The position numbers and the translations under genes were made by a program. Below the pieces are notes generated by a model, which saw only the letters and a program-made list of their open reading frames with translations, searched no databases and was not told where the DNA came from. Below are positions 1-64,000 of a stretch of 64,000 bases of DNA, piece after piece (the stretch's first letter is position 1; each line of letters begins with the position of its first letter). The stretch is taken from positions 124,001 to 188,000 of the forward strand of contig LVBK01000018.1 in assembly GCA_001604385.1 (NCBI GenBank). The letters run 5' to 3'. The stretch is from Spirochaetales bacterium Spiro_09. Its GTDB lineage: Bacteria > Spirochaetota > Spirochaetia > Treponematales > Treponemataceae.

Positions 1-33
1 GGGAAGATCGTTTGAACATCTCATGACTACTTT

Positions 34-53
34 TCAACAATATTGATAGCAGT
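34..53 (+). repeat. One end of a dispersed 20-base repeat
   Basis: The 20 bases TCAACAATATTGATAGCAGT are identical to the right end of the inverted-repeat element upstream of pyrF (3467-3486). They also match the inverse of that element's left end. Only this end lies in the window; a partner end, if any, is before position 1. It sits just downstream of the nitroreductase stop codon, so copies of the repeat flank the pyrF-K-D-nitroreductase block. Confidence 0.75.
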
Positions 54-67
54 CTATTCAGGCATCC

Positions 68-589
68 TTAAAAACATCCCCGAACCACAATCTCGGCCAG
101 GCTTTTACGCTCCGTCACATGTCGGTCGCGGGGCTTTCTCTCCCCGTTCGCATAGCCGATTACCAGAATGTTGACAGGGATCAAGTGGCCCGGGATATTA
201 AACTCGGCGCGCAGACGGACAGCGTCGAAGTAGCATATCCAGCAGGAAGAAAGACCGAGCGATTCAGCTTCCAGCAAAATATGAGTGGTTGCGATGGTAG
301 TGTCGATATCGAGAGAATCCTTGCCGTCATGGGGTCTAACCCAGCATTCGCCTGCATTGCCCAGAATGACAATGGCAAGGGGCGCTCCAAACGTTTTCGA
401 TGCAGTTCCCAGGCGCGCGAGGTCCGATTCTGTGTCAATCACCAGAAATTTCCAGGGCTGAAGATTTCTTGCCGAAGGGGCGACACGGCCGGCTTCCAGA
501 AGACGGTTAAGCATGTCAGCAGGCACAGCATCCGGCTTGAAGGAACGAACAGAGCAACGGCTTTTTGCCATATCAAGAAAATCGTTCAT
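68..589 (-). CDS. Nitroreductase family protein
   Basis: This is a 173-residue FMN-dependent nitroreductase-fold protein. The N-terminal pattern SRCSVRSFKPDAVP followed by APSARNLQPWKF is the FMN-binding and dimer start typical of the NfsA/NfnB-like family. The middle part, with an IATTHILLEAESLGL helix, also fits. The ATG start at 589 overlaps the pyrD stop by four bases and follows a GAGGGGG ribosome site; an upstream in-frame GTG is less likely. It is the last gene of the pyrF-pyrK-pyrD operon. Family members reduce nitroaromatics, quinones or flavins with NAD(P)H; the substrate here is unknown. The tie to pyrimidine synthesis is only by position. Confidence 0.88.
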   Translation of the reverse strand: MNDFLDMAKSRCSVRSFKPDAVPADMLNRLLEAGRVAPSARNLQPWKFLVIDTESDLARLGTASKTFGAPLAIVILGNAGECWVRPHDGKDSLDIDTTIATTHILLEAESLGLSSCWICYFDAVRLRAEFNIPGHLIPVNILVIGYANGERKPRDRHVTERKSLAEIVVRGCF

Positions 590-1527
590 AAAGCGCACCC
601 CCTCATGGCATTGATGGAAGGATAGCCTTTCCGGCTCATAAAAGCGGACAGGCCAGTGATGATGGATTCCATTGCGGATGGATCAGCGAAGGTTGCGGTT
701 CCCACCTGGATGGCGCTTGCACCAGTCATGATAAACTCGACTGCGTCCTGCCAGGTTGCGATACCACCAAGCCCGATGACCGGTATGCGACCGCCGGGAG
801 CACAGTCAGCGACGCCAAGCACGATGTCTCGAAGCATGCGCAGAGCAATCGGCTTGATGGCAGGACCCGCAAGCCCGGCAGTAATGTTGTCGAAGACCGG
901 CCTGCCCTTTTCAATGTCAACCGCAAAGGACTGAAATGTATTTACCAGACTGATCGCATCACAGCCCGCGTCAACCACCGATTTGGCGACATCAACGAGC
1001 TGCGGGGCATTCGGGGAAAGTTTGACTACGAGGCATTTGGAGGTAACCTTCCGAACAGCCGCAGTAATGCTCCCGGCCGCTCCACATTCGAGACCCCAGG
1101 CCATTCCCCCTGCCTTGACATTCGGACAGGAAATATTCAGTTCGATGACGGGAACCTCCGTCGCATCAAGAAGACGGGCTCCCTCGACATAGGATTCCAT
1201 GGTAGAGCCGGAGAGGTTTGCAAGCACCACAGGACCGAGTGCAAGCATGGTTTTCAATTCATGCTCTATAAAATGGGGAATGCCGGGATTTTCAAGACCA
1301 ATGGAATTGATAAGGCCCGAAGGGGTTTCATGCAGTCGAATACCCGTATTGCCAGCCTTGGGCTCAAGGGTAAGGCCCTTGGAACAAACGCCTCCCAGTT
1401 TTGACACATCCATGAGGCGGCCGTATTCGGTTCCGTACCCGAAGGTTCCCGACGCAGCGATAACCGGATTCGCGTACCGCACGCCAGCAAGGACGACAGA
1501 AAGATCTAAAGGGTTCGCGGGATTCAA
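586..1527 (-). CDS. pyrD: Dihydroorotate dehydrogenase 1B, catalytic subunit
   Basis: This 313-residue FMN enzyme oxidises dihydroorotate to orotate in pyrimidine synthesis. It carries the class 1 features ASGTFGYGTEYG, NSIGLENPG and ELNISCPNVKAGG, where the catalytic cysteine follows NIS, then VVKLSPN and GLGGIATWQDAVEF. The adjacent PyrK electron-transfer subunit marks it as NAD-linked class 1B. The best start is a TTG at 1527: it overlaps the pyrK stop (TTGA), lies behind a GGAGG site, and gives the usual family length of about 305-315 residues. A longer reading frame to 1614 would run inside pyrK and adds nothing conserved. Confidence 0.95.
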   Translation of the reverse strand: MNPANPLDLSVVLAGVRYANPVIAASGTFGYGTEYGRLMDVSKLGGVCSKGLTLEPKAGNTGIRLHETPSGLINSIGLENPGIPHFIEHELKTMLALGPVVLANLSGSTMESYVEGARLLDATEVPVIELNISCPNVKAGGMAWGLECGAAGSITAAVRKVTSKCLVVKLSPNAPQLVDVAKSVVDAGCDAISLVNTFQSFAVDIEKGRPVFDNITAGLAGPAIKPIALRMLRDIVLGVADCAPGGRIPVIGLGGIATWQDAVEFIMTGASAIQVGTATFADPSAMESIITGLSAFMSRKGYPSINAMRGCAL

Positions 1528-2351
1528 AAGAGGACCTCCGAAGCAAGAAAGACCGGGCCGTCGACACAGCAACGACGGTTTCCGGCGGTTGTCCGGATGG
1601 TACAGCCAAGACATGCGCCGGCTCCGCAGGCCATGCGTTGTTCAAGGCTTATCCAGGCGGTCGGCCCATTCAAACAGGCGCTACGCAGCCAGACAAGCAT
1701 GGCGGTCGGGCCGCAGGCATAGACGAGATCATAGGCTGAAGGCTGAAAAACCGCGCTCGCCATACCCTTGACGCCTGCGGAGCCGTCTTCGGTAGTAACA
1801 TGCAGTTGTCGAGCTCGTTCGGCGAGTCCGTCAAGACCGTAGGGCGTCGATCGGAAAGACGCAAAAAAGTCGAAACTCTTTTCAGGCAGGGTCAGGGCAA
1901 AACCGGCGACCGGCGCGATACCGATACCACCGCCAACGAGAGCTACCCTGAGTGCGTGATCGGTACCCTCGGCGGGGGTATCCGGGCCAAAGGGCGGCAA
2001 ACCTTCACGCGCAAGCTCCGCGGGCGACAGGAACCGGTTGCCGATCGGGCCGACCAGGTCCAGGCTGTCTCCCGCGCGCAAGGCACACAGTTCGGCAGTA
2101 CCCGCTCCTTTTTTCAGTATCAAAAAGGTCAGTGAATCGGACTGGGAGGTATAGACGCTGATGGGACGGCCCAACAGGACACCGGAAGGACGGGCACGCA
2201 GCATAAAAAACTGTCCCGGCACCGGATCGGCAATGGGACCGGTTAGGGATTCCTTTGCGGTGACCAGGCGGTACACGGACGGTGCAATTTCGGCGTTTTC
2301 ACGCACACGGACGGTGCCGTATGATCGAGGATAGGGGTCGTGAGCGCACAT
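1524..2351 (-). CDS. pyrK: Dihydroorotate dehydrogenase electron transfer subunit
   Basis: This 275-residue FAD and [2Fe-2S] protein passes electrons from PyrD1B to NAD. A ferredoxin-reductase-like FAD domain (GQFFMLRARPSGVLLGRPISVY) is followed by an NAD domain (ALVGGGIGIAPV). The C-terminal cysteine cluster CGAGACLGC ... CCVDGPVF binds the iron-sulfur centre. The ATG follows the pyrF stop codon directly (TGAATG), so translation is probably coupled. The family is usually about 250-270 residues, so the length is normal. Confidence 0.95.
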   Translation of the reverse strand: MCAHDPYPRSYGTVRVRENAEIAPSVYRLVTAKESLTGPIADPVPGQFFMLRARPSGVLLGRPISVYTSQSDSLTFLILKKGAGTAELCALRAGDSLDLVGPIGNRFLSPAELAREGLPPFGPDTPAEGTDHALRVALVGGGIGIAPVAGFALTLPEKSFDFFASFRSTPYGLDGLAERARQLHVTTEDGSAGVKGMASAVFQPSAYDLVYACGPTAMLVWLRSACLNGPTAWISLEQRMACGAGACLGCTIRTTAGNRRCCVDGPVFLASEVLF

Positions 2352-3293
2352 TCAGGATTCCGCTCCCAACTGTTTGACGGCTGATAGAAGTTCGGCCTTC
2401 GAGGCAAAGGCGGCTCGTCCGGCCGATTCCGCTATATCGGTAAGAGTCAGGGACTGGGATGCACGCTTGATTTCGAGCAAGGGATCCTTTTTCCAGGCGG
2501 TCAAGATACCGCGCGACGAGTTGACCGTACCACCCGCGCGATCAAGCAGGGTTGCCGCAATACGTGCTGCTCCACCCTGGGCGCCATAGCCGGGTATCAG
2601 GAAAAAGAGGCCGGGGTACCGGTCACGGAGCGCACGGGCATCCGCCTCTTCGGTACAGCCGACCACTACGCCAAAGGGCGCGCAGTCGGCATTCCCGAAT
2701 CGGGAGGACAGGGAAAGAAGACCCGCTCCCACCGCGTCAAGGACCCGGGGAGGGGTGCCGGACGGAGAGACACCGCAAGCGAGCTCAAGCCATTCAATAT
2801 CCTTCATCCCGGGATTGGAGGTACGAAGGAGCACAAACGCGCCCTTGCCGGAAGAGTCAACATATTCGAGAAAGGGTTCGAGGGTATCAAAGCCCATGTA
2901 GGGATTAAGGGTAATAATATCAGCTTCAAAGTCTCCGGAGAAATGCGCACGGGCATAGGCCTTTGCGGTGTCGGCAATGTCACCGCGCTTTATGTCGGCA
3001 ATGACCGGGATTTTTGCCTGACGGACCAGCGCGAGGGTCCGGGCATATACGGAAAGGCCCTCAAGTCCGAGGGCCTCGTAGTAGGCAATCTGCACCTTGA
3101 AACAGGCCGCCGAGGAGGCAGTTGCCGAAACAAGAGCTTCATTGTAGGCAAGTACCGCCTGTGCCGGAGAGCCATACATTCTGAGCACCTCGGGCGGCAT
3201 ATAGGTGGGATCAGTATCAAGACCGACACATAAGGGTCCCTTTTCGGAACAGGCCGCCTGCAGACGGAGCATTTCATACCGGTATGTATTCAT
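2352..3293 (-). CDS. pyrF: Orotidine 5'-phosphate decarboxylase (long type)
   Basis: This 313-residue enzyme decarboxylates OMP to UMP. The catalytic motif DIKRGDIADTAKAYA and the phosphate-binding PGYGAQGG segment are present. The C-terminal half has the longer layout of the type 2 bacterial PyrF subfamily, as opposed to the 230-residue E. coli type. It is the first gene of the pyrF-pyrK-pyrD-nitroreductase operon. No Shine-Dalgarno sequence precedes the ATG. A TACACT -10 box ends seven bases before it, so the message may be leaderless. Confidence 0.95.
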   Translation of the reverse strand: MNTYRYEMLRLQAACSEKGPLCVGLDTDPTYMPPEVLRMYGSPAQAVLAYNEALVSATASSAACFKVQIAYYEALGLEGLSVYARTLALVRQAKIPVIADIKRGDIADTAKAYARAHFSGDFEADIITLNPYMGFDTLEPFLEYVDSSGKGAFVLLRTSNPGMKDIEWLELACGVSPSGTPPRVLDAVGAGLLSLSSRFGNADCAPFGVVVGCTEEADARALRDRYPGLFFLIPGYGAQGGAARIAATLLDRAGGTVNSSRGILTAWKKDPLLEIKRASQSLTLTDIAESAGRAAFASKAELLSAVKQLGAES

Positions 3294-3300
3294 GGGCGCA

Positions 3301-3329
3301 AGTGTAGCAAAAAAAAAGTAGTCGGTAAA
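3301..3329 (-). promoter_or_regulatory. Candidate promoter of the pyrF operon
   Basis: Read on the minus strand, TTTACC (3324-3329), a 17-base T-rich spacer and TACACT (3301-3306) make a moderate sigma-70 type promoter. The -10 box ends seven bases before the pyrF ATG, so transcription would start at or next to the start codon. Confidence 0.45.
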
Positions 3330-3350
3330 CGGTGAAAGCAGATCGTCAGG

Positions 3351-3499
3351 ATAACTTTACATACTGCTATCAATATTGTTGATACTCAACAATGAGACAG
3401 AAAACAAGGTTATTCGTGACAAGTCAATATACGGAGACATGAGCATTCGAAACGCGCAACGAGATTTCAACAATATTGATAGCAGTAAAATAACTTTAC
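3351..3499. repeat. MITE-like inverted-repeat element with direct-repeat flanks
   Basis: Two perfect 20-base terminal inverted repeats (ACTGCTATCAATATTGTTGA at 3363-3382, its complement at 3467-3486) enclose about 84 bases with no reading frame. The 10-base direct repeats ATAACTTTAC at 3351-3360 and 3490-3499 lie just outside, separated by two and three bases, and look like a target-site duplication. The layout is that of a miniature non-autonomous transposable element of about 124 bases. No transposase is present in the window. It lies between the pyrF operon and the upstream envelope operon. Confidence 0.6.
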
Positions 3500-3524
3500 T
3501 CTCTCCTATTCGCTCACGTGCAAG

Positions 3525-4697
3525 CTAGAAACGGTATCTGAGGCCCAGGCTGATCAGTGCTGCGGTTGCCTGCGAAGACGTCAGACCAGACTGTTCCGGG
3601 CCAAAAATCCCTGCCGGCCCCGAGGCATAGACAGACTTGTCGATAAATGCGGTCATACGGGCAAGAAGAGTACACCCCTGAAAAAGGTCGTGAGAAAGGT
3701 CGAATACCGGCAGAAATGACGCGTCCCCGAGGGAAACAGCCCCGCCGGCTGAAATGCGCGTATAATCATTGAACTGCCAGGCAAGCAGTCCATATGCGTA
3801 ATGAAGAGTATCCAGATCGGGAACCAGATCGGGAATGAATGCAGAAAGGCTACCGGAACCCGTATAGATATACTGGGCCAAGAGGTACAACTTGCCGTCA
3901 ACGAGGGAGTAATCTGCCCCGATGGCGGCAAAAAGATTGTCCTGCACGGGGAAGAAATCGGGCAACGGAGAGGAACTTGAAGCGGGATCGGTCAGAAGGA
4001 CATCCACCATTACAGAGGCTACAAGATCTGCTTTCAGTGAAAAACCAAGACGGTGAATTGACGAATTGCCCGCGCTTCGGGGTGGATCGAGGGAATACAG
4101 GGCTTGCAGGCTCAGCTTTCTGCCGTGCCAATCCGCCGACAGTCCGGCATTCGGCCGTTTTTCAATGGTACCGGCGGGAAGGCCGGCACGGAGGGACAGA
4201 TCCTCGCGGTCGACAAACCAGACACGAAATCGGGTCGTTGATGAAGGATAGGCTGACACAAGAACTCCCAGAACGCCCCGCGACCGTGCGTCGGGAAAGA
4301 GCGGGTTCGGCAGGGAAAGGTAGTCGGTCGGCACGAATCCGGTCCCGAATCCAAAAGACAGACGCATGAGCCCAAGGGTTGTGTCCGCTTTTTCACCGCG
4401 AACAGACAGCTCAAGACGCTCAAGCTCGCCGCTTGTTGCGAGACCGGTATCCGAACCCGATGAAGCGAGCAGGTTTACCGCACCGTTCAGCCTGATGGCG
4501 CTTCCCGTTCGCACAGAAAAGCGGATGTTCGCATACTCTTCCAGCGCGTAGGACCACATTCCGGACGGGGACACGGAGGCGCTCATTTTCCCGTCGAGGA
4601 CACCGGAAAATACCGGTTGGGCCGCGGCGGGAATGAAGGAAAGCAGGCACAGAAAACGGGCAAGGGCCGCACGCCGTGCCGCTGGTCTATTTTTCAT
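3525..4697 (-). CDS. Outer-membrane beta-barrel protein, unknown family
   Basis: This 390-residue protein has a signal peptide (basic start MKNRPAARRAALARF, then a hydrophobic stretch ending near AAAQ). Alternating polar/hydrophobic strands rich in G, S, T and Y follow, and the terminal residues are LGLRYRF. A terminal phenylalanine after an amphipathic strand is typical of barrels assembled by BamA. The ATG at 4697 has a GGGAG site six bases upstream; an ATG six bases earlier is too close to it. It is the last gene of the GntR-SPFH-ABC-LolA-like operon, 19 bases after the LolA-like gene. It could be the outer-membrane end of that system. I do not recognise a named family. Confidence 0.75.
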   Translation of the reverse strand: MKNRPAARRAALARFLCLLSFIPAAAQPVFSGVLDGKMSASVSPSGMWSYALEEYANIRFSVRTGSAIRLNGAVNLLASSGSDTGLATSGELERLELSVRGEKADTTLGLMRLSFGFGTGFVPTDYLSLPNPLFPDARSRGVLGVLVSAYPSSTTRFRVWFVDREDLSLRAGLPAGTIEKRPNAGLSADWHGRKLSLQALYSLDPPRSAGNSSIHRLGFSLKADLVASVMVDVLLTDPASSSSPLPDFFPVQDNLFAAIGADYSLVDGKLYLLAQYIYTGSGSLSAFIPDLVPDLDTLHYAYGLLAWQFNDYTRISAGGAVSLGDASFLPVFDLSHDLFQGCTLLARMTAFIDKSVYASGPAGIFGPEQSGLTSSQATAALISLGLRYRF

Positions 4698-4716
4698 GGT
4701 CATCTCCCGAAAGAGC

Positions 4717-5454
4717 TCAGCGCTCAAGATTTCGCATACTGAATACTGAATCCGGAATACGCGCGTCAAGGTCAATGTCGGTCATGCGGAATACGGTGCG
4801 GCTGTTTTTCCGCAACAAGTCCCGCATTTCGCTTTCAACCGGAAAATATCTGGTGCCGATCAGCTTCGACTCAATAAGGTGGTATTCTTTCAGCCGCGCT
4901 CCGGAAAGGGCAAAGAGTTCCATCCGGACAAGCTCTCCCGTTTCCTTCGATACGTAGAGCCGTCGCGACGGATAGCTTTCCGTTTTGCGCAGAGCCTGCA
5001 ATTCGAGTACCCAGACCGGGCGGCTATCCAGCTCTTCTTCCCCCGCAATTTCCGCCCGGTATCGTTTCGACAGAGTATCGTTTTCGATGGTATCCTCATA
5101 GCTCAGGTCGGACCCCATCATCGACTCTTTCAGCAAATGTCCCGAGATTAGCATAACCTGTTCGGTGTCCGGCGAGTACACGTAGAGCCGGCCCTCCGTT
5201 CGCAGATATTTGGTGCCGCGGTCTTCCGGGTTGGTGAACTCGATAAAGCTTTCGGCGTTTCCCCGGGCCCAGGCCTTCATGGTTTTAACATACCGTCGAC
5301 CCTGGTATTCAATGAGCATTTCGCCCGTATACGTTATGGACGAATACACTTCGTTTGCGTCAACGCGCGCGAGAATCTCAGAAGCGCTCTGGCTAACCGC
5401 CGGAAAGCCAGCACACACCATACACACCATGCATATCACCATAAACCGTTTCAT
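4717..5454 (-). CDS. LolA-like outer-membrane lipoprotein-sorting protein
   Basis: This 245-residue exported protein begins with a signal peptide (MKRFMVICMVCMVCAGFPAVS). The body resembles the LolA-like family related to periplasmic lipoprotein carriers: YTGEMLIEYQGRRYVKTMKAWARG, then FTNPEDRGTKYLR, LYVYSPDTEQVMLISG and LLKESMMGSDLSYED. The last motif, with GSDLSYED, is characteristic of proteins paired with FtsX or RND transporters. Likely role: carrying a lipid or lipoprotein across the periplasm from the ABC permeases encoded just upstream. A GGAGG site stands seven bases before the ATG. True LolA is usually about 200 residues, so this is a paralogue type; its cargo is unknown. Confidence 0.82.
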   Translation of the reverse strand: MKRFMVICMVCMVCAGFPAVSQSASEILARVDANEVYSSITYTGEMLIEYQGRRYVKTMKAWARGNAESFIEFTNPEDRGTKYLRTEGRLYVYSPDTEQVMLISGHLLKESMMGSDLSYEDTIENDTLSKRYRAEIAGEEELDSRPVWVLELQALRKTESYPSRRLYVSKETGELVRMELFALSGARLKEYHLIESKLIGTRYFPVESEMRDLLRKNSRTVFRMTDIDLDARIPDSVFSMRNLER

Positions 5455-5481
5455 TAAAAAACCTCCTTGCCCGGCAGTCTG

Positions 5482-6726
5482 TCAGCGGCGCAAAGCCTCG
5501 ACCGGCTCGACAAAAGCACTCTTGAGCGACGGGAAAAGGGTACATACCGCCGACACAACCAGACCGAAAAGAAATCCTGACAATATCGACAGCCAGGAAA
5601 AATCAAGATAGAGCGTACCCGACATGGGCAATTCTTTCATGCCTCCGCCGGAAAACGCGTTGAAATCTATCGGAAAGAGGGATAACGCGAAAGTAGAGAC
5701 GCCGCCAACGAGGGCACCGGCAGCCGCTCCCAACAGGCTCAAAAAAACCGCTTCCAGAAAGAATACCCCGACTATTTCACGCCGGTTCATTCCCAGTGCG
5801 CCCATCATGCCGATTTCCTTGATACGCTCATGAATGACCATCAACATGGTATTGACTATCAAAAAACTGGCGACAATCTGGAATACCGCAAAAATAAGGG
5901 CATACAAACCCGCCATCGAATTAAGCATGGCAACCCAATAGTTCTCCTTCCACTCGCGTACTACCGCGTCATCATCGAGCAGGGCCTCGTATTCCCGGCG
6001 GATACGGCCGGAATCCCTGAAGGAATCCGCGTACAGAACCATTTTTTGGGTGCCCTCACCCAGACCAAGAATACGCTGTAACCGGTCGAAGGGAACGACT
6101 ATAACGCTTTCGTCATAGAGCTGGTAATCAAAGGAAAAGATGCCGGTGACCTCCGGGCTCCAGTATTTATCCGAAAATTGCGAGGAAACCACTTTAAGAG
6201 GTATTCGGTCTCCCACGCGCAGTCCTGCTTTTTTCGCAAGACGTTCGCCGATCATGCACTCATTTGTACCGACTTCCGGAGCGCGACCTTCAATGATGCC
6301 GTCGGAACGCTTCGTCAGGTTAAAGTTGTTCAGTCTGGTTTCCCGTTCCCACTCAAGTCCCCACAGAAGGGCATGTTTGACTGTCGAGTCGAACAGCGTG
6401 GCGAAGACGGTAATGCGCGGCAGGGCTTCGCGCACTCCCGTAATCGACCGGGCCTTTTCCGCAAGTTCGGCAACCGGCGCTCCGTCAGCCAGGGGGTACC
6501 AGGCTGGCCAGTACTCCCGGTCAGCCTCGAAGCGGGCTGAAACTGCCGAAACATGACCGGTATCGAAAATGCGCACAATATCCTCGATACCCCGATACAT
6601 CCCGTCAATCATGGACTGCATGAATATGTTGAAGAACACCGCAATGGCGACGGCGACAATGCAAAGTACGGTTCTCCGCCGGTTACGCCAGATGTTTCTC
6701 CAGGCAATCGTAATCATTTGATTCAT
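5482..6726 (-). CDS. FtsX/MacB-type ABC transporter permease
   Basis: This 414-residue inner-membrane protein has one N-terminal membrane segment (WRNIWRNRRRTVLCIVAVAIAVFFNIFMQ), a periplasmic domain of about 220 residues, and three C-terminal segments beginning near IFAVFQIVASFLIVNTMLMV. The cytoplasmic motif HERIKEIGMMGALGMNRREIVGVF is the FtsX coupling-helix signature shared by LolC/LolE and MacB. AGGAG precedes the ATG. It follows a larger permease by nine bases and is presumably its heterodimer partner, powered by the ATPase at 8325-9008. The transported molecule is unknown. Confidence 0.9.
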   Translation of the reverse strand: MNQMITIAWRNIWRNRRRTVLCIVAVAIAVFFNIFMQSMIDGMYRGIEDIVRIFDTGHVSAVSARFEADREYWPAWYPLADGAPVAELAEKARSITGVREALPRITVFATLFDSTVKHALLWGLEWERETRLNNFNLTKRSDGIIEGRAPEVGTNECMIGERLAKKAGLRVGDRIPLKVVSSQFSDKYWSPEVTGIFSFDYQLYDESVIVVPFDRLQRILGLGEGTQKMVLYADSFRDSGRIRREYEALLDDDAVVREWKENYWVAMLNSMAGLYALIFAVFQIVASFLIVNTMLMVIHERIKEIGMMGALGMNRREIVGVFFLEAVFLSLLGAAAGALVGGVSTFALSLFPIDFNAFSGGGMKELPMSGTLYLDFSWLSILSGFLFGLVVSAVCTLFPSLKSAFVEPVEALRR

Positions 6727-6735
6727 CTCGAGCTC

Positions 6736-8328
6736 CTATTCAAAACGGAGGCTGTCAGTCACCGGCATCTTCAGCGCATGCACGGTCGGCATGACTGCCA
6801 TCAGGGCGGAGGTCACCGTCGCAAGCACGAAGGTTCCGATCATCGAGGGGATATTCCAGGCAGACCGGAAGTAGGACGCAACACGATAACCGATATTTCC
6901 GTTCATCACCTCGGTCATCGCGGAAAAATCTATCCCGTAGCGCACCATGGGAATATTGATCAGAGTCCCGATGACAAGGCCTGCTGTACTTCCGATGAAA
7001 CCAACTATGGCGGCTTCAGTGGTATAGGAAAGAACCAGCTGCCCGTCCGTCATGCCAAGCGCGCGCAGCATGCCAATTTCCTTCGTCCGCTCAAGAATCG
7101 ACATGAGCATCGTGTTTGCGATCCCGATAAAGCTGAGCAAGAACAGGAAGAAGGCCATGATACGGGTACTGACATTATCGCCCCGGGCAGCCGCAATATA
7201 ATCGGCAACATAGTCCTCCCAGTAATACACTCCAAGGGTGCCGTCATCCACTGCGGCGGCAAGAGAGGCTGCCTCGCCATCGGCGGCGGAATCGCGCAAG
7301 GCAGCCAACAAGCGGGAGCGAATGACCGCACTCTGCTCGTCATGACCGGGAAGAACCGTGTCCTTTGCGGAAGCCGAACGCACAATCAGCTCGGTGACCC
7401 GGCCCTCCAGCATCATGCCTGTTTCATCCTGCAAACTGTCCATCGGCATATAGGCAACATTGCCGTTTGTCTGGGGATTCGGAGAATTGACCACGCCAAC
7501 CACCACCGCGTCGACCAGCTGATTAACGTGTCGAATCGCGCCGGTCTTTTCGTCCCGGATGTCGATCGTCGTCGCGATGCGGACATCCATTCTGCCGGCG
7601 GAGGAGAATATGTCCCACAATCGCTCTTTTTCCGCATCGCTGACGGTAGTTTTCAGGACCAGACGGTTTTCAAGCACCCGATCGGATTCTTTGCGGCTCA
7701 TGAAGGACTTCGGAGACGACGAGCTTCCAAACGGAATATACATACTCCGCAAAAAAACCTCCTCTTCGGCATCGCGGGCGGCTTGCAGCACATCTTCCTC
7801 GAACTCGTCGCGGTCAAGACGCTGGGGAATGCCAACCCGCAGTTTTTCCGCCGCCATGGAACCGACCAGAAGACCGCGCTCCCCAGGACGAAGCGCGCGG
7901 CCCGAGTCTATAAACGAGGTGTACCATAACACACGGTCTTCCCGTACGGGATCCACCGCGTTGATAACCAGCGGCGCGCTGCCGCTTCGCGAATGGAGTG
8001 TGCCGGTGAACACAAAGCGGGGAGCGCTCACATACCCCGCTTTCGCAAGGGCTGCTGCAAGGGTCTCGTGCCCGCCAAAATTCTCGTACATGGGAAGCTC
8101 GTCCTTGTCGGCAAAATATGCCGTGCGCTGAATCTTCGCCGCCCCGATCTCATACATGACAATATTCCGCTGCGAATCAAGGTTCATACCGGTAAGCCAG
8201 GCATCCATAAAAATATACATACTGACGCTCACCGCAACCGCGGTTACCGTAATGATGGTTTTCACCCGATGCCGCCCCAAATTCCTGAAAGCCATCGAGG
8301 CGACAAAAAGGACTTCGCGTACCGTCAT
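6736..8328 (-). CDS. FtsX/MacB-type ABC transporter permease with large periplasmic domain
   Basis: This 530-residue permease has the same plan as its neighbour: an N-terminal membrane helix (FRNLGRHRVKTIITVTAVAVSV), a long extracytoplasmic domain of about 330 residues, and a C-terminal block starting at MAFFLFLLSFIGIANTMLM. The FtsX motif SILERTKEIGMLRALGMTDGQ is clear. The start ATG overlaps the ATPase stop (ATGA), showing translational coupling. The enlarged periplasmic domain, about 110 residues longer than in the partner, may dock the LolA-like carrier. Compared with LolC/E (about 400 residues) it is unusually long. Confidence 0.9.
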   Translation of the reverse strand: MTVREVLFVASMAFRNLGRHRVKTIITVTAVAVSVSMYIFMDAWLTGMNLDSQRNIVMYEIGAAKIQRTAYFADKDELPMYENFGGHETLAAALAKAGYVSAPRFVFTGTLHSRSGSAPLVINAVDPVREDRVLWYTSFIDSGRALRPGERGLLVGSMAAEKLRVGIPQRLDRDEFEEDVLQAARDAEEEVFLRSMYIPFGSSSSPKSFMSRKESDRVLENRLVLKTTVSDAEKERLWDIFSSAGRMDVRIATTIDIRDEKTGAIRHVNQLVDAVVVGVVNSPNPQTNGNVAYMPMDSLQDETGMMLEGRVTELIVRSASAKDTVLPGHDEQSAVIRSRLLAALRDSAADGEAASLAAAVDDGTLGVYYWEDYVADYIAAARGDNVSTRIMAFFLFLLSFIGIANTMLMSILERTKEIGMLRALGMTDGQLVLSYTTEAAIVGFIGSTAGLVIGTLINIPMVRYGIDFSAMTEVMNGNIGYRVASYFRSAWNIPSMIGTFVLATVTSALMAVMPTVHALKMPVTDSLRFE

Positions 8329-9008
8329 CTTCGCTCCTCCTCTTCCACCATTCCATCGCGGAGCCGTATCAGGCGTCGCGCATACTCCATAACAAGGGTA
8401 TCATGGGTGGAAAACACAAAGGTCGTTCCCTCCGTTTTATTGAGCGCAAGCATCAGTTCAAGAATTTCCCGGGCAGTTTTTGAATCCAGGTTTGCTGTCG
8501 GCTCATCCGCAAGGATCAGGGCGGGCTTCTTGACCAATGCGCGCGCAATCGCGACCCGCTGCTGCTGGCCTCCGGACATTTCCTTCGGACGGCGATCCTC
8601 CATCCCTGCAAGACCGACCCGGTCAAGCACCTCAAGGCTTCTCTCCCGTGTCTCGGCCCTCCCCTTGCCCAGAAGCACCAGGGGCATGGACACGTTTTCC
8701 AGGGCGGTAAGCACGGGAATCAGGTTGTATGCCTGAAAAATAAAGCCGATGGTCTCCCGGCGCACCAGCGCAAGGTCCTTGCGTTTCATGGAATGGGTTT
8801 CCCGGCCGCCCAGTGAAATGGCTCCTGCGGTCGGCGTGTCCAGACAACCGACCAAGTGCAAAAAGGTAGACTTACCGCTTCCGGAAGGCCCGGCAACCGC
8901 GGCAAACTCGCCCTTTTCAAAGGAAAGACTTACCCCGCGCAGCGCATTGACGGTCAAACCGTTCAACGCATAATCCTTTACCAAATTTGCGGTCTCTATC
9001 ACGTTCAT
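8325..9008 (-). CDS. ABC transporter ATP-binding protein (LolD/MacB family)
   Basis: This 227-residue ATPase has a complete nucleotide-binding set: Walker A GPSGSGKST (about residues 41-49), a Q-loop in GFIFQAYNLIPVLTALENV, signature SGGQQQR, Walker B LILADEPTANLD and the switch histidine in STHD. The AYNLIPVLTALENV pattern is typical of the LolD/MacB/FtsE group that partners FtsX-type permeases. It overlaps its neighbours by four bases on each side, so the SPFH protein, ATPase and large permease are almost certainly made together. Confidence 0.94.
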   Translation of the reverse strand: MNVIETANLVKDYALNGLTVNALRGVSLSFEKGEFAAVAGPSGSGKSTFLHLVGCLDTPTAGAISLGGRETHSMKRKDLALVRRETIGFIFQAYNLIPVLTALENVSMPLVLLGKGRAETRERSLEVLDRVGLAGMEDRRPKEMSGGQQQRVAIARALVKKPALILADEPTANLDSKTAREILELMLALNKTEGTTFVFSTHDTLVMEYARRLIRLRDGMVEEEERR

Positions 9009-9967
9009 TTGACTTCTCCTTCAGAATCTTTGCGGCGGTTCTCCGCGAGGGCCTGCAGGCCGAAAATATCCTTTCCCTCAAGCTTCTCGGTAATGGAATT
9101 GGGAACCAGCATCATCGAATTGCCCGCCTTTAGCCCTTCATTCAGGATGGTCAGGTTTTTCAGATTCAGGGCAACCTGGTCGGCACCGTAAATCCGGGCG
9201 GCTTCCTCAAGTTTGCGCGCTATCTCGATTTCAGCCTCGGCAAGCAGCACGCGTCCGTGCTTTTCGCGTTCGGCCTGGGCTATGCGGCTCATCGCGTCCT
9301 GCAGCTCGGCAGGAATCTGAATGTCGGTTATTTCAATATGTTGAATGGTCACGCCCCAATCGGTCGTCTTGCGGTCGACTCCGGCGCAAATATCCGCCTC
9401 AATGTCGGCGTTCTTCTCGAGAAAGTCTGTCAACCGGTACCGGCTGACGGCGCTGCGGAGGGCGGTTTTCGCCGACAGAACTACCGCTTCCTCGTAGTTT
9501 TGCACCTCGCACACCGCCTTTTCCGGATCCCACACCAGCCAGAAACACAGGGCATCGACCGTTACCGGCACCGAGTCGAGCGACAATGTCGTTTCGGCCG
9601 TAAAATCGCTCACCCGGATACGCAGATCGACCACCTCGCCAATGCGGTCAACGAGCGGAATCATCAAAAAAAGGCCGGGACCCTTGACGCGGTGAAAGCG
9701 GCCAAACCGCAACACCACCGCGCGCTCCCACTCGCGCATTTTACGCACCGTCGAGGCGACAATCACGCCGAAGGCGAGCGGAGCGAAAAGCCACAGGTAT
9801 CCCTCGGTGGTTCCAGGGTGATAGCCCGCGGCGTACTGCAGCAGCAAACCAAGCGCGAACAAAAGCGCAACGGTCACCATCCAGTCGGCCGCGATCCGGT
9901 ACCATGCCCGTTTTCGGGCCTTGTTCACGATATATCCACTTCCCTGACTTCCTTCATGCACTATCAT
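9005..9967 (-). CDS. SPFH/band 7 (slipin-like) membrane protein
   Basis: This protein of about 320 residues has two N-terminal hydrophobic segments (MVTVALLFALGLLLQYAAGY, then YLWLFAPLAFGVIVAS). An SPFH domain follows (REWERAVVLRFGRFHRVKGPGLFLMIPLVDRI) and then a charged helical tail (AQAEREKHGRVLLAEAEIEIARKLEEA). Slipins form oligomeric membrane platforms and often modulate partner proteins. I chose the ATG at 9967 because it has a strong AAAGGAG site. A GTG at 10015 that overlaps the gntR stop would add 16 residues. An SPFH gene inside an FtsX transporter operon is uncommon and suggests an assembly or stress function for the transporter. Confidence 0.9.
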   Translation of the reverse strand: MIVHEGSQGSGYIVNKARKRAWYRIAADWMVTVALLFALGLLLQYAAGYHPGTTEGYLWLFAPLAFGVIVASTVRKMREWERAVVLRFGRFHRVKGPGLFLMIPLVDRIGEVVDLRIRVSDFTAETTLSLDSVPVTVDALCFWLVWDPEKAVCEVQNYEEAVVLSAKTALRSAVSRYRLTDFLEKNADIEADICAGVDRKTTDWGVTIQHIEITDIQIPAELQDAMSRIAQAEREKHGRVLLAEAEIEIARKLEEAARIYGADQVALNLKNLTILNEGLKAGNSMMLVPNSITEKLEGKDIFGLQALAENRRKDSEGEVK

Positions 9968-10011
9968 ACTCTCTCCTTTTATTTCGGATACGCCCGTATC
10001 TTTCCGTTCGG

Positions 10012-10386
10012 TCACTCCAGGTATTCCCTCACTACATCGGGAATGGCTGTTCGCAGCACACCGAGAGACTCCAGCTCCCGGATACAGCGGACGACAACGC
10101 CCTCGATCCGGCTCTCCCGCTCCCCTTCATCGGGCGGAGGCCGCTTGTCCGAGACAAAGGTGCCGCTTCCGACCTGCGTCGACACAAAGCCGCGCAATTC
10201 CAGCTCGGCATAGGCCTTCGCGATCGTATTGGGGTTAATTTTAAGCGTAATCGCAAGCGAGCGAATGGTTGGCAGCCGGTCTCCGGGCACAAGTCGGCCG
10301 TCAAGAATGGCCATTTCGACCTGCCGGATAATTTGCCGGTAAAATGGTACGCCGCTCGCGGCATCCAATACAATTGTACTACTCAT
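10012..10386 (-). CDS. GntR family regulator, YtrA-type
   Basis: This short (124-residue) regulator has an N-terminal winged helix: GVPFYRQIIRQVEMAILDGRLVPGD, LPTIRSLAITLKINPNTIAKAYAELE, RGFVSTQVGSGTFVS. Only a small C-terminal helical tail follows, which is the YtrA subgroup layout. That subgroup typically represses its own operon of ABC transporter genes. The gene heads the envelope operon and its stop overlaps the next possible start. The ATG at 10386 is chosen because the frame upstream of it runs through a clear promoter (10394-10422); another ATG lies at 10395. No ribosome site precedes it. Confidence 0.92.
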   Translation of the reverse strand: MSSTIVLDAASGVPFYRQIIRQVEMAILDGRLVPGDRLPTIRSLAITLKINPNTIAKAYAELELRGFVSTQVGSGTFVSDKRPPPDEGERESRIEGVVVRCIRELESLGVLRTAIPDVVREYLE

Positions 10387-10422
10387 ATAATACATTAACA
10401 ATGTACTAGTACAATTTGTCAA
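10369..10422 (-). promoter_or_regulatory. gntR promoter with two operator-like palindromes
   Basis: On the minus strand TTGACA (10417-10422), a 17-base spacer and GTTAAT (10394-10399) form a good promoter. The spacer contains the perfect 12-base palindrome TGTACTAGTACA (10402-10413). A second palindrome, TACAATTGTA (10369-10378), lies just inside the gene. The two share AATTGTACTA in opposite orientation. Binding of the GntR dimer between -35 and -10 would block RNA polymerase, so self-repression is the natural reading. Confidence 0.65.
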
Positions 10423-10527
10423 GAGAACACTACGAATTTTTTACCTGAAAATACAAAACTGTCAGGATGTAAGGAGGCAGAAGGGGCCATGGACAGCGAA
10501 ATCGGGTGCCGCGGAGCCCCCGCGAAG

Positions 10528-10554
10528 GGCCGAATCCCCTGTCGGGATTCGGCC
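10528..10554 (-). terminator. Strong hairpin downstream of pyrC
   Basis: A perfect 11-base-pair stem (GGCCGAATCCC / GGGATTCGGCC) with a five-base loop begins 25 bases after the pyrC stop. There is no clear U-tract on either side. It may therefore be a weak terminator or an mRNA 3' end stabiliser. It separates the pyrBIC operon from the gntR promoter. Confidence 0.45.
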
Positions 10555-10579
10555 TGGCCCATGCAGAGGGGACATCGTA

Positions 10580-11971
10580 TCAGGGATAGACTTTCCTGCC
10601 CCGATGCCAGGTTGAAAGCACCTTTCCGGAGAGAACAGAACCGCAAAAGGGCGTATTGATGCTTTTGGAAAACCAGCGGGAACTGTCGTTCGGTTCGACC
10701 GTCCATTCGCCCTCAGGATCGATCAGGGCCAGGTCGGCCGCATACCCGGGACGGAGCAGTCCGCGCGCTACACCCAGAATTTCCGCAGGACGCGCGGCCA
10801 TCAGTGCAGAAAGACGTGACAGGCCGATTCGGCCGGTTTTTACCAGCACCGTGTAGCAGGAAGAAAAGGCAGTCTGAATACCAGAAAAACCGGGAGCGCC
10901 GGCAGCCTTGTCCGCAAGGCTATGCGGCGCGTGGTCGGTCGCGATGGCGTCTATCGTTCCATCGATAATACCCTCGATCAGGGCATCACGGTCGGCCCGG
11001 CTCCGCAGGGGAGGATTCACGATCGCGGGGACGGTGTCCGTCAACGCCAGGTGATGCGGCGTTACCTCGCAGGTAATGGACGGCAGCCCACCACCGTGCA
11101 ACAGGGCAGATCGGGCGTGACGAAGCGCGTTCAGGGAACCGACCGTACTGATATGGGCTATGTGCACCCGGCATCCGGTCTCTGCCGCAAGGGTCAGGTT
11201 GCGTACCGTCATGGTATCCTCGGCAAGACGGAGGAGCCGTTCGGCTTCGGCAAGGTTTTTCCTGACCGCCTGGGGCACCGAATCCCCGGAGCCGGAAAAG
11301 TCGGAAGAACCACGCCGGCCCCGATCAGCGAAAGCAGGGAAACCGCTTTCTGCATCGGCGCGCAGGGCTGCCTCGCGGAACGGCCGCGCGCTTGCAGCAA
11401 GGGCGGGGTCTTCGCAATGACAGGACACAATGACGCCGGTAACCGCGCAGGTCCGCATGGCCTCGAGCATAACGGCGGCCGAAGCGACCTCCCTGCCGTC
11501 CTCGGTCGCGACGGGAACATGGGCCGGGTCAAGGGACGCAAGCGCGGAGGTATCAGAACCGTTAAAGTCGCGGGTCAGGCTGACTGCCTGGAATGCGTCG
11601 ACCAAACCGATCGAGGCGGCACGCTCGCGCACCCGAACAGCCGCATCGCTGTCGGAAATAACCGGATTTGTGTTGGCCATCAGCACAACCGTACCGTATC
11701 CACCGGCGGCGGCCGCACGGCTCGCGCTTACAAGATCTTCCTTGTATTCCTGACCAGGGTCCCGAAAGTGAGCATGTAAATCAATGAAGGCCGGCATGAG
11801 CACCTTTCCGCCCAAATCAACAATATTGATAGCAGCAGAGGCGGTCTGAAGGGCCGCGGAATCGCCCAGGTATACCGCCTCGATGAGACCGTCGCGAATC
11901 AAAACAGATCCGGGACAGTCAATGTCGCGGTCCACAAGCCTCGCGTTGGTAAAGAGTGTCCCCCCGCTCAT
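10580..11971 (-). CDS. pyrC: Dihydroorotase
   Basis: This 463-residue cyclic amidohydrolase interconverts carbamoyl-aspartate and dihydroorotate. The metal and substrate motifs are present in order: DLHAHFRDPG, ANTNPV, SCHCEDP, HIAHIST, TPHHLALTD and the catalytic ATDHAPHS. This is the long (type I/III) class used with separate pyrB. The start overlaps the pyrI stop by four bases. An insertion-like stretch of about 40 residues (FADRGRRGSSDFSGSGDSVPQ region) makes it somewhat longer than the usual 420-430. The codons for AAINIVDL near the start contain the dispersed repeat described at 11817-11835. Confidence 0.95.
   Translation of the reverse strand: MSGGTLFTNARLVDRDIDCPGSVLIRDGLIEAVYLGDSAALQTASAAINIVDLGGKVLMPAFIDLHAHFRDPGQEYKEDLVSASRAAAAGGYGTVVLMANTNPVISDSDAAVRVRERAASIGLVDAFQAVSLTRDFNGSDTSALASLDPAHVPVATEDGREVASAAVMLEAMRTCAVTGVIVSCHCEDPALAASARPFREAALRADAESGFPAFADRGRRGSSDFSGSGDSVPQAVRKNLAEAERLLRLAEDTMTVRNLTLAAETGCRVHIAHISTVGSLNALRHARSALLHGGGLPSITCEVTPHHLALTDTVPAIVNPPLRSRADRDALIEGIIDGTIDAIATDHAPHSLADKAAGAPGFSGIQTAFSSCYTVLVKTGRIGLSRLSALMAARPAEILGVARGLLRPGYAADLALIDPEGEWTVEPNDSSRWFSKSINTPFCGSVLSGKVLSTWHRGRKVYP
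11817..11835 (+). repeat. Dispersed repeat copy inside pyrC
   Basis: TCAACAATATTGATAGCAG is identical over 19 bases to the inverted-repeat ends at 34-53 and 3467-3486. Here it is part of the pyrC coding sequence and is read without disruption. A 19-base exact match is very unlikely by chance in 64 kb. Confidence 0.65.
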
Positions 11972-12405
11972 AAAAACTCTCCGATTCCCGCCCGATACAG
12001 CTCATCGCAGTACACGCAGGCATATTCGGACCGTTTCCGGTCAACCAGATGAAACTCGTGGGCAATGCCCTGCTCGGAACTGGTAATGCAGCGCGGATTC
12101 TTGCACCGGATAATGTTCGACACCTTCTCGGGCAACGTCAGGGTAATTTTTCGGGTTACAAATTCGTCTTCCACCACATTCACTGTAATGTCGGGATCGA
12201 TGAAGCCAAGAATCGAATAGTCAATGTCGATGACATTGTCTATCTTTATAATGTCTTTTTTTCCCAGATGGTTAGATGACACATTCATAATCAGCGCGAC
12301 GCTGAACTGGGCGCGGTCAAGTTTCAGCCAGTTAAAGATACGAAGGCCTGTTCCGGCCCGAATATGGTCAATTACCAGTCCGTTTTTTATCTTTTGCACA
12401 TTCAT
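11968..12405 (-). CDS. pyrI: Aspartate carbamoyltransferase regulatory subunit
   Basis: This 145-residue nucleotide-binding subunit gives ATP/CTP control to aspartate carbamoyltransferase. The N-terminal allosteric domain ([20 protein letters not shown]) and the C-terminal zinc domain with four cysteines (CKNPRC and CVYC) are intact. It lies between pyrB and pyrC with four-base overlaps to both, so the holoenzyme should be made in balanced amounts. PyrI is patchily distributed among bacteria, and its presence implies feedback inhibition of this pathway by CTP. Confidence 0.95.
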
Positions 12406-13427
12406 TTCGACCCCCTCTTTCTGCGCAGGGAAACCGGAGCGCCTGCAGGAATTTCAGCCGTCTGTGCAGCCTGCTTCCGCAAGCCAAGCTCTTCAACAAA
12501 TTCGGTATCACAGCCAAGCAGGGCCATGATCAGGGCCATACGCACGTACATGCCGTAGGTAACCTGCCGGAAGTACGCGGCGCGCGGGTCAGAGTCGACC
12601 TCAGGCGCAATTTCATTGACACGGGGAAGCGGATGAAGAACACAGAGATCAGGGCTGGCAAGTTTCATTTTTTGTGAATCGAGAATATAACTGTCCTTCA
12701 GACGGACATAGTCCTGTTCGTTGAAAAACCGTTCTTTCTGTACGCGGGTCATGTAGAGAATATCAAGATCGCCAATCGCTTCCTCAAGGCGGCGGACCTG
12801 GGTATAGGACACACCGGAAGGCTTGAACACGCGGGATACGATGTAGTCCGGGATCTCGAGCTCCGGAGGACTGATCATGACAAACCGGTTTCCCGGATAC
12901 CGGGCCATGGCCTTTGCAAGGCTGTGTACGGTACGACCAAACTTCAGGTCGCCGCAGAGTCCGATAGTCAGTCCGGATATTTTCCCCTTTATGCTTTTTA
13001 TCGTCAATAGATCGGTCAAGGTCTGTGTCGGATGATGGTGGCCGCCGTCTCCTGCATTGATGACGGGAACCTCACTGTAGCGGGTGCCAAGGAGAGCGGC
13101 ACCCTCCTTGGGGTTTCTCATGGCAATAAGGTCGGCGTAGCAGGAAACAGTCCGGATAGTATCCGCAAGACTTTCGCCCTTCGAGGCGGAGCTTGCGTTC
13201 GGCTCGGCAAAGCCTAGACAGGAACCGCCCAACCGGAGCATGGCAGCCTCGAAGGAAAGCCGGGTCCGGGTGCTCGGCTCAAAAAAAAGTGTGGCGAGGA
13301 CCTTGCCCCGGCACACTTGCGAATACCGCTGCGGATCATCGATAATCCGCGCGGCCAAACTGAACAGATTGTCCAGTTCTTCAATACTCAGATTGCCCGG
13401 CTCTATCAGGTGACGCCCTTTCAGCAT
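12402..13427 (-). CDS. pyrB: Aspartate carbamoyltransferase catalytic subunit
   Basis: This 341-residue enzyme makes carbamoyl-aspartate from carbamoyl phosphate and aspartate. [13 protein letters not shown] is the carbamoyl-phosphate loop; [14 protein letters not shown] and the later [10 protein letters not shown] are also standard. The extra C-terminal tail of roughly 25 residues after the usual end is variable. An AAGGGG site precedes the ATG. It leads the pyrB-pyrI-pyrC operon. Confidence 0.96.
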
Positions 13428-13456
13428 ATGTACCCCTTGTTTTCTTTCTGGGGAGC

Positions 13457-13471
13457 AATTCTATCAGAATT
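13457..13471 (-). promoter_or_regulatory. Extended -10 and palindrome before pyrB
   Basis: The inverted repeat AATTCT-ATC-AGAATT spans 13457-13471. On the minus strand it contains TGATAGAAT, an extended -10 element. The predicted start would give a leader of about 25 bases before the pyrB ATG. The palindrome overlapping the -10 could be an operator, but no regulator is identified. Confidence 0.35.
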
Positions 13472-13497
13472 AACCCTGAAAGGGCAGTATCTTTTTC

Positions 13498-14877
13498 CTA
13501 ATTCCCGGCAGAAAGATTGCCGGAGACCGCAGCACCCGGCAAACCTATATCCTTTCGGTAGAACATCCCCTCAAACGATACCGCTTCGAGCGCGCGATAG
13601 GCACGCGTTCGGGCTTCCTCGACCGTCGCGCCACAAGCTGAAGCCGCCAGTACGCGCCCGCCGGTGGTCACCAGCTGACCGGGAACAACATCGTCTCCTT
13701 GCCGGGATGGCCCCTCTCTCCGGTTCCGTGCGGCGCCGGCAATAAAGATAGCGGCGTCGGGACCGACTGATGTCTCATCAATGGTTACAGGGAGTCCTTT
13801 GGGATAGGAACCGGGATACCCGCGCGAAACGGCGACCGGAGCGCAGCAAAACCCGTCCTTCCATACAAGAGGAGTTTCACAAATCGTGCCGTCAATAATC
13901 GAACGGCACAGTACGGCAAAATCGCTATCCAGCAAGGGAAGAACTGCCTGGGTTTCAGGATCTCCCAGACGTACATTATATTCAAGCAACCTGGGTCCGT
14001 TTTTCGTCACCATCAGACCGAAGAAGATAAACCCGCGATAATCAAGCTCGTCCGCAATCAAACCTTGAAGTGTCGGCTCGAGAATCTCCGAACGGAACCG
14101 TTCGTACACCTCTGCGCTTATACCCGAAGCAGGCGCGATTGCCCCCATACCGCCGGTATTTGGCCCCTCGGCACCATCCCGGAGCCGCTTGTGATCCCGC
14201 GCAGTGACAAAGGGAACTATTGCGGCCTTGCCCGCTTTTGCAAGCTCCGGGGTAACGCTCACCGCAGCAAGGATGGACACTTCCTCGCCCTCAAGATATT
14301 CCTCTATCACTACCTTCCGGCCGGCGCTTCCCAGGGTGTTGTCGACCATAAAGTCTCGAACGGCCCGTATGGCGGTTTCTGCATCGGGTGCAACCACCAC
14401 TCCCTTTCCGGCAGCCAGGCCGTCGGCCTTTACAACCACAGGACCGGAACAGGCGTTGATTTCCGCAATCGCGTCGGTAACATCGCTAAAGGTCGCGCTT
14501 TTTGCACAGGCAACCCCATGGCGGCTCATAAACCGCTTTGCGGTATCCTTGCTTGCCTCAAGTTCGGCAGCGCGGCGTTTTGCGCCGACAACGGACAGTC
14601 CCTCGTCGGCAAGCCGGTCAGCAAGACCCTGCGCAAGCGGGTCCTCTGGACCAATAACAATAAACGAAGAAGGAGGCGCGTTCGTCATCTCGGCCTTGCA
14701 GGCGGCGACCACATCGGCTATTTCCGCTACGCTGATTCCGATATTGCGACATTTGTCAGCTACGGCTGTTCCGCCGTTTCCTGGTATACAGACTACCTCA
14801 GTAACTAGGGGTGATTTGGCAAGTGCCCAGGCAATGGCATGCTCGCGCCCGCCCGTTCCGATAACGATTGTTTTCAT
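13498..14877 (-). CDS. purD: Phosphoribosylamine-glycine ligase (GARS)
   Basis: This 459-residue ATP-grasp enzyme joins phosphoribosylamine and glycine in purine synthesis. It starts with IGTGGREHAIAWALAKS and carries VVVKADGLAAGKGVVVA, GPNTGGMGA and RLGDPETQAVLP, all standard. It is some 30 residues longer than E. coli PurD, with extra material around AARNRREGPSRQGDDVV near the C-terminus. No ribosome site is seen; a TATTAT box ends six bases before the ATG. Confidence 0.95.
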   Translation of the reverse strand: MKTIVIGTGGREHAIAWALAKSPLVTEVVCIPGNGGTAVADKCRNIGISVAEIADVVAACKAEMTNAPPSSFIVIGPEDPLAQGLADRLADEGLSVVGAKRRAAELEASKDTAKRFMSRHGVACAKSATFSDVTDAIAEINACSGPVVVKADGLAAGKGVVVAPDAETAIRAVRDFMVDNTLGSAGRKVVIEEYLEGEEVSILAAVSVTPELAKAGKAAIVPFVTARDHKRLRDGAEGPNTGGMGAIAPASGISAEVYERFRSEILEPTLQGLIADELDYRGFIFFGLMVTKNGPRLLEYNVRLGDPETQAVLPLLDSDFAVLCRSIIDGTICETPLVWKDGFCCAPVAVSRGYPGSYPKGLPVTIDETSVGPDAAIFIAGAARNRREGPSRQGDDVVPGQLVTTGGRVLAASACGATVEEARTRAYRALEAVSFEGMFYRKDIGLPGAAVSGNLSAGN

Positions 14878-14883
14878 CGGCCC

Positions 14884-14913
14884 ATAATAAAACGATTGGG
14901 CCTATTCCTTCAA
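14884..14913 (-). promoter_or_regulatory. Candidate purD promoter
   Basis: TTGAAG (14908-14913), an 18-base spacer and TATTAT (14884-14889) on the minus strand form a plausible promoter. The -10 ends six bases before the start codon, which predicts a leaderless or nearly leaderless transcript. Confidence 0.4.
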
Positions 14914-15401
14914 GACTCCGGAGAAACCGTTTTTTCTTTCAATCGGGCAATCACCGCCTCGCGAAATTCACCGGAGACAGTTACAAAATCCTTGCGTATC
15001 CGGTCCTTCATCTGGAAGGTCAAGGTATGAGGATCCCGTTCATCCAGAAAATCAATATCGTCGAACAAAACCCAGGTTCCGTTCCAGACGATTCCTTTTT
15101 CATAAATTCCCCCGAGCAGGGAGAACAGCATATCGTGAAAGGCAATGTAAAAACCCAGAACACCGACACCGGAAACCGCTATGCGAACGAGGAGGTCAAA
15201 ATCGCGGATATAGTTCAGGGCAATCAGAACGGGCGTACAAAACATAATACCGAAAAATTGCTTTCGCAATCTGCGGACAAGTGGCGTTTCAAGAGCGCCC
15301 AGGGAACGCACGATCAGGCGTGAACGAATATAACTGAACAGGGCGGAGACAGGAAGGAGGACAAAGGCGATGGCGGGGACGAGCATTGCGACATCAATCA
15401 T
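14910..15401 (-). CDS. Hypothetical membrane protein
   Basis: This 163-residue protein has about three hydrophobic segments (VAMLVPAIAFVLLPVSALFSYI, FFGIMFCTPVLIALNYI, IAVSGVGVLGFYIAFHDMLF). A soluble C-terminal part of about 60 charged residues follows. I recognise no family. It reads toward purD on the same strand, and its 5' end faces the ketopantoate-reductase-like gene across 52 bases. A TAGTAT box ends six bases before the ATG and no ribosome site is visible. Confidence 0.6.
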   Translation of the reverse strand: MIDVAMLVPAIAFVLLPVSALFSYIRSRLIVRSLGALETPLVRRLRKQFFGIMFCTPVLIALNYIRDFDLLVRIAVSGVGVLGFYIAFHDMLFSLLGGIYEKGIVWNGTWVLFDDIDFLDERDPHTLTFQMKDRIRKDFVTVSGEFREAVIARLKEKTVSPES

Positions 15402-15453
15402 TTTTCTATACTATGCAAAAAATGCCTGATTGGACAAGAGAAGGAGGTGACGG

Positions 15454-16395
15454 ATGTGCAGTACCATAACACGGGTGCTGATTGCCGGAGCTGGCGCAAT
15501 CGGCGCGATGGTCGCAGAGTCCATATATCGAAGCGGGAAATTTACCGTATCCGTTCTTGCCTCGCACACGCGATTCGACCGCTACAGCCGCTCGGGTTTT
15601 ACCATTAACGGACGGAGCGTCCACTTGCCCCTGACCAGGGCGGGAAGCGGCGAGCAATTTGACTTTGTCATTATCGCCTGCAAAAATCATCACCTTCCGG
15701 AAGTGCTTGCTGACCTTTCAACGCATATCGGTGAACACACCCTCATCCTGTCGCTTTTAAACGGTATATCAAGCGAGGAAGACATAGCCCGTCAGTATGG
15801 AGAAGCGCGCCTTCCATACGCCATGATCATCGGCACAGACGCAGTCCGCTCGGGAACCTCAATTACATACACAAAACCGGGCATCATCTATTTTGGCGAC
15901 GCAACAAACACTCCGCCCTATTCGGAACGCGTCCGGTCGATCGCCACCTTTTTCGGGCAGGCAGGTATACAATGTGTCATCCCAGAAAATATGCGTAACC
16001 GGCTTTGGTACAAGTACATGATGAACGTTGCGCTCAACCAGCTTACCGGTATCACCCGGTCCGGATACCGTATATTACAAACAGCCACCCGTACGGAAAG
16101 CGCGCGGGTACTTTTCGAGGCGGCAATGCGCGAGGTTATTGCGGTTGCGGCGGAACGCGGCATCGAACTGGGTCAAGCCGATATCGATTCCATATACCGG
16201 ACACTGGACACCCTCTCCCCGGACGGAAAAACCTCCATGTGCCAGGACATAGAGGCAGGCCGGAAAACAGAGGTAGAACTATTCGGTAAAAAAATGATGG
16301 AAATGGGTGCCGAGTCGGGCATAGCCGTGCCGGTCAATACCTATTTTTATCATACGATCATGACCATCGAGAATGGAGCGAAGAGCGTCCCCTAG
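15454..16395 (+). CDS. Ketopantoate reductase family protein (PanE/ApbA)
   Basis: This 313-residue NADPH-dependent reductase starts with the Rossmann motif [17 protein letters not shown]. It then has [15 protein letters not shown] and [15 protein letters not shown], the ketopantoate reductase N-domain pattern. The C-terminal helical domain contains [18 protein letters not shown], with the active-site lysine and asparagine. The family reaction is reduction of 2-dehydropantoate to pantoate for coenzyme A, but several members act on other 2-keto acids. A strong AAGGAGGTG site precedes the ATG. The 3' end overlaps the convergent phosphoesterase gene by four bases. Confidence 0.88.
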
Positions 16396-17081
16396 AGCCG
16401 GAGCAAGGCAGGTTCAGACAGTGTAAAGCCCTTCTTCGAATCTCCAGAAATCTCGACAAGCGCATAGGCGCCATCCTGCAGAGCGCCAGGGTTGACCACC
16501 ACCGTTTTACCGATCCGGTCAACGGCAGCCGACTCGTGAATATGACCGCAAACGACCAGAAGAGGCTGATAGCGTTCGATAAATGCCCTGATGGAAGGGG
16601 ACCCCACATGGGACCCCGAGGTAATGCGGTCACAAGCCGTGTCGGCCGGCGGATTGTGCACAATAAGAACCAGATTGTCCCAGCTACCGGAAAAGTCCTC
16701 GCCGGCACTATCCCGTATCAAATGCAAGTCGGACACAAGATCCTCATCGGTTCGTTCATTGACGGTGGTACGGGTAAATATTGATCCGCCGCCTGAACCC
16801 GACAGCATCAGGCCGTTAAAGTATGAAATTGAGGCTTCGACGGAAATATCCATTTCTTCAAGATCGTCCCTGAACACCGGTTCGTCGCAATTCCCGCATA
16901 CCGAAAAGACATTATCATGAAGGGCGGCAAGCCGCTCCATAAAGGGTTTCCCGGTGGACGGATCTCCGTCAAGGGCAAAATCCCCGCCAAAAAGAATCAT
17001 ATCCGATTCACGCGCGATGTTTTCAAGGCGGTCCAGTTGTTCTACCGCCCCGTGACCGTCAGAAATAATCAGCACCTTCAT
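16392..17081 (-). CDS. Metallophosphoesterase, YfcE/MJ0936-like
   Basis: This 229-residue calcineurin-like phosphoesterase shows the dimetal motifs in order: SDGHG, GGDF, GNCD, VHNPP and GHIHE. The first is D-G-H where the family usually has D-x-H, so it is intact. Small proteins of this type hydrolyse phosphodiesters in vitro; the cell substrate is unknown. The start codon shares one base with the hisC-like stop, so the two genes are co-transcribed. Confidence 0.88.
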
Positions 17082-18139
17082 CAGTGTATCTCCTTCATGA
17101 CCTCCAGGAGGCGATCCATATCCTCTTCAAGGCCAATTGAAATGCGTACCCAGGACGTAATACCCGGGTGGTTAAAATATCTGACCAGAATCCCCCGCTC
17201 CCTGATCCGTTCATACACAGATTGACCCTCAATGCCCGGTTTACGGACAAATACAAAGTTGGTCAGGGATGGTAACACGTCCCAGCCAGCCTCTCGCAGG
17301 GCTGAGGCAAACCGGTCACGGGTGTGCATGATCAGCGCGTTAATATTCCGATAATACGCGTGGTCATGGCAGGCGGCAATACCGATTTCCTGGGTCAGGA
17401 CGTCAACCGGGAAGTGATTGAATGAATTCTTCGTCGTAAACAGGGAGCGAATCAAATCCGGATTTGCAACTACAAAACCCAACCGTGCTCCGGCAAAACA
17501 AAAGCTCTTGGAGAAGGTTCGAATAATGACAAGATTTGGAAATTCCGGCAACAGGCAGATAGCCGACTCCCCGCCGAAATCAATATAGGCTTCATCGACA
17601 ACCACAACCCGGTCCTTCGGATACCCCTCCAGAATACGCCTGATTCCGGAAAGGGGCAGATAAATTCCGGTCGGTGCGTTCGGATTGGCGAAAATGATAC
17701 CGGCACTTTCACCTTCCAGAAGGGATTCAATCTGAATTGTAAAATCCGGAGCCAGGGGGATCCTCTTTATGGGGATATTGTAGTACCCCGCGTATACCGG
17801 ATAGAAGCTGTAGGTATGTTCGGGGAAGTACAGGGGGGCAGCAGAATCGAAAAAGGTGTAGAAGATAAACGACAAGACCTCATCCGAACCGTTTCCGGTA
17901 AATATCATGTCGCTTGTAATGCCCGAGCCCAGCATTTCGGCGATCGCCTCTCTGAGGGCCTGCGCATCGGGATCGGGATAGAGGCGAAAACGGGATGCGT
18001 CAAAGGTGCGCAGGGTTTCCTGGACAGCGGGAGACGGCGGATACGGATTCTCGTTCGCGTTCAATTTGATGTACACCCTGTCCTTGGGCTGCTCGCCGGG
18101 AACATAGGGCTTCAGGTCAAAAAAGCGTTGTGCGTACAT
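17081..18139 (-). CDS. hisC: Histidinol-phosphate aminotransferase-like enzyme
   Basis: This 352-residue class I/II PLP enzyme has [47 protein letters not shown] and the PLP-lysine motif [15 protein letters not shown]. It ends with [12 protein letters not shown]. This matches HisC, which transaminates imidazole acetol phosphate. No other his gene is in the window. HisC paralogues acting on aromatic amino acids or other substrates are common, so the symbol is by family only. The gene follows a small exported protein by 20 bases. Confidence 0.88.
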
Positions 18140-18159
18140 ACCCTAAACATACATCGATT

Positions 18160-18687
18160 TTACCAGGAAAGGGAAGCAGGAAAGCTCAGGTCGGCATAGA
18201 GTCGGGCATTGCCAAAAAAGAAGACAGTACGCTCCATAAAGGCAGTCATAAAAGCGTCATCGCCTGTTTCAGGACTTTCCCCGGGAAACACAAAGACAAA
18301 ATACCAGCGCGATCGGTCACGGAGATTCTCGTTCATGGTTAATTGCCGCTCGAGCGCATACACACGCCCGTCCTCACGGTTACGCAAGACATACCAGGGA
18401 AATGCCCTGCGACCACCGGAATCCCACAACCCGGCATTAAACAACAGCGGCTGATCCAGTGCAAAAACGCGAACCGGGGATTGATCAGGCAGCCGGTATA
18501 CGCCATAAAGCGCAGGCAAATTATTCGGCCCGAAACCGGGAACCCCGGATACAGGGCGAATTCCTTCGACAAGAACGGCACGGGGCCGGTCTTGTGCCCA
18601 CAAACCGCCGGAAAACAGGCAAAAGGCAGGAACCAATACGAAAAACACGATTGAGAAAAGGCGTTTTATCGTATAAAATATGTTCAT
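18160..18687 (-). CDS. Hypothetical exported protein
   Basis: This 175-residue protein has a signal peptide (MNIFYTIKRLFSIVFFVLVPAF... ending near GLWAQ). The mature part of about 140 residues contains AVLVEGIRPVSGVPGFGPNN and WYFVFVFPGE. I recognise no family. The ATG at 18687 has a GGGAG site, which excludes the longer frame. Its 5' end overlaps the start of the divergent gene at 18680. It is first in a run with hisC and the phosphoesterase. Confidence 0.6.
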   Translation of the reverse strand: MNIFYTIKRLFSIVFFVLVPAFCLFSGGLWAQDRPRAVLVEGIRPVSGVPGFGPNNLPALYGVYRLPDQSPVRVFALDQPLLFNAGLWDSGGRRAFPWYVLRNREDGRVYALERQLTMNENLRDRSRWYFVFVFPGESPETGDDAFMTAFMERTVFFFGNARLYADLSFPASLSW

Positions 18688-20620
18688 GGCAGCTCCCACC
18701 GATCTTTCTGTATTATTGAGACTGTACACCGGAAAGCAGAACTCTCCTACTATCATAATACAGGATTTTAGCGACTATCTGCAAAAGTATTCACGACACT
18801 ATCTGCAGGAAAGCCCGGAGCTGATCCAGTACCTTGATGACACCCTTTCGGTCGTAACCCGCGAGCTGGAACGTCTCGAGGCCGACCGGCAGGTCGAGCT
18901 TGCCTCTGATTCCAAGGGTCGAAGGATTGTCTTCGTTCCCCAGTATTGCATTGACCGCATTGTACAGCGCTACAAGGAAATTGATGAACGCCCGGAAATT
19001 CCCTTTCCGCTTGTCAGCGAACTTCATGCAGGCTTTCCCACCCCCTCGCTCAAACAGATTCACATTACTACTGACTTTACCAGCCAGGGCGACGATGACA
19101 GCAGAACACGAACCATGTTGCATCAACTGATATTCCCGGACGACACGGCACCCCTTATATACCCTGGCTCCATATCACCGGAGAAAATGCTCGATCTTGC
19201 CATGGCAAAGATGAGAATGTTTTTACGCAAGGATGAATCACGCGACTACATCCAAAAACGAATGATGGTAGCCAGTCCCGGCAAGGAACTGACCATCAAG
19301 AACCAGCTCATACAGTTTCAGACACGCCCGAGCGAGTCGATGAGGGCATTCAAGCACTCAGGCGAAACCTTTTTCTTCTGGAGTTACCTCTGTTCGTTTA
19401 TCCGGCAGGATTATGCAAAAAAAGTTGAAAAAACACCCGAAGAGACCGCACTCATGCAATCCGTCTATATTGCGGAGTACATGAACAATTTCTATAAAAA
19501 CAGGGCACAACAGGAACTGCAACGGGAAACCGCCCTGAAAAACCTGGAATTATCCTTCCAGAAGGCGCCCTATTATTTCGACATGGAAACCATTACCCGT
19601 TTCACCGATTCGCGGGGAGTCCCCCTCCTCGGTCAATACCGGGATACCGACCTTGAATCGTTCATAAAGGAAAATACCAACGATGCAGGACCGGCCAGTC
19701 TTCCCCCGCTCCTGGTATTTCGCACGGAAACGGGAAACCGGTATTTTGTCCTCAAGGAAAAGGTTGTATCCATGGTTGTCCGGCTCGCAAACGAGGGTCG
19801 AAATATAATAAAGGAAAAACTGACGCGCGAGTGGTATCAGACCCTCAAGGCCTTTGACCAGGAAGAGTCAATGAAAAATCAGCATGCCTTCGAGAAACGG
19901 TTGGCCAGCCTGTGCCAGGAATATATCCCCGTACTTCATGGTGTCGTGAACGCGTCTTTTATTCCGCTTATGGCTATGGATACGACCAGCGAACTCCGGG
20001 ATTCTCAAAGCGGATTCCGCATGTTCGATCACGGCAGACTGGTTCCCTATTCCGTCCTGCTCATGCTTGACCGCCAGGAACTGCTTACCGATACCAGAAT
20101 CATGTTGCCCTTCTGGTACACTATACCCTTATTATCCAGCATCTTTGCATTGTTCATGCGGCCCCGGAAGGTAAAGACCCATAAAGAGTCCACCAGAAAA
20201 ATTTCCGGACAGGAAGAGCGAAATGCCGGCAGGGAAACAGAGTCAGGTTCGGGCAAAGATGGAGACGCGCGGGCAAAACGCAAACAGGAACTCAAAAAAG
20301 CAGTAGCCCAGGTTGAGCGCAGGCTTGTTCCAGAAGGCTCAACGCTCGCAAAGGAAATGCAAGCACGTCTTGATCTATGGAACCGAACGCTTGACCCGAC
20401 CATAAAGAACAACCTGACCGAAGATGTTAATTCCCTGGTCAGGGATTATATCCGCAGAATTCTGAAAACTATAAAGGCAAGCACCTTTGATCTGGCACGC
20501 ATCGAAAACTTGTCGGAAACGCTGGTGAACAGTCCCGGTCTCATCAAGATAAAGAACCGGGACGCCCTGCTTGAATATGTAGAGCTTTACATCATACAGC
20601 TGGTTCAAAACCTGAACTAG
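18680..20620 (+). CDS. Large spirochaete-type protein of unknown function
   Basis: This 646-residue, mostly charged and helical protein has no signal peptide. One hydrophobic stretch lies around residues 475-495 (LPFWYTIPLLSSIFALFM), followed by a lysine/glutamate-rich linker (HKESTRKISGQEERNAGRET) and a helical tail. I know of no enzymatic motif in it. Its composition and architecture resemble spirochaete hypothetical proteins. The start may be ATG 18680 or ATG 18686: TATAAA at 18672-18677 lies just upstream and no ribosome site is seen. The gene is monocistronic and diverges from the exported-protein gene. Confidence 0.7.
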   Translation: MFMAAPTDLSVLLRLYTGKQNSPTIIIQDFSDYLQKYSRHYLQESPELIQYLDDTLSVVTRELERLEADRQVELASDSKGRRIVFVPQYCIDRIVQRYKEIDERPEIPFPLVSELHAGFPTPSLKQIHITTDFTSQGDDDSRTRTMLHQLIFPDDTAPLIYPGSISPEKMLDLAMAKMRMFLRKDESRDYIQKRMMVASPGKELTIKNQLIQFQTRPSESMRAFKHSGETFFFWSYLCSFIRQDYAKKVEKTPEETALMQSVYIAEYMNNFYKNRAQQELQRETALKNLELSFQKAPYYFDMETITRFTDSRGVPLLGQYRDTDLESFIKENTNDAGPASLPPLLVFRTETGNRYFVLKEKVVSMVVRLANEGRNIIKEKLTREWYQTLKAFDQEESMKNQHAFEKRLASLCQEYIPVLHGVVNASFIPLMAMDTTSELRDSQSGFRMFDHGRLVPYSVLLMLDRQELLTDTRIMLPFWYTIPLLSSIFALFMRPRKVKTHKESTRKISGQEERNAGRETESGSGKDGDARAKRKQELKKAVAQVERRLVPEGSTLAKEMQARLDLWNRTLDPTIKNNLTEDVNSLVRDYIRRILKTIKASTFDLARIENLSETLVNSPGLIKIKNRDALLEYVELYIIQLVQNLN

Positions 20621-20635
20621 GCGCGCTCAGGGTAC

Positions 20636-22891
20636 CTAGCTTTTCGGTTTGGGCCGGTATGTACGCGCACCGGTATCCCGCGCAGACGGCTTTCTGCCAT
20701 GTCCGGAGCCTGGCTTTCCGTCTTTTTTGCGTAACGGACTTTTCTTTCGGGCGCGCTCATTCATTTGTTTATACTCTTCCATCTGATCGGGATCATAGAA
20801 ACCATCTTTCCAGTTAAAGCGTGAAACATCGGAGAGCGGCGTGCCTTTGCGAATCGAGTCCATGACTGTACGGTATTCCTGGCGCTCTATGTGAGTGCGG
20901 GACAGGTCAACCAGAATACGGGTAAAACCGCCTTTTGCAAGATGCGTCCGCTTGTCGGTCAGGGAAAAGGGCGTTTCGCTCATGACAAAGGAACCATCCG
21001 CAGTGGATAGCGCCTTGAAGGAGCCCCCTTGCCGGTCGGAAAACCAGGTAAAGGTATAATCCTTGGGAAGACGGAAGCGCATCCTGAAGAGCGCGGGATA
21101 GGCAAAGACCGTAACAATCACCTGTTTGCGATTATGCGTATCGATCGTCGCCTCAAGATTTTCCCGTGAATTCTCGAGGGGCGTAATGAATGAATACACA
21201 CCCTGTTTTGTCAGCCAATCCGCGGCCCACCGGTTAAAGGTATACAGATAGGGACCGGCAAGAAGCTTAAGTCCGCGGTTTCTGAGCATGCCGATGTGCG
21301 CAGGATTATTTACCACAAACTGCGTGTAGCCCGACTCCACAAGAAGATCGAGCCGGGCGATCAATTCATTTTCCGCGGCTTGCGGCACAAAGGGATCAAG
21401 AGAAATGATCAATTCCCGTTTGGAAAATGGCAGCGGCTTTGCCTGCTCCGCACCGTTTTCGCCCAGAAGCGCAGGAGCGGTTTCCGAATTAAGTTCCAGT
21501 ATCGCGCGGACGGGCCGGTCGGACAAAAGGGAGTACAAGTCTTCGATAGTCGAAACCTGCACATAGGTCCCCTCAGGAAAGCCGGTTTCCTCCCCGCGAT
21601 GGGGTTTCAGCTTAGTACCGTTCATGGCAGGCTCTGGAGGCACCTCCAGTTTCAGTTCAGGAAGGCGTTCATCAGCGGGCTGGGAGCGGTATTTGCCCAG
21701 ATCATTGGGCAGAACACGCGGATACCGTTTTGACATTGCCTTCGTCTGTATCAAATATACAGAATCTCCGGTTGCATAACCGGAGGGTATGTCAATCCAC
21801 AGTCTCCCGTCCTCCTGCTTGATGGAGCCGATTTTATGGCTGTCGCGGTTCGAATCATCCTTTTTGTGCAAACGGATTGAATCCCCCTCGTCGGGATCAT
21901 AGGACCCGCCCCGAAGGGATGCCAAAACGGTTTCACCAACCGTTTTGGTCCGTTCAATTTTTCCCAGATAAATGCCAGTACCACCAGATTGATCCGGATT
22001 CAGCACATTCTCGGCACTGCTTGATTCGTACCAGTACCGGGTTTTCGCCCGGGCAAAGTCGTTGGCCAGCATGCGTCTTCCCGTTTCAACCGCGGCTTTG
22101 CGGTCATGTTCCCAGTTATCGAGAACATACCGATAAGCAGCCACAACGGTACCGACATACTCGGCGCTTTTCATGCGCCCCTCGATCTTGAATGAATGAA
22201 CCCCGGCCTGAACAAGGTCGGGAATGTAATCAATGAGCTGAAGATCGTGCGGCGAGAAAAAATACCCCTGCCGCGTACCGCCCTTTTCCTCGGCGGTGTA
22301 CAGACGCCGGCAAGCCTGCGCGCACATTCCCCTGTTGGCAGATTTTCCACCGAGGAAACTGGAAAACAAGCACAGGCCGGACTCGCTGACGCACAGCGCT
22401 CCATGAACAAACACCTCAAGTTCGCAGGACGTTTGTTCCTTGATCGCGCGCACCTCGGCAAGGCCCAGCTCGCGCGCAAGCACTACCCGGGAGACGCCCG
22501 ACCGGCTCATCGTATTTGCGGCACGGGCGCTGGCGATATTCATCTGCGTCGATGCATGTATGCGAAGTTTCGGGAAATGAGTGCGCGCGAGATTGAGTAC
22601 GCCGAAATCCTGGACGATCAGGCCATCGGGGCCGATTCGGTCAAGATAGGCCAGAAAACGGTACATCCGCTCGGTTTCCCGCTCTTCAAGCACGGTATTC
22701 ACCGTGACAAGCACCTTTTTCCCGCGATGATGCAAGGTTTCAACCGCAGCCTCAAACTGTGACCAGGCAAAGTTGGTTGTCCTCAGTCTTGCATTGAAAC
22801 TTTTAAGTCCAAGATATACCGCGTCAGCACCCTCGTTGATTGCCGCGTCCAAAGCTTCCGGGTTTCCCGCGGGAGCCAATAATTCTGCCAT
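20636..22891 (-). CDS. Peptidase U32 family protein
   Basis: This 750-residue protein has the U32 core: ELLAPAGNPEALDAAINEGADAVYLG at the start, LEVFVHGALCVSESGLC, then SANRGMCAQACRR and FKIEGRMKSAEYVG. Cysteines in this block are typical of the YegQ/RlhA branch, whose members modify RNA, whereas the older name implies collagenase activity. The long second half contains a C-terminal domain seen in large U32 proteins. The last 45 residues are very basic (RKKSPLRKKDG). The ATG at 22891 has GGAGG five bases upstream; an upstream ATG at 22921 has none. Real activity, RNA hydroxylation or peptidase, is undetermined. Confidence 0.88.
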   Translation of the reverse strand: MAELLAPAGNPEALDAAINEGADAVYLGLKSFNARLRTTNFAWSQFEAAVETLHHRGKKVLVTVNTVLEERETERMYRFLAYLDRIGPDGLIVQDFGVLNLARTHFPKLRIHASTQMNIASARAANTMSRSGVSRVVLARELGLAEVRAIKEQTSCELEVFVHGALCVSESGLCLFSSFLGGKSANRGMCAQACRRLYTAEEKGGTRQGYFFSPHDLQLIDYIPDLVQAGVHSFKIEGRMKSAEYVGTVVAAYRYVLDNWEHDRKAAVETGRRMLANDFARAKTRYWYESSSAENVLNPDQSGGTGIYLGKIERTKTVGETVLASLRGGSYDPDEGDSIRLHKKDDSNRDSHKIGSIKQEDGRLWIDIPSGYATGDSVYLIQTKAMSKRYPRVLPNDLGKYRSQPADERLPELKLEVPPEPAMNGTKLKPHRGEETGFPEGTYVQVSTIEDLYSLLSDRPVRAILELNSETAPALLGENGAEQAKPLPFSKRELIISLDPFVPQAAENELIARLDLLVESGYTQFVVNNPAHIGMLRNRGLKLLAGPYLYTFNRWAADWLTKQGVYSFITPLENSRENLEATIDTHNRKQVIVTVFAYPALFRMRFRLPKDYTFTWFSDRQGGSFKALSTADGSFVMSETPFSLTDKRTHLAKGGFTRILVDLSRTHIERQEYRTVMDSIRKGTPLSDVSRFNWKDGFYDPDQMEEYKQMNERARKKSPLRKKDGKPGSGHGRKPSARDTGARTYRPKPKS

Positions 22892-23058
22892 GTAAGCCTC
22901 CATCGGCATCCTCGAATGCATCCTTCATGTCAAAAAAAAACACAGGGGTTTCCAGCCATATAAAAGAATACGGCTCGAAGGACGAATCAGGTTCAAGGAT
23001 ATGTTCCTGCATGGATGATTGTACTCTGAAAGCGGCCCGAGTGCAAAGACCGCACCTG

Positions 23059-24102
23059 TCAGGGTGAATAATTGATGAAACCGGGACTCCCCTTGCCAGT
23101 CGGGCAGATGATCCAGACATCGCCTGTTGAAGAGCGCACGCGGCCCAGGGTACGTGTCGCACTGTGTCCCGCAGTCAACGCGGCATCCGCGGGGAGAGGC
23201 CCGTTCTGCCATAATCCCGCCTCCCACACGGCAACGGCGCTTTCCCGGACAAGATCGGTCGGCCACTCATCACTATTACCATCCGAACACAAAAGAGCAT
23301 CCATCATCGGGCCACCCTTTCGCTCGCGAACAATAATCACATTGTCAGTTTTGAGGGGAGCTTTGGTTTGCGTGTCCCACAAATCAAGAGCCTCGCTGTG
23401 CGCATCCTTGCCGCCGGATAGAGACAAGTCGGTATCTTCGTTAATCACACCCTCTTCAACGGAGCGGAAATGAAGAACAATGTAGAGACCCGCAGGAACT
23501 TCAATGGCCGGAAAAGTATACACAGGTGATACGGTATTCCGCGCATTGAAAACCTCGATCCCGGCCAGATTTCCTCTCCCGGTTACCACAAATTCAATAA
23601 ACTCCACACGCGGCTTCGAATAGGCAAAGCGCACTTCGTTTATAGAAAGCCGCGCAGGAGTCCCGTTCCAGGCGATTACCGGAACAGCGAAAGATAGCGT
23701 GTTTCCCCGTTCGTCCCGCACCCGCGCACTGATTACCAGATGACTTCCAGCAGGCATTGACCGGGAAGAGGTAAACATAATTGTCGAAGAAGAAGCTTCA
23801 CCGCTCCAGGTCAGGGACAGTACATCATCCTCGACGACAAGCTCAGCCTCAAGGACCGTCACCGGAGCTGAAAAACGGGCGGAATAGGTCTGTGCGCCCA
23901 CGACATCCATCCCCAGAAAACCCGGGGGAGCGGTCGCACCGCCGAAAACCGACACAATTGTCGGATCTACCGCGCATCCAGCGGACAGGCAGAAAAAGAC
24001 AACCGGGAGCAACCGGAGACAGACGGACAATGACAGTCGGGTAACCGATTGGCGAATGCCTGCGGGCCGGGCGTCAGGTACACATGAAAGAATGGGAATC
24101 AT
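23059..24102 (-). CDS. Lamin-tail-domain lipoprotein
   Basis: This protein of about 347 residues has a long basic N-region, a hydrophobic segment and the lipobox LSAGC, giving a lipid-anchored protein. After an Ig-like N-domain comes a lamin-tail (LTD) pattern: LSINEVRFAYSKPRVEFIEF, then LAGIEVFNARNTVSP and PAGLYIVLHF. The end SPGFINYSP is the usual LTD closing motif. The ATG at 24102 has GGAGG seven bases upstream. LTD lipoproteins are common in spirochaetes and other bacteria; their ligands are mostly unknown. Confidence 0.82.
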   Translation of the reverse strand: MIPILSCVPDARPAGIRQSVTRLSLSVCLRLLPVVFFCLSAGCAVDPTIVSVFGGATAPPGFLGMDVVGAQTYSARFSAPVTVLEAELVVEDDVLSLTWSGEASSSTIMFTSSRSMPAGSHLVISARVRDERGNTLSFAVPVIAWNGTPARLSINEVRFAYSKPRVEFIEFVVTGRGNLAGIEVFNARNTVSPVYTFPAIEVPAGLYIVLHFRSVEEGVINEDTDLSLSGGKDAHSEALDLWDTQTKAPLKTDNVIIVRERKGGPMMDALLCSDGNSDEWPTDLVRESAVAVWEAGLWQNGPLPADAALTAGHSATRTLGRVRSSTGDVWIICPTGKGSPGFINYSP

Positions 24103-24171
24103 GGGGCAGCCTCCGACTCTTCCATATGCCGGGATATCGCATTTTGCCCGCTTTTTTGATACGATGACACA

Positions 24172-24555
24172 ATGAAATATCGCATACACCTTCTTGAACT
24201 CCACAAAACGATTATGGCCGGCGAGAATGGCGCAGCCCCGGACGGGACTGAAGAAGTCAGGGAATACCGGTCACGGGTACGGATAAATGACCTGGAACCG
24301 GCGGCCGACGATCATCTTTCTGTGGAATATAGCGAATCCCGAATTGAACCCGGATTATATCTTTTTACTCAGCATGAATTTACCTTACACGAACAGAGTG
24401 AACGGGAATTGTTTCGTTCAGCCTCGGAAGAGCTCTGGCTCGAGTCACTATGGAGGGAGGCCCGCTTTATAGACGACAGCGTATATGTTCGCCTGTTGTC
24501 GGAAGATGGCAGGAGGGTATACCAGGTACTCCGGCCCATTGCCAGGCAGGAGTAA
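24172..24555 (+). CDS. Hypothetical small acidic protein
   Basis: This 127-residue soluble protein is rich in E, R and L (HEQSERELFRSASEELWLESL). I recognise no family or signal peptide. A TACGAT box ends six bases before the ATG. It diverges from the LTD lipoprotein gene and converges on the DUF2259-like gene. Confidence 0.55.
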   Translation: MKYRIHLLELHKTIMAGENGAAPDGTEEVREYRSRVRINDLEPAADDHLSVEYSESRIEPGLYLFTQHEFTLHEQSERELFRSASEELWLESLWREARFIDDSVYVRLLSEDGRRVYQVLRPIARQE

Positions 24556-24575
24556 TCCGGTCGGAGAGCGTTATT

Positions 24576-25256
24576 CTAGAAGCGAACTGTTTCAACCATA
24601 AAGCGGGTAGAAGTACCCTGAGCATTGAATTCTTCTTTTTCAATGACAAACACAAGGGAAGTCCCGCTTGAGTCTGTCATGACACGACGTACTGAATACG
24701 ACACGACACCGGTACGCCGGAAATCCGGAAGACCGAGCGTTTTTAGCGTTTTTATTCCATTGGCATCGGTTTTGCTCAACTGAAGATGGAAGGATGACCG
24801 AACGGTCGCCTGAGCTCCTTCAGTGCGGGAATGAAGGCTGACCTGATAATCGGCACCGGTTTCAAAGTCCCGAAAGGAAAGCACACTGTTGTCTTTTACT
24901 GCGTCAGTCTTCACATACAGGGGTCTGCCGGTATTGGTTCCGTCAACGCCAACCCGTTTCAAAAACCGGCTGGAATCATTCTTCAATGCCGAGAAGACCG
25001 ACACACTGTCCCTGCCCGAGGTATGTGCCGATGGAGGCGTGGAAAACTTTCCGCCGGGTATAAATGAATTCTGTGCGACGTCGACACAAAAGATATCTGC
25101 GTATGCCTGAAAGGTTCCGTCAACTGTGCCATGCTGGGCAAAAACGAAGCGCGTACCGTCAGGCGAAAAACCCAGATTCACAAAATGCGCTACATCACCC
25201 GCCCATACACCAGCTACGAGCAATCCTGTCACTACACTCATTATGATCTTTCGCAT
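24576..25256 (-). CDS. DUF2259-type predicted secreted protein
   Basis: This 226-residue protein starts MRKIIMSVVTGLLVAGVWAGD, a signal peptide, and continues FVNLGFSPDGTRFVFAQHG. The phrase FSPDGTRFVFAQ and the later ADIFCVDVAQNSF resemble the DUF2259 family, found largely in spirochaetes. The repeated SPDG-like pattern suggests a TolB/propeller-blade-like strand set, but the function is unknown. The ATG at 25256 has a GGGAG site; a much longer open frame upstream lacks any start signal. Confidence 0.72.
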   Translation of the reverse strand: MRKIIMSVVTGLLVAGVWAGDVAHFVNLGFSPDGTRFVFAQHGTVDGTFQAYADIFCVDVAQNSFIPGGKFSTPPSAHTSGRDSVSVFSALKNDSSRFLKRVGVDGTNTGRPLYVKTDAVKDNSVLSFRDFETGADYQVSLHSRTEGAQATVRSSFHLQLSKTDANGIKTLKTLGLPDFRRTGVVSYSVRRVMTDSSGTSLVFVIEKEEFNAQGTSTRFMVETVRF

Positions 25257-25421
25257 CGCCTTCTCCCCGATTGTGCACAGTATCCATCCCGCCAACACAG
25301 GCGCGAGATTCTGTATTGTGTATCGGCATATGTGTGACCGCACTTTAGGCTCCATAGTGATAACCGCTTCCGCGTCAAAGTCTGTTCCCCTGAACAGCCT
25401 AACAGTGGTATTATTGCAGTC

Positions 25422-26252
25422 ATGACCATCGCGACACGCAACCGTTTTATTACTGTATCGGTACTTTTTTCCATTCTTGCAGTTCTGGCTTCCGGAACTA
25501 TAGTTGTCCGGCTCCTGCTGGATAATACTCCACCCGATCCGGCTCTCTTCCGGCGCAGTACACTGGCTGGCCTGCACGAACTATACCCGCCCTACAACCA
25601 CCTGCCCGTCCTTTTTTCCATAGTACTGTTTCCGTTTATTTCCCTGTCAGGACTTCTGTATATTCTGTTCGGGTTCGAAAAAACGCAATCTACGGAAATA
25701 ACATTTTTTGCGACCGGTATACTGGCCCTCTCGCTCGAATCAGTTCGCCTTCTGGTTCCCCTCTACGAACTCTGGAATCATTCTTCCTTTTATTTGCTCG
25801 CGATCACCAGGGTCATTATCTTCAGCAGAATATTTGTCGTCCTGTCCTTTCTCTGCAGCATTCTCATCGCCACCATTCAGACGGCCGCCCAGCAGATCGC
25901 GGGGACAATCTTCATACTTATGTTTATCGCATTCTCCCTTGCGAACCGTATCCCGCTCAATACGGAAACCATTTCAGTCCTGTATGTCCTTCAGTTTGGC
26001 CATGAAGGCATGCTGTACCTTGTTTTGGCCCTGTTTGGTTTAACCGCGATTTTGTCCTATTTCTTTCAGGGGAAAACGCGGGGCATACCCGAGTATTACG
26101 GGGCTGGAACCGGCGGCGGAACGTTTCTGTGTGGATATGCCCTTCTTTTGATCAGTGATGCCTGGTTGATTTTGGCAGCGGGAAGCATATTGTTCGTATT
26201 CGGCATTCGAGCCTATTTACGCAACATGCACCGGTATTATATGTGGCAATAA
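25422..26252 (+). CDS. Hypothetical polytopic membrane protein
   Basis: This 276-residue protein has about seven or eight hydrophobic helices. The first is VSVLFSILAVLASGTIVVRLL and the last is WLILAAGSILFVFGI. Its helix pattern recalls 7TM sensor-type modules without a cytoplasmic output domain, but I see no named motif. TATTAT ends seven bases before the ATG and no ribosome site is seen. It converges on the lipid-kinase-like gene eight bases away. Confidence 0.62.
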   Translation: MTIATRNRFITVSVLFSILAVLASGTIVVRLLLDNTPPDPALFRRSTLAGLHELYPPYNHLPVLFSIVLFPFISLSGLLYILFGFEKTQSTEITFFATGILALSLESVRLLVPLYELWNHSSFYLLAITRVIIFSRIFVVLSFLCSILIATIQTAAQQIAGTIFILMFIAFSLANRIPLNTETISVLYVLQFGHEGMLYLVLALFGLTAILSYFFQGKTRGIPEYYGAGTGGGTFLCGYALLLISDAWLILAAGSILFVFGIRAYLRNMHRYYMWQ

Positions 26253-26260
26253 TGATTGTC

Positions 26261-26896
26261 TCAGTACGGAACAAGGTTAAACATACACAAAAAAACCCCG
26301 ATAACAAGCGGAATAAGCAAGTTGTCGTAATCCTTCAGGGGAAGCACTTCAATCAATACGGCAATGAGGGCCACACTGAGCGCAACCGTAAGGCTGCCGG
26401 TGAGCAAGCCGGTTGATACAAGCACCGCCAAAAAGCAAGCCGAACTTCCTTCCAGGGTTTTACCCCGGGCATAAGGAAGCTCGATACGACCGTACAGCTT
26501 GCCGGCAAGACTTGCAACGCCGTCACCGAAAGCAAGTGCGCATATACCTATTGCCGCCACGGGTTGGGGAAAAAGTACCAATGAAAATAAAATCCCTATT
26601 GCCATGGTCACCGGTCCCAGAACAAATTGACCCTCATCCCGCTTTCGCGCCGCATACGAGGTAATTCTTGATATAAAGGGAACAGGATAACCGGACAGGC
26701 GGCGATATTCGCAAAAAATATACAGGCACACGACAACCGACAACGAAGTAACGGTACCACTATAATGAGTGGAAGCCATCACCGGCACCAGTGACGCACA
26801 AAAATGAATTGATTTTCGGAAGGTTTCTTTCAGAAGGTCATTCACTGTCGCTGAATGAGATATTTTGCGGTATCTGAAATCTGACAGAAAACCCAT
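26261..26896 (-). CDS. Diacylglycerol/dolichol kinase-like membrane enzyme
   Basis: This protein of about 211 residues with several membrane helices has FRKSIHFCASLVPV near its start and GDGVASLAGKLYGR followed by KTLEGSSACFLAV. These are the signature motifs of the phytol/dolichol kinase and DGK1-like family (CTP-dependent lipid kinases), related to CdsA. Likely role: phosphorylation of an isoprenoid alcohol or diacylglycerol. The ATG at 26896 follows AAGGG by seven bases; another ATG at 26911 is possible. Confidence 0.8.
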   Translation of the reverse strand: MGFLSDFRYRKISHSATVNDLLKETFRKSIHFCASLVPVMASTHYSGTVTSLSVVVCLYIFCEYRRLSGYPVPFISRITSYAARKRDEGQFVLGPVTMAIGILFSLVLFPQPVAAIGICALAFGDGVASLAGKLYGRIELPYARGKTLEGSSACFLAVLVSTGLLTGSLTVALSVALIAVLIEVLPLKDYDNLLIPLVIGVFLCMFNLVPY

Positions 26897-27001
26897 CAAT
26901 ACGCCCTTCATGGAGTGAAAGTATAGCACGGAAGACAGGAAAAACAACGCAGGTGATATAAAAAGGCCCTGTATTTCAGAAGCAGAAAGCTTTTCTGTTA
27001 T

Positions 27002-27073
27002 TGGACGTTACTGGATTTGAACCAGTGACTTCTACCGTGTGAAGGTAGCACTCTACCACTGAGTTAAACGTCC
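27002..27073 (-). tRNA. tRNA-Val (anticodon CAC)
   Basis: The minus strand folds fully. The acceptor stem GGACGTT pairs with AACGTCC, and the D stem is ACTC/GAGT with the loop AGTGGTA. The anticodon stem CTACC/GGTAG has the loop TTCACAC. The T stem ACTGG/CCAGT has the loop TTCAAAT, and the discriminator base is A. The anticodon CAC reads GUG valine codons. CCA is not encoded. Confidence 0.93.
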
Positions 27074-27155
27074 GTACATGCAAAACTGTTCCCATGATAG
27101 CAAGAGAGAGGCTGTTTTGCAAGGGTGATTCCTTCATTTTCAGATCGGAACGGCC

Positions 27156-30100
27156 TTACTGATCCTCCCGCTGCTGTAAAATTCGCTCTCCTTCGAGTGT
27201 TTTGGGAATATCGGCGTAAATTTCGCTGACAAATTGCGACAAAGGCCGTGTCATATTCTGTATATTCAGGCTGGCTAGATTTGACCCTCCTGCCCGGATC
27301 AAGGTTTCAGGATTTCTGGTCAGTGTATCCCAGGCACGAGCTGACTCGGCATAGAGAGACAAGGCCCGGGCGTTTTTCCTGGAGTCGCCCGTACGGGCTG
27401 CAAGACGTTCCAGCGTGACACCAAGATTATTGGCAGTTCTCATATAGGTTTCCACGAATTCGCCATAATCAGAGCGTGCCTGCGGGAAAATTATACCCTT
27501 CCGCAAGCGCTCCGCATCCAGTTGCTCCATAAGGGCCTCATAATGGGCATGGGCTATATGATAACTTTCCCGGCGAAACAGAGTATTTCCCATACTATAC
27601 AGGATATTGGGATCCGTGGAATCTTCCGAGCGGGCAATCATGAACGACTGCAAGGCCTTTTCATAATCCTGCCGGTGATAGTATATATACCCGATCCTGA
27701 AGCGAACCGACGCGGTGTCCATCATCTCGGATACCGCTTTTTCATAATTGTACAGCGCAACTGACAAATCATTCGCAATAAAGTATTCGATATCGGCAAA
27801 ATTCGCGTACAGCTTGCCGATTATCGGGTCCCGGGAAACACTGCGGTTTTCACGCTGCTGTTCGTAATAGGATATTGCGTCTGCAAACAATTTTTGCGCG
27901 CGAAGGTATTCCTTGTCTTCCATGCGCAATTCACCCAATAACCGGAAGGAGTCAAGACGGGCGCGAACCCTTCGGGGATTCATGCCCCGAGCCGAATCAA
28001 AGAGACGCAGAGCCTCGCTGAGCGCCCGGGAAGCGCGATCGGGATTATAATTATAGATGAAGAACCGGCCAATGTTGTAATGCGCCTCCGGAATCGACTC
28101 ATCGGCCTTTACCGCCCGCTCAAGAATAGTTCGCACATCCTCTATCTTGCTCCGCAGTTCTTCGTTATCGTCACTGCCACTTTCATACCGCTTTTCCAGC
28201 AAATAGCCGCCAAGCTCGACAAGATCGCTCGCACCGATACGGGTACCCTTACGCATAAAGTGATCCTTGAGCGGAAGCACCTCCGCGAGATTATCGGTTC
28301 TGATAAAATACCGCATCATCCGCGCAAGGTAGGGGTCCTTCCGTCCATAGAGCTCGATAAGTACCGCATACGTTTTTCTGGCTTCCTCATACTTCGAGAA
28401 GTCCTCGTACGCCCAGTCAAGATAGGTGTCGCCCAAAAGCATCAGGGCATCGGAATCGTTTACGTGATGGTCCAGAACACGACGCTTGAGAACGGTTTCA
28501 GCCTTTTCATAATTTCGTAAATCGGTGCGAAGCATCTCTGCGTATTCCAGACCGGCTATCCGGTCATTCCGGAAACGATACAGAATGCGTTCATACATAT
28601 TGCCGGCCATAATATACTGCTGATGGTCCCTATAGGCCCGTGCATAGCGGAAGTACCAGTGTTTCTTCTCCCACTGTTCGACAGCCTTATCAAAGTAGTC
28701 GAGGGACTGGGAGTACAACTCCTGTTCAATGGCAGCATACCCTTTCTTGTACAATGATTCCGCAACAATGGGCCGGTATACGAACATCCAGGACAAGTAT
28801 GTTATACAGAACAGCAGAACCAGACCAATACAGCCTATTACCGCAACGGGAAGTATTTTGTTGAAAAAGACATAGCGCAAAGACTGCTTTTCGGCTTCAT
28901 AATCGGCAAAATTCTTTTTCTCGAAATCCTTGGGAACGGGTATCGAGCGGCCGAGGGCGTCTTCAAGAGTCCGTGCGATTTTCCTGATCGGGGTACCGTC
29001 AAGAACATGATGAACGATCTCCATTTTGTGAAGGTCGGTCCCAATGTCCTTCGAAAGATACTCCTCAATCGCAATACGCACATTCAAGGGATAATGGGAT
29101 AAAAGCGACAGAAATTCCTCGAAGTCCTGCTCGGAAATTTCCATCGATATTTCTTTTTTACCGGTCTTTCTTCCTGTTCCGTCCGCTCCTCCCGGAGAAC
29201 CTTTTCCCGGGCCGGAAGTGAAATCCGAAAATCCGGGGATATGAAATTCGTCATCCTGATCAACACTTTCAATAGCAGTCTGCAAAAAGTCTTCATCAAG
29301 GACAAAACCCTCAAAACCGTCGGGTTCTGCTGCCGAAGCGGAATCTTCTTCGGGTATTTCAAGGTCGTCCGGAATGGTAAAATCTTCGAAACCCGCCGAA
29401 GAGGTAAAACCGCCGGGTTTTCGGGGTTTCTCCTCGAACTCGGGGGTAAAATCTATCTCATCAAGGTAATTTTCAGCTGCAGGCGCAGATTCTTTAGTCG
29501 TTGGGGGAGGGAAAAGACTGTCATCGAGGTCAGACATGAGAGGGGAACGATCTTCGTCACCCGCATTATCATTCAGAAGACTGTCAATTCCCGTCATCGG
29601 GTCATCAGACGTGGAACCGAAATCGGACGGAAAATCGGGAATATCGAAGGAGTCACTCTCGCCGGATAGATCGCTGGCGCTTTGTGCCATGTCATTGGCA
29701 AAGCCCGCCAGTAAATCCTCGGGAACGCCAAACGAATCCTCTTCAGGGAGGCTGTCCTCGGCCACCTCATCAAGCGCTGCTTCTTCTATTTCAAGTAATT
29801 CGCTGTCCGGGGATGTGTCTCCATAATCGGGAAGTTCAAAACCGGACAGATCCTCCGGTAATAGTTCCTCTTCATCCCCGTCAGAGGTAGATGCTTCCTC
29901 CATGGTCTCCAGAAGATCCTCCGGAAAGGAGGGTGTTCCAAAATCCGAGTCGTCAAAGGTTTCGGGTGTGTCCAGGCTGAGGGAGTCCAAAATGGAGTCA
30001 AGCGTATCAGCGGAGGTTTCTTCAGTCTGTTCAGTGTCGCCCGATACACCTGCATCTCCAAAATCGGGAATCTCTACAGGCTCGGGTTCCTCTCCGAAAT

Positions 30101-30437
30101 CAGGTATCTCTACCGCATCGGGAATCTCGTCGATATCTGCGTCTTCAACCACCTCGACTGATTCGCCGGGGATTACTGCTTCGCCCGGGGCGACTGCCTC
30201 GCCGGGATCTGGATTATCAAGAAGGGATTCAAGGGAAAATTCGGAAGAGTCGGACGGAGTCTCATCCCCCAGCGAGGACAAGAGACCGTCAACATCAATA
30301 TCCGCTGAGGCTGCGGAAGCTGTATCAGGCAGGGGCAATTCCTCATAGATTTCACCCCAGGAAGCGGTTACTTCCCGTTCATTGCCGAGTTTACTGAGTT
30401 CGTCCCTGAATTGTGTTAGTTCTGTAATTCCCGGCAT
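27156..30437 (-). CDS. flcA: FlcA-like periplasmic flagellar collar protein (TPR)
   Basis: This protein of about 1093 residues has three parts. Residues 1-420 are a very acidic, low-complexity region rich in D, E, P and S with repeated IPDFG and PEDL segments. A membrane helix follows near residues 530-555 (ILPVAVIGCIGLVLLFCITY). The C-terminal half of about 530 residues is a TPR array (AIEQELYSQSLDYFDKAVEQ, VALYNYEKAVSEMMD, EKALQSFMIARSEDSTDPN). This matches FlcA, the TPR protein first described as BB0236 in Borrelia, which builds the collar around spirochaete flagellar motors. The ATG at 30437 gives the family-like start MPGITELTQFRDELSKLG. The acidic tract is far longer than in Borrelia. 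Identification is by architecture. Confidence 0.78.
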   Translation of the reverse strand: MPGITELTQFRDELSKLGNEREVTASWGEIYEELPLPDTASAASADIDVDGLLSSLGDETPSDSSEFSLESLLDNPDPGEAVAPGEAVIPGESVEVVEDADIDEIPDAVEIPDFGEEPEPVEIPDFGDAGVSGDTEQTEETSADTLDSILDSLSLDTPETFDDSDFGTPSFPEDLLETMEEASTSDGDEEELLPEDLSGFELPDYGDTSPDSELLEIEEAALDEVAEDSLPEEDSFGVPEDLLAGFANDMAQSASDLSGESDSFDIPDFPSDFGSTSDDPMTGIDSLLNDNAGDEDRSPLMSDLDDSLFPPPTTKESAPAAENYLDEIDFTPEFEEKPRKPGGFTSSAGFEDFTIPDDLEIPEEDSASAAEPDGFEGFVLDEDFLQTAIESVDQDDEFHIPGFSDFTSGPGKGSPGGADGTGRKTGKKEISMEISEQDFEEFLSLLSHYPLNVRIAIEEYLSKDIGTDLHKMEIVHHVLDGTPIRKIARTLEDALGRSIPVPKDFEKKNFADYEAEKQSLRYVFFNKILPVAVIGCIGLVLLFCITYLSWMFVYRPIVAESLYKKGYAAIEQELYSQSLDYFDKAVEQWEKKHWYFRYARAYRDHQQYIMAGNMYERILYRFRNDRIAGLEYAEMLRTDLRNYEKAETVLKRRVLDHHVNDSDALMLLGDTYLDWAYEDFSKYEEARKTYAVLIELYGRKDPYLARMMRYFIRTDNLAEVLPLKDHFMRKGTRIGASDLVELGGYLLEKRYESGSDDNEELRSKIEDVRTILERAVKADESIPEAHYNIGRFFIYNYNPDRASRALSEALRLFDSARGMNPRRVRARLDSFRLLGELRMEDKEYLRAQKLFADAISYYEQQRENRSVSRDPIIGKLYANFADIEYFIANDLSVALYNYEKAVSEMMDTASVRFRIGYIYYHRQDYEKALQSFMIARSEDSTDPNILYSMGNTLFRRESYHIAHAHYEALMEQLDAERLRKGIIFPQARSDYGEFVETYMRTANNLGVTLERLAARTGDSRKNARALSLYAESARAWDTLTRNPETLIRAGGSNLASLNIQNMTRPLSQFVSEIYADIPKTLEGERILQQREDQ

Positions 30438-30639
30438 GGCATCCCTGATTAGCCCGGGGTACATCCCACCAGCGGTGTTTGTGTACTCAGTTATCCGGTC
30501 TGTTTTTTGGCAGAAAGCCGAAACACCTGCTGTAAGGTTTTCCGCATCCTGTTGATAATCGGTTCTTTTTATGCCGTACTTTAGCAGCAGGTATGCCTAA
30601 AGATTCTGAAGCATTTTCCGATAAAAGTAAAGAATAACC

Positions 30640-31347
30640 ATGAAACAGATATCAGCACTCGTTTGGATCATCCTTTTTTTTCTGCCGGCTGTCCTGGCTG
30701 CCGATTCGGATGACCTTGTCAGAAATGACTTGATCGCGTCAATATCCCGTGCGCGGGAGCCGGTTGTCTCCGGTAAATTCGCCGTATTCACTGCCGACGG
30801 AAACATCCGGCACGCAGGAGTTGCGTTCGAACACGAAAATTTCTCCCGTATACACAGTTTCAAGAGGCTCATCCGCCGCGACCTGGACGGGAAACCAACA
30901 AGCGAAGTACTGTTTTATATTCTCGACATTCCGCCCCTCATGACCTCTCTCAAGTACCGCATGGTCATTGACGGACTGTGGACGACCGATCCCCATAATC
31001 CTCTCACGGTGTTCGACTATGTTCAAGGTTTTCACCTTTCAAGTCTTCCCGTTGACTACTATGAGGTATTCCAGACAAACAATGTATCTGATGGTCTCGT
31101 GCGCTTTACCTGGGAAGGGGAAAGCGGTAAAACGATTCGCCTTGCCGGTACCTTCAATAATTGGGACCCCTTCATGTATGAGCTTACCGAAACAGTGCCG
31201 GGTAAATATGAAATCCGGCTGCCCCTGCCGAGGGGCAAGTGGCTGTACGCCTTTTACGACGGAACCAGGCAACTACCGGATACAATAAACCGCGACCGTG
31301 TCTACACAAAGGACGGACGAATTGCGTCCGTCATTACGATTCCCTGA
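30640..31347 (+). CDS. Exported glycogen-binding (CBM48-like) protein
   Basis: This 235-residue protein has a signal peptide (MKQISALVWIILFFLPAVLA). A C-terminal early-set/CBM48 domain follows: RLAGTFNNWDPFMYELTE, GKYEIRLPLPRGKWLYAFY. That pattern is the AMPK-beta/isoamylase N-terminal fold that binds alpha-glucans, but the exported location makes glycogen an unlikely ligand. The central region YRMVIDGLWTTDPHNPL looks like a second degenerate copy of the same fold. It is divergent from flcA and its end overlaps the convergent gene by 14 bases. Confidence 0.75.
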   Translation: MKQISALVWIILFFLPAVLAADSDDLVRNDLIASISRAREPVVSGKFAVFTADGNIRHAGVAFEHENFSRIHSFKRLIRRDLDGKPTSEVLFYILDIPPLMTSLKYRMVIDGLWTTDPHNPLTVFDYVQGFHLSSLPVDYYEVFQTNNVSDGLVRFTWEGESGKTIRLAGTFNNWDPFMYELTETVPGKYEIRLPLPRGKWLYAFYDGTRQLPDTINRDRVYTKDGRIASVITIP

Positions 31348-32857
31348 ACATACTTCCGGTACCGCACCTGATGGCATTGTACGCGCCATTGTATATCCCT
31401 TCCCCTTTGTTCCGGACAATATGGGCGCAATACATTTTTTGCAGGTCATCATCCTCTATCAGCAGCTTCAGAGTCCTATAAAGTCCGGTTGTTGACGCCG
31501 TCTCGATCGTGCCGTCTCCAATTTCAGAACCGCGTATCGCACCCCAGGCTTCATGTCGCCCTACCCGCTGTATAAACAGTTTGGGAACCGGATAAAAAGA
31601 CAATTCACTGGGCTTGGTAATCATTACATCGGAGATGCGCATCAGAAGGTTTGTCGCATAGACCGCACAGTAAAATTCATCGTGCAGGAAAACATGTACG
31701 CCGGAGACCGGTGAATATCGGGAATCCTCGATAAATGAACGCGTTTCAGCCCACTGTGTATGCAACTGATACGTAATGCCCTCCCGGTCAAATCGATCCT
31801 GAAGATCTGCCCACCGCCCCTTATGGTCGCCCATATTGATAAAAAGGGCCAGTTTATCGCTCTCTATCGCATCGCGGCAGGTCCGTGCAATCGACGCAAA
31901 CCGCTCGACCTGGGCACCCGCTCCACCCATAGTCAGTAAAAACCGCCTGGTTTGACCATCCCGCATCCGCTTCAAGCGCTGTTCACAGTCAAGCTCGATA
32001 TTTGTCACAATCTCATGATCGATGTAATGACCTGTCAGGCTGATATCGGACGCGGGCATACAATGATCAAGATGCATGCCCCCACCCATCGAATGCAGGC
32101 TCCGGTAGCCCATATAGGCTGACGGTGACTGCACCACATGATGGGAGCCCTCGACAATATGGAATGCGATCGGATAGTTGTCAGGTATGATGGTCACAAC
32201 CTGTTTCATGCCTGCCGCAACGGCAGCATGTCCAGTCCAGGGATGAGTCGAATAAAATGGCATATCACGCGGCAAATCGCGATAGAGGGGGACATACAAA
32301 CGGGACAACGCATCTTCCTCGACAGAAAAGGTCAGTTTTTGCGCAGCCGCGCTCGTAACGTACTCCCACAACAGTTTATCAAACAGCTTTGACTTCTGCG
32401 AAATGCGCGAGCCCAGGTTATAGAGATCTTCAAGATACTTGATCGTTTTGCTGGCCGCAGTGTCCGGAAATGACATCAAATCAAACCAGTAGGGGGTGTA
32501 TCCAAGGGAGTTGGCGGCCGACGCCAGGGCGATGGCCATCCTGCAATGCCCGAAGCCCATGCGAATGGTGCCCAGAATCAAGCCCTTGCCGCTTTCAATC
32601 GGTTCGGTTTCGCGCCCCGCGGGAAGAAGATTCCGGTCCCGGATATAGCGTAACGAGAAATCGTCAGAACCGGGTCCTTCCGAAACCGCAACCAGGGACG
32701 GTGAAATATCGCTCTTCCAGTCAAACTTTCGGGCGAATTTCTCGAAACGGGCGGCGGCCTTTTTGCTCACCGCGTCAGGAACCTTGTTTCCATAAATCGT
32801 GGTAATATGTGGAATCTTCATGCTCAAATTGTATGCGAGCTTTGGCGAGTCCGCCAT
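31334..32857 (-). CDS. Glycosyltransferase-like (GT-B/MGDG synthase-like) protein
   Basis: This 507-residue cytoplasmic protein has LILGTIRMGFGHCRMAIALAS, resembling the glycine/histidine loop (GxGH) of MurG and monogalactosyldiacylglycerol synthase-like enzymes. Further along are VVTIIPDNYPIAFHIVEGSHHVV, RFLLTMGGAGAQVERF and TKPSELSFYPVPKLFI, matching the acceptor-domain, mid-domain glycine-rich and donor-site positions of that fold. No named family is certain. Likely role: glycosylation of a lipid or other acceptor. It begins ten bases after the NtrC-type regulator stop, so it belongs to that signalling operon. An alternative start is Met13 (32821). Confidence 0.55.
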   Translation of the reverse strand: MADSPKLAYNLSMKIPHITTIYGNKVPDAVSKKAAARFEKFARKFDWKSDISPSLVAVSEGPGSDDFSLRYIRDRNLLPAGRETEPIESGKGLILGTIRMGFGHCRMAIALASAANSLGYTPYWFDLMSFPDTAASKTIKYLEDLYNLGSRISQKSKLFDKLLWEYVTSAAAQKLTFSVEEDALSRLYVPLYRDLPRDMPFYSTHPWTGHAAVAAGMKQVVTIIPDNYPIAFHIVEGSHHVVQSPSAYMGYRSLHSMGGGMHLDHCMPASDISLTGHYIDHEIVTNIELDCEQRLKRMRDGQTRRFLLTMGGAGAQVERFASIARTCRDAIESDKLALFINMGDHKGRWADLQDRFDREGITYQLHTQWAETRSFIEDSRYSPVSGVHVFLHDEFYCAVYATNLLMRISDVMITKPSELSFYPVPKLFIQRVGRHEAWGAIRGSEIGDGTIETASTTGLYRTLKLLIEDDDLQKMYCAHIVRNKGEGIYNGAYNAIRCGTGSMFRES

Positions 32858-32866
32858 AAAAAAACC

Positions 32867-34243
32867 TTATGAATTGCCTTTGCGTTCACCCGGAGGCACA
32901 AGCGAAAATTCCCTGATTTTATTAAGGAGTGTTCTTCTGCTGATGCCGAGATCGACTGCCGTTTTTTCTCGGTGCCAGGCATTGCGGTCAAGGGCCGATT
33001 CTATCGCGATCCTTTCCGCCTCCCTGAGCGTGCTCGCGCTTCCCGTCTCCCCAACGTCGTGCCGGCTAGATCCGATTCGCTCATCAAGAGACAAATCCGA
33101 TGCGGTTATAGTCTCGCCTTCGCAGAGTATCACCGCCCGTTCGACAATATTCTCGAGTTCCCGGATATTCCCGGGAAAGGCGTATGCGTCAAGACGGGCA
33201 AGCGCTTCGGCTGCGAAAGTGTGGACAGGACGGCCGGTTTCCCGGGAATATTTTTGCAGAAAATACCCCGCAAGCCGTGAAATATCGCTGCGCCGGTCCC
33301 GGAGGGGTGGCAGCCTCAGACGGATTACATTCAACCTGAAATACAAATCCTCGCGAAACGTACGGGATGCAACGGCTTCTTCCAGGTTCCGGTTCGTTGC
33401 CGCGATAATGCGCACATCGACGGGGACCTGGCGCATGCCCCCCAGACGGGTAATTGTCCGGTCCTGTATAACCCGAAGAAGCTTGACCTGCATGTTCAGC
33501 GGCATTTCGGCAAGTTCGTCAAGAAACAGGGTACCGCCGCCCGCCAATTCAAAAAGCCCGGTACGGCGGGAATCGGCGCCGGTAAAGGAACCCTTCTCAT
33601 GTCCGAACAATTCACTTTCCAGAAGAGAATCAGGAATGGCACCCAGGTTCACCGGAACAAAGGGACCTTCCGAGCGAGAACTGAGCGCGTGAATTTCACG
33701 CGCAACAATTTCCTTGCCGGTGCCGCTTTCTCCGGTTATCAGAACCGTTGACTGGGTCGGCGCGACGCGACGTATAACCGAAATGATTTCCCGCATAGCG
33801 GGGTCTGTCCCCAAGGATGGCCGCGCATCGGCTGAAGCCTTTCCTGCTTCCGCCAGTCTGAACAGACGGCTCACCGATATGGCGCGGGAGAGTCGCAGGG
33901 ATAATTCGGCAGGATCAAAGGGTTTCACCAGATAATCCGCAGCCCCTGTTTTCATGGCTTCCACCGCGTCACGGACATCCCCGTGCGCGCTGATCATGAT
34001 AACGGGAATACGCAGTCCCTCTTCCCGGAGGTGAGCAAGCAACTCAAGTCCATTCATTCCGGGCAACCGAAGATCAAGTACCGCCGCGTCATAAAAAGCA
34101 GTGGAAAGCTTCAGCAAACCGTCCTCCGCAGTCGCGGAAACCGTACAGTCAAAACCGTCAAGTGACAGATAGGTAGCCAGAGAACGGGCAAGATTGTCTT
34201 CATCATCGATTATCAATACGGTGCCACTTTGGCTGTTCTCCAT
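32867..34243 (-). CDS. Sigma-54-dependent response regulator (NtrC family)
   Basis: This 458-residue regulator has a receiver domain (VLIIDDEDN, phospho-acceptor Asp57 in AAVLDLRLPG), an AAA+ domain and a Fis-type HTH (HREKTAVDLGISRRTLLNKI). The AAA+ domain carries ITGESGTGKE, the sigma-54 loop ELFGHEKGSFTGAD, LFLDELAEMP, ATNRNLEEAV and the arginine region. The GSFTGAD loop is intact, so it should activate sigma-54 promoters. The ATG at 34243 has AGGGG seven bases upstream. The partner kinase is encoded 16 bases upstream of it. Confidence 0.95.
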   Translation of the reverse strand: MENSQSGTVLIIDDEDNLARSLATYLSLDGFDCTVSATAEDGLLKLSTAFYDAAVLDLRLPGMNGLELLAHLREEGLRIPVIMISAHGDVRDAVEAMKTGAADYLVKPFDPAELSLRLSRAISVSRLFRLAEAGKASADARPSLGTDPAMREIISVIRRVAPTQSTVLITGESGTGKEIVAREIHALSSRSEGPFVPVNLGAIPDSLLESELFGHEKGSFTGADSRRTGLFELAGGGTLFLDELAEMPLNMQVKLLRVIQDRTITRLGGMRQVPVDVRIIAATNRNLEEAVASRTFREDLYFRLNVIRLRLPPLRDRRSDISRLAGYFLQKYSRETGRPVHTFAAEALARLDAYAFPGNIRELENIVERAVILCEGETITASDLSLDERIGSSRHDVGETGSASTLREAERIAIESALDRNAWHREKTAVDLGISRRTLLNKIREFSLVPPGERKGNS

Positions 34244-34259
34244 GCATTTTCCCCTATCT

Positions 34260-35477
34260 TTATGTAGCACGCGGCAGGGTGAGCGTAAACACACTGCCGC
34301 CTCCGGGCCGTTCGCTGTATTCTATATTGCCACCGGCAATGGAGGCATACCGTCGGGCAATACTCAAGCCCAAACCGGAACCGCTTGCCTTGGTCGTATA
34401 GAAAAGATCGAATATTATCTCGCGCCGATCGGGAGCAATACCCGGGCCCCTGTCCAATACACGCAGAAAAACCCGCTGCTCATCGCCTGATACCTCGAGC
34501 GCGGTCGTACCGGCAGGGTCCGCCTCGCGGGCATTGGCAATCAGATTATCAACAATATGGGTCAACCGGAGCGGATCAATCAGGACAAAAACGTCAGTAT
34601 CCGGAGCGGTCACGTCAACAAACCCCGCATATCGTTTTTTGAAATCGGCACACACCGTACGCACCTCACACCGCTCAATCCGGCCGGGAGAATTATGCAG
34701 GAATTCACGAATTCTGTCCGCGAGCAGGGCCAGCCGTTCTGTTTCATCTTCGATCAGCTTCACCTGCTCGCTTCCGGTATCGGGAACGAGGCGTTTAAGT
34801 GTCGCGCACTGGATGCGGATTACGCCAAGAGGATTCTTGATTTCATGGGCCAGGGTTCTGGCTGCCTCGCCCAGTTGAATCAAATGCACTGTATCGCGCT
34901 CTCGGCTCCGGTAGCGGTCCAGCTCACGGACCATACGCACGGAGGCGATCACTACAGCCAAAAAAAGAATGAAAGAAAGTAACACTCCCAGGATGACCAG
35001 ACGCATCAAGCGAACCGGACGCGACACATCACGTTCTATCAGAACGATCCGGTTAAAACGCATCATGTCCGAAGGTTTCCGCGGCATTCGATGCTGCGGA
35101 GCATCCATGCGATGAGGGGGAAGAAAACCGATTCGCCGCACAACGCGCAAGCTGGAGCCGATAAAACGCGAATAACCCTCCGACTGCAAATCCTCCATGG
35201 ACAATCGCTCGGGAGCCATACCCCACCTGTACACCGGTGTTCCGGAAGATCCGTACACGGCAAAACCGGTTACGTCGGACCATTCACCCGGTTCCGGTGC
35301 TTCTCCCATAGAAAACCGGTCCATCAAAACGGTCAGGATCTGGTATGAGCGATATTCCATCTCCGCACGCCTGCGGCCCGTTTCCTGCCGCACAAGCAAA
35401 AGAGCCGTGCTGAAAGCTATCAGCACGGCAAAAAAAACGAGCGGAAGAAGGACGCGTTCTGTACGTATTTTTTTCAT
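34260..35477 (-). CDS. Membrane sensor histidine kinase
   Basis: This protein of about 405 residues has two membrane helices (VLLPLVFFAVLIAFSTALLLV and VILGVLLSFILFLAVVIASV) around a periplasmic domain of about 130 residues. The DHp motif ARTLAHEIKNPLGVI holds the phosphorylated histidine. The ATPase motifs follow: NLIANAREADPAG, DRGPGIAP and GSGLGLSIARRYA. The start at 35477 (MKKIRTERVLL) is chosen because the longer frame overlaps the neighbouring gene and adds no signal. It should phosphorylate the NtrC-type regulator downstream; the stimulus is unknown. Confidence 0.93.
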   Translation of the reverse strand: MKKIRTERVLLPLVFFAVLIAFSTALLLVRQETGRRRAEMEYRSYQILTVLMDRFSMGEAPEPGEWSDVTGFAVYGSSGTPVYRWGMAPERLSMEDLQSEGYSRFIGSSLRVVRRIGFLPPHRMDAPQHRMPRKPSDMMRFNRIVLIERDVSRPVRLMRLVILGVLLSFILFLAVVIASVRMVRELDRYRSRERDTVHLIQLGEAARTLAHEIKNPLGVIRIQCATLKRLVPDTGSEQVKLIEDETERLALLADRIREFLHNSPGRIERCEVRTVCADFKKRYAGFVDVTAPDTDVFVLIDPLRLTHIVDNLIANAREADPAGTTALEVSGDEQRVFLRVLDRGPGIAPDRREIIFDLFYTTKASGSGLGLSIARRYASIAGGNIEYSERPGGGSVFTLTLPRAT

Positions 35478-35517
35478 GGATACACCAGTGTACCCCGCCC
35501 GCGGGCGGGGTGCAAGC

Positions 35518-35991
35518 TTACCGACGATTTCCGCCGCGCGGCGCGCCCCTGCCGGTTTGATCGTCCCGATCAAACCGGTTCCGGCCATACCCGTTGTCAG
35601 CTCGACCGGCAAAACCGCCTCCCCCACACACGCCCCGGGGGAAATCCAGAGTCTCAAGGGAAAGCTCCTTCCCGTTTACCCATACCCGGGAGGGAATCAA
35701 AAACTCATACCCCGCCTCTTCGGCAAGGGCAGCCCCCCGGCCCATTCGCGCGCCCATGTCACGGGATATTCCCTCTACACGAACCGAGTCGCCCTCTTTA
35801 ACACCATTTTCCCAGGCAAGCCGGTAAAACGCTCCGGGCGGCAACATCCAGCTTTTCTCTCCACTTTGTAGAACCGGAATACCATCAACGACCCGGATTG
35901 TTCCTTCAGCTTTCACGGAGTCGATTCCGCCGGAAGCAAAAACCGCCGCTGTAAAACAGCTTGCCATCACAAACACAAGTATCTTTTTCAT
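35518..35991 (-). CDS. Small exported protein with Gly/Arg/Asp tail
   Basis: This 157-residue protein has a signal peptide (MKKILVFVMASCFTAAVFASGG). The middle domain GTIRVVDGIPVLQSGEKSW, then KEGDSVRVEGISRDMG, looks like an OB-type barrel. The disordered tail is rich in G, R, D and N. The start has a clear AAGGAG site. It opens the operon of exported protein, histidine kinase, NtrC regulator and glycosyltransferase-like protein, and may be the kinase's periplasmic partner or sensor accessory. I recognise no named family. Confidence 0.65.
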   Translation of the reverse strand: MKKILVFVMASCFTAAVFASGGIDSVKAEGTIRVVDGIPVLQSGEKSWMLPPGAFYRLAWENGVKEGDSVRVEGISRDMGARMGRGAALAEEAGYEFLIPSRVWVNGKELSLETLDFPRGVCGGGGFAGRADNGYGRNRFDRDDQTGRGAPRGGNRR

Positions 35992-36167
35992 GTGTCTCTC
36001 CTTGCCTGTATACAAGCAATTACCGTGCCAACTTGTTTTTATGCCAATAAGTCCCATGAACTACCATTTATCGCGTATTTCAGTGTCTCCATACGTTTTT
36101 TCTGTCCAAAAGGGGGTATACTTTTCCCATCCCCGGGAATTATTTTCCCATAGCATACGAGTGAAAA

Positions 36168-36197
36168 TTGACAAAAGGGAGAATTAGGACTGATACT
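36168..36197 (+). promoter_or_regulatory. Candidate promoter of the diguanylate cyclase gene
   Basis: TTGACA (36168-36173), an 18-base spacer and GATACT (36192-36197) lie just before the ATG at 36211. The -35 is perfect. The short A/T-rich leader has no ribosome site. Confidence 0.5.
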
Positions 36198-36210
36198 GTC
36201 ATATATAAAT

Positions 36211-37905
36211 ATGCGTAGAAAAAAAATAAACATTGATATCGTTGCTTTTTCTCTGGCGGTCGTCTGTATTACCGGATGCTTTCTTCTTGCCTATACGCCC
36301 CGTCTTGAACACGATACGCGGGGAATATCGAATATCGCCTTGTACAAGGAAGTCGGAGATACGGCTCTTTTTTCCGAGGTATATAATCTGCGGGACAAAT
36401 TTCTTTCACACCCCAAACCAACCATCTACAGTGAACGGACAAGCAATGCCTTCTGGATTCGTTTCACCATAGATCCCTCCGCCGAATATCAGGATGCGAG
36501 CAGACGATACATTCATATTCCGAATGCAAGTCTGGAACAAATTGACGTCTTCTACCCGGACGGATCCCGAATTCGGGCGGGCAAACGCATTCCCGGCAAC
36601 CAACTGGCGGTTAAAAGCAGAACATGGTATTTACCGATTCCCCATAACCTGAAAGCGGACGCTGAAGTGTACATCCGGATCAGGACGAACACCATTATGT
36701 GGGTACCGTTGTACATATCGACCACACAGGAAATGTTTAACCATACCCAAAAGGAAACGCTGCTTTTCGGTTCGTTCTTCGGCATACTCTTTGCCATACT
36801 TTTCGTCAATCTCTTCTCGTTCATCATCGTCAAAAACAAAAACTTTCTGCTGTACGTTTTTTATTTGCTGTCCCTGATCATTTACCATTTACGTGTTCAC
36901 GGCTACCTGTACTTTCTTCCGATTTCATTCGACACCCTTGAACGTATACTCTGGCTCAGTCTCTGCGGAGTCGGTGTCTTCATGGTGTTGTTCTCCATAT
37001 ACTTTCTGGAGCTAAAGAAACGCGCTCCGCTCATGCGTATCGTCCTCTATTTTTGCGCTGCCCTTTTTCTGCCGCAAACCCTGTTGGGACTTTGTCTGCA
37101 AAGCTATTGGGCGAACCAGTTCGCCTATGTGACCGGTTTTATCATTCCGCTTTTAATAATCACCACCACCGCCCGTATGTATTTTCAGGGCCACCAGGAG
37201 GTGCGCTACTATCTTCTGGCTTGGGCAGCCCTGTTTACCGCGACCCTTATCTGGTCGACAGCAGCATACGCGGAAGCCCAAATCCCCGCAAATTACTTTT
37301 TTATAGCAGGAACGACTATCGACTCGCTCCTCTTCACGCTCGCCATTTTTGACCTGATTCGCAAGCAGCTAAGCGACCGGCAACAGGTTCTGGAGCGGGA
37401 AAAATATTATCAGGACCTGTCCCGAACTGATCCCCTGACCGGCTTATACAACCGGAGATATTTAAACGAGATTGTCAAAAGGCTGGAAGCGGACAGAGAA
37501 TTGCCGGAAAGCTCGGCAATGATCATGATTGACCTGGACAATTTTAAGGAAATTAACGATACGCACGGTCATTTGACCGGAGACATTATCCTGACGAAAA
37601 CAGGGACCAAAATCAAACGCCACATCAGAAAGAGCGATATTGCGTGTCGATACGGCGGAGACGAGTTTCTCATTTTTCTGCCCGGTGCCCATGCCCTTGC
37701 CGCAAAAACCATAGCGGAAAATATCCGGAACGATGTCATAGCCGATGCGGTATTCTCGGAAAAGGGCGAGCCCGTCTATATCACAATCAGCATCGGTTTG
37801 ACGGAGAACCGTCCCGGCGACTCATTTGACGGCCTGTTTCTCCGCGCTGACGCCGCCCTCTATCAGGCAAAGAAAACAGGCCGGGATAAAATCGAGGTAC
37901 TGTAA
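36211..37905 (+). CDS. 7TM-DISM diguanylate cyclase
   Basis: This 564-residue membrane protein makes the second messenger c-di-GMP. It has an N-terminal membrane anchor (AFSLAVVCITGCFLLAY) and an extracytoplasmic 7TMR-DISM extracellular domain (IYSERTSNAFWIRFTI, ASLEQIDVFYPDGSRI). Seven membrane helices fill about residues 180-380, and a GGDEF domain ends the protein. The active site reads exactly GGDEF and the inhibitory site RKSD lies upstream, so activity and product feedback should both be intact. The extracellular domain is often predicted to bind carbohydrate. The gene stands alone, next to the xylan locus with which it converges. Confidence 0.93.
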   Translation: MRRKKINIDIVAFSLAVVCITGCFLLAYTPRLEHDTRGISNIALYKEVGDTALFSEVYNLRDKFLSHPKPTIYSERTSNAFWIRFTIDPSAEYQDASRRYIHIPNASLEQIDVFYPDGSRIRAGKRIPGNQLAVKSRTWYLPIPHNLKADAEVYIRIRTNTIMWVPLYISTTQEMFNHTQKETLLFGSFFGILFAILFVNLFSFIIVKNKNFLLYVFYLLSLIIYHLRVHGYLYFLPISFDTLERILWLSLCGVGVFMVLFSIYFLELKKRAPLMRIVLYFCAALFLPQTLLGLCLQSYWANQFAYVTGFIIPLLIITTTARMYFQGHQEVRYYLLAWAALFTATLIWSTAAYAEAQIPANYFFIAGTTIDSLLFTLAIFDLIRKQLSDRQQVLEREKYYQDLSRTDPLTGLYNRRYLNEIVKRLEADRELPESSAMIMIDLDNFKEINDTHGHLTGDIILTKTGTKIKRHIRKSDIACRYGGDEFLIFLPGAHALAAKTIAENIRNDVIADAVFSEKGEPVYITISIGLTENRPGDSFDGLFLRADAALYQAKKTGRDKIEVL

Positions 37906-37908
37906 GAG

Positions 37909-39474
37909 TTATATCGGCCGGTATTCAAACCAATCGACATCGGTTACCGCCGTTGAAGGCTCTCCGTTGGAACTGGCGAACACGCCCAATACCGTGCCGA
38001 CAAAACCGCCTGCCCGTTCGGTCGACAATACCGAAGCATCGATTTTTGACGCAAGACACCGCGCTGTTCCACCCGGGAGGGACCAAAAGAACGAAAGGGA
38101 AAGCCCGTCGCAGCGGCAGGCCAATTCCAGGCGACAGTTCTCGTCCCGACTGAACGGCAGGGGACATTCAGCGATCAGCCGGTCAGAGCTGCCTTCCGCA
38201 CACATCAGTCGAAGAACACGCTCTTTTCCCGCAACGGCGAATTCCAGCCGGTAATGCCAATCCTCTGCCTGAAGAAGCGCAAGCCCTGCGGTATCTCCCT
38301 CTTTTCGGGAAGAAACCTCAAACAAAGACCGTATAACCCACGAATGATGTTCCTGACGGCGTCCGATAAAGGAGACAGGTGCAGTGCCGTGCAGAGTACC
38401 CGGCAAGTGTCGAAGTCTCAAAAATCCGGGTCGCTCGCTCAGGCTGTATACAGGCTCGGCCGGTGTTCGCAAACCAAGAAATCCACGCGGCAGTACAGAC
38501 CCGTCAAAATGTTCACAGGCCGGAAGCGGCAGGAAACTGTCGTGAGAAGCAATACTGTCCGGGACCTCTCCCGATTCGGCAAGTAAACCGTCAGGCGTAT
38601 CAATGCAGGGCCAGCCATCTTCCCATCTGACCGGGGCAATAAAGGTCTCTCTGCCCAGGAGCGAGTATCCCTGCATCGGACGGCTTGCCAGAAGCACCAT
38701 AAACCAGTTTCCCGAGGAGTCGTCAACAAGATCGGCATGTCCTACATTGACCACTTGCGCTGATTTACCCAGATGACGGTGCGTCAATACCGGGTTTTTC
38801 CGGAAGCCTTCCCAGGGACCGGTTAAGGCCGGGGATCTGGCAATACTGACCGCATGGTCAGGACCGGTCCCGCCCTCCGCGATGAGCAAATAATACATGC
38901 CGTTGATTTTATAGACGTGAGGCCCTTCCGGCCACACACAGTCCCGCAGCGCTCCACGCCACAGACTGTAGGTCTCTCCGACCAGGCATTTTTTCTCTAC
39001 ATCAAGGCGTTGAACCCATACTTCCCAATTTCCCGAATAGGCACAACCTTCCGGAGCCGGACGGGTTCCCACATACCAGGCGCTTCCGTCATCGTCAAAA
39101 AAGACCGACGGATCAATACCGATGGCGTCAGGAAGCCACACCGGATCGGACCAGGGGCCTGCGGGATCAGTTGCGGTCACATAGAAATTTCCACCGTTAT
39201 CAATATTGGTACAGGTTACGTAAAAAGTTCCCTTGTTAAACCGTATTGAAGGGGCAAAAAGACCGCGGGATATACCGGCGCCTTCAAAAGAAAGCTGATC
39301 GTTTCGATCAATGACATGTGAAATCAATTCCCAGTTGACCAGATCACGGCTGCGGTGAACCGGAATTCCGGGTAAATAGGCGAAAGTGGAATTTACCAGA
39401 TAAAACCAGTCTCCGACACGACAGACGGAGGGGTCCGGATAAAAACCGCTCAGTACGGGATTTGTGTAGTGCAT
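37909..39474 (-). CDS. GH43 beta-xylosidase/arabinofuranosidase
   Basis: This 521-residue enzyme has no signal peptide. The five-blade GH43 catalytic domain begins NPVLSGFYPDPSVCRVGDWFY, with its catalytic aspartate in YPDPS. It continues VHRSRDLVNWELISHVIDR and WPEGPHVYKINGMYYL, where the acid glutamate lies in EGPH. A C-terminal beta-sandwich (about residues 320-521, GLRTPAEPVYSLSERPGFLR) is the XynB-type domain that shapes the active site. It should release xylose from imported xylo-oligosaccharides in the cytoplasm. The ATG at 39474 has an AAGGAG site. It is last in the GH3-GH67-GH8-GH43 operon. Confidence 0.93.
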   Translation of the reverse strand: MHYTNPVLSGFYPDPSVCRVGDWFYLVNSTFAYLPGIPVHRSRDLVNWELISHVIDRNDQLSFEGAGISRGLFAPSIRFNKGTFYVTCTNIDNGGNFYVTATDPAGPWSDPVWLPDAIGIDPSVFFDDDGSAWYVGTRPAPEGCAYSGNWEVWVQRLDVEKKCLVGETYSLWRGALRDCVWPEGPHVYKINGMYYLLIAEGGTGPDHAVSIARSPALTGPWEGFRKNPVLTHRHLGKSAQVVNVGHADLVDDSSGNWFMVLLASRPMQGYSLLGRETFIAPVRWEDGWPCIDTPDGLLAESGEVPDSIASHDSFLPLPACEHFDGSVLPRGFLGLRTPAEPVYSLSERPGFLRLRHLPGTLHGTAPVSFIGRRQEHHSWVIRSLFEVSSRKEGDTAGLALLQAEDWHYRLEFAVAGKERVLRLMCAEGSSDRLIAECPLPFSRDENCRLELACRCDGLSLSFFWSLPGGTARCLASKIDASVLSTERAGGFVGTVLGVFASSNGEPSTAVTDVDWFEYRPI

Positions 39475-39494
39475 GTTATCATCTCCTTTTTTCT

Positions 39495-40589
39495 TCAATA
39501 CACACGATACCGGCCCGACAGGGCAAGCAGAGAAAAGAAATATAAACAATTATCGTAATAACGCCGCTCTCCTGTACGGGGAGGCGTATTCCAGAACAAT
39601 GCAATTGCCCTGTCCCGTACCGGTCCGGGACTTGCCGCCAGAGAGGCGGCAGCGTTGGTGGCAATCAGGCCGACAGGATGCAGACAGGCAAGATCGAGCG
39701 GCGTGCCGTCAATTCGGTACGATCTGTAATCGGCACTATCCTTTCCGTCAAAAAAAGACTGAATACGGTCAGCAATCGCGGTCAAGTCGGGACGAGGTCC
39801 GGACCATACTGCTTCCAGTCCGATATTTGCGGCAACACGATACGAGTCACTGTAAAAGTCTCCATGCCCATTGAAAAAATTGGGACTACCGTCATAATTC
39901 GCATATTCAGGGGCTAGTCCGGTTTCGGGATGACACGCCTTGGGCAAGAATTCCCGGCTTGCGGAGGCAGCCTTTTTCCAGAATTCCCGGTCTTCGGGAT
40001 AAGCCCGTTCGGCAAAAATGTCGTAAAAGTGCGGCAAGTGATAACTGGGGTCGGTAAAGTCAAGATCGGGCACAAATTTAATCTGATAATTATCCGGATT
40101 CCACATGGGGACTCCGACCCCATCCTCGCCACGGTGTACGCAGGTCTTCAAAAGATTTTTTGCCTGGGTACTGTAATCAAAGGGACTGGAACCGTCGCCC
40201 CAACGGGATGAGGCAAAGAAAAGAGCAAGAGCAAAAAACTCTTCCCCGTCAGGAGCGGGCCCATGAGCGTTTTTGGTTCCGTCAGTGCCACATGACCAGG
40301 CAAAATATCCTGCGTGCTTCCCTTCGGTCATAAACATGTGCTTCATCGACCATTTCCACAACCGGTCAAACACATCCTTGCGGTTCATTTGAACCGCCAT
40401 CATCATGCCGTAACTCATACCCTCCGTACGGGCATCAAAGTTTCCGGTATCCATCATGTATCCTGTTTCATCGTCAGACTCGAAATAAAACCGGTCAGGA
40501 GATTCAGGATCGAATATTGAATACCAGGTGTCCTCTATTCTCCGATCAATTTCTTCAGGTGAATAACCGTACTCTGCAAGCAAATTCAT
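39495..40589 (-). CDS. GH8 reducing-end-xylose-releasing exo-oligoxylanase
   Basis: This 364-residue (alpha/alpha)6 enzyme has no signal peptide. DARTEGMSYGMMMAVQM carries the general acid glutamate of GH8, and FYSDSYRVAANIGLEAVW carries the base aspartate region. Length and motifs match the Rex subfamily, which removes one xylose at a time from the reducing end of xylo-oligosaccharides. Cytoplasmic location fits an oligosaccharide substrate and not polymeric xylan. An AAGGAAG site supports the ATG at 40589; an upstream ATG at 40610 has none. Confidence 0.92.
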   Translation of the reverse strand: MNLLAEYGYSPEEIDRRIEDTWYSIFDPESPDRFYFESDDETGYMMDTGNFDARTEGMSYGMMMAVQMNRKDVFDRLWKWSMKHMFMTEGKHAGYFAWSCGTDGTKNAHGPAPDGEEFFALALFFASSRWGDGSSPFDYSTQAKNLLKTCVHRGEDGVGVPMWNPDNYQIKFVPDLDFTDPSYHLPHFYDIFAERAYPEDREFWKKAASASREFLPKACHPETGLAPEYANYDGSPNFFNGHGDFYSDSYRVAANIGLEAVWSGPRPDLTAIADRIQSFFDGKDSADYRSYRIDGTPLDLACLHPVGLIATNAAASLAASPGPVRDRAIALFWNTPPRTGERRYYDNCLYFFSLLALSGRYRVY

Positions 40590-40634
40590 ATTATTGACTT
40601 CCTTATTCATTATTGTACAACCGGTATAGCCCGG

Positions 40635-42644
40635 TCAGCGAGTGAACGACATAAAATAGGGGACACACACGTCATGCCATTCATGGGCGTCAGCGACCTG
40701 GATATACAATTTGTCCAGGACCGCACGGAACCGAAGATGGTCGATCCGGGACTCAAGGGTTTTCCACTTCTGCAACATCGACTCCGCTTCCGCAACTCCA
40801 CGGGCATATCGGGCAACCAGCTCATCCTGCAAAGTTTTTCCCGTTGAAAGAATGTGATTCCAGGGAACATGATGAAACCACAAAAGATACTTTTCCGGAC
40901 ACGTCTTCAAGTCATTGAACATGTCGGCAACGGGAGGATAGTACTGATCCACTGCGGCAGAACCCGTGCGGGTGCGGTCAAAACCAAGTCCCTTTTTATC
41001 TGCACGATGATAATACGTGCACCGCCAGTCCTCACGCTCTCCCGCGTCAAAGGCAGGATCAGGCCCGTAATGATGACCTTCTTTCATTATATGATGCAGA
41101 CAAAGGGGTGTCATGTAATCGATACAAGCCTCCCAGGAACGCATCATGATATCCAGAATGGTTTCTACCGTTACAGGGTCATTACCCCAGGTAGCCAGTA
41201 TCCATTCCCGGGCAATCTCTTCACTGGAGAGCGAGCTGTTCCAGCACAAACGGCCGAAAGCATACCAATTCATGGGATGGAAAAGGCTGCCGCACCAGTT
41301 AGCATAATTACCCGTATTTGATACGGCTGCAATGCCTGCAAGATACTTGTTGACCGTGGATCCGGGACCATCGGCATGAGTATCGAAATCAAGTATTTCT
41401 TTCCACATGGGAGCCAAATATACCAGATGGTTTCCCTGACCAAGATATTCCTGTGCTATCTGGAATTCCATGTAAACATCGGTTTTTCGCATTGCGCCAA
41501 AGAGAGGATGAACAGGTTCGCGCGGCTGAAAATCAATCGCGCCATTTTTAACCTGTACCGCGACATTTGCCCTGAATTCACCATCATGGGGCATAAAATT
41601 GGCATAGGCTTTCTTTGCGCGGTCATTTTCACCATGTCCATAGACGAAGGCTCTCCAAATAACCCTTCCACCAAAGGGCGCAAGCGCCTCGGCAAGCATA
41701 TTCGCCCCATCGGCGTGACTGCGACCGTATGCAAAGGGGCCCGGCTGTCCCTCGGAGTCGGCCTTCACCAGAAAACCGCCAAAATCGGGAATAAGAGAGT
41801 ACACTTCAGCAGTTTTATCTTTCCACCACTTGATTACAGCAGGGTCACACGGGTCGGAAGTCGTTAGATCGCCGATAAACCGGGGAGAACCGAAATTTAC
41901 CGATAAATATGTCACAAGGCCCCATGAACGGAAAACATCCGCAATGGCGCGAACCTTTCTCAGATACTCGGTAGTCAATATCTGGGGTTGCGTATTAACA
42001 TTGTTGAGTACCGTTGCATTCAGACCGATAGACGCCATGGCACGCGCATAGTCTGTGTACCGGGAGTCTACCCGGTCAGGCAGTTCACCCCACTTCCACA
42101 AGGTCTTTCCTGCATAGCCCCGTTCAATGGAACCGTCCAGATTATCCCAATGGTCAAGCATGCGGACCGGACAGGCCGGCGAATCGGTCACATCCAGGGT
42201 GGAAATATCCTCCCCCCGCTGAAGAATCCGCAAAAATGAAAACACCCCATAGAGCGTACCGCTGTCCGTGGAACCGGCGATAATAATGGTTCTTCCGCAC
42301 GCATCGGCCTTTCCCGAAACAATTCTGAACCCGTCCTTCGCGGGAAGCGCGGTTCGTGTAAAACAGGGAAGCATTGCGGCAATATCGTCAAAACGGCCGA
42401 TAAGCAATGAGGGAACCGACGTGTTGTATGCACTGGAAGATGAAAGCCGCTGCAGGGGAACATCAGGGCCGACAAGAGACGCAAGAGCGCGGCTGCACTC
42501 GGAAGCAACCGAATCGAGCAATGCCGATTCTCCTACAATCGCTACTTCCTTAATGTAATCCCCATAGGATTGAGAAAACGCTGTCTTGCATCCTTCGTAG
42601 GCAAGCCACAGAAGATAGCCGTCATCATTCTTTGTAAATGTCAT
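40635..42644 (-). CDS. aguA: GH67 alpha-glucuronidase
   Basis: This 669-residue enzyme removes (4-O-methyl)glucuronic acid from the non-reducing end of aldouronic oligosaccharides. GFLVKADSEGQPGP holds the acid glutamate; IDFQPREP and VYMEFQIAQEYLGQGNH hold the pair of basic carboxylates. It has no signal peptide, as usual for cytoplasmic GH67 working behind an oligosaccharide transporter. The length is typical of the family. The ATG overlaps the GH3 stop by four bases, showing coupling. Confidence 0.96.
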   Translation of the reverse strand: MTFTKNDDGYLLWLAYEGCKTAFSQSYGDYIKEVAIVGESALLDSVASECSRALASLVGPDVPLQRLSSSSAYNTSVPSLLIGRFDDIAAMLPCFTRTALPAKDGFRIVSGKADACGRTIIIAGSTDSGTLYGVFSFLRILQRGEDISTLDVTDSPACPVRMLDHWDNLDGSIERGYAGKTLWKWGELPDRVDSRYTDYARAMASIGLNATVLNNVNTQPQILTTEYLRKVRAIADVFRSWGLVTYLSVNFGSPRFIGDLTTSDPCDPAVIKWWKDKTAEVYSLIPDFGGFLVKADSEGQPGPFAYGRSHADGANMLAEALAPFGGRVIWRAFVYGHGENDRAKKAYANFMPHDGEFRANVAVQVKNGAIDFQPREPVHPLFGAMRKTDVYMEFQIAQEYLGQGNHLVYLAPMWKEILDFDTHADGPGSTVNKYLAGIAAVSNTGNYANWCGSLFHPMNWYAFGRLCWNSSLSSEEIAREWILATWGNDPVTVETILDIMMRSWEACIDYMTPLCLHHIMKEGHHYGPDPAFDAGEREDWRCTYYHRADKKGLGFDRTRTGSAAVDQYYPPVADMFNDLKTCPEKYLLWFHHVPWNHILSTGKTLQDELVARYARGVAEAESMLQKWKTLESRIDHLRFRAVLDKLYIQVADAHEWHDVCVPYFMSFTR

Positions 42645-44722
42645 ATTGTTATTTCCTTTTTAACAGGTTTCGAGGCACCGTGAACCACCGCACAGGAATG
42701 AGGCGCGGCATCTGATACGATAATCGACCAAAGGCCCCGTGCAAGAGTTGATTCGCCTGACTCCTGTACCACCGAGAAAGCAGTCGCATCAAGCGTAAAT
42801 TCTACAGTCTGCGATGAACCTGCCTGGATTGCAACCCGGGAAAAACCGCGCAAGGAATACAGCGGTTCTTTTAGTGTACGGTCCTTTCGCGAGAGGTAGA
42901 GCTGCACGACTTCTTCAGCATCCCGCGTTCCGGTATTGCGCACCCTTACCCGGACGGTTACGAAAGCATTGTCAGAAACCGTGCCGGAAACCTCCAGTGC
43001 GTCAAAGCGGAACGTTGTATACGACAAACCAAACCCGAACGGCCGGTACGGTTCTTCTTCCATAAAGCGATAGGTTCTTCCCTGCATGGAGTAATCCTCA
43101 TAGGGAGGAAGCTGTCGGGTTGATTGAGGAAAGGTCAAGGGCAAATGACCCGAGGGCACTACATCCCCAAAAATGATATTGGCAACAGCATTACCTCCCT
43201 GTTCGCCGGGATACCAGACAAACAAAACGGCATCGGCAATCTCTTCCGGGATAGCAATGGGACTGCCACCGGTCAGAACCAGCACAATCGGTTTTCCCCG
43301 TTCGCTGAGCGCCTTGAGATATCCGAGCTGCCATTCGGGAAGTTCTATTGTATCGCGGTCGCCTTTACTGTCACTGGCTATCGCGTCGCCTTCTTCCCCT
43401 TCCATCGCATTATCAAGGCCGAAGACCGCGATGACAACATCCGCCTGTTCAGCCATACCGACCGTCCAGCCCATGTTCTTGTTTTCATCATACATCATAC
43501 ATCCCTGATGATAATCCATCGAAATTTGCCATTTTTCGGAAATTTTACCGGTCAAACCCTCAAGAATGGTAACAATACGGGGACTCAAGCCATGATAATT
43601 TCCGGTCAGGGTATGCAGATTCGCGGCACCGGGACCAATCAGAAGAATCTTCTTTTTTGAATCGTCAAGCGGCAGAAGATTGTTCCGGTTTTTCAGCAAT
43701 ACGATAGATTTTTCCGCAGCTTCGCGGGCCAGATCAAGATGTTTTTCACAGCGTATCGTTTCTTTTCCCAGTGTTGCCCAGGGATCAGTGTCGACTGGAT
43801 CAAACTGGCCAAGCCTGAAACGGGTCGAAAAAAGCCGTTCCAGGGAGGTATTGATTGTTTCTTCCGTAACCAACCCTTTTTGTACTGCCGGGACGAGTGC
43901 CGGATAACAGCTTCCACAGTTGAGATCACAACCGGAATTGAGCGCAAGCGCGACGGACTCTTCAACGGTCGACGTCACCTTGTGGTACAGGTGGAAGTCC
44001 CGAATCGCCCAACAATCGGAGACGACATGGCCCTTGAACTGCCAGCGGCCACGAAGAATGTCCTTCAGTAAATACGCGCTTCCGCAACAGGGCTCGCCCA
44101 AAGTCCTGTTATACGCACCCATCACTGTCTCAACTCCGGCCTCCACCAGGGCCTTAAATGCGGGCAGGTAGGTTTCCCATAAATCCTTCTGGTTTACCAC
44201 AGCGTCAAATTCATGCCGTAACCGCTCGGGTCCCGAATGAACGGCATAATGCTTGGCGCATGCGGCAATTTTCAGTCGTTCCGGATGATCCCCCTGCAAG
44301 CCCTGCACACAGGCAACGCCAAGGCGGGCTGTCAGGAAGGGATCCTCTCCATAGGTTTCCTGACCTCGCCCCCAACGGGGATCTCGAAAAATATTGATAT
44401 TGGGAGTCCAATAGGTCAAACCATAGTAGCGGGAGCGAACCCCGCGTTTTGAGGCTTCGTTATACTTTGCGCGGGCTTCATCGGAAATGGCAGTGAAAAC
44501 CTTTTTCATGAATTCTTCATCAAAAATGGCTGCCAAAGCGATTGCCTGGGGGAAAATGGTTGCAACACCCGCGCGGGCAACACCATGCAAACCCTCATTC
44601 CACCAGTTATACTCCGGTATTCCCAGACGCTCTATCGCCGGACTGACATCCGATAATTGAGATACTTTTTCTTCAAGGGTCATTTTGGAGATAAGGGCTT
44701 GTATCCGGTCAGCATTCATCAT
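42641..44722 (-). CDS. GH3 beta-xylosidase/beta-glucosidase
   Basis: This 693-residue cytoplasmic enzyme has an N-terminal barrel (EYNWWNEGLHGVARAG, CAKHYAVHSGPE), the nucleophile aspartate in GHVVSDCWAIRDF, a second alpha/beta domain (LLIGPGAANLHTLTGNY) and a C-terminal fibronectin-like domain. The WWNEGLHGVA start is typical of bacterial xylosidase-type GH3 enzymes. It opens the four-enzyme operon and has a GGAG site. Xylosidase activity is inferred from context; glucosidase activity cannot be excluded. Confidence 0.94.
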   Translation of the reverse strand: MMNADRIQALISKMTLEEKVSQLSDVSPAIERLGIPEYNWWNEGLHGVARAGVATIFPQAIALAAIFDEEFMKKVFTAISDEARAKYNEASKRGVRSRYYGLTYWTPNINIFRDPRWGRGQETYGEDPFLTARLGVACVQGLQGDHPERLKIAACAKHYAVHSGPERLRHEFDAVVNQKDLWETYLPAFKALVEAGVETVMGAYNRTLGEPCCGSAYLLKDILRGRWQFKGHVVSDCWAIRDFHLYHKVTSTVEESVALALNSGCDLNCGSCYPALVPAVQKGLVTEETINTSLERLFSTRFRLGQFDPVDTDPWATLGKETIRCEKHLDLAREAAEKSIVLLKNRNNLLPLDDSKKKILLIGPGAANLHTLTGNYHGLSPRIVTILEGLTGKISEKWQISMDYHQGCMMYDENKNMGWTVGMAEQADVVIAVFGLDNAMEGEEGDAIASDSKGDRDTIELPEWQLGYLKALSERGKPIVLVLTGGSPIAIPEEIADAVLFVWYPGEQGGNAVANIIFGDVVPSGHLPLTFPQSTRQLPPYEDYSMQGRTYRFMEEEPYRPFGFGLSYTTFRFDALEVSGTVSDNAFVTVRVRVRNTGTRDAEEVVQLYLSRKDRTLKEPLYSLRGFSRVAIQAGSSQTVEFTLDATAFSVVQESGESTLARGLWSIIVSDAAPHSCAVVHGASKPVKKEITI

Positions 44723-44774
44723 GGCTTACTCCTTATAAGTTGAAGTTTCCCACAAATTACACGGATTTTCCATA

Positions 44775-44789
44775 AGGCATTTGCCCTAG
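44775..44789 (-). promoter_or_regulatory. Shared upstream motif, GH3-GH67-GH8-GH43 operon
   Basis: On the coding strand the 15 bases read CTAGGGCAAATGCCT, 53-67 bases before the GH3 ATG. They match 13 of 15 bases with the sequence upstream of the transporter operon (50326-50340). TGTAAT, a possible -10 box, lies 13 bases downstream and no good -35 is present, as expected for an activator-dependent promoter. Confidence 0.5.
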
Positions 44790-44805
44790 CACGGCTCTTT
44801 CAATG

Positions 44806-44838
44806 AAAAGGGCCGTCCCCGCACAGCGGGAACGGCCC
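44806..44838 (-). terminator. Rho-independent terminator after the GH10 gene
   Basis: A 13-pair stem with one mismatch (44810-44822 with 44826-44838, loop ACA) is followed on the minus strand by TTTTC. It closes the transporter-xylanase operon and insulates it from the GH3 operon. Confidence 0.8.
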
Positions 44839-44865
44839 AAAACCAATCCGGGGGATTAGTGCCTA

Positions 44866-46506
44866 TCAGCGAAGTCCTTTTACCTTGGAAGGATCGACGA
44901 TTGCCCAGAAGGCAGGCTTTGCCTGGAAACGGGTATCGAAGAGCAGGGGGGCATCGGTTCTACCCCGAACGGGGAAGTCATTCAACCAACTGGTATCATC
45001 CGAGGGGCCCCAAATCATGACAAGGTCAAGCTGGCCTTTCTCTGCGGCAGCCTTGTAGACAGCAAAAATATCCTTGTATCGCTGAGCCTGAACAAGAAGA
45101 TCATTGGCAGTGGGCGTCCGTTTTGCATCATTGGCGCTTGCATATATGGACATATCCATTTCCGTGATAACAACCTGAACACCAAGCGAGGCAAACAGAT
45201 CGATAGTTTCCTTAATCTCCGCAACCGAGGGTGCGGTATTGGAAATATGCATCTGGATACCGACTGCATCAACCGGAACCTTTGCAGCGAGCATTTCCTT
45301 TACCAGATTGTACATATCCTGCCGTTTGCGCTTGTCGCTTTCCAGATTGTAGTCATTGATCACAAGCTGTGCATACGGATCGGCTTCACGGGCCCACTTG
45401 AAGGAGTTGAAGATAAATTCCTTACCAAGGATATCGTACCACAGAGAGCCTTCCGCAGCGGTACGGAAACCGCCCTTGTCGGAAAGAACCTCATTAACAA
45501 CGTCATACGATTCTACCTGGCCCTTATAGCGCTTTACGATTGTCTGGATGTGGGTTTTCAAACGCTGATTCAGAAGGTCCTTTGACACGCGCTTGTTGGG
45601 ATCCTTGGGATCCTGCATCAACCATGCGGGTGCCTGCTGGTGCCACTGGAGCGAGTGCCAGCGAACACGCATACCGGTAAGCATACCGAATTCGACGATG
45701 CGGTCAGCATCACGCCACTCAAACTTGCCTTCCTGCGGCTGGATTGCATCCATCTTGTGGGCATTTCCTGCAACCAGGGCATTGAAATGCTTCATGATGA
45801 GCTGGGCTTTCTGCTGCGACGGATCGACTTCATCGGGATTGACTGCTGTACCGATGCTGAACCAGTCATAGAGGGTGTCACCGAGGTTGGGAATATCCAG
45901 CTGTACCTTGGGTTTCAGGGCAGGATCAAGCTTGATAAACTCGATTTCATCTACCCAGAAATCAATTTTATCATTGTCGGTAACCAGATCATCGGCTTTA
46001 TACGGAAGTTCGAAATACACCCAGATATTTTTCTGGGTAGGATCGGCACCGACCGTATATTCGCCCTTTATCTGTGTCCATTCGCCTTTCTTTGCCTGGA
46101 AAGAAAGGATATTCGCATACTTGTGCGCTTCATTGGGGTCCTTGAAAGAACGCTCGACGCTGAAAGTAAACGCCTGGTTTTCAGGGCCCTGGTTGTAATA
46201 TATCCATCCGGAGAATGCATAGACATCTCCCGCTACCGCATTGTCGGTCAACAGGTGAATCGGTCCATGCCAGGTCTTTGTCCGGTTGGTAATCTTGAGA
46301 GACGCAGAGCCGACCTTTTTCACCGCGGTATCGATAATCAGCTTTTCTTCCGAGCCCGGGTGCCCGCGGTGGGCCCAGCCACCAACCTTTCCATCATCAA
46401 AGGAATTCTTGATTACGGTGACATTCTTGAATGTCTGTGCCGACAGGATTCCGCCTGCAGCGACTAACAATGCAAGAAGCACGAACAGCATTTTTGTCTT
46501 TCGCAT
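44866..46506 (-). CDS. Secreted GH10 endo-beta-1,4-xylanase with N-terminal CBM
   Basis: This 546-residue enzyme has a signal peptide (MRKTKMLFVLLALLVAAGGIL). A jelly-roll module of about 160 residues (KNSFDDGKVGGWAHRG, FWVDEIEFIKLDP) of the CBM4/9/22 type precedes the GH10 barrel. ESYDVVNEV carries the acid/base glutamate and VVITEMDMS the nucleophile, so it should be active. It likely cuts xylan at the cell surface or in the medium. It is the last gene of the binding protein-permease-permease operon, 83 bases after the second permease, with GGAGGAG before the ATG and a small hairpin (46528-46541) in the gap. Confidence 0.95.
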   Translation of the reverse strand: MRKTKMLFVLLALLVAAGGILSAQTFKNVTVIKNSFDDGKVGGWAHRGHPGSEEKLIIDTAVKKVGSASLKITNRTKTWHGPIHLLTDNAVAGDVYAFSGWIYYNQGPENQAFTFSVERSFKDPNEAHKYANILSFQAKKGEWTQIKGEYTVGADPTQKNIWVYFELPYKADDLVTDNDKIDFWVDEIEFIKLDPALKPKVQLDIPNLGDTLYDWFSIGTAVNPDEVDPSQQKAQLIMKHFNALVAGNAHKMDAIQPQEGKFEWRDADRIVEFGMLTGMRVRWHSLQWHQQAPAWLMQDPKDPNKRVSKDLLNQRLKTHIQTIVKRYKGQVESYDVVNEVLSDKGGFRTAAEGSLWYDILGKEFIFNSFKWAREADPYAQLVINDYNLESDKRKRQDMYNLVKEMLAAKVPVDAVGIQMHISNTAPSVAEIKETIDLFASLGVQVVITEMDMSIYASANDAKRTPTANDLLVQAQRYKDIFAVYKAAAEKGQLDLVMIWGPSDDTSWLNDFPVRGRTDAPLLFDTRFQAKPAFWAIVDPSKVKGLR

Positions 46507-46589
46507 GTAACTCTCCTCCTAATTTAACCTGGCAAGCCAGGGCTTCGTTACAACTTGACTAACGGAACAGCGTGTTTCCGGTAATCACT

Positions 46590-47516
46590 TTATTCTTTAA
46601 CGCCACCGACATTCAAACCGGTAACAAAGTGGCGCTGCATGAACGGATACACGACCAGAATGGGTGTCGCGGCAACAATAGTGATTGCCGCACGGATACT
46701 GACCGGAGTGACAACGCTCGAACTGTAGTCCTGCCCCATTCCCATCGCACCTACGTCGGCAGCGGTTTTTGACTGCTGCTGGCTGGCCGAAAGGAACTTC
46801 ATCAATTCATACTGCAGTGTGCTCAGTTCCTGTCGTCCGGAAGCAAATATCATGGTGTCAAACCACTGGTTCCAGGCATTGACCGCGACAAAGAGCGCGA
46901 TGGTTGCCAAAACAGGCTTGCACAGGGGAAGCATTATCCGGAAGAAAATCTTGAATTCACCGGCGCCATCGATACGGGCCGATTCCACCAAACTGTCGGG
47001 GATACTGTTCATGTATGTCCGTACAACGATGAAGTTGAATGCACTGACAAGGCCAGGCACGATGTACACCGCAAACTTGTTGATAAGGCCGAGGCTTCTG
47101 ATCAAAAAGTAGTACGGGATGAGACCCGCGCCGATATACATTGACAGAACCAGGATGAAAGTAAATTGCCTGCGCAAGACAAATTCTTTTCGTCCCAGAG
47201 AGTAGGCAAGCATACTCGTCAAAAAAACGCTCAATACAGTCTGAATAAGCGTACGCGCAACCGAAATGAAGAACGCATTATAGATAGTACCTGAAGCAAA
47301 AACAGCCTTGTAGTTCTGCCAGGTAAACCGGCGTGGCCATATGGTCAAGCCACCCCGAACGGTGTCGGTTGCATCATTGAAAGAAACGACTATGGTATTC
47401 CAGAACGGATACAGGGTAATGAACATCAGGAACACAAGAAACAGTGTATTTACCGTATGGAACACCCGATCCTCGAGCCGTGCCCGAAAGTAATAATTTG
47501 CGTATTTGCTTGTCAT
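46590..47516 (-). CDS. Carbohydrate ABC permease, LplC/YtcP type
   Basis: This 308-residue inner-membrane permease has six helices and the coupling motif ARIDGAGEFKIFFRIMLPLCKP near residues 195-215. Its start, FLVFLMFITLYPFWNTIVVSFNDA, is typical of the YtcP/LplC group used for complex oligosaccharides such as aldouronates. The ATG overlaps the stop of the partner permease by four bases. No ATPase is encoded nearby; these systems usually borrow a shared MsmX-type ATPase. Confidence 0.94.
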   Translation of the reverse strand: MTSKYANYYFRARLEDRVFHTVNTLFLVFLMFITLYPFWNTIVVSFNDATDTVRGGLTIWPRRFTWQNYKAVFASGTIYNAFFISVARTLIQTVLSVFLTSMLAYSLGRKEFVLRRQFTFILVLSMYIGAGLIPYYFLIRSLGLINKFAVYIVPGLVSAFNFIVVRTYMNSIPDSLVESARIDGAGEFKIFFRIMLPLCKPVLATIALFVAVNAWNQWFDTMIFASGRQELSTLQYELMKFLSASQQQSKTAADVGAMGMGQDYSSSVVTPVSIRAAITIVAATPILVVYPFMQRHFVTGLNVGGVKE

Positions 47517-48457
47517 ACCAGTCGCTCCTCTCCCATTCGCTTGGCCAGCCAGTTGGCAAAAAACAGCATGCTGATATTGACTACGTTCTTGAACATACCG
47601 GCCGCGGTAGCAAGCGAGAAATTCCCCAGGTTCAAACCATACGACAGGACGTAAATATCGATTGTGTCGGACACATCCTGGATCAAACCGTTTCGTAGCA
47701 GATATTGCAACTCAAAACCCGCATCGAGTATTCGGCCGATGCTCATAATCAGCAATATCATGACCGTCGACTTGATACCGGGAAGCGTTATATGCCACAT
47801 TTTCTGGTAGCGATGGCAGCCATCGATCTCTGCCGCCTCGTAGAGAGTCGGATCAATACCGACAATTGCCGCCAGGTAGATAATGGTATTCCATCCTACC
47901 TCCTTCCATACATACGTTCCGCCGACTATACCCCAAAAATATTTGGGCTCGCTCAACCAGAGTACCGGCTCCTCGATCAAACCCAGATACATGAGAAAAT
48001 CATTGATGGCACCATTCTCGGTCGACAACATCGACGCAACAAGTCCGGTAACAATAACCCATGACAGGAAGTGCGGAAGATACGAAACAGTCTGTACCAC
48101 CCGCTTGAACAGGACTTTCTTGACCTCATTCAACATAAGGGCAAGAACAATGGCAGTCACATACCCCAGGGTCATATTGATAAAACTCATGGCAAGCGTA
48201 TTACGCAAAACCTTGAGAAAGTTATCATCGGTAAAAAGAAACAGGAACCATTTGATCCCGACCCATTGCTGTTTGGCAAAGGATAATGCGGGTTTGTAGT
48301 TCTGGAACGCCATTGTCCAGCCCCAAAGAGGCACATAGGCGAAAACAATCACATACAAAACCAGCGGTGCGGACATGAAAAACAGCTGCCGCTGTGCAAA
48401 GAGGTTCTCCAGAAAGGTTTTTGGCCGGTTTTGTATCCGGATCTCGTTTGTCGTCAT
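47513..48457 (-). CDS. Carbohydrate ABC permease, LplB/YteP type
   Basis: This protein of about 314 residues with six helices begins RQLFFMSAPLVLYVIVFAYVPLWGW, the LplB/YteP signature. The coupling loop AAEIDGCHRYQKMWHITLPGIK is standard. It forms the import channel with the LplC-type protein. The ATG at 48457 is preferred because GGAG lies nine bases upstream; one 15 bases earlier lacks a site. It is separated from the binding-protein gene by 140 bases with a hairpin. Confidence 0.94.
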   Translation of the reverse strand: MTTNEIRIQNRPKTFLENLFAQRQLFFMSAPLVLYVIVFAYVPLWGWTMAFQNYKPALSFAKQQWVGIKWFLFLFTDDNFLKVLRNTLAMSFINMTLGYVTAIVLALMLNEVKKVLFKRVVQTVSYLPHFLSWVIVTGLVASMLSTENGAINDFLMYLGLIEEPVLWLSEPKYFWGIVGGTYVWKEVGWNTIIYLAAIVGIDPTLYEAAEIDGCHRYQKMWHITLPGIKSTVMILLIMSIGRILDAGFELQYLLRNGLIQDVSDTIDIYVLSYGLNLGNFSLATAAGMFKNVVNISMLFFANWLAKRMGEERLV

Positions 48458-48554
48458 ACTAAAAAGCTCCATTAGGCTACCCCGATACTACGTTGCGTAT
48501 CGGGGTCAACATCAAAAGTAAAAGGAACAAATCCAGCAAGGATTATTGAAAGCG

Positions 48555-48580
48555 CCCCGGAAGCGTCACCACTTCCGGGG
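48555..48580 (-). terminator. Intercistronic hairpin after the binding-protein gene
   Basis: A perfect nine-pair stem CCCCGGAAG/CTTCCGGGG with an eight-base loop starts about 18 bases past the stop. Only a short T-run (CGCTTTC) follows on the transcribed strand. Such hairpins commonly cause partial termination or protect the upstream message, so that binding protein exceeds permease. Confidence 0.6.
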
Positions 48581-48597
48581 ACTCCGCTCTTCAAGTA

Positions 48598-50262
48598 TCA
48601 GTTCTTCGGCGACCACTTGCGGATTCGTTCGTCGATATGGTCCTGAACGTAAGCTTCGTATTCTTTCAGTCCAACCTTGGAAAGTTCGGTCACATACTCA
48701 TTCCACAGGCGTTCGAACTGATTCGGGCGGGCAAGAATAATGCGGGGAAGATACTTTCTGTACAAGTCTTCCGCTTTTTTCCATGCAATCTGGGCAGGAG
48801 ATCCGTCAGGAGGTGTAATCTGCCAGGCAGGGAACCATACCGGGTTGTCGGGAGGATTGGGATCCATCAGCTCTGCATAGCTGGAAACGCCATAGGCTTC
48901 GAGAACCTCACGGTCTTCGGGACGCTGTGCTGCGAGAGCTTCGGCGGGAACTTCGCCGATAGAGGTCGGCCAGCCGTCAGAGAACGCACCGGTCAGCTTG
49001 GGAGCCTGATTAAACCACTGGTCGCCCTTGTTTCTGAGCTTCCATACACCGTCTTCCTGCTGTTCCCGCTGTTCGGGCGTGCGGTACGGATTTCCGTCAG
49101 CATCCCACTGCCAGTCTTCACCCTCAAATCCCCAGTGGAACACCCGCTGGGCTTCCTCCGAAATCTGAGCTTCCATAAACTTGATAATCCGGACGGGATC
49201 TTTTGCCTTGATACTGATACCGTACCCGCGCTGGATATTCGGAAGCGGTTTGTTGCGGTAACGGGGAGTAATGCTTTCATCGAATACGATCGGAAGCGGC
49301 ATCATGGTTCTGTTGTACATGTCCTGGTTGCGCAAAGCGGTTCCGGCATCCTGGAACTGCCAGTTCTGGTCATGGATTCCCAGAACACGTCCGGAAGAAA
49401 GCTTTGCCATATACTGGTCATAGTTGTCGACGAAACAGGTTCTGTCGATAATGCCCTTGGCGTTCATTTCGTTCAGTTTCTTGAACCAGCGCTTGGAAAT
49501 ATCCTTGTCAAGGAAGACTTCATATTTGTAGGTTTGAGGATTGACCGTTCCGTTTCCGTCGTTGGGATAACCGGCCAGGAAGTTCGGCGGGTTAATCAGA
49601 CAGAACGCGCGCCAGTCATAGGTCAAAATAGTATAGCCGATGGTCGGCATGCCGTTTACGGTCGGATATTTTTCCTTGTACTTCATGATGATATCGAAAT
49701 ACTCATCCATGGTGGTTATTTTCGGATATCCGAATTCCTTCATGACTTCTTTCTGGATCCACAGAGCGGAATCACCATACCAGGTGGAGGTGTCGCGGTT
49801 GTCCACAATACCCCAGGCAGGAAGGGTATAGACCTTTCCGTCCGGCTCCTTCATCTTTTCCCAGGCGCTCGCATAGTGCTTTTTCAGGTTCGGTCCATAT
49901 TTATCGATCAGGTCATCAAGAGGTATGAGCGCTCCGGCTTCATAAAATTTAGGACTGTCGACATTAAGAATGTCGGGGTAGTCACCTGAAGCGATCATGA
50001 CACCTATCTTTTGATCCTTGACGCCGACAGCGATGTCCCAGGTAAAGGTGACATTGAACTCATCCTTCATCCATTTGAAGATCTTGTTGTCAGCAGGGGG
50101 GGCCTGATGGTTCTGCACCGAGAACACGGATAATTCTATCGGATAATTGTCGTCTTCTGACGAAACGGCACCGGCAGATCCTGACTTTTGTGAGCAGGAC
50201 ACGGCAAGTACCGCAAGAAACGCCAGCAAAACAAGCATTGCTTTGTTCAAGCCATTTCTCAT
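48598..50262 (-). CDS. Oligosaccharide-binding lipoprotein of ABC transporter (LplA/YtcQ type)
   Basis: This 554-residue extracellular solute-binding protein has the lipobox LAVSC after a hydrophobic signal (AMLVLLAFLAVLAV). The mature start EDDNYPIELSVFSVQNHQAPP and the later GDYPDILNVDSPKFYEAGALIPLDDLIDKYG are the LplA/YtcQ family pattern. These large binding proteins take up oligosaccharides. The co-transcribed GH10 gene, with GH67 next door, suggests xylo- or aldouronic oligosaccharides. GGAGG precedes the ATG. Confidence 0.94.
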   Translation of the reverse strand: MRNGLNKAMLVLLAFLAVLAVSCSQKSGSAGAVSSEDDNYPIELSVFSVQNHQAPPADNKIFKWMKDEFNVTFTWDIAVGVKDQKIGVMIASGDYPDILNVDSPKFYEAGALIPLDDLIDKYGPNLKKHYASAWEKMKEPDGKVYTLPAWGIVDNRDTSTWYGDSALWIQKEVMKEFGYPKITTMDEYFDIIMKYKEKYPTVNGMPTIGYTILTYDWRAFCLINPPNFLAGYPNDGNGTVNPQTYKYEVFLDKDISKRWFKKLNEMNAKGIIDRTCFVDNYDQYMAKLSSGRVLGIHDQNWQFQDAGTALRNQDMYNRTMMPLPIVFDESITPRYRNKPLPNIQRGYGISIKAKDPVRIIKFMEAQISEEAQRVFHWGFEGEDWQWDADGNPYRTPEQREQQEDGVWKLRNKGDQWFNQAPKLTGAFSDGWPTSIGEVPAEALAAQRPEDREVLEAYGVSSYAELMDPNPPDNPVWFPAWQITPPDGSPAQIAWKKAEDLYRKYLPRIILARPNQFERLWNEYVTELSKVGLKEYEAYVQDHIDERIRKWSPKN

Positions 50263-50325
50263 GAGTATACCTCCATATTAGTCTTTGATAGACAATTCTA
50301 GAGGCACTACAGACTGTCCAAAATC

Positions 50326-50340
50326 AGGTATTTCCCCTAG
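50326..50340 (-). promoter_or_regulatory. Shared upstream motif, transporter-xylanase operon
   Basis: On the coding strand the bases read CTAGGGGAAATACCT, 64-78 bases before the binding-protein ATG, matching 13 of 15 positions with 44775-44789. A candidate TAGAAT -10 box lies about 25 bases downstream. It is a plausible activator site for the NarL-type regulator encoded immediately upstream. Confidence 0.5.
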
Positions 50341-50367
50341 ACAGCACAAAGTATATGTACGGAAAAC

Positions 50368-51033
50368 TCAGTTATTGACCCATTCAATGGCAAGCTGCCG
50401 AAGCTCCTGGGAAGAGCTGCAGTGAAGTTTCAATTTGATATGTTCCTTGTGAGTGTCAATTGTTTTGGTGCTCAGGTTCAACTTGGCCGCAATTTCAACC
50501 GTTCCCAGACCCTTTCCGATCAGGGTAAAAATCTGTAATTGCCGATCCGAAAGCTTACTGACCGAAGCGAACCAGTCCTTGCCCTCTTTCATGGCGTTGC
50601 CACCGGTCATATAGTCAAACAGCCGTTCGCGCTCGGTATCACTCAGCCAGATTTTACCCGACATGACCGTTTTTATCGCGTCAATCACTTTGGTTCCGGC
50701 TTCTTCTTTCATGATATACCCGCGGGCCCCTGCACGAAGCGCCCGTTCGGCATAATAGCGCTCATCATGCATGGAGAGAACCAGAATAACCAGATCGGCA
50801 ACCCGGGCTTTCAATTCTTTAATCAGGGAAAGACCGTCTTCATCTCCAAGATTTAAATCAACAACTGCCAGGTCAGGAGATGTTTTTTCAAGCAGATCGA
50901 GCGCTTCGGAGGAATTTCTGGCTTCTCCGACAACCTCATATGATGACTGTGCGTCAATCAACTGGGCAAGTCCCTTGCTGAACAACGGATGATCTTCTAT
51001 CAATATGACCTTGGTAACCGGCATAGGGTGCAT
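50368..51033 (-). CDS. NarL/LuxR-type response regulator
   Basis: This protein of about 221 residues has a receiver (VILIEDHPLFSKGL, phospho-acceptor Asp59 in LAVVDLNLGD, Lys in YIMKEEAGTKV) and a C-terminal LuxR helix-turn-helix (LSDRQLQIFTLIGKGLGTVEIAAKLNLSTKTIDTHKEHIKLKL). No kinase is adjacent on the same strand. The HisKA_3-type kinase at 57949-60129 is the type that normally pairs with NarL regulators, so it is the likely partner. The gene is directly upstream of the transporter operon and probably controls it. Start is uncertain (ATG 51033 or 51024). Confidence 0.93.
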   Translation of the reverse strand: MHPMPVTKVILIEDHPLFSKGLAQLIDAQSSYEVVGEARNSSEALDLLEKTSPDLAVVDLNLGDEDGLSLIKELKARVADLVILVLSMHDERYYAERALRAGARGYIMKEEAGTKVIDAIKTVMSGKIWLSDTERERLFDYMTGGNAMKEGKDWFASVSKLSDRQLQIFTLIGKGLGTVEIAAKLNLSTKTIDTHKEHIKLKLHCSSSQELRQLAIEWVNN

Positions 51034-51112
51034 ACTACCATAAAATAAACAGACGGCATAGTACAAATTCCTTATTTCTGAGCGAAGCCTCTTGTTCTAG
51101 AATGGTCACAAC

Positions 51113-52114
51113 ATGCACATGTCACATAATGAAACAGGGCTTAAGGATGCTTGGTCCCATGCGTTTAGCGTCGGGGCCGCAGTCAGTTCCGAATGCCTCG
51201 CGCAAAAAGAATCAGTGCAGTTACTCACCACACATTTTTCGTCGCTGACCCCGGAGTCCGCGATGAAGATGAGCAAAATTTGGCCATTCCCGCACCGGAA
51301 ATACACGGCGGAAGCGGACCGGATTTCCGGCTTTGCAAAAGAACATCGGTATCTTCTTCGGGGACATGCCTTCCTGGACAGCCTGGCTACACCGGAATGG
51401 GTATTTGAGCACGATCCGGTAAAACGGCGCGATCTCCTTGAGAACTTCATACAATATATGTGCGAACGGTATGGGGATGCAGTGTATGCCTGGGATGTCA
51501 TCAACAATGCGGTATCCACAACACGGGAATCGGGACTATCCGGACGATGGTTCGAGAACGACGATGAATCATGCATCGATTTCGCTTTCCGGGCCGCACA
51601 CGCCGCTTCTGCGCAGACAAAGCTTTTCTTGAACGAAAGCAACAACATTACCGGTAAAAAGAAAGAGATGACGCTGTCGCTATTGCGACGCATGCTGGAT
51701 CGGGGCGTTCCAATCGATGGCATCGGACTCCATGGTCACTGGAATATAGATTATCCCGATGAATGCACACTCCGGACAGCCATAGAGGACTATGCGGCCC
51801 TCGGCCTTGACATCGAAATTACCCAGCTTGATATATCGGCGTATAAACGGGAAGAAGAAGAAAACGATATGGAATCCATTCCGGAAGAACGGGAACTGGC
51901 ACAGGCACATCAGTACCGGACAATCTTCAGAATCGCATCCGACTATCCTGCGGTTAAAAATATAACCACCTGGGGAATCGCTGACAATGTACACTGGATC
52001 GGTCATTCACCGGCGCGAACTAAAAGCAACCGGGCTCTGCTTTTTAATCCCGATTTTTCTGCAAAGCCGCTTGTCCATGTCCTTATTGACATGGGACTAA
52101 ACCTGACCTACTGA
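51113..52114 (+). CDS. GH10-fold protein lacking both catalytic glutamates (pseudo-xylanase)
   Basis: This 333-residue protein has no signal peptide and spans a whole GH10 barrel. Recognisable landmarks are TPESAMKM, LLRGHAFLDS, YAWDVINNAV, GVPIDGIGLHGHWNIDYP, EITQLDIS and TTWGIADNVHW. The acid/base glutamate of WDVVNE is Asn132 (codon AAT, 51506-51508) and the nucleophile of ITELD is Gln238 (codon CAG, 51824-51826). The usual W-H pair after RGHTLV is Asp89-Ser90, and the EN of TxEN is Glu48-Ser49. It should therefore not cleave xylan but may still bind xylo-oligosaccharide. It reads into the soluble kinase and response-regulator genes, 75 bases away, which suggests a sensor role. No frameshift or stop disturbs it, so it is maintained. 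Confidence 0.9.
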   Translation: MHMSHNETGLKDAWSHAFSVGAAVSSECLAQKESVQLLTTHFSSLTPESAMKMSKIWPFPHRKYTAEADRISGFAKEHRYLLRGHAFLDSLATPEWVFEHDPVKRRDLLENFIQYMCERYGDAVYAWDVINNAVSTTRESGLSGRWFENDDESCIDFAFRAAHAASAQTKLFLNESNNITGKKKEMTLSLLRRMLDRGVPIDGIGLHGHWNIDYPDECTLRTAIEDYAALGLDIEITQLDISAYKREEEENDMESIPEERELAQAHQYRTIFRIASDYPAVKNITTWGIADNVHWIGHSPARTKSNRALLFNPDFSAKPLVHVLIDMGLNLTY

Positions 52115-52189
52115 AATTTCTCAACGCTTCAACACTCCGGGTCCCCTGCTATTTGACCTGCACCCTCGGAGAAACCATACTTGTAATGG

Positions 52190-53926
52190 ATGAAAGACAT
52201 TGACCGCCCCTTTCTGCATGCCCTCCACGAACAAATCCTCCATGCTGTCATAAAGGAAGGAGCAAAATACAACCTCAAGCATCTTCTGTCCGTATTACGA
52301 ACTCATATAGAGGCAGATACGGCCTGCCTTTTCTTTGTAGAAGAAAATCAGATACTGACAATGATCGTCGACAGCCAGGATGCTGCAGGAATTCCGTTAT
52401 TAGTCGGTACCGATCTCGTAACGCTTCATACAGAAAGAATTCCCGAAAAAACAATAGTGCGGCATTCCGAGAGTTTCGGTATATACGGAAACAAAAAATT
52501 TGCATCCACGCTGACAGTACCAGTCCGAAAGAAGGGGCAACTGGTAGCAGTCATGGAATTCGGCAAGGACACCGACGATATCGATTCGGATAAAGCCGTC
52601 GAAACCGCTAAAGCGATCGCATATCTTCATACGGTATTGCTTTCAGCACACGAAGATACCCGCCGCTTCGAGGCGAACAGAAAACTGCGTGCCCTGTTTT
52701 CACAAACTGAACGCCAATTCCGGATACTCCTTGAAAACACACGGGACATTATTCTTTCCTTTACCCCGGACGGAGCACTCCGATCGATAAACGAAATTGG
52801 CAAGAATCTCTTGTGCGCCCGGCATGACATTGAATCATGCAAGTTTAACCCGGTCAGCCCCGATTTATCGTTTATTGCCAATTTGCTCAAGAACGGCACT
52901 CCGGCAAGCGATCTGGAAGTAGTGGTTGAGGATGACAACAGACAACCCCGGTTTCTGCTTGCCTCATTTTCTCCCGAAATGGACATACACAATAATCTTG
53001 TGCTCATTCACGCTATTTGCAAGGACATCACCGACAGGGTCGAGTCGCAAAAGACTCTATGGCAGGCAAATTATGAACTTTCAAAAGCACAGGAGCTTCT
53101 GGAAAAAACGCAACTACAGATGATTCAGCAGGAAAAGCTCGCCTCCATTGGCCAGCTTGCGGCGGGTATCGCTCACGAGATCAATAATCCGCTTGGTTTC
53201 ATCATGAGTAATTATGAAACGCTCAAGGAATACCTTGATAAAATGACCCGGTATATTACTGAACTTGAACAACATGTTCCGGATTCTTCCCAACTGCAGA
53301 ACCGGACAAGGATCATGAAAATACTCCAGAGAGAGGAACAGCTAATCAAGGATACCGACGAGGGCTTTTCCCGCATCTCGAAGATTATTCAGAGTCTGAA
53401 GGATTTTTCCCGGACAGAAACAAGAGGCGTTCTTTCATCGGTTCATATCGAGCAGTTACTGGAAGATACGCTGATTGTGTCACGCAACAGCTGGAAATAT
53501 GTTGCAGAGATTAGTACAGATTACCGCCTTGATCAGACAGTGGAGGCGTATGGAGACCTCCTGAATCAGGTTTTCATGAATATCATCGTCAATGCGGCAC
53601 AGGCCATAGCAAGCCAGGGACGTGATACGCCGGGCAGTATCCGGATTACGACAGACCGTGACGGTGATATGGCCCTGATTATTATAGAGGATGACGGGCC
53701 AGGACTGAGCAGAGAGGTCATCCGGAGGCTATTCGACCCGTTCTTTACTACAAAACCCGTTGGCAAGGGAACAGGCCTGGGGTTAAGCGTCTCGTATGAT
53801 ATCATAGTAAAAAAACATAACGGGGATATTCTTGCCGAAAACCGGATTGAGGGAGGAGCGCGCTTTATCATCCGCATACCGTTTAATCAAACAAGTCAAC
53901 TGGAAACCACGGGGGAAGAAGTATGA
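52190..53926 (+). CDS. Soluble GAF-PAS sensor histidine kinase
   Basis: This 578-residue cytoplasmic kinase has no membrane helix. A GAF-like domain fills residues 1-155 (HLLSVLRTHIEADTACLFFV) and a PAS domain about 170-290 (ERQFRILLENTRDIILSFTPDG). A coiled segment leads to the DHp box AAGIAHEINNPLGF with His329. The ATPase follows (NIIVNAAQAIASQG, EDDGPGLSREV, GTGLGLSVSYDIIV). The response-regulator gene overlaps its stop by four bases. The pseudo-xylanase gene lies just upstream, so the kinase may read a ligand-bound state of that protein. No ribosome site is evident. Confidence 0.93.
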   Translation: MKDIDRPFLHALHEQILHAVIKEGAKYNLKHLLSVLRTHIEADTACLFFVEENQILTMIVDSQDAAGIPLLVGTDLVTLHTERIPEKTIVRHSESFGIYGNKKFASTLTVPVRKKGQLVAVMEFGKDTDDIDSDKAVETAKAIAYLHTVLLSAHEDTRRFEANRKLRALFSQTERQFRILLENTRDIILSFTPDGALRSINEIGKNLLCARHDIESCKFNPVSPDLSFIANLLKNGTPASDLEVVVEDDNRQPRFLLASFSPEMDIHNNLVLIHAICKDITDRVESQKTLWQANYELSKAQELLEKTQLQMIQQEKLASIGQLAAGIAHEINNPLGFIMSNYETLKEYLDKMTRYITELEQHVPDSSQLQNRTRIMKILQREEQLIKDTDEGFSRISKIIQSLKDFSRTETRGVLSSVHIEQLLEDTLIVSRNSWKYVAEISTDYRLDQTVEAYGDLLNQVFMNIIVNAAQAIASQGRDTPGSIRITTDRDGDMALIIIEDDGPGLSREVIRRLFDPFFTTKPVGKGTGLGLSVSYDIIVKKHNGDILAENRIEGGARFIIRIPFNQTSQLETTGEEV

Positions 53927-55092
53927 GTGACTTTATTTTATTCGTTGATGACGAGGAAAAGATTTTATTATCCCTGGAAAGGGAGCTCGAAGAATGGATT
54001 GAAGAGAGAAATCTGCAATTCAAAAGTGCCGAAGGCGTGAATGCCGCGCTGGAGATCCTGGAAACAGAGGCAGATCGCTGCCAGGCAATTGTATCCGACC
54101 TGAAAATGCCGAACAGGAAAGGATCGGAACTGCTCCTCGAAGTTGCCAGGAAGTGGCCACACATTGGAACGATATTATTGACCGGGTTTTCCGATATGGA
54201 TGAAATAAAAGACTGTATTCGGGCCGGGATATTGTCTTTTCTGCAAAAACCCTGGAACAGAGAAATTCTTCGTGCGGAATTGAGCCGGGTTATCGAGCTG
54301 ACGCGACTGAGAAAAGAGCACAGCGAGTATTTTTTACGGCTTCAGAATGATTTCGAATGGACAAGGAAACTGCATAAGGAATTACTTTTAAATAACACAC
54401 TCCCTGAAAATCCGGGTACCCTGGACATCGGGACCAAACCGGCTGCAGGATCTCTTGATTGCGGTGGAGACCTGATACTATCGCTTTTCGCACCGGATGG
54501 CTCGCTGTATCTGTGTTTCGGCTCCCTTGCGGTAACCGGAGTGAAAGGAACCTATCTTGGCCTAAAGATCCGCGAGGCCATATTCTTGCTGGCCAAAGAA
54601 CTTCCTGAAGGCAGCGAACCCGACATATTTTTGTCCCGCGTAAATTCCTACATATACCGCAACCTTCCCGAACTTCCGGAAAACTCGCTCTCCCTCAGTG
54701 TATTTCGGTTTACCGCACACGCTGATTTTTTTTCCTGCTCACATTCCGGGGGCGAGCACTTCGCCGTTACCGACGCTTCACGCCTTGCAATTTACAGTCT
54801 TCCCTCCCCATCTATCGGCATTCAGGACGATCTTCCGTTCATCCTCAAACGCTATGCGTTCAGAAAGACCTCTACCCTGATTTTGTTTTCACGGTTATTG
54901 CTCAAATCGCCGCTCACTGCAGAGGCCTGTACAGCATCGTTAACCGAATTCGCAGAACGGCAGGAGAGCGCACAGGAGTTGACAAACCGTATCACGGAAG
55001 GCAGGCAGCTTCCCTTTGACGCAACCGTTGTCCTCTATCGCCTGGCCGAAACTGCATCCGATAATTCACCGACTATAGCGAAACACGCATAA
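53923..55092 (+). CDS. Response regulator with SpoIIE-like, degenerate phosphatase output domain
   Basis: This 389-residue protein has a receiver domain (FILFVDDEEKILL, phospho-acceptor Asp59 in AIVSDLKMPN, Lys109 in FLQKPW), a helical linker and a C-terminal PP2C/SpoIIE-type domain. LDCGGDLILSLFAPDGSLYLC resembles the GGD metal site (181-183). The next motif, usually DVSGKG, reads SLAVTGVKG (201-209) and lacks its aspartate; the NAGH site reads HSGGEH. It may be a weak or inactive phosphatase acting by binding, for example on an anti-sigma antagonist type partner. Translation is coupled to the kinase. There is no DNA-binding domain. Confidence 0.82.
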   Translation: MSDFILFVDDEEKILLSLERELEEWIEERNLQFKSAEGVNAALEILETEADRCQAIVSDLKMPNRKGSELLLEVARKWPHIGTILLTGFSDMDEIKDCIRAGILSFLQKPWNREILRAELSRVIELTRLRKEHSEYFLRLQNDFEWTRKLHKELLLNNTLPENPGTLDIGTKPAAGSLDCGGDLILSLFAPDGSLYLCFGSLAVTGVKGTYLGLKIREAIFLLAKELPEGSEPDIFLSRVNSYIYRNLPELPENSLSLSVFRFTAHADFFSCSHSGGEHFAVTDASRLAIYSLPSPSIGIQDDLPFILKRYAFRKTSTLILFSRLLLKSPLTAEACTASLTEFAERQESAQELTNRITEGRQLPFDATVVLYRLAETASDNSPTIAKHA

Positions 55093-55125
55093 AAAAACCG
55101 TCCGGGTATATTGCCCCGGACGGTT
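55091..55125. terminator. Bidirectional terminator between convergent genes
   Basis: A perfect 11-pair stem (AACCGTCCGGG, 55096-55106, with 55115-55125) has an eight-base loop. It is preceded by seven As on the plus strand, which give a long U-tract for the minus-strand GH10 transcript. The other side offers only TTAAG, so termination of the response-regulator message should be weaker. Confidence 0.82.
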
Positions 55126-55186
55126 AAGTCAGACGAACCTTATTCCGCCCTGATCAAAAACCAGGGCAGGAATCGTTATGGTCGAC

Positions 55187-57859
55187 TCAGTCAATAAGCA
55201 TCATGACACCAAGAACACTCATGTCCTGGTAGCCCATATTGTTGTCGCTTACCCAGTTGCGGATACCCGAGCGGGTACCGGATGCATCGGCCTCGTTCAC
55301 CTGGGCGTCAAAACCGATGAGGGCTTTGGCGGCAGGCTTGAGGTGGGTAAAGGGAACGGCCACTTCCACAACATAGCCGCCGGGGAAGATTCGGGAGCGT
55401 GAACGGAAGAGTTCTTCGCTTCCGCCATTGAATGAAGCCTTGTTTCGGAAACTGACACGGTACTGGGCATCATCTTCTTCGTAAGTCTTCGTTTTACCGT
55501 TATTCTGGTCAATGAAGACTTCGATTGAATCCTGTTCCCAGGGATCGCGGGCATTATCGTTCAAGAGGGCATCCTGTACTTCAAACAGAACATACAGGTA
55601 TTCATCATCCCACAGGGCACGGAAGGTAGATCCGTCGAGCGTATAACCTTGCGTCTTCACATTGAGCGGAATCTTTTCTGCGGTGTCCCACAGTTTTTCG
55701 ATCTGTCCGTCGATGCGGGGTGTTCCCCTCTTGGCATAGGTTACCGGAGGCAGAATCTTGAAGGTGACTGTACCATAATTTTCGGTAACCTTGTCCTGTG
55801 TGTGATCAAGATCGTTCCAGCTGTAGAAATTCTTGCCATCGGTTACGCGAAGATCGAAACCGATTTTTGAGGCAACACGACCGGCAAACGGAATATCGAC
55901 AAGCGCGGTCCAGGTTTCACCGGTATCGGCCACGGCCTTGGAACGGGGAACCTTGATTACCTTGACGTTCGGTCCGACCTTGGCTTCCTTGAGGTTCTTC
56001 GGCTCGATGAAGATGGTAACTTCGTCAGAAGCATCCTTGGTTTTGTCGACTACGTTGACCAGAGCCTGGATGGTTGTGTCAGTCCAGACAAGTTTGTATG
56101 TGCCATACACCTTTCCTGCCCGGTCTTCAATAGTGCGGGCAGTAACAAAGTCCCACTTTGTATCATCGGGAGTTTTAATCAGCTCTTTGGTAGAGATAAC
56201 TTCACCCTGCTTGATGCCAATGGGAAGCTTGCTCGGATCTACGATTGCCCAATAAGCCGGTTTGGCACGTAAATCTTTACCGAAGAGCAACGGATAGTTT
56301 GTGCGGCCGGCAACAGGGAAGTTGTCAAGCCAGGTACCCATGTCTGCAAGACCCCACAGGACAACCATCTGAAGATTGCCTGCATCGGCTTCTTCCTGGA
56401 ACATCTGGAACAGGGCGCGATACTTTCCTGCCTGATCGAGAAGAACCTCGCGGGTTGCTTCTTTCTTGGCTTCATTACCGCTTGCGTAGACCGACATATC
56501 CAGCTCGGTGATCTGTACCTTCACGCCGAGTTCGGCAAAACGGCGAATAGCGGTACGCATATCGCTGACAGTCGGATGACCAATGCTGATGTGGGCCTGA
56601 AGACCGACACCATGAACGGGTACACCCTGTTCAAGCAGACGCTTAACCAGATTGTACAAACCGTCCTGCTTGGCTCCGGAGAACTCGATACTGTAATCGT
56701 TGATAAACAACAGCGCATTCGGGTCGGCTTCATGTGCCCACTTGAATGCGTTGGCGATATATTCCTCGCTTCCTGCAATTTGCAGATAGCGTGAATTCCG
56801 CAAGGCGCCGTCCTCGCCGATAACCTCATTAACTACGTCCCAGCTGTGAATCTTTCCCTTATAGCGGCTGACGATAGTCTTGATATGCTTTTCAAGGCGG
56901 GCATACAGAACTTCCTTGCTTGCGATTTTGGTCGGATCGGCCGGATCGCGGGTCAGCCATGCAGGATACTGGTTATGCCACAGAAGGGTGTGTCCGCGGG
57001 CAAGTTTCTTGTTTTTTGCGGCATAGTTAACCAGGGCATCGGCCTTGTCGAAGACAAACTTGCCTTCTTCGGGCTGCATATAGGCCTGCTTCATGTCATT
57101 TTCATGAACATATACATTGAAATGACGAAGGAGACCATGTTTTTCTCCGCGGGGATTGATATCGTCGACATTGATCGCGGCACCAATTGGCAGATTCTTG
57201 AAGAAGGTATGGAATTCGGGAATATCCTTCTCTACCATAGGGGGAGCTGCCGGAGGAATCCGGGTAATCTCGAGGCGGTCAATATAGAATGAAAGAAGAT
57301 CGTTCGGAGTTGCCGCATCGTCGTTCTTGTACGGGGTTTCAATATAAAAACTGAGCGGGCTGGGTTCCTTGGAAACTGGCACCGAATAGTTGGTTACGAT
57401 GTTACCCCAGTCACCCTTGGCAATACGGTCACTGCCTATTGTGGCGTAGGTTGCATCGATGCCGTCAACGATTCGCTGCATGCTCAGGTTGAAACTCTGG
57501 GTTTCAGGGCCTTCCTGGAACATAACCCAAACAGAAATTTTATACGATTCACCGGGAAGCATGACCTCGCTGACATCAACAATGGGTCCGTTCCAGGTAG
57601 ACTTTCGTCCGCTTACGAACAGGGACTTGGTTCCTGACAGGGCAGCTTTATCCGAAACCTCCACGGTCTCGCGTCCCCGGGCGCCCCATCCGCCAACACC
57701 GGCTTCAAAATCATCCAGCAGAACAACTTTCTCTGTCAGATCAATTTCCGGCGCTTTTTCTTTCTTGCCTCCCGCCCACAAGGAACTTGTGGCTGCGAGC
57801 AGCATGAAAACACACAGTAAAGCAACAGACCGCACATGACGGCTTGCGTTTGTTTTCAT
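55187..57859 (-). CDS. Secreted multidomain GH10 xylanase (CBM-GH10-CBM9-CBM9)
   Basis: This 890-residue exported enzyme has a signal peptide (VALLCVFMLLAATSSLWAGG). An N-terminal CBM22-like module (LDDFEAGVGGWGARGRETVE) is followed by the GH10 barrel of about residues 215-540, with acid/base Glu in HSWDVVNEV and nucleophile in VQITELDMS. Two C-terminal CBM9-type modules follow; the second contains GTPRIDGQIEKLWDTAEKIP and FRALWDDEYLYVLFEVQD. RGHTLLWHNQYPAW is intact. It should attack insoluble xylan outside the cell. AGGAGG precedes the ATG. It is a single gene, divergent from the LacI-like kinase that may control it. Confidence 0.96.
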   Translation of the reverse strand: MKTNASRHVRSVALLCVFMLLAATSSLWAGGKKEKAPEIDLTEKVVLLDDFEAGVGGWGARGRETVEVSDKAALSGTKSLFVSGRKSTWNGPIVDVSEVMLPGESYKISVWVMFQEGPETQSFNLSMQRIVDGIDATYATIGSDRIAKGDWGNIVTNYSVPVSKEPSPLSFYIETPYKNDDAATPNDLLSFYIDRLEITRIPPAAPPMVEKDIPEFHTFFKNLPIGAAINVDDINPRGEKHGLLRHFNVYVHENDMKQAYMQPEEGKFVFDKADALVNYAAKNKKLARGHTLLWHNQYPAWLTRDPADPTKIASKEVLYARLEKHIKTIVSRYKGKIHSWDVVNEVIGEDGALRNSRYLQIAGSEEYIANAFKWAHEADPNALLFINDYSIEFSGAKQDGLYNLVKRLLEQGVPVHGVGLQAHISIGHPTVSDMRTAIRRFAELGVKVQITELDMSVYASGNEAKKEATREVLLDQAGKYRALFQMFQEEADAGNLQMVVLWGLADMGTWLDNFPVAGRTNYPLLFGKDLRAKPAYWAIVDPSKLPIGIKQGEVISTKELIKTPDDTKWDFVTARTIEDRAGKVYGTYKLVWTDTTIQALVNVVDKTKDASDEVTIFIEPKNLKEAKVGPNVKVIKVPRSKAVADTGETWTALVDIPFAGRVASKIGFDLRVTDGKNFYSWNDLDHTQDKVTENYGTVTFKILPPVTYAKRGTPRIDGQIEKLWDTAEKIPLNVKTQGYTLDGSTFRALWDDEYLYVLFEVQDALLNDNARDPWEQDSIEVFIDQNNGKTKTYEEDDAQYRVSFRNKASFNGGSEELFRSRSRIFPGGYVVEVAVPFTHLKPAAKALIGFDAQVNEADASGTRSGIRNWVSDNNMGYQDMSVLGVMMLID

Positions 57860-57948
57860 GTAATCCTCCTACGATAAACTATGGTATACTTGCCAAATAT
57901 CATATTGTATAGGTCGTACATTCGAATCAGATATAGGGGATTTAACTG

Positions 57949-60129
57949 ATGGGACTGCGTAAACGCATCGCGCTCTACCTGAACAACCTTGACGAGGAAT
58001 ACCAGATATCGGTCTACAAGGGAATCCGGGATGAAGCCAGGAGCCTGAATATAGACCTTGTCTGCATACAGGGCGAGACGCTCAACCAATTTATGGCAGG
58101 GACGCCAAGCCCCTTTCCCTCCCGTCATTTTATGAACATGGACGGGGTTCTCCTGTTGTCATCAGTTATAGTTGACCGCGCAGGCCAGATTTTCTTGCCG
58201 AACATCCGTGACCATTTTCACAATATTCCCTGTGTCTCCATCGGTTCCCGGTTATTCGACTTTCCCTCCATAATCATCAAATCGCGGGTTTCGATGGAAC
58301 AGTTGATGCACCACCTGATTATCGATCACGGGTACCGCAAATTCCTGTATATCGGCGGACCGGCAAACCACCGGGACAATATGGTTCGCGAACACGTGTT
58401 CCGCCGTTCAATCCACACCTATCAGCCAAAATTCCCTTCATTGCACGGCGATGTCGCGAATGGCGGCTTCAATGACGCCTCGGGGGCGTCCATTATTCAC
58501 GAGTACATGATGAAACATCCTGACGAGCCCCTGGATGCAGTGGTTGCCGCCAATGACAACATGGCTCTTGGAGCCCTCTATGAATTGAAGGACTGCACCG
58601 ATCCCCGCTGGAAACAGTGCGCGGTTACCGGCTTCGATGACATTCCGCAGGCACGGCTCGAGGTTCCCGCCTTGACAACCGTCAGGCAACCGCTTTCCAG
58701 CCTGGGAAGACAAGCCCTCCAGGCCCTCCTTGATGTCCTTGATGGCAGCCGGGTTTCAGGCGTCATCCACACCGACTCGGAGTTTGTCGTACGTAATTCC
58801 TGCGGATGCGGAAGCGAATGGGACCTGGAAAAGGAAGCAGAAACGAGAACACAGCTTAAAAGCAGGCTGGAAGCCATCCAGTACAAGGCAGCAAAATCCG
58901 AACAATATTTGCGGAATATAAGCTTCTTCGGCCAACACCTCATCACCATCCATACCATCGAGGACATGCTTGCAACACTTCCCGACTATCTGACCAGTCT
59001 CGAGGTATACACCTTTCATTTAATAGCCTTTCCGCGACAGGAACCGGTATTCCCCTCCGAGGGAGTCCTACTTTACCAGCGCGTCAACGGAACAGATTCC
59101 TTTTGGCCGGATATGAATAATGTTGTCGTATTGAAAGATTATTTCGCCTCCCTCGATTCGGGTGAAAGCGAGCGCAGCAACGAACGCATGCTCTACCATC
59201 TGCGTTCCGGAAAGGACTTTCTTGGCCTTATCTATTATTACGCGGAAGACTTTGCCCAGCCGCTTATCTGCAGCTCGGCGGCCTTTTTGAGCAATACGCT
59301 CAAGCGGTTGCGAATTCTGGAAGAAGAAAAAGAGAGATCCCGGCATCTCGAGAAGGAAGTAGAACACCGCACACGGGATCTGGTTGACACAAACAAAAAG
59401 CTCAAGCACGAGGCACGCAGGCGAATCGAAGTAGAGGCAGAGGTATTGCGTATCAGCGAGCTTGAACGGCTGCGGTTCAGTCTGGATTTGCATGATGATA
59501 TTTGTCAGCGCCTTGCCGGAATTTCCATGTACTGCAAGAGCCTGGCAACGGTTCCGGTAAACGGCGAAACTATCGGCGAAATTGCTACAATGATCGATGA
59601 AACACTGCATTTGACCCGCCAGTATGCCCATGACTCGTTTCCGATGGAGCTGGATACCCTGGGCTTGCAGGATGCACTGCAAAGTCTTTGTCATGATGTC
59701 GAAAAAAACGCCGCCTGCATTTGTAATTATTCCTGGCAGGTGAGCGGTCCCTCCCCGCTTACCGGCCCCCAGGAGATCAATGTCTACCGGATTATTCAGG
59801 AAGCGCTCCAAAATGTCATTAAGCATTCAAAGGCAAGCATGGTCGATATTACCGTCATCCGGGAAAGCGATGCCTTTGTGATCAGGGTGAAGGACAATGG
59901 AGTGGGAGCGCCCCATCCCGGCGACAAACCGTATAGCTACATGGAAGATGGCGGATTACCGCAAAAGCGGAACAGACGCGAAGGCCTGGGGATGAGATCG
60001 ATGCAATACCGCGCCCATCAGCTTGGGGCGGAGTATATTTTCAAATCGACGCCGGGGAAGGGCACCCTGGTCGAGATTCGTATACCGCTCAAGGAAAATC
60101 CGGAATCCCTGCTGGGCCATATTCAATAG
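57949..60129 (+). CDS. LacI-like ligand domain fused to soluble histidine kinase
   Basis: This 726-residue protein has no signal peptide or membrane helix. Residues 1-290 form a periplasmic-binding-protein fold of the LacI/GalR type (VVAANDNMALGALYELKD, AVTGFDDIPQARLEVPALTTVRQP), without the usual DNA-binding headpiece. A middle region (about 300-470) looks like a GAF-type domain; then comes a coiled coil (SRHLEKEVEHRTRDLVDTNK). The kinase core is of the HisKA_3 class, with His515 in LDLHDDICQRLAG and an ATPase (NVYRIIQEALQNVIKHSKAS, GLGMRSMQYRAHQLGA). It probably senses a cytoplasmic sugar and signals to a NarL-type regulator. It diverges from the GH10 gene. Confidence 0.93.
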   Translation: MGLRKRIALYLNNLDEEYQISVYKGIRDEARSLNIDLVCIQGETLNQFMAGTPSPFPSRHFMNMDGVLLLSSVIVDRAGQIFLPNIRDHFHNIPCVSIGSRLFDFPSIIIKSRVSMEQLMHHLIIDHGYRKFLYIGGPANHRDNMVREHVFRRSIHTYQPKFPSLHGDVANGGFNDASGASIIHEYMMKHPDEPLDAVVAANDNMALGALYELKDCTDPRWKQCAVTGFDDIPQARLEVPALTTVRQPLSSLGRQALQALLDVLDGSRVSGVIHTDSEFVVRNSCGCGSEWDLEKEAETRTQLKSRLEAIQYKAAKSEQYLRNISFFGQHLITIHTIEDMLATLPDYLTSLEVYTFHLIAFPRQEPVFPSEGVLLYQRVNGTDSFWPDMNNVVVLKDYFASLDSGESERSNERMLYHLRSGKDFLGLIYYYAEDFAQPLICSSAAFLSNTLKRLRILEEEKERSRHLEKEVEHRTRDLVDTNKKLKHEARRRIEVEAEVLRISELERLRFSLDLHDDICQRLAGISMYCKSLATVPVNGETIGEIATMIDETLHLTRQYAHDSFPMELDTLGLQDALQSLCHDVEKNAACICNYSWQVSGPSPLTGPQEINVYRIIQEALQNVIKHSKASMVDITVIRESDAFVIRVKDNGVGAPHPGDKPYSYMEDGGLPQKRNRREGLGMRSMQYRAHQLGAEYIFKSTPGKGTLVEIRIPLKENPESLLGHIQ

Positions 60130-60641
60130 AAAGAAGGGTTTGTAACATCGCACATGTAGTCAGGATGTACGAAAACTCCCTCGTGCCGGAGGAGCCAGGC
60201 CTTCACCTCGAGTCCAGCCGCATATCCGGTCAAGTTCCCGCCTTTGCCGACAACGCGATGACAGGGAATAAAAATGGGCAGCGGATTCCGGTTGTTTGCC
60301 ATTCCGACCGCACGCACGGCCAGCGGATTTCCCACCGCGTCGGCAATAGCGGAATAACTGACCGTTTTCCCCCGGGGGATTCTCCGCAGTGCCGTCCAGA
60401 CGGCACATTGGAACGGGGTCCCTTTCGGAGCAAGAGGAAGATCGAAGTCTGCGCAACTGCCCGCAAACCAGAGTTGAAGCTGCTCCTCCGCGCGCTCAAG
60501 TACCAGATAGTCCGGCAGGGATACAGCCGGAGCCACCGTACGCTCATTCCCCGTACAGCCAAACCTGGCGGAGACCAAAAAACCGCCTTCGGCAACAAGG
60601 ACAAGAGACCCGACCGGTGTATCAATACATTTGGAGAGCAT
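60123..60641 (-). CDS. ogt: Methylated-DNA-[protein]-cysteine S-methyltransferase
   Basis: This 172-residue suicide DNA repair protein transfers alkyl groups from O6-alkylguanine to the cysteine in FIPCHRVVGKGGNLTGYAAGLEVK. The DNA-binding part PFQCAVWTALRRIPRGKTVSYSAIA is complete. The symbol ogt is by family, since ada-type carboxyl domains are not distinguishable from this alone. The 3' end overlaps the LacI-like kinase gene by seven bases. The ATG at 60641 has a near-consensus promoter ending five bases upstream. Confidence 0.94.
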   Translation of the reverse strand: MLSKCIDTPVGSLVLVAEGGFLVSARFGCTGNERTVAPAVSLPDYLVLERAEEQLQLWFAGSCADFDLPLAPKGTPFQCAVWTALRRIPRGKTVSYSAIADAVGNPLAVRAVGMANNRNPLPIFIPCHRVVGKGGNLTGYAAGLEVKAWLLRHEGVFVHPDYMCDVTNPSFY

Positions 60642-60646
60642 GACAG

Positions 60647-60675
60647 ATTATACACCCAAAAAGGGGGAATGGCAA
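60647..60675 (-). promoter_or_regulatory. Near-consensus promoter of ogt, leaderless layout
   Basis: On the minus strand TTGCCA (60670-60675), a 17-base spacer and TATAAT (60647-60652) lie with only five bases to the ATG at 60641. A start at the normal distance would fall on the ATG itself, and there is no ribosome site. Confidence 0.7.
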
Positions 60676-60717
60676 AAGATCCCGGTCAGTGCGGAAAATC
60701 GTGATATACTGCAGACC

Positions 60718-61686
60718 ATGAGTACCTCAATACAACATCTTGTTGACAATATCCGATCGATCATCTGGATTGACCGGTCAAAGCTGGAATATATACTGGC
60801 CTCCCTTATCGCCGGCGGGCATGTCATGCTCGCCGATAGCCACGGTGTCGGCAAAACCTCCCTGGCGAAGGCCCTTGCGCTCTCCTTCCGTCGTACAAGT
60901 GGCGACACGAGTTCATTCAACCGTATTCAATGTACCGTCGATCTCCTTCCTCAAGATATATTGGGATACACGCGCATCGACAGCTCGAGCATGAAAATGA
61001 CTTTCATGAAGGGGCCCATTTTTACCCGCTTCTTGCTGTGCGACGAAATAAACCTCCTGCCCCCAAAGACGCAAGGCAGTTTCTTCCAGGCAATGGAAGA
61101 AGGCAAGGTTACGGTTGAAGGAACCACCTGGGACCTGCCGGAACAATTTTTTCTGATTTCCACCATGAACCTGCAGGGAGCCCACTTGTTTCCCCTTCCC
61201 CTGCCCCAGCTCGACCGGTTTATGATTCAAATATCGCTCGGGTTCCCGAACGAACAGGATGAATACGAGATAATCCGGACACACGGTCAAAGCGGAAGCT
61301 GGAACACTTTTTGCCCGGTAGCCGATGAAGCCGACATAGTCGACTGGCGTTCGCACGTTGAAACAATGCAGCTTCATCCCGACGTATTGTCCTACATCGT
61401 GGCCATTGTCCGCTCGACCCGGGAAACGGGAGAACTCGCTACGGGAGCAAGTCCCCGGAGCGGCATCAAGCTGTCCCGCCTTGCCCGGGCACTCGCGTTC
61501 GTTCGCGGGGAAGAATATGTCACTGCGGATCTGGTCAAGGAACTGGCAATTCCGACCCTTGCCCACCGGCTAGAAAGTCGTGACCCGGAACGACCGGCTG
61601 CGCGGATACTTTCGGATATTCTGGAGACGCTTCCGGTTGACGGCCACGCAAAACGGCTAAAGCGGGATAAAACGGGAACAGTATGA
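60718..61686 (+). CDS. MoxR-family AAA+ ATPase
   Basis: This protein of about 322 residues has Walker A DSHGVGKTS (a D-x-x-G variant of the usual G-x-x-G), Walker B LLCDEINLLPPKTQ, sensor 1 FFLISTMN and the lid region with GASPRSGIKLSRLARALA. MoxR ATPases act as chaperones for partner complexes carrying DUF58 and VWA proteins. The next gene encodes a DUF58 protein and overlaps by four bases. The ATG at 60718 is preferred because TGATATACT, an extended -10, ends seven bases upstream and the length matches the family. An in-frame ATG at 60640 would add 26 residues. Confidence 0.92.
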   Translation: MSTSIQHLVDNIRSIIWIDRSKLEYILASLIAGGHVMLADSHGVGKTSLAKALALSFRRTSGDTSSFNRIQCTVDLLPQDILGYTRIDSSSMKMTFMKGPIFTRFLLCDEINLLPPKTQGSFFQAMEEGKVTVEGTTWDLPEQFFLISTMNLQGAHLFPLPLPQLDRFMIQISLGFPNEQDEYEIIRTHGQSGSWNTFCPVADEADIVDWRSHVETMQLHPDVLSYIVAIVRSTRETGELATGASPRSGIKLSRLARALAFVRGEEYVTADLVKELAIPTLAHRLESRDPERPAARILSDILETLPVDGHAKRLKRDKTGTV

Positions 61687-62966
61687 AGACGCACCGGACT
61701 GGCGCCCAGTTCCTGCCCCTTACTATGGCCGGAACCCTTGTTCTGGCCCTGGCTCTTGGCATTTCCCTGTTTTCGGTCACGGGAAAAAACATCCCGGGAA
61801 TGGTGAGCGCCCTGTGTCTCGCCGCAACTGTCGGAGCAGCAATCCTCCTGACGCGCATCGACACGGACGACAGTGCAGAACAACTGCCGGCAGCCTTCGC
61901 CCTCAAGGGCAGCGCCATACAGACCGTCACGGCAGACGGCGAGCCGGTGACCCTCGTTTGTCCGCCCGCGGCCGCTGGTATTGCCCGCCGTTACCACCTG
62001 GAATTATCCGGCAGGATATCAAGCGGCGAACGTACCGTGTATCGGGTTCAGCTTGATATACGCTTACGCGGAAATCAGGAAACACTCCACGAAATATTCC
62101 TTCCCTCAAGCGGCATGCTGCATCTTGCCGGCTATCTTTCCGTTCGGGACATGTTCGGACTTGGGCGCTTCAGAAAAACACGCATTCAGTTTTCTTCACC
62201 CGTCAGACCGTATTCCGGATATCGTTTCGGGCATCTGACCAGAGAGATAAAACCCGGAAGCAGGGAGGGAGCCGCCAGGCTTTCGGGCGATATGGAACGA
62301 ATCCTGGTCAGGGATTACGCGCCGGGGGACCTTGCCCGCGATATCAACTGGAAGGCACTCGAACGGACCGGCAGCCTTCTGACCCGCATCCCGCCCGAAA
62401 GCCCCCGGGAGATCCCGCTTGTGACCATTGCGGTGGTACTGCCTCCGGCGACACTTCCGGCTGCCCTGATTCATCTCGATCACATCAGATCGCTTGCAGC
62501 CTCGTCGATAACCGACATACGCGAACAGTTCCCCGAATACGGCTGCCTTCTTATCGTCCAGAACAAAAGAATCACGATAGAAAGTACGGATGATCCGGGC
62601 CGCGCCCTCGATATGCTAGCGGAATCGGGTTTTGCACCGGGAGAACCGCTCCTTGACGGAGAGCTCGGCGCGGGAGACCGTTTGATCGGTGCCGCCGATG
62701 ATCCGGTCTTTAAAAGTACCGCTTCGCGATACGCGGGCCCGGAATGCCTTCTTCTTGCCTCCCGACTGCTTCCACCTGTGACCAGACCTCAGACCGCAGA
62801 AACAACTGTCCCGATACACCGGCTCCCTCTCGTTTCCGCTTTTCCGGTCATTATGCCCGCAGACATTCTTGCCTCGACGCTCGACACACTGCAAGGAGGG
62901 AATGCTGAACAGTCGGATCCGGAGGAAAACCGCATTTGCGTCCGACACACAGGAGTGTATCTGTGA
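61683..62966 (+). CDS. DUF58 domain protein
   Basis: This 427-residue protein has two membrane helices near its start (LTMAGTLVLALALGISLFSV, MVSALCLAATVGAAILL) and a DUF58 segment: RDYAPGDLARDINWKALERTGSLLTR. DUF58 proteins sit beside MoxR and transglutaminase-like genes in an operon linked to envelope stress and assembly; the biochemistry is not settled. The start overlaps the MoxR stop (ATGA), and the end overlaps the next gene by four bases. Confidence 0.9.
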   Translation: MKTHRTGAQFLPLTMAGTLVLALALGISLFSVTGKNIPGMVSALCLAATVGAAILLTRIDTDDSAEQLPAAFALKGSAIQTVTADGEPVTLVCPPAAAGIARRYHLELSGRISSGERTVYRVQLDIRLRGNQETLHEIFLPSSGMLHLAGYLSVRDMFGLGRFRKTRIQFSSPVRPYSGYRFGHLTREIKPGSREGAARLSGDMERILVRDYAPGDLARDINWKALERTGSLLTRIPPESPREIPLVTIAVVLPPATLPAALIHLDHIRSLAASSITDIREQFPEYGCLLIVQNKRITIESTDDPGRALDMLAESGFAPGEPLLDGELGAGDRLIGAADDPVFKSTASRYAGPECLLLASRLLPPVTRPQTAETTVPIHRLPLVSAFPVIMPADILASTLDTLQGGNAEQSDPEENRICVRHTGVYL

Positions 62967-64000
62967 AAAAAGCGCTGATTGTATTCCGGTCATTATTACC
63001 GCTCATTCTCCTTTCCTGGGCGGCAGTCCACCCCGGGGTTATCCTGGTGTGGGACAGGGAACGCCTGTGGTTTTCCGCCGTGCTCTTCCCCCTGTCGGTT
63101 ATTGCGGGCATATTGTTCAAGCCCGGCATGGGTCGCCTTCATCGACTGATGCTGTCATTCATGATTGCCACACTCTGCCTGTCAAGCCTGCTGATTTCAG
63201 GCAGCGCCGCTCACGGCCTTACGCAGGTACTCTGGATAGTCGGCCTGGTATTGACTACCAACCTCGCCTTCCATCAACGGATGGTCCGCATTCTCTACGC
63301 GGATCCCCTCATCCTTGCATGGGCTTTCTGGCGTATCGCAGGATTCTCCCGCGCCTCAGAAGACCTCGCTCACCGGAGCCTTGTTACGGGAATTGCCGGA
63401 GTTGCGGCCTTTATCCTCCTGTCCCTGATCTATTGGGCTCTGGTGTATGCGCTTGAATACCGGGTGAACAAACCCGGCAGGGAAAGACGGCAGCAAAGCT
63501 CGTCAAAACAGCTTGTACCCTTCCTGCTGTTACTTGTACTGCCGCTTCTTTTTTTTCTGTTGCCATCCCGGCTTACCGAATTCAAGAAACCGGAAAGCCT
63601 TACGCATAATCCGCTTGACGCAGGGGGCTCGGGCGGAGGCGAAGGGCTTCCCGACCGGGGTGGTTCGGACGGATTCGGCAAACGGGGCAGGGGCAATTCG
63701 GGCAACAGCCGGCAGCAAATAGTGCTGGTAATCGAGACGGCAGCCCAGTCTCTCTACCTGGCAAATTCGTACAACGAGATACTTCACCCGGTCCGGGGTT
63801 TTATTCCCGACGGTGAATATCTTCCGAACAGGCTTATCAAGGCACCCCTTCTGGAAACCTGGAAAAACCCGGAAATGGTTCGGGACGGTCGCCGGATCCC
63901 TGTGACAATGTCCATATACTCGGCCGTAAGCGCCCGCGTGGCGCCCTGGCTTCCCTGGACAATCGAACCAACCGTCCGCGATGACAGTCACTATCCGCTG
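62963..64000 (+). CDS. Transglutaminase-like membrane protein (TgpA type), partial
   Basis: This gene is open to the window end. A GTG at 62963 overlaps the DUF58 stop and has AGGAG seven bases upstream. The first 346 residues translate as a membrane protein with about five hydrophobic helices (SLLPLILLSWAAVHPGVILV; TGIAGVAAFILLSLIYWALV; LVPFLLLLVLPLLFFLLPS). An extracytoplasmic Gly-rich linker (SGGGEGLPDRGG) and the start of an extracytoplasmic domain follow. The MoxR-DUF58-TgpA order predicts a transglutaminase domain beyond the window; the catalytic residues are not visible here. Confidence 0.8.
   Translation, partial: MKKALIVFRSLLPLILLSWAAVHPGVILVWDRERLWFSAVLFPLSVIAGILFKPGMGRLHRLMLSFMIATLCLSSLLISGSAAHGLTQVLWIVGLVLTTNLAFHQRMVRILYADPLILAWAFWRIAGFSRASEDLAHRSLVTGIAGVAAFILLSLIYWALVYALEYRVNKPGRERRQQSSSKQLVPFLLLLVLPLLFFLLPSRLTEFKKPESLTHNPLDAGGSGGGEGLPDRGGSDGFGKRGRGNSGNSRQQIVLVIETAAQSLYLANSYNEILHPVRGFIPDGEYLPNRLIKAPLLETWKNPEMVRDGRRIPVTMSIYSAVSARVAPWLPWTIEPTVRDDSHYPL

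Follow-up and report, generated by a model that had tools for sequence, protein, structure and literature searches.

An inactivated intracellular xylanase, apparently retained as a protein, in a spirochaete xylan locus

The window analyzed here (the whole stretch of 64,000 nucleotides from Spirochaetales bacterium Spiro_09) carries a xylan locus with a GH10 protein, pGH10, that has lost both catalytic glutamates. Judged from its sequence, pGH10 is almost certainly an inactivated intracellular xylanase, the loss of activity itself being deduced from the residues: its nearest intact relatives are of the IXT6 type, and two of them are encoded at the corresponding position of the same xylan locus. 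It is one member of a real but small set of such inactivated enzymes in spirochaete genomes. The protein probably retains a non-catalytic function, and it may plausibly act in the LacI-kinase system. The best explanation, held with about equal belief and doubt, is that a former IXT6-type enzyme has been kept as a non-catalytic accessory of the LacI-kinase/LuxR system.

The GH10 protein and its active site

The gene and the two altered catalytic codons are as follows.

51113..52114, plus strand: pGH10, dead GH10 protein of 333 aa, predicted cytoplasmic (ORF, Pfam, alignment, AF2, hydropathy)
51506..51508, plus strand: codon 132, Asn at the position of the acid/base Glu (sequence and alignment)
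51824..51826, plus strand: codon 238, Gln at the position of the nucleophile Glu (sequence and alignment)

The reading frame is whole, as the first-pass annotation had stated, with an ATG start and no internal stop. Pfam Glyco_hydro_10 (PF00331) covers residues 10-324 with 213.9 bits against a cut-off of 22.1. The substitutions read from the sequence at first pass were confirmed by alignment with intact GH10s: WDVINNA stands for WDVLNEV (Asn132), ITQLD for FTEVD (Gln238), and RGHAFLDS for RGHTxxWH, in which the Trp-His pair has become Asp89-Ser90. Neither of the two glutamates that mark an active GH10 xylanase is therefore present. No signal peptide or membrane segment was found in pGH10 by hydropathy (maximum KD19 0.83, compared with 2.24 for a secreted control), and the protein is single-domain and signal-free, as in the IXT6-type intracellular GH10 lineage. 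The proposal of a cytoplasmic GH10 pseudo-enzyme is thus upheld as a prediction from residues, hydropathy and apparent constraint on the protein.

The AF2 model of pGH10 is a complete (beta/alpha)8 barrel with eight strands (mean pLDDT 90.2), and eight strands were also modeled for the most degenerate orthologue, that of SZUA-438 (pLDDT 82.3); the alignments behind both models contain intact relatives, which favors the barrel. The pGH10 model matches IXT6 with a TM of 0.91, and Foldseek ranks IXT6 and CbXyn10B first. Eight GH10 genes were found in the genome, and pGH10 alone lacks the two glutamates. Another of them (L008:1264-2427, C60; 387 aa) is the second without an obvious signal peptide; its glutamates are intact, and it might serve as the intracellular xylanase now.

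Dead orthologues and intact relatives

Among 145 genomes of the family, the best non-self match of pGH10 is a protein of SZUA-416 (G051) with only 35% identity. This copy reads WDVLEGI and LTSLS at the catalytic sites, while that of SZUA-438 (G065) has Asp at both positions and a shortened C-terminal part; the catalytic pairs of the three dead orthologues are different in each, namely N/Q in the window, G/S in SZUA-416 and D/D in SZUA-438. Both SZUA genomes are MAGs of the same genus as the window, whose own assembly is 88% complete in 83 contigs. Dead orthologues are present in three of the 12 genomes of this genus; a profile built from them gives these three 482-580 bits and every other GH10 there no more than 209. 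All three score as GH10 well above the cut-off, so family models alone would mislead here.

With the dead-copy profile, 390 genomes of the order yielded nine proteins of another spirochaete family at 301-352 bits; the next matches reached at most 221. These nine relatives are of the intracellular type, with no signal peptides by eye. We had expected dead homologues in this second family, and the expectation was wrong: the catalytic motifs are intact, except for an ambiguous base at the acid/base codon of G318 and an internal TAG in G151. The latter codon (L171:2685-3686) falls in frame at the Trp of RGHxxxWH and represents either a sequencing error or another inactivation. When one of the nine was compared with the PDB, IXT6 was the best match (1n82, 2q8x). 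Extension to the class (394 genomes, 11-row profile) gave at best 342 bits outside these groups, compared with 478 for the window protein, and the loci of those outside matches are all E/E where both positions are readable. No matches were returned by a single-protein search of the genome contig collection with pGH10 as the query.

In a 21-row tree, pGH10 grouped with intact intracellular GH10s of spirochaetes to the exclusion of other GH10s (99/99), and the grouping was recovered in a 103-row tree (SH-aLRT 93). Geobacillus IXT6 is absent from these trees, and its link to pGH10 comes from the PDB searches. Monophyly of the dead copies was not rejected by the AU test (p 0.28); catalytic loss may have occurred once or more than once.

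Loss of both glutamates is rare among the GH10 sequences collected. A profile search of the fetched loci returned 130 GH10 rows, best matches of searches within one class rather than a census of GH10, and 13 that did not span both catalytic positions were dropped. At the catalytic pair 111 of the remaining 117 are E/E (101 of 106 after removal of rows sharing a 50-aa block). The exceptions are the three dead orthologues, the only rows without both glutamates, together with one X/E row caused by an ambiguous base and two E/G rows that represent a single G375 gene fetched twice. That gene, a CBM-GH10 xylanase (L165:11606-13240; the same gene in L183), retains its acid/base residue and has Gly for the nucleophile Glu (VLITGMDIS), a change of the same kind as in the engineered glycosynthase IXT6 E241G (PDB 9fkh); seen on one MAG contig, it may be either an artifact or a genuine natural variant.

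The extent of damage also differs among the three copies. For 111 columns invariant in eight intact copies, 72 are kept in the window protein, 60 in SZUA-416 and 38 in SZUA-438 (39, 51 and 73, respectively, are changed or gapped). We further considered 15 residues which, with their roles, we take to make up the GH10 active-site motifs, an assumed list not drawn from a structure file. On this list the window copy has lost eight and kept seven, including two Trp, whereas SZUA-416 has lost 12 and kept three, and SZUA-438 has lost 14 and kept one. Beyond the glutamates, damage in the window copy was seen at Asp89, Ser90, Ser176 and His207. The excess of active-site loss over loss at other invariant columns is weak in the window (p 0.10) and clearer in the siblings (p 0.005 and 0.011). 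Only four residues (A86, A162, L239, D326) occur in all of the dead copies and in none of the intact ones.

The xylan locus and its neighborhood in relatives

The genes surrounding pGH10 are as follows.

37909..44722, minus strand: GH43, GH8, GH67 and GH3 genes of the xylan locus (Pfam)
44866..46506, minus strand: secreted CBM4_9-GH10 xylanase, catalytic Glu intact (Pfam, residues)
46590..48472, minus strand: two ABC permease genes, BPD_transp_1 (Pfam)
48598..50262, minus strand: substrate-binding lipoprotein of an ABC transporter, assigned by eye, with no Pfam match at E 0.001
50368..51066, minus strand: LuxR-type response regulator (Response_reg and GerE), divergent from pGH10, a shared neighbor (Pfam, relatives)
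52190..53926, plus strand: histidine kinase whose N-terminal parts weakly resemble GAF and PAS domains; of the loci compared, only the window has it in this slot (Pfam, relatives)
53923..55092, plus strand: response regulator paired with the GAF-PAS kinase, weak SpoIIE/PP2C-like C-terminus, E 0.016 (Pfam)
55187..57859, minus strand: secreted CBM4_9-GH10-CBM9 xylanase, catalytic Glu intact, homologue in the same place in G375 and MS499-28 (Pfam, residues)
57949..60129, plus strand: histidine kinase with a LacI/Peripla_BP_3 domain, HisKA_3 and HATPase_c (Pfam, hydropathy, relatives)

The GH43, GH8, GH67 and GH3 genes lack signal peptides by eye. Given these, the secreted xylanases and the ABC importer, imported xylo-oligosaccharides could presumably be degraded without an intracellular GH10. 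Promoter-like sites (six, compared with 9.1, sd 2.8) and terminator-like sites (10, compared with 8.0, sd 3.3) were about as frequent as in shuffled sequence.

The first-pass annotation had linked pGH10 to the soluble GAF-PAS kinase and response regulator that follow it. The arrangement itself stands: pGH10 and the kinase are 75 bp apart on the same strand, the kinase and the regulator overlap by 4 bp, and no membrane segment was found in the kinase by hydropathy. The domain names are less secure, the matches lying below the Pfam cut-offs (PAS_9, E 2.2e-4; GAF, E 0.021), and the SpoIIE/PP2C-like C-terminal part of the regulator is possibly degenerate. The LuxR regulator upstream and the LacI-domain kinase downstream had no place in that annotation. 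This second kinase, 5.8 kb from pGH10 with three genes between, has no HTH match in Pfam and no membrane segment by hydropathy; relatives of it at E 1e-40 or better were found in 47 of 145 genomes of the family, and our open-access literature search found no description of an HTH-less LacI-domain/HisKA_3 kinase paired with a LuxR regulator.

It is this second pair that is conserved around the GH10 gene. Both G375 (Spirochaetaceae bacterium Nl494_bin56) and Spirochaetia bacterium MS499-28 have the LuxR regulator (minus), an intact intracellular GH10 (plus), a homologue of the CBM-GH10-CBM9 xylanase (minus) and the LacI kinase (plus), and the window repeats this order, with the GAF-PAS pair in addition directly behind its dead GH10. 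A homologue of the substrate-binding protein adjoins the LuxR regulator in G375. SZUA-416 and SZUA-438 have the LuxR regulator (minus), the dead GH10 (plus) and the LacI kinase (plus), with gaps of 96 and 42 bp, respectively, between the last two. The dead gene thus lies between LuxR regulator and LacI kinase in three of three cases, and a slot common to intact and dead copies ties pGH10 to this pair.

A search with the LacI kinase as the query gave 98 loci, of which the best 80 were kept (GTDB; the window's own record is not among them). The LuxR regulator has a match on the same piece in 65 of these 80 (read from the table); the other 15 have none, and there the slot cannot be judged. An intracellular-type GH10 occupies the slot in four of the best 80 (intact in L174 and L183, dead in L177 and L179), and a secreted-type GH10 does so in L204 and L251. 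In G038 (L110:2341-3858; the same contig in L197) we considered whether a dead GH10 was hidden in the slot gap; this was rejected, and two ORFs resembling polysaccharide deacetylases by eye lie there between LuxR regulator and LacI kinase. Matches to the window glycosidases or binding protein were read from the table for only 26 of the best 80, so that control of xylan genes by the LacI-kinase pair is itself a deduction; in the window the pair is likely to be involved in xylan use.

The GAF-PAS pair behaves differently. Neither of its two proteins was the best match anywhere in the best 80 of 98 LacI-kinase loci, nor in another set of 43 loci (which overlaps the 80 in organisms and in which L070 and L071 are not counted as LacI-kinase loci), and the pair is absent from the slot in SZUA-416 and SZUA-438. 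The closest relative of its regulator (61% identity) belongs to G002 of the same genus, where the surrounding genes are unrelated and the 19.5 kb retrieved show no GH10 match. There (L283:8170-10200) the regulator gene is complete, encoding 377 aa, and the kinase is apparently broken, in two frames with the middle missing. More distant pairs of this type in G034, G065 and G044 also showed no GH10 match on the fetched 18, 7.2 and 19 kb. The GAF-PAS kinase next to pGH10 is most likely a peculiarity of this genome, and the claim that it is the partner of pGH10 is not supported. The broader expectation of a kinase beside dead homologues fared better: a conserved kinase is there, although it is the LacI-domain kinase, the GAF-PAS one being found only in the window. 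It is thus not the case that such homologues are never found near kinases; they adjoin a different one.

Constraint on the protein

The first alternative to a retained function is a decaying relic, a dispensable xylanase gene that drifts and whose frame is open by chance or because the loss is recent. Several observations fit it. At a LacI-kinase identity of 60-61% (alignment without G002 and G027), intact GH10s are 71% identical and dead ones 34%; each catalytic position carries a different residue in each copy, the SZUA-438 copy is shortened, and the GH43, GH8, GH67 and GH3 genes could replace the enzyme. In Geobacillus, the available text of PMC4194401 describes xynA2, a gene of the same type, as absent from at least one strain, with XynB1 possibly covering for it.

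Other observations argue against drift. All three frames are free of stops despite the number of invariant columns changed or gapped. In neutral simulations in which the observed share of invariant columns was replaced, the three genes stayed stop-free in two, four and one of 400 runs, and in 29, 63 and 22 of 400 with half that share, as if half the changes had followed the loss; these runs started from modern genes and did not count frameshifts. For the dead branches, omega = 1 was rejected by a branch codon model (2 x dlnL 135), in a test that averages over the time before the loss. The value of omega itself (0.049) is untrustworthy because dS is saturated there, with one branch at the bound; the sibling copies also have an odd letter make-up. 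The codon analyses excluded G318, which has ambiguous bases, and G151, which has an internal TAG.

Conservation appears to have been redistributed, its loss being uneven along the protein. At residues 9-24 and 266-280 the dead copies are as conserved as the intact ones (identity at 9-24 of 0.67 and 0.65, respectively), whereas residues 169-183 and 281-312, comprising strands 5 and 8 and the stretches after them, fall from 0.83-0.88 in intact to 0.19-0.23 in dead copies (at 281-300, from 0.87 to 0.23). Conservation at the C-terminus is unremarkable, 18% of alignment segments of this kind being as high. Columnwise, conservation in dead and intact copies correlates at 0.16. The strongest shift in constraint had a permutation p of 0.0022 over 12 residues, 0.0026 over 16 and 0.026 over 20, and was not significant over 25 (p 0.105). 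Third codon positions at residues 9-24 differ by 0.56-0.75. This places the constraint on the protein rather than the DNA, and regulatory DNA was rejected as the source of the N-terminal conservation.

On this sequence evidence, constraint appears to have moved and not just been lowered: it has been lost at the cleft but persists at the N-terminus and along some of the outer helices. According to the available text of PMC3962208, terminal contacts stabilize GH10 barrels, and the N-terminal constraint may therefore only keep the barrel stable. Neutral decay fits these data badly and is an unlikely reading; pGH10 is apparently under protein-level constraint, and we consider it probable that it is still a useful protein.

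Use of the old sugar-binding cleft

Descent from an oligosaccharide-binding enzyme, with part of the cleft kept in the window copy, would suit a helper that holds or buffers cytosolic xylo-oligosaccharides, or presents them to the LacI kinase, rather than a regulator of proteins. Some precedent comes from the anti-sigma factor RsgI6 of Clostridium thermocellum, whose C-terminal GH10 domain has very low activity and binds xylan in the available account (PMC4711584). Such a helper is nevertheless improbable for pGH10. The stretches around strands 5 and 8 have lost most of the conservation that intact copies show there. With 12 and 14 of the 15 residues on our assumed motif list lost from the siblings, xylo-oligosaccharide sensing through the old active site, which had been proposed at first pass on the window copy, is weakened there and unlikely as a shared function.

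The same proposal in full has pGH10 regulate the neighboring GAF-PAS kinase, with the old cleft as its binding site for xylo-oligosaccharides. It draws on the closeness of the two genes, on the motif residues still present in the window copy and on the crystallization with xyloheptaose of a GH10 variant carrying Gln in place of both Glu (title of PDB 5ofk); given that variant, the window protein may still bind sugar. We regard the full proposal as highly improbable: no locus other than the window showed the pairing, neither the nearest relative of the kinase/regulator pair nor three more distant ones showed a GH10 match on the pieces fetched around them, and the active site is damaged in the window copy and nearly gone in the siblings. 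Another catalytic activity through other residues of the barrel has very little chance of being right, since, although the barrel is predicted to be kept and the Asp pair of SZUA-438 might in principle supply an acid and a base, the dead copies share no residue at either position and only one of their four shared dead-specific residues is polar.

A possible role with the LacI kinase

The remaining explanation, an accessory of the LacI-kinase/LuxR system, would start from an IXT6-type intracellular xylanase whose gene, in this xylan locus, was flanked by those of the LuxR regulator and the LacI kinase. Within the genus of the window catalysis would then have been lost, with both glutamates gone and, in the siblings, nearly all active-site motif residues. 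The enzyme may have become dispensable and its product been kept for contacts with the sensory pair, leaving a folded, non-catalytic cytosolic protein whose N-terminal and outer-helix surface would serve the two-component system. For example, pGH10 could bind the LacI kinase and bias its activity, in a direction and with a partner that are conjectural, and the system would presumably control xylan genes, its putative targets. That pGH10 is useful through this system has, on sequence and gene order, an even chance of being correct. We put forward only tentatively the more specific form, in which pGH10 would be a dedicated cytosolic regulatory subunit of the LacI-domain system, contacting the kinase through the N-terminal/outer-helix face while the LacI domain recognizes the sugar.

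Several facts stand against an accessory role. Most LacI kinases do without an intracellular-type GH10: 76 of 80 loci (best 80 of 98) show none in the slot, 15 of the 80 being those without a LuxR match on the piece. The orthologues are also only three, they change fast, and they share few dead-specific residues. In the window, moreover, three genes and 5.8 kb separate pGH10 from the LacI kinase.

Comparison with known systems

IXT6/XynA2 of Geobacillus (1n82, 2q8x) has the same fold, length and cytoplasmic location as pGH10, and the spirochaete orthologues of this type (G375, MS499-28) share in addition the place in the xylan locus; unlike them, pGH10 has lost its two catalytic Glu together with part of the remaining active site. 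LacI-domain (Peripla_BP_3) kinase/LuxR pairs are known from Treponema and related spirochaetes, and the window locus holds one, differing from most such loci by the GH10 in its slot. No cytosolic single-domain GH10 pseudo-enzyme tied to a sensor kinase was found in the open-access literature, where RsgI6 comes nearest. The likeness, putative for pGH10, is a GH10 domain adapted to binding or signaling rather than hydrolysis. As the available text describes it, RsgI6 is membrane-anchored with an extracellular sensing part fused to an anti-sigma domain (PMC4711584), whereas pGH10 is single-domain and cytosolic and has neither a membrane anchor nor an anti-sigma domain. Pseudo-enzymes of plant cell wall degradation in herbivorous beetles are likewise hydrolases kept without catalysis; these are other organisms, and there, in the available text (PMC6549527), duplication in multigene families is involved, while pGH10 is a single copy in a regulatory locus.

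If the accessory role is true, a pathway enzyme would have been turned into part of its own control circuit. Dead and intact orthologues lie in the same slot of related loci, which makes this step from enzyme to non-enzyme directly testable.
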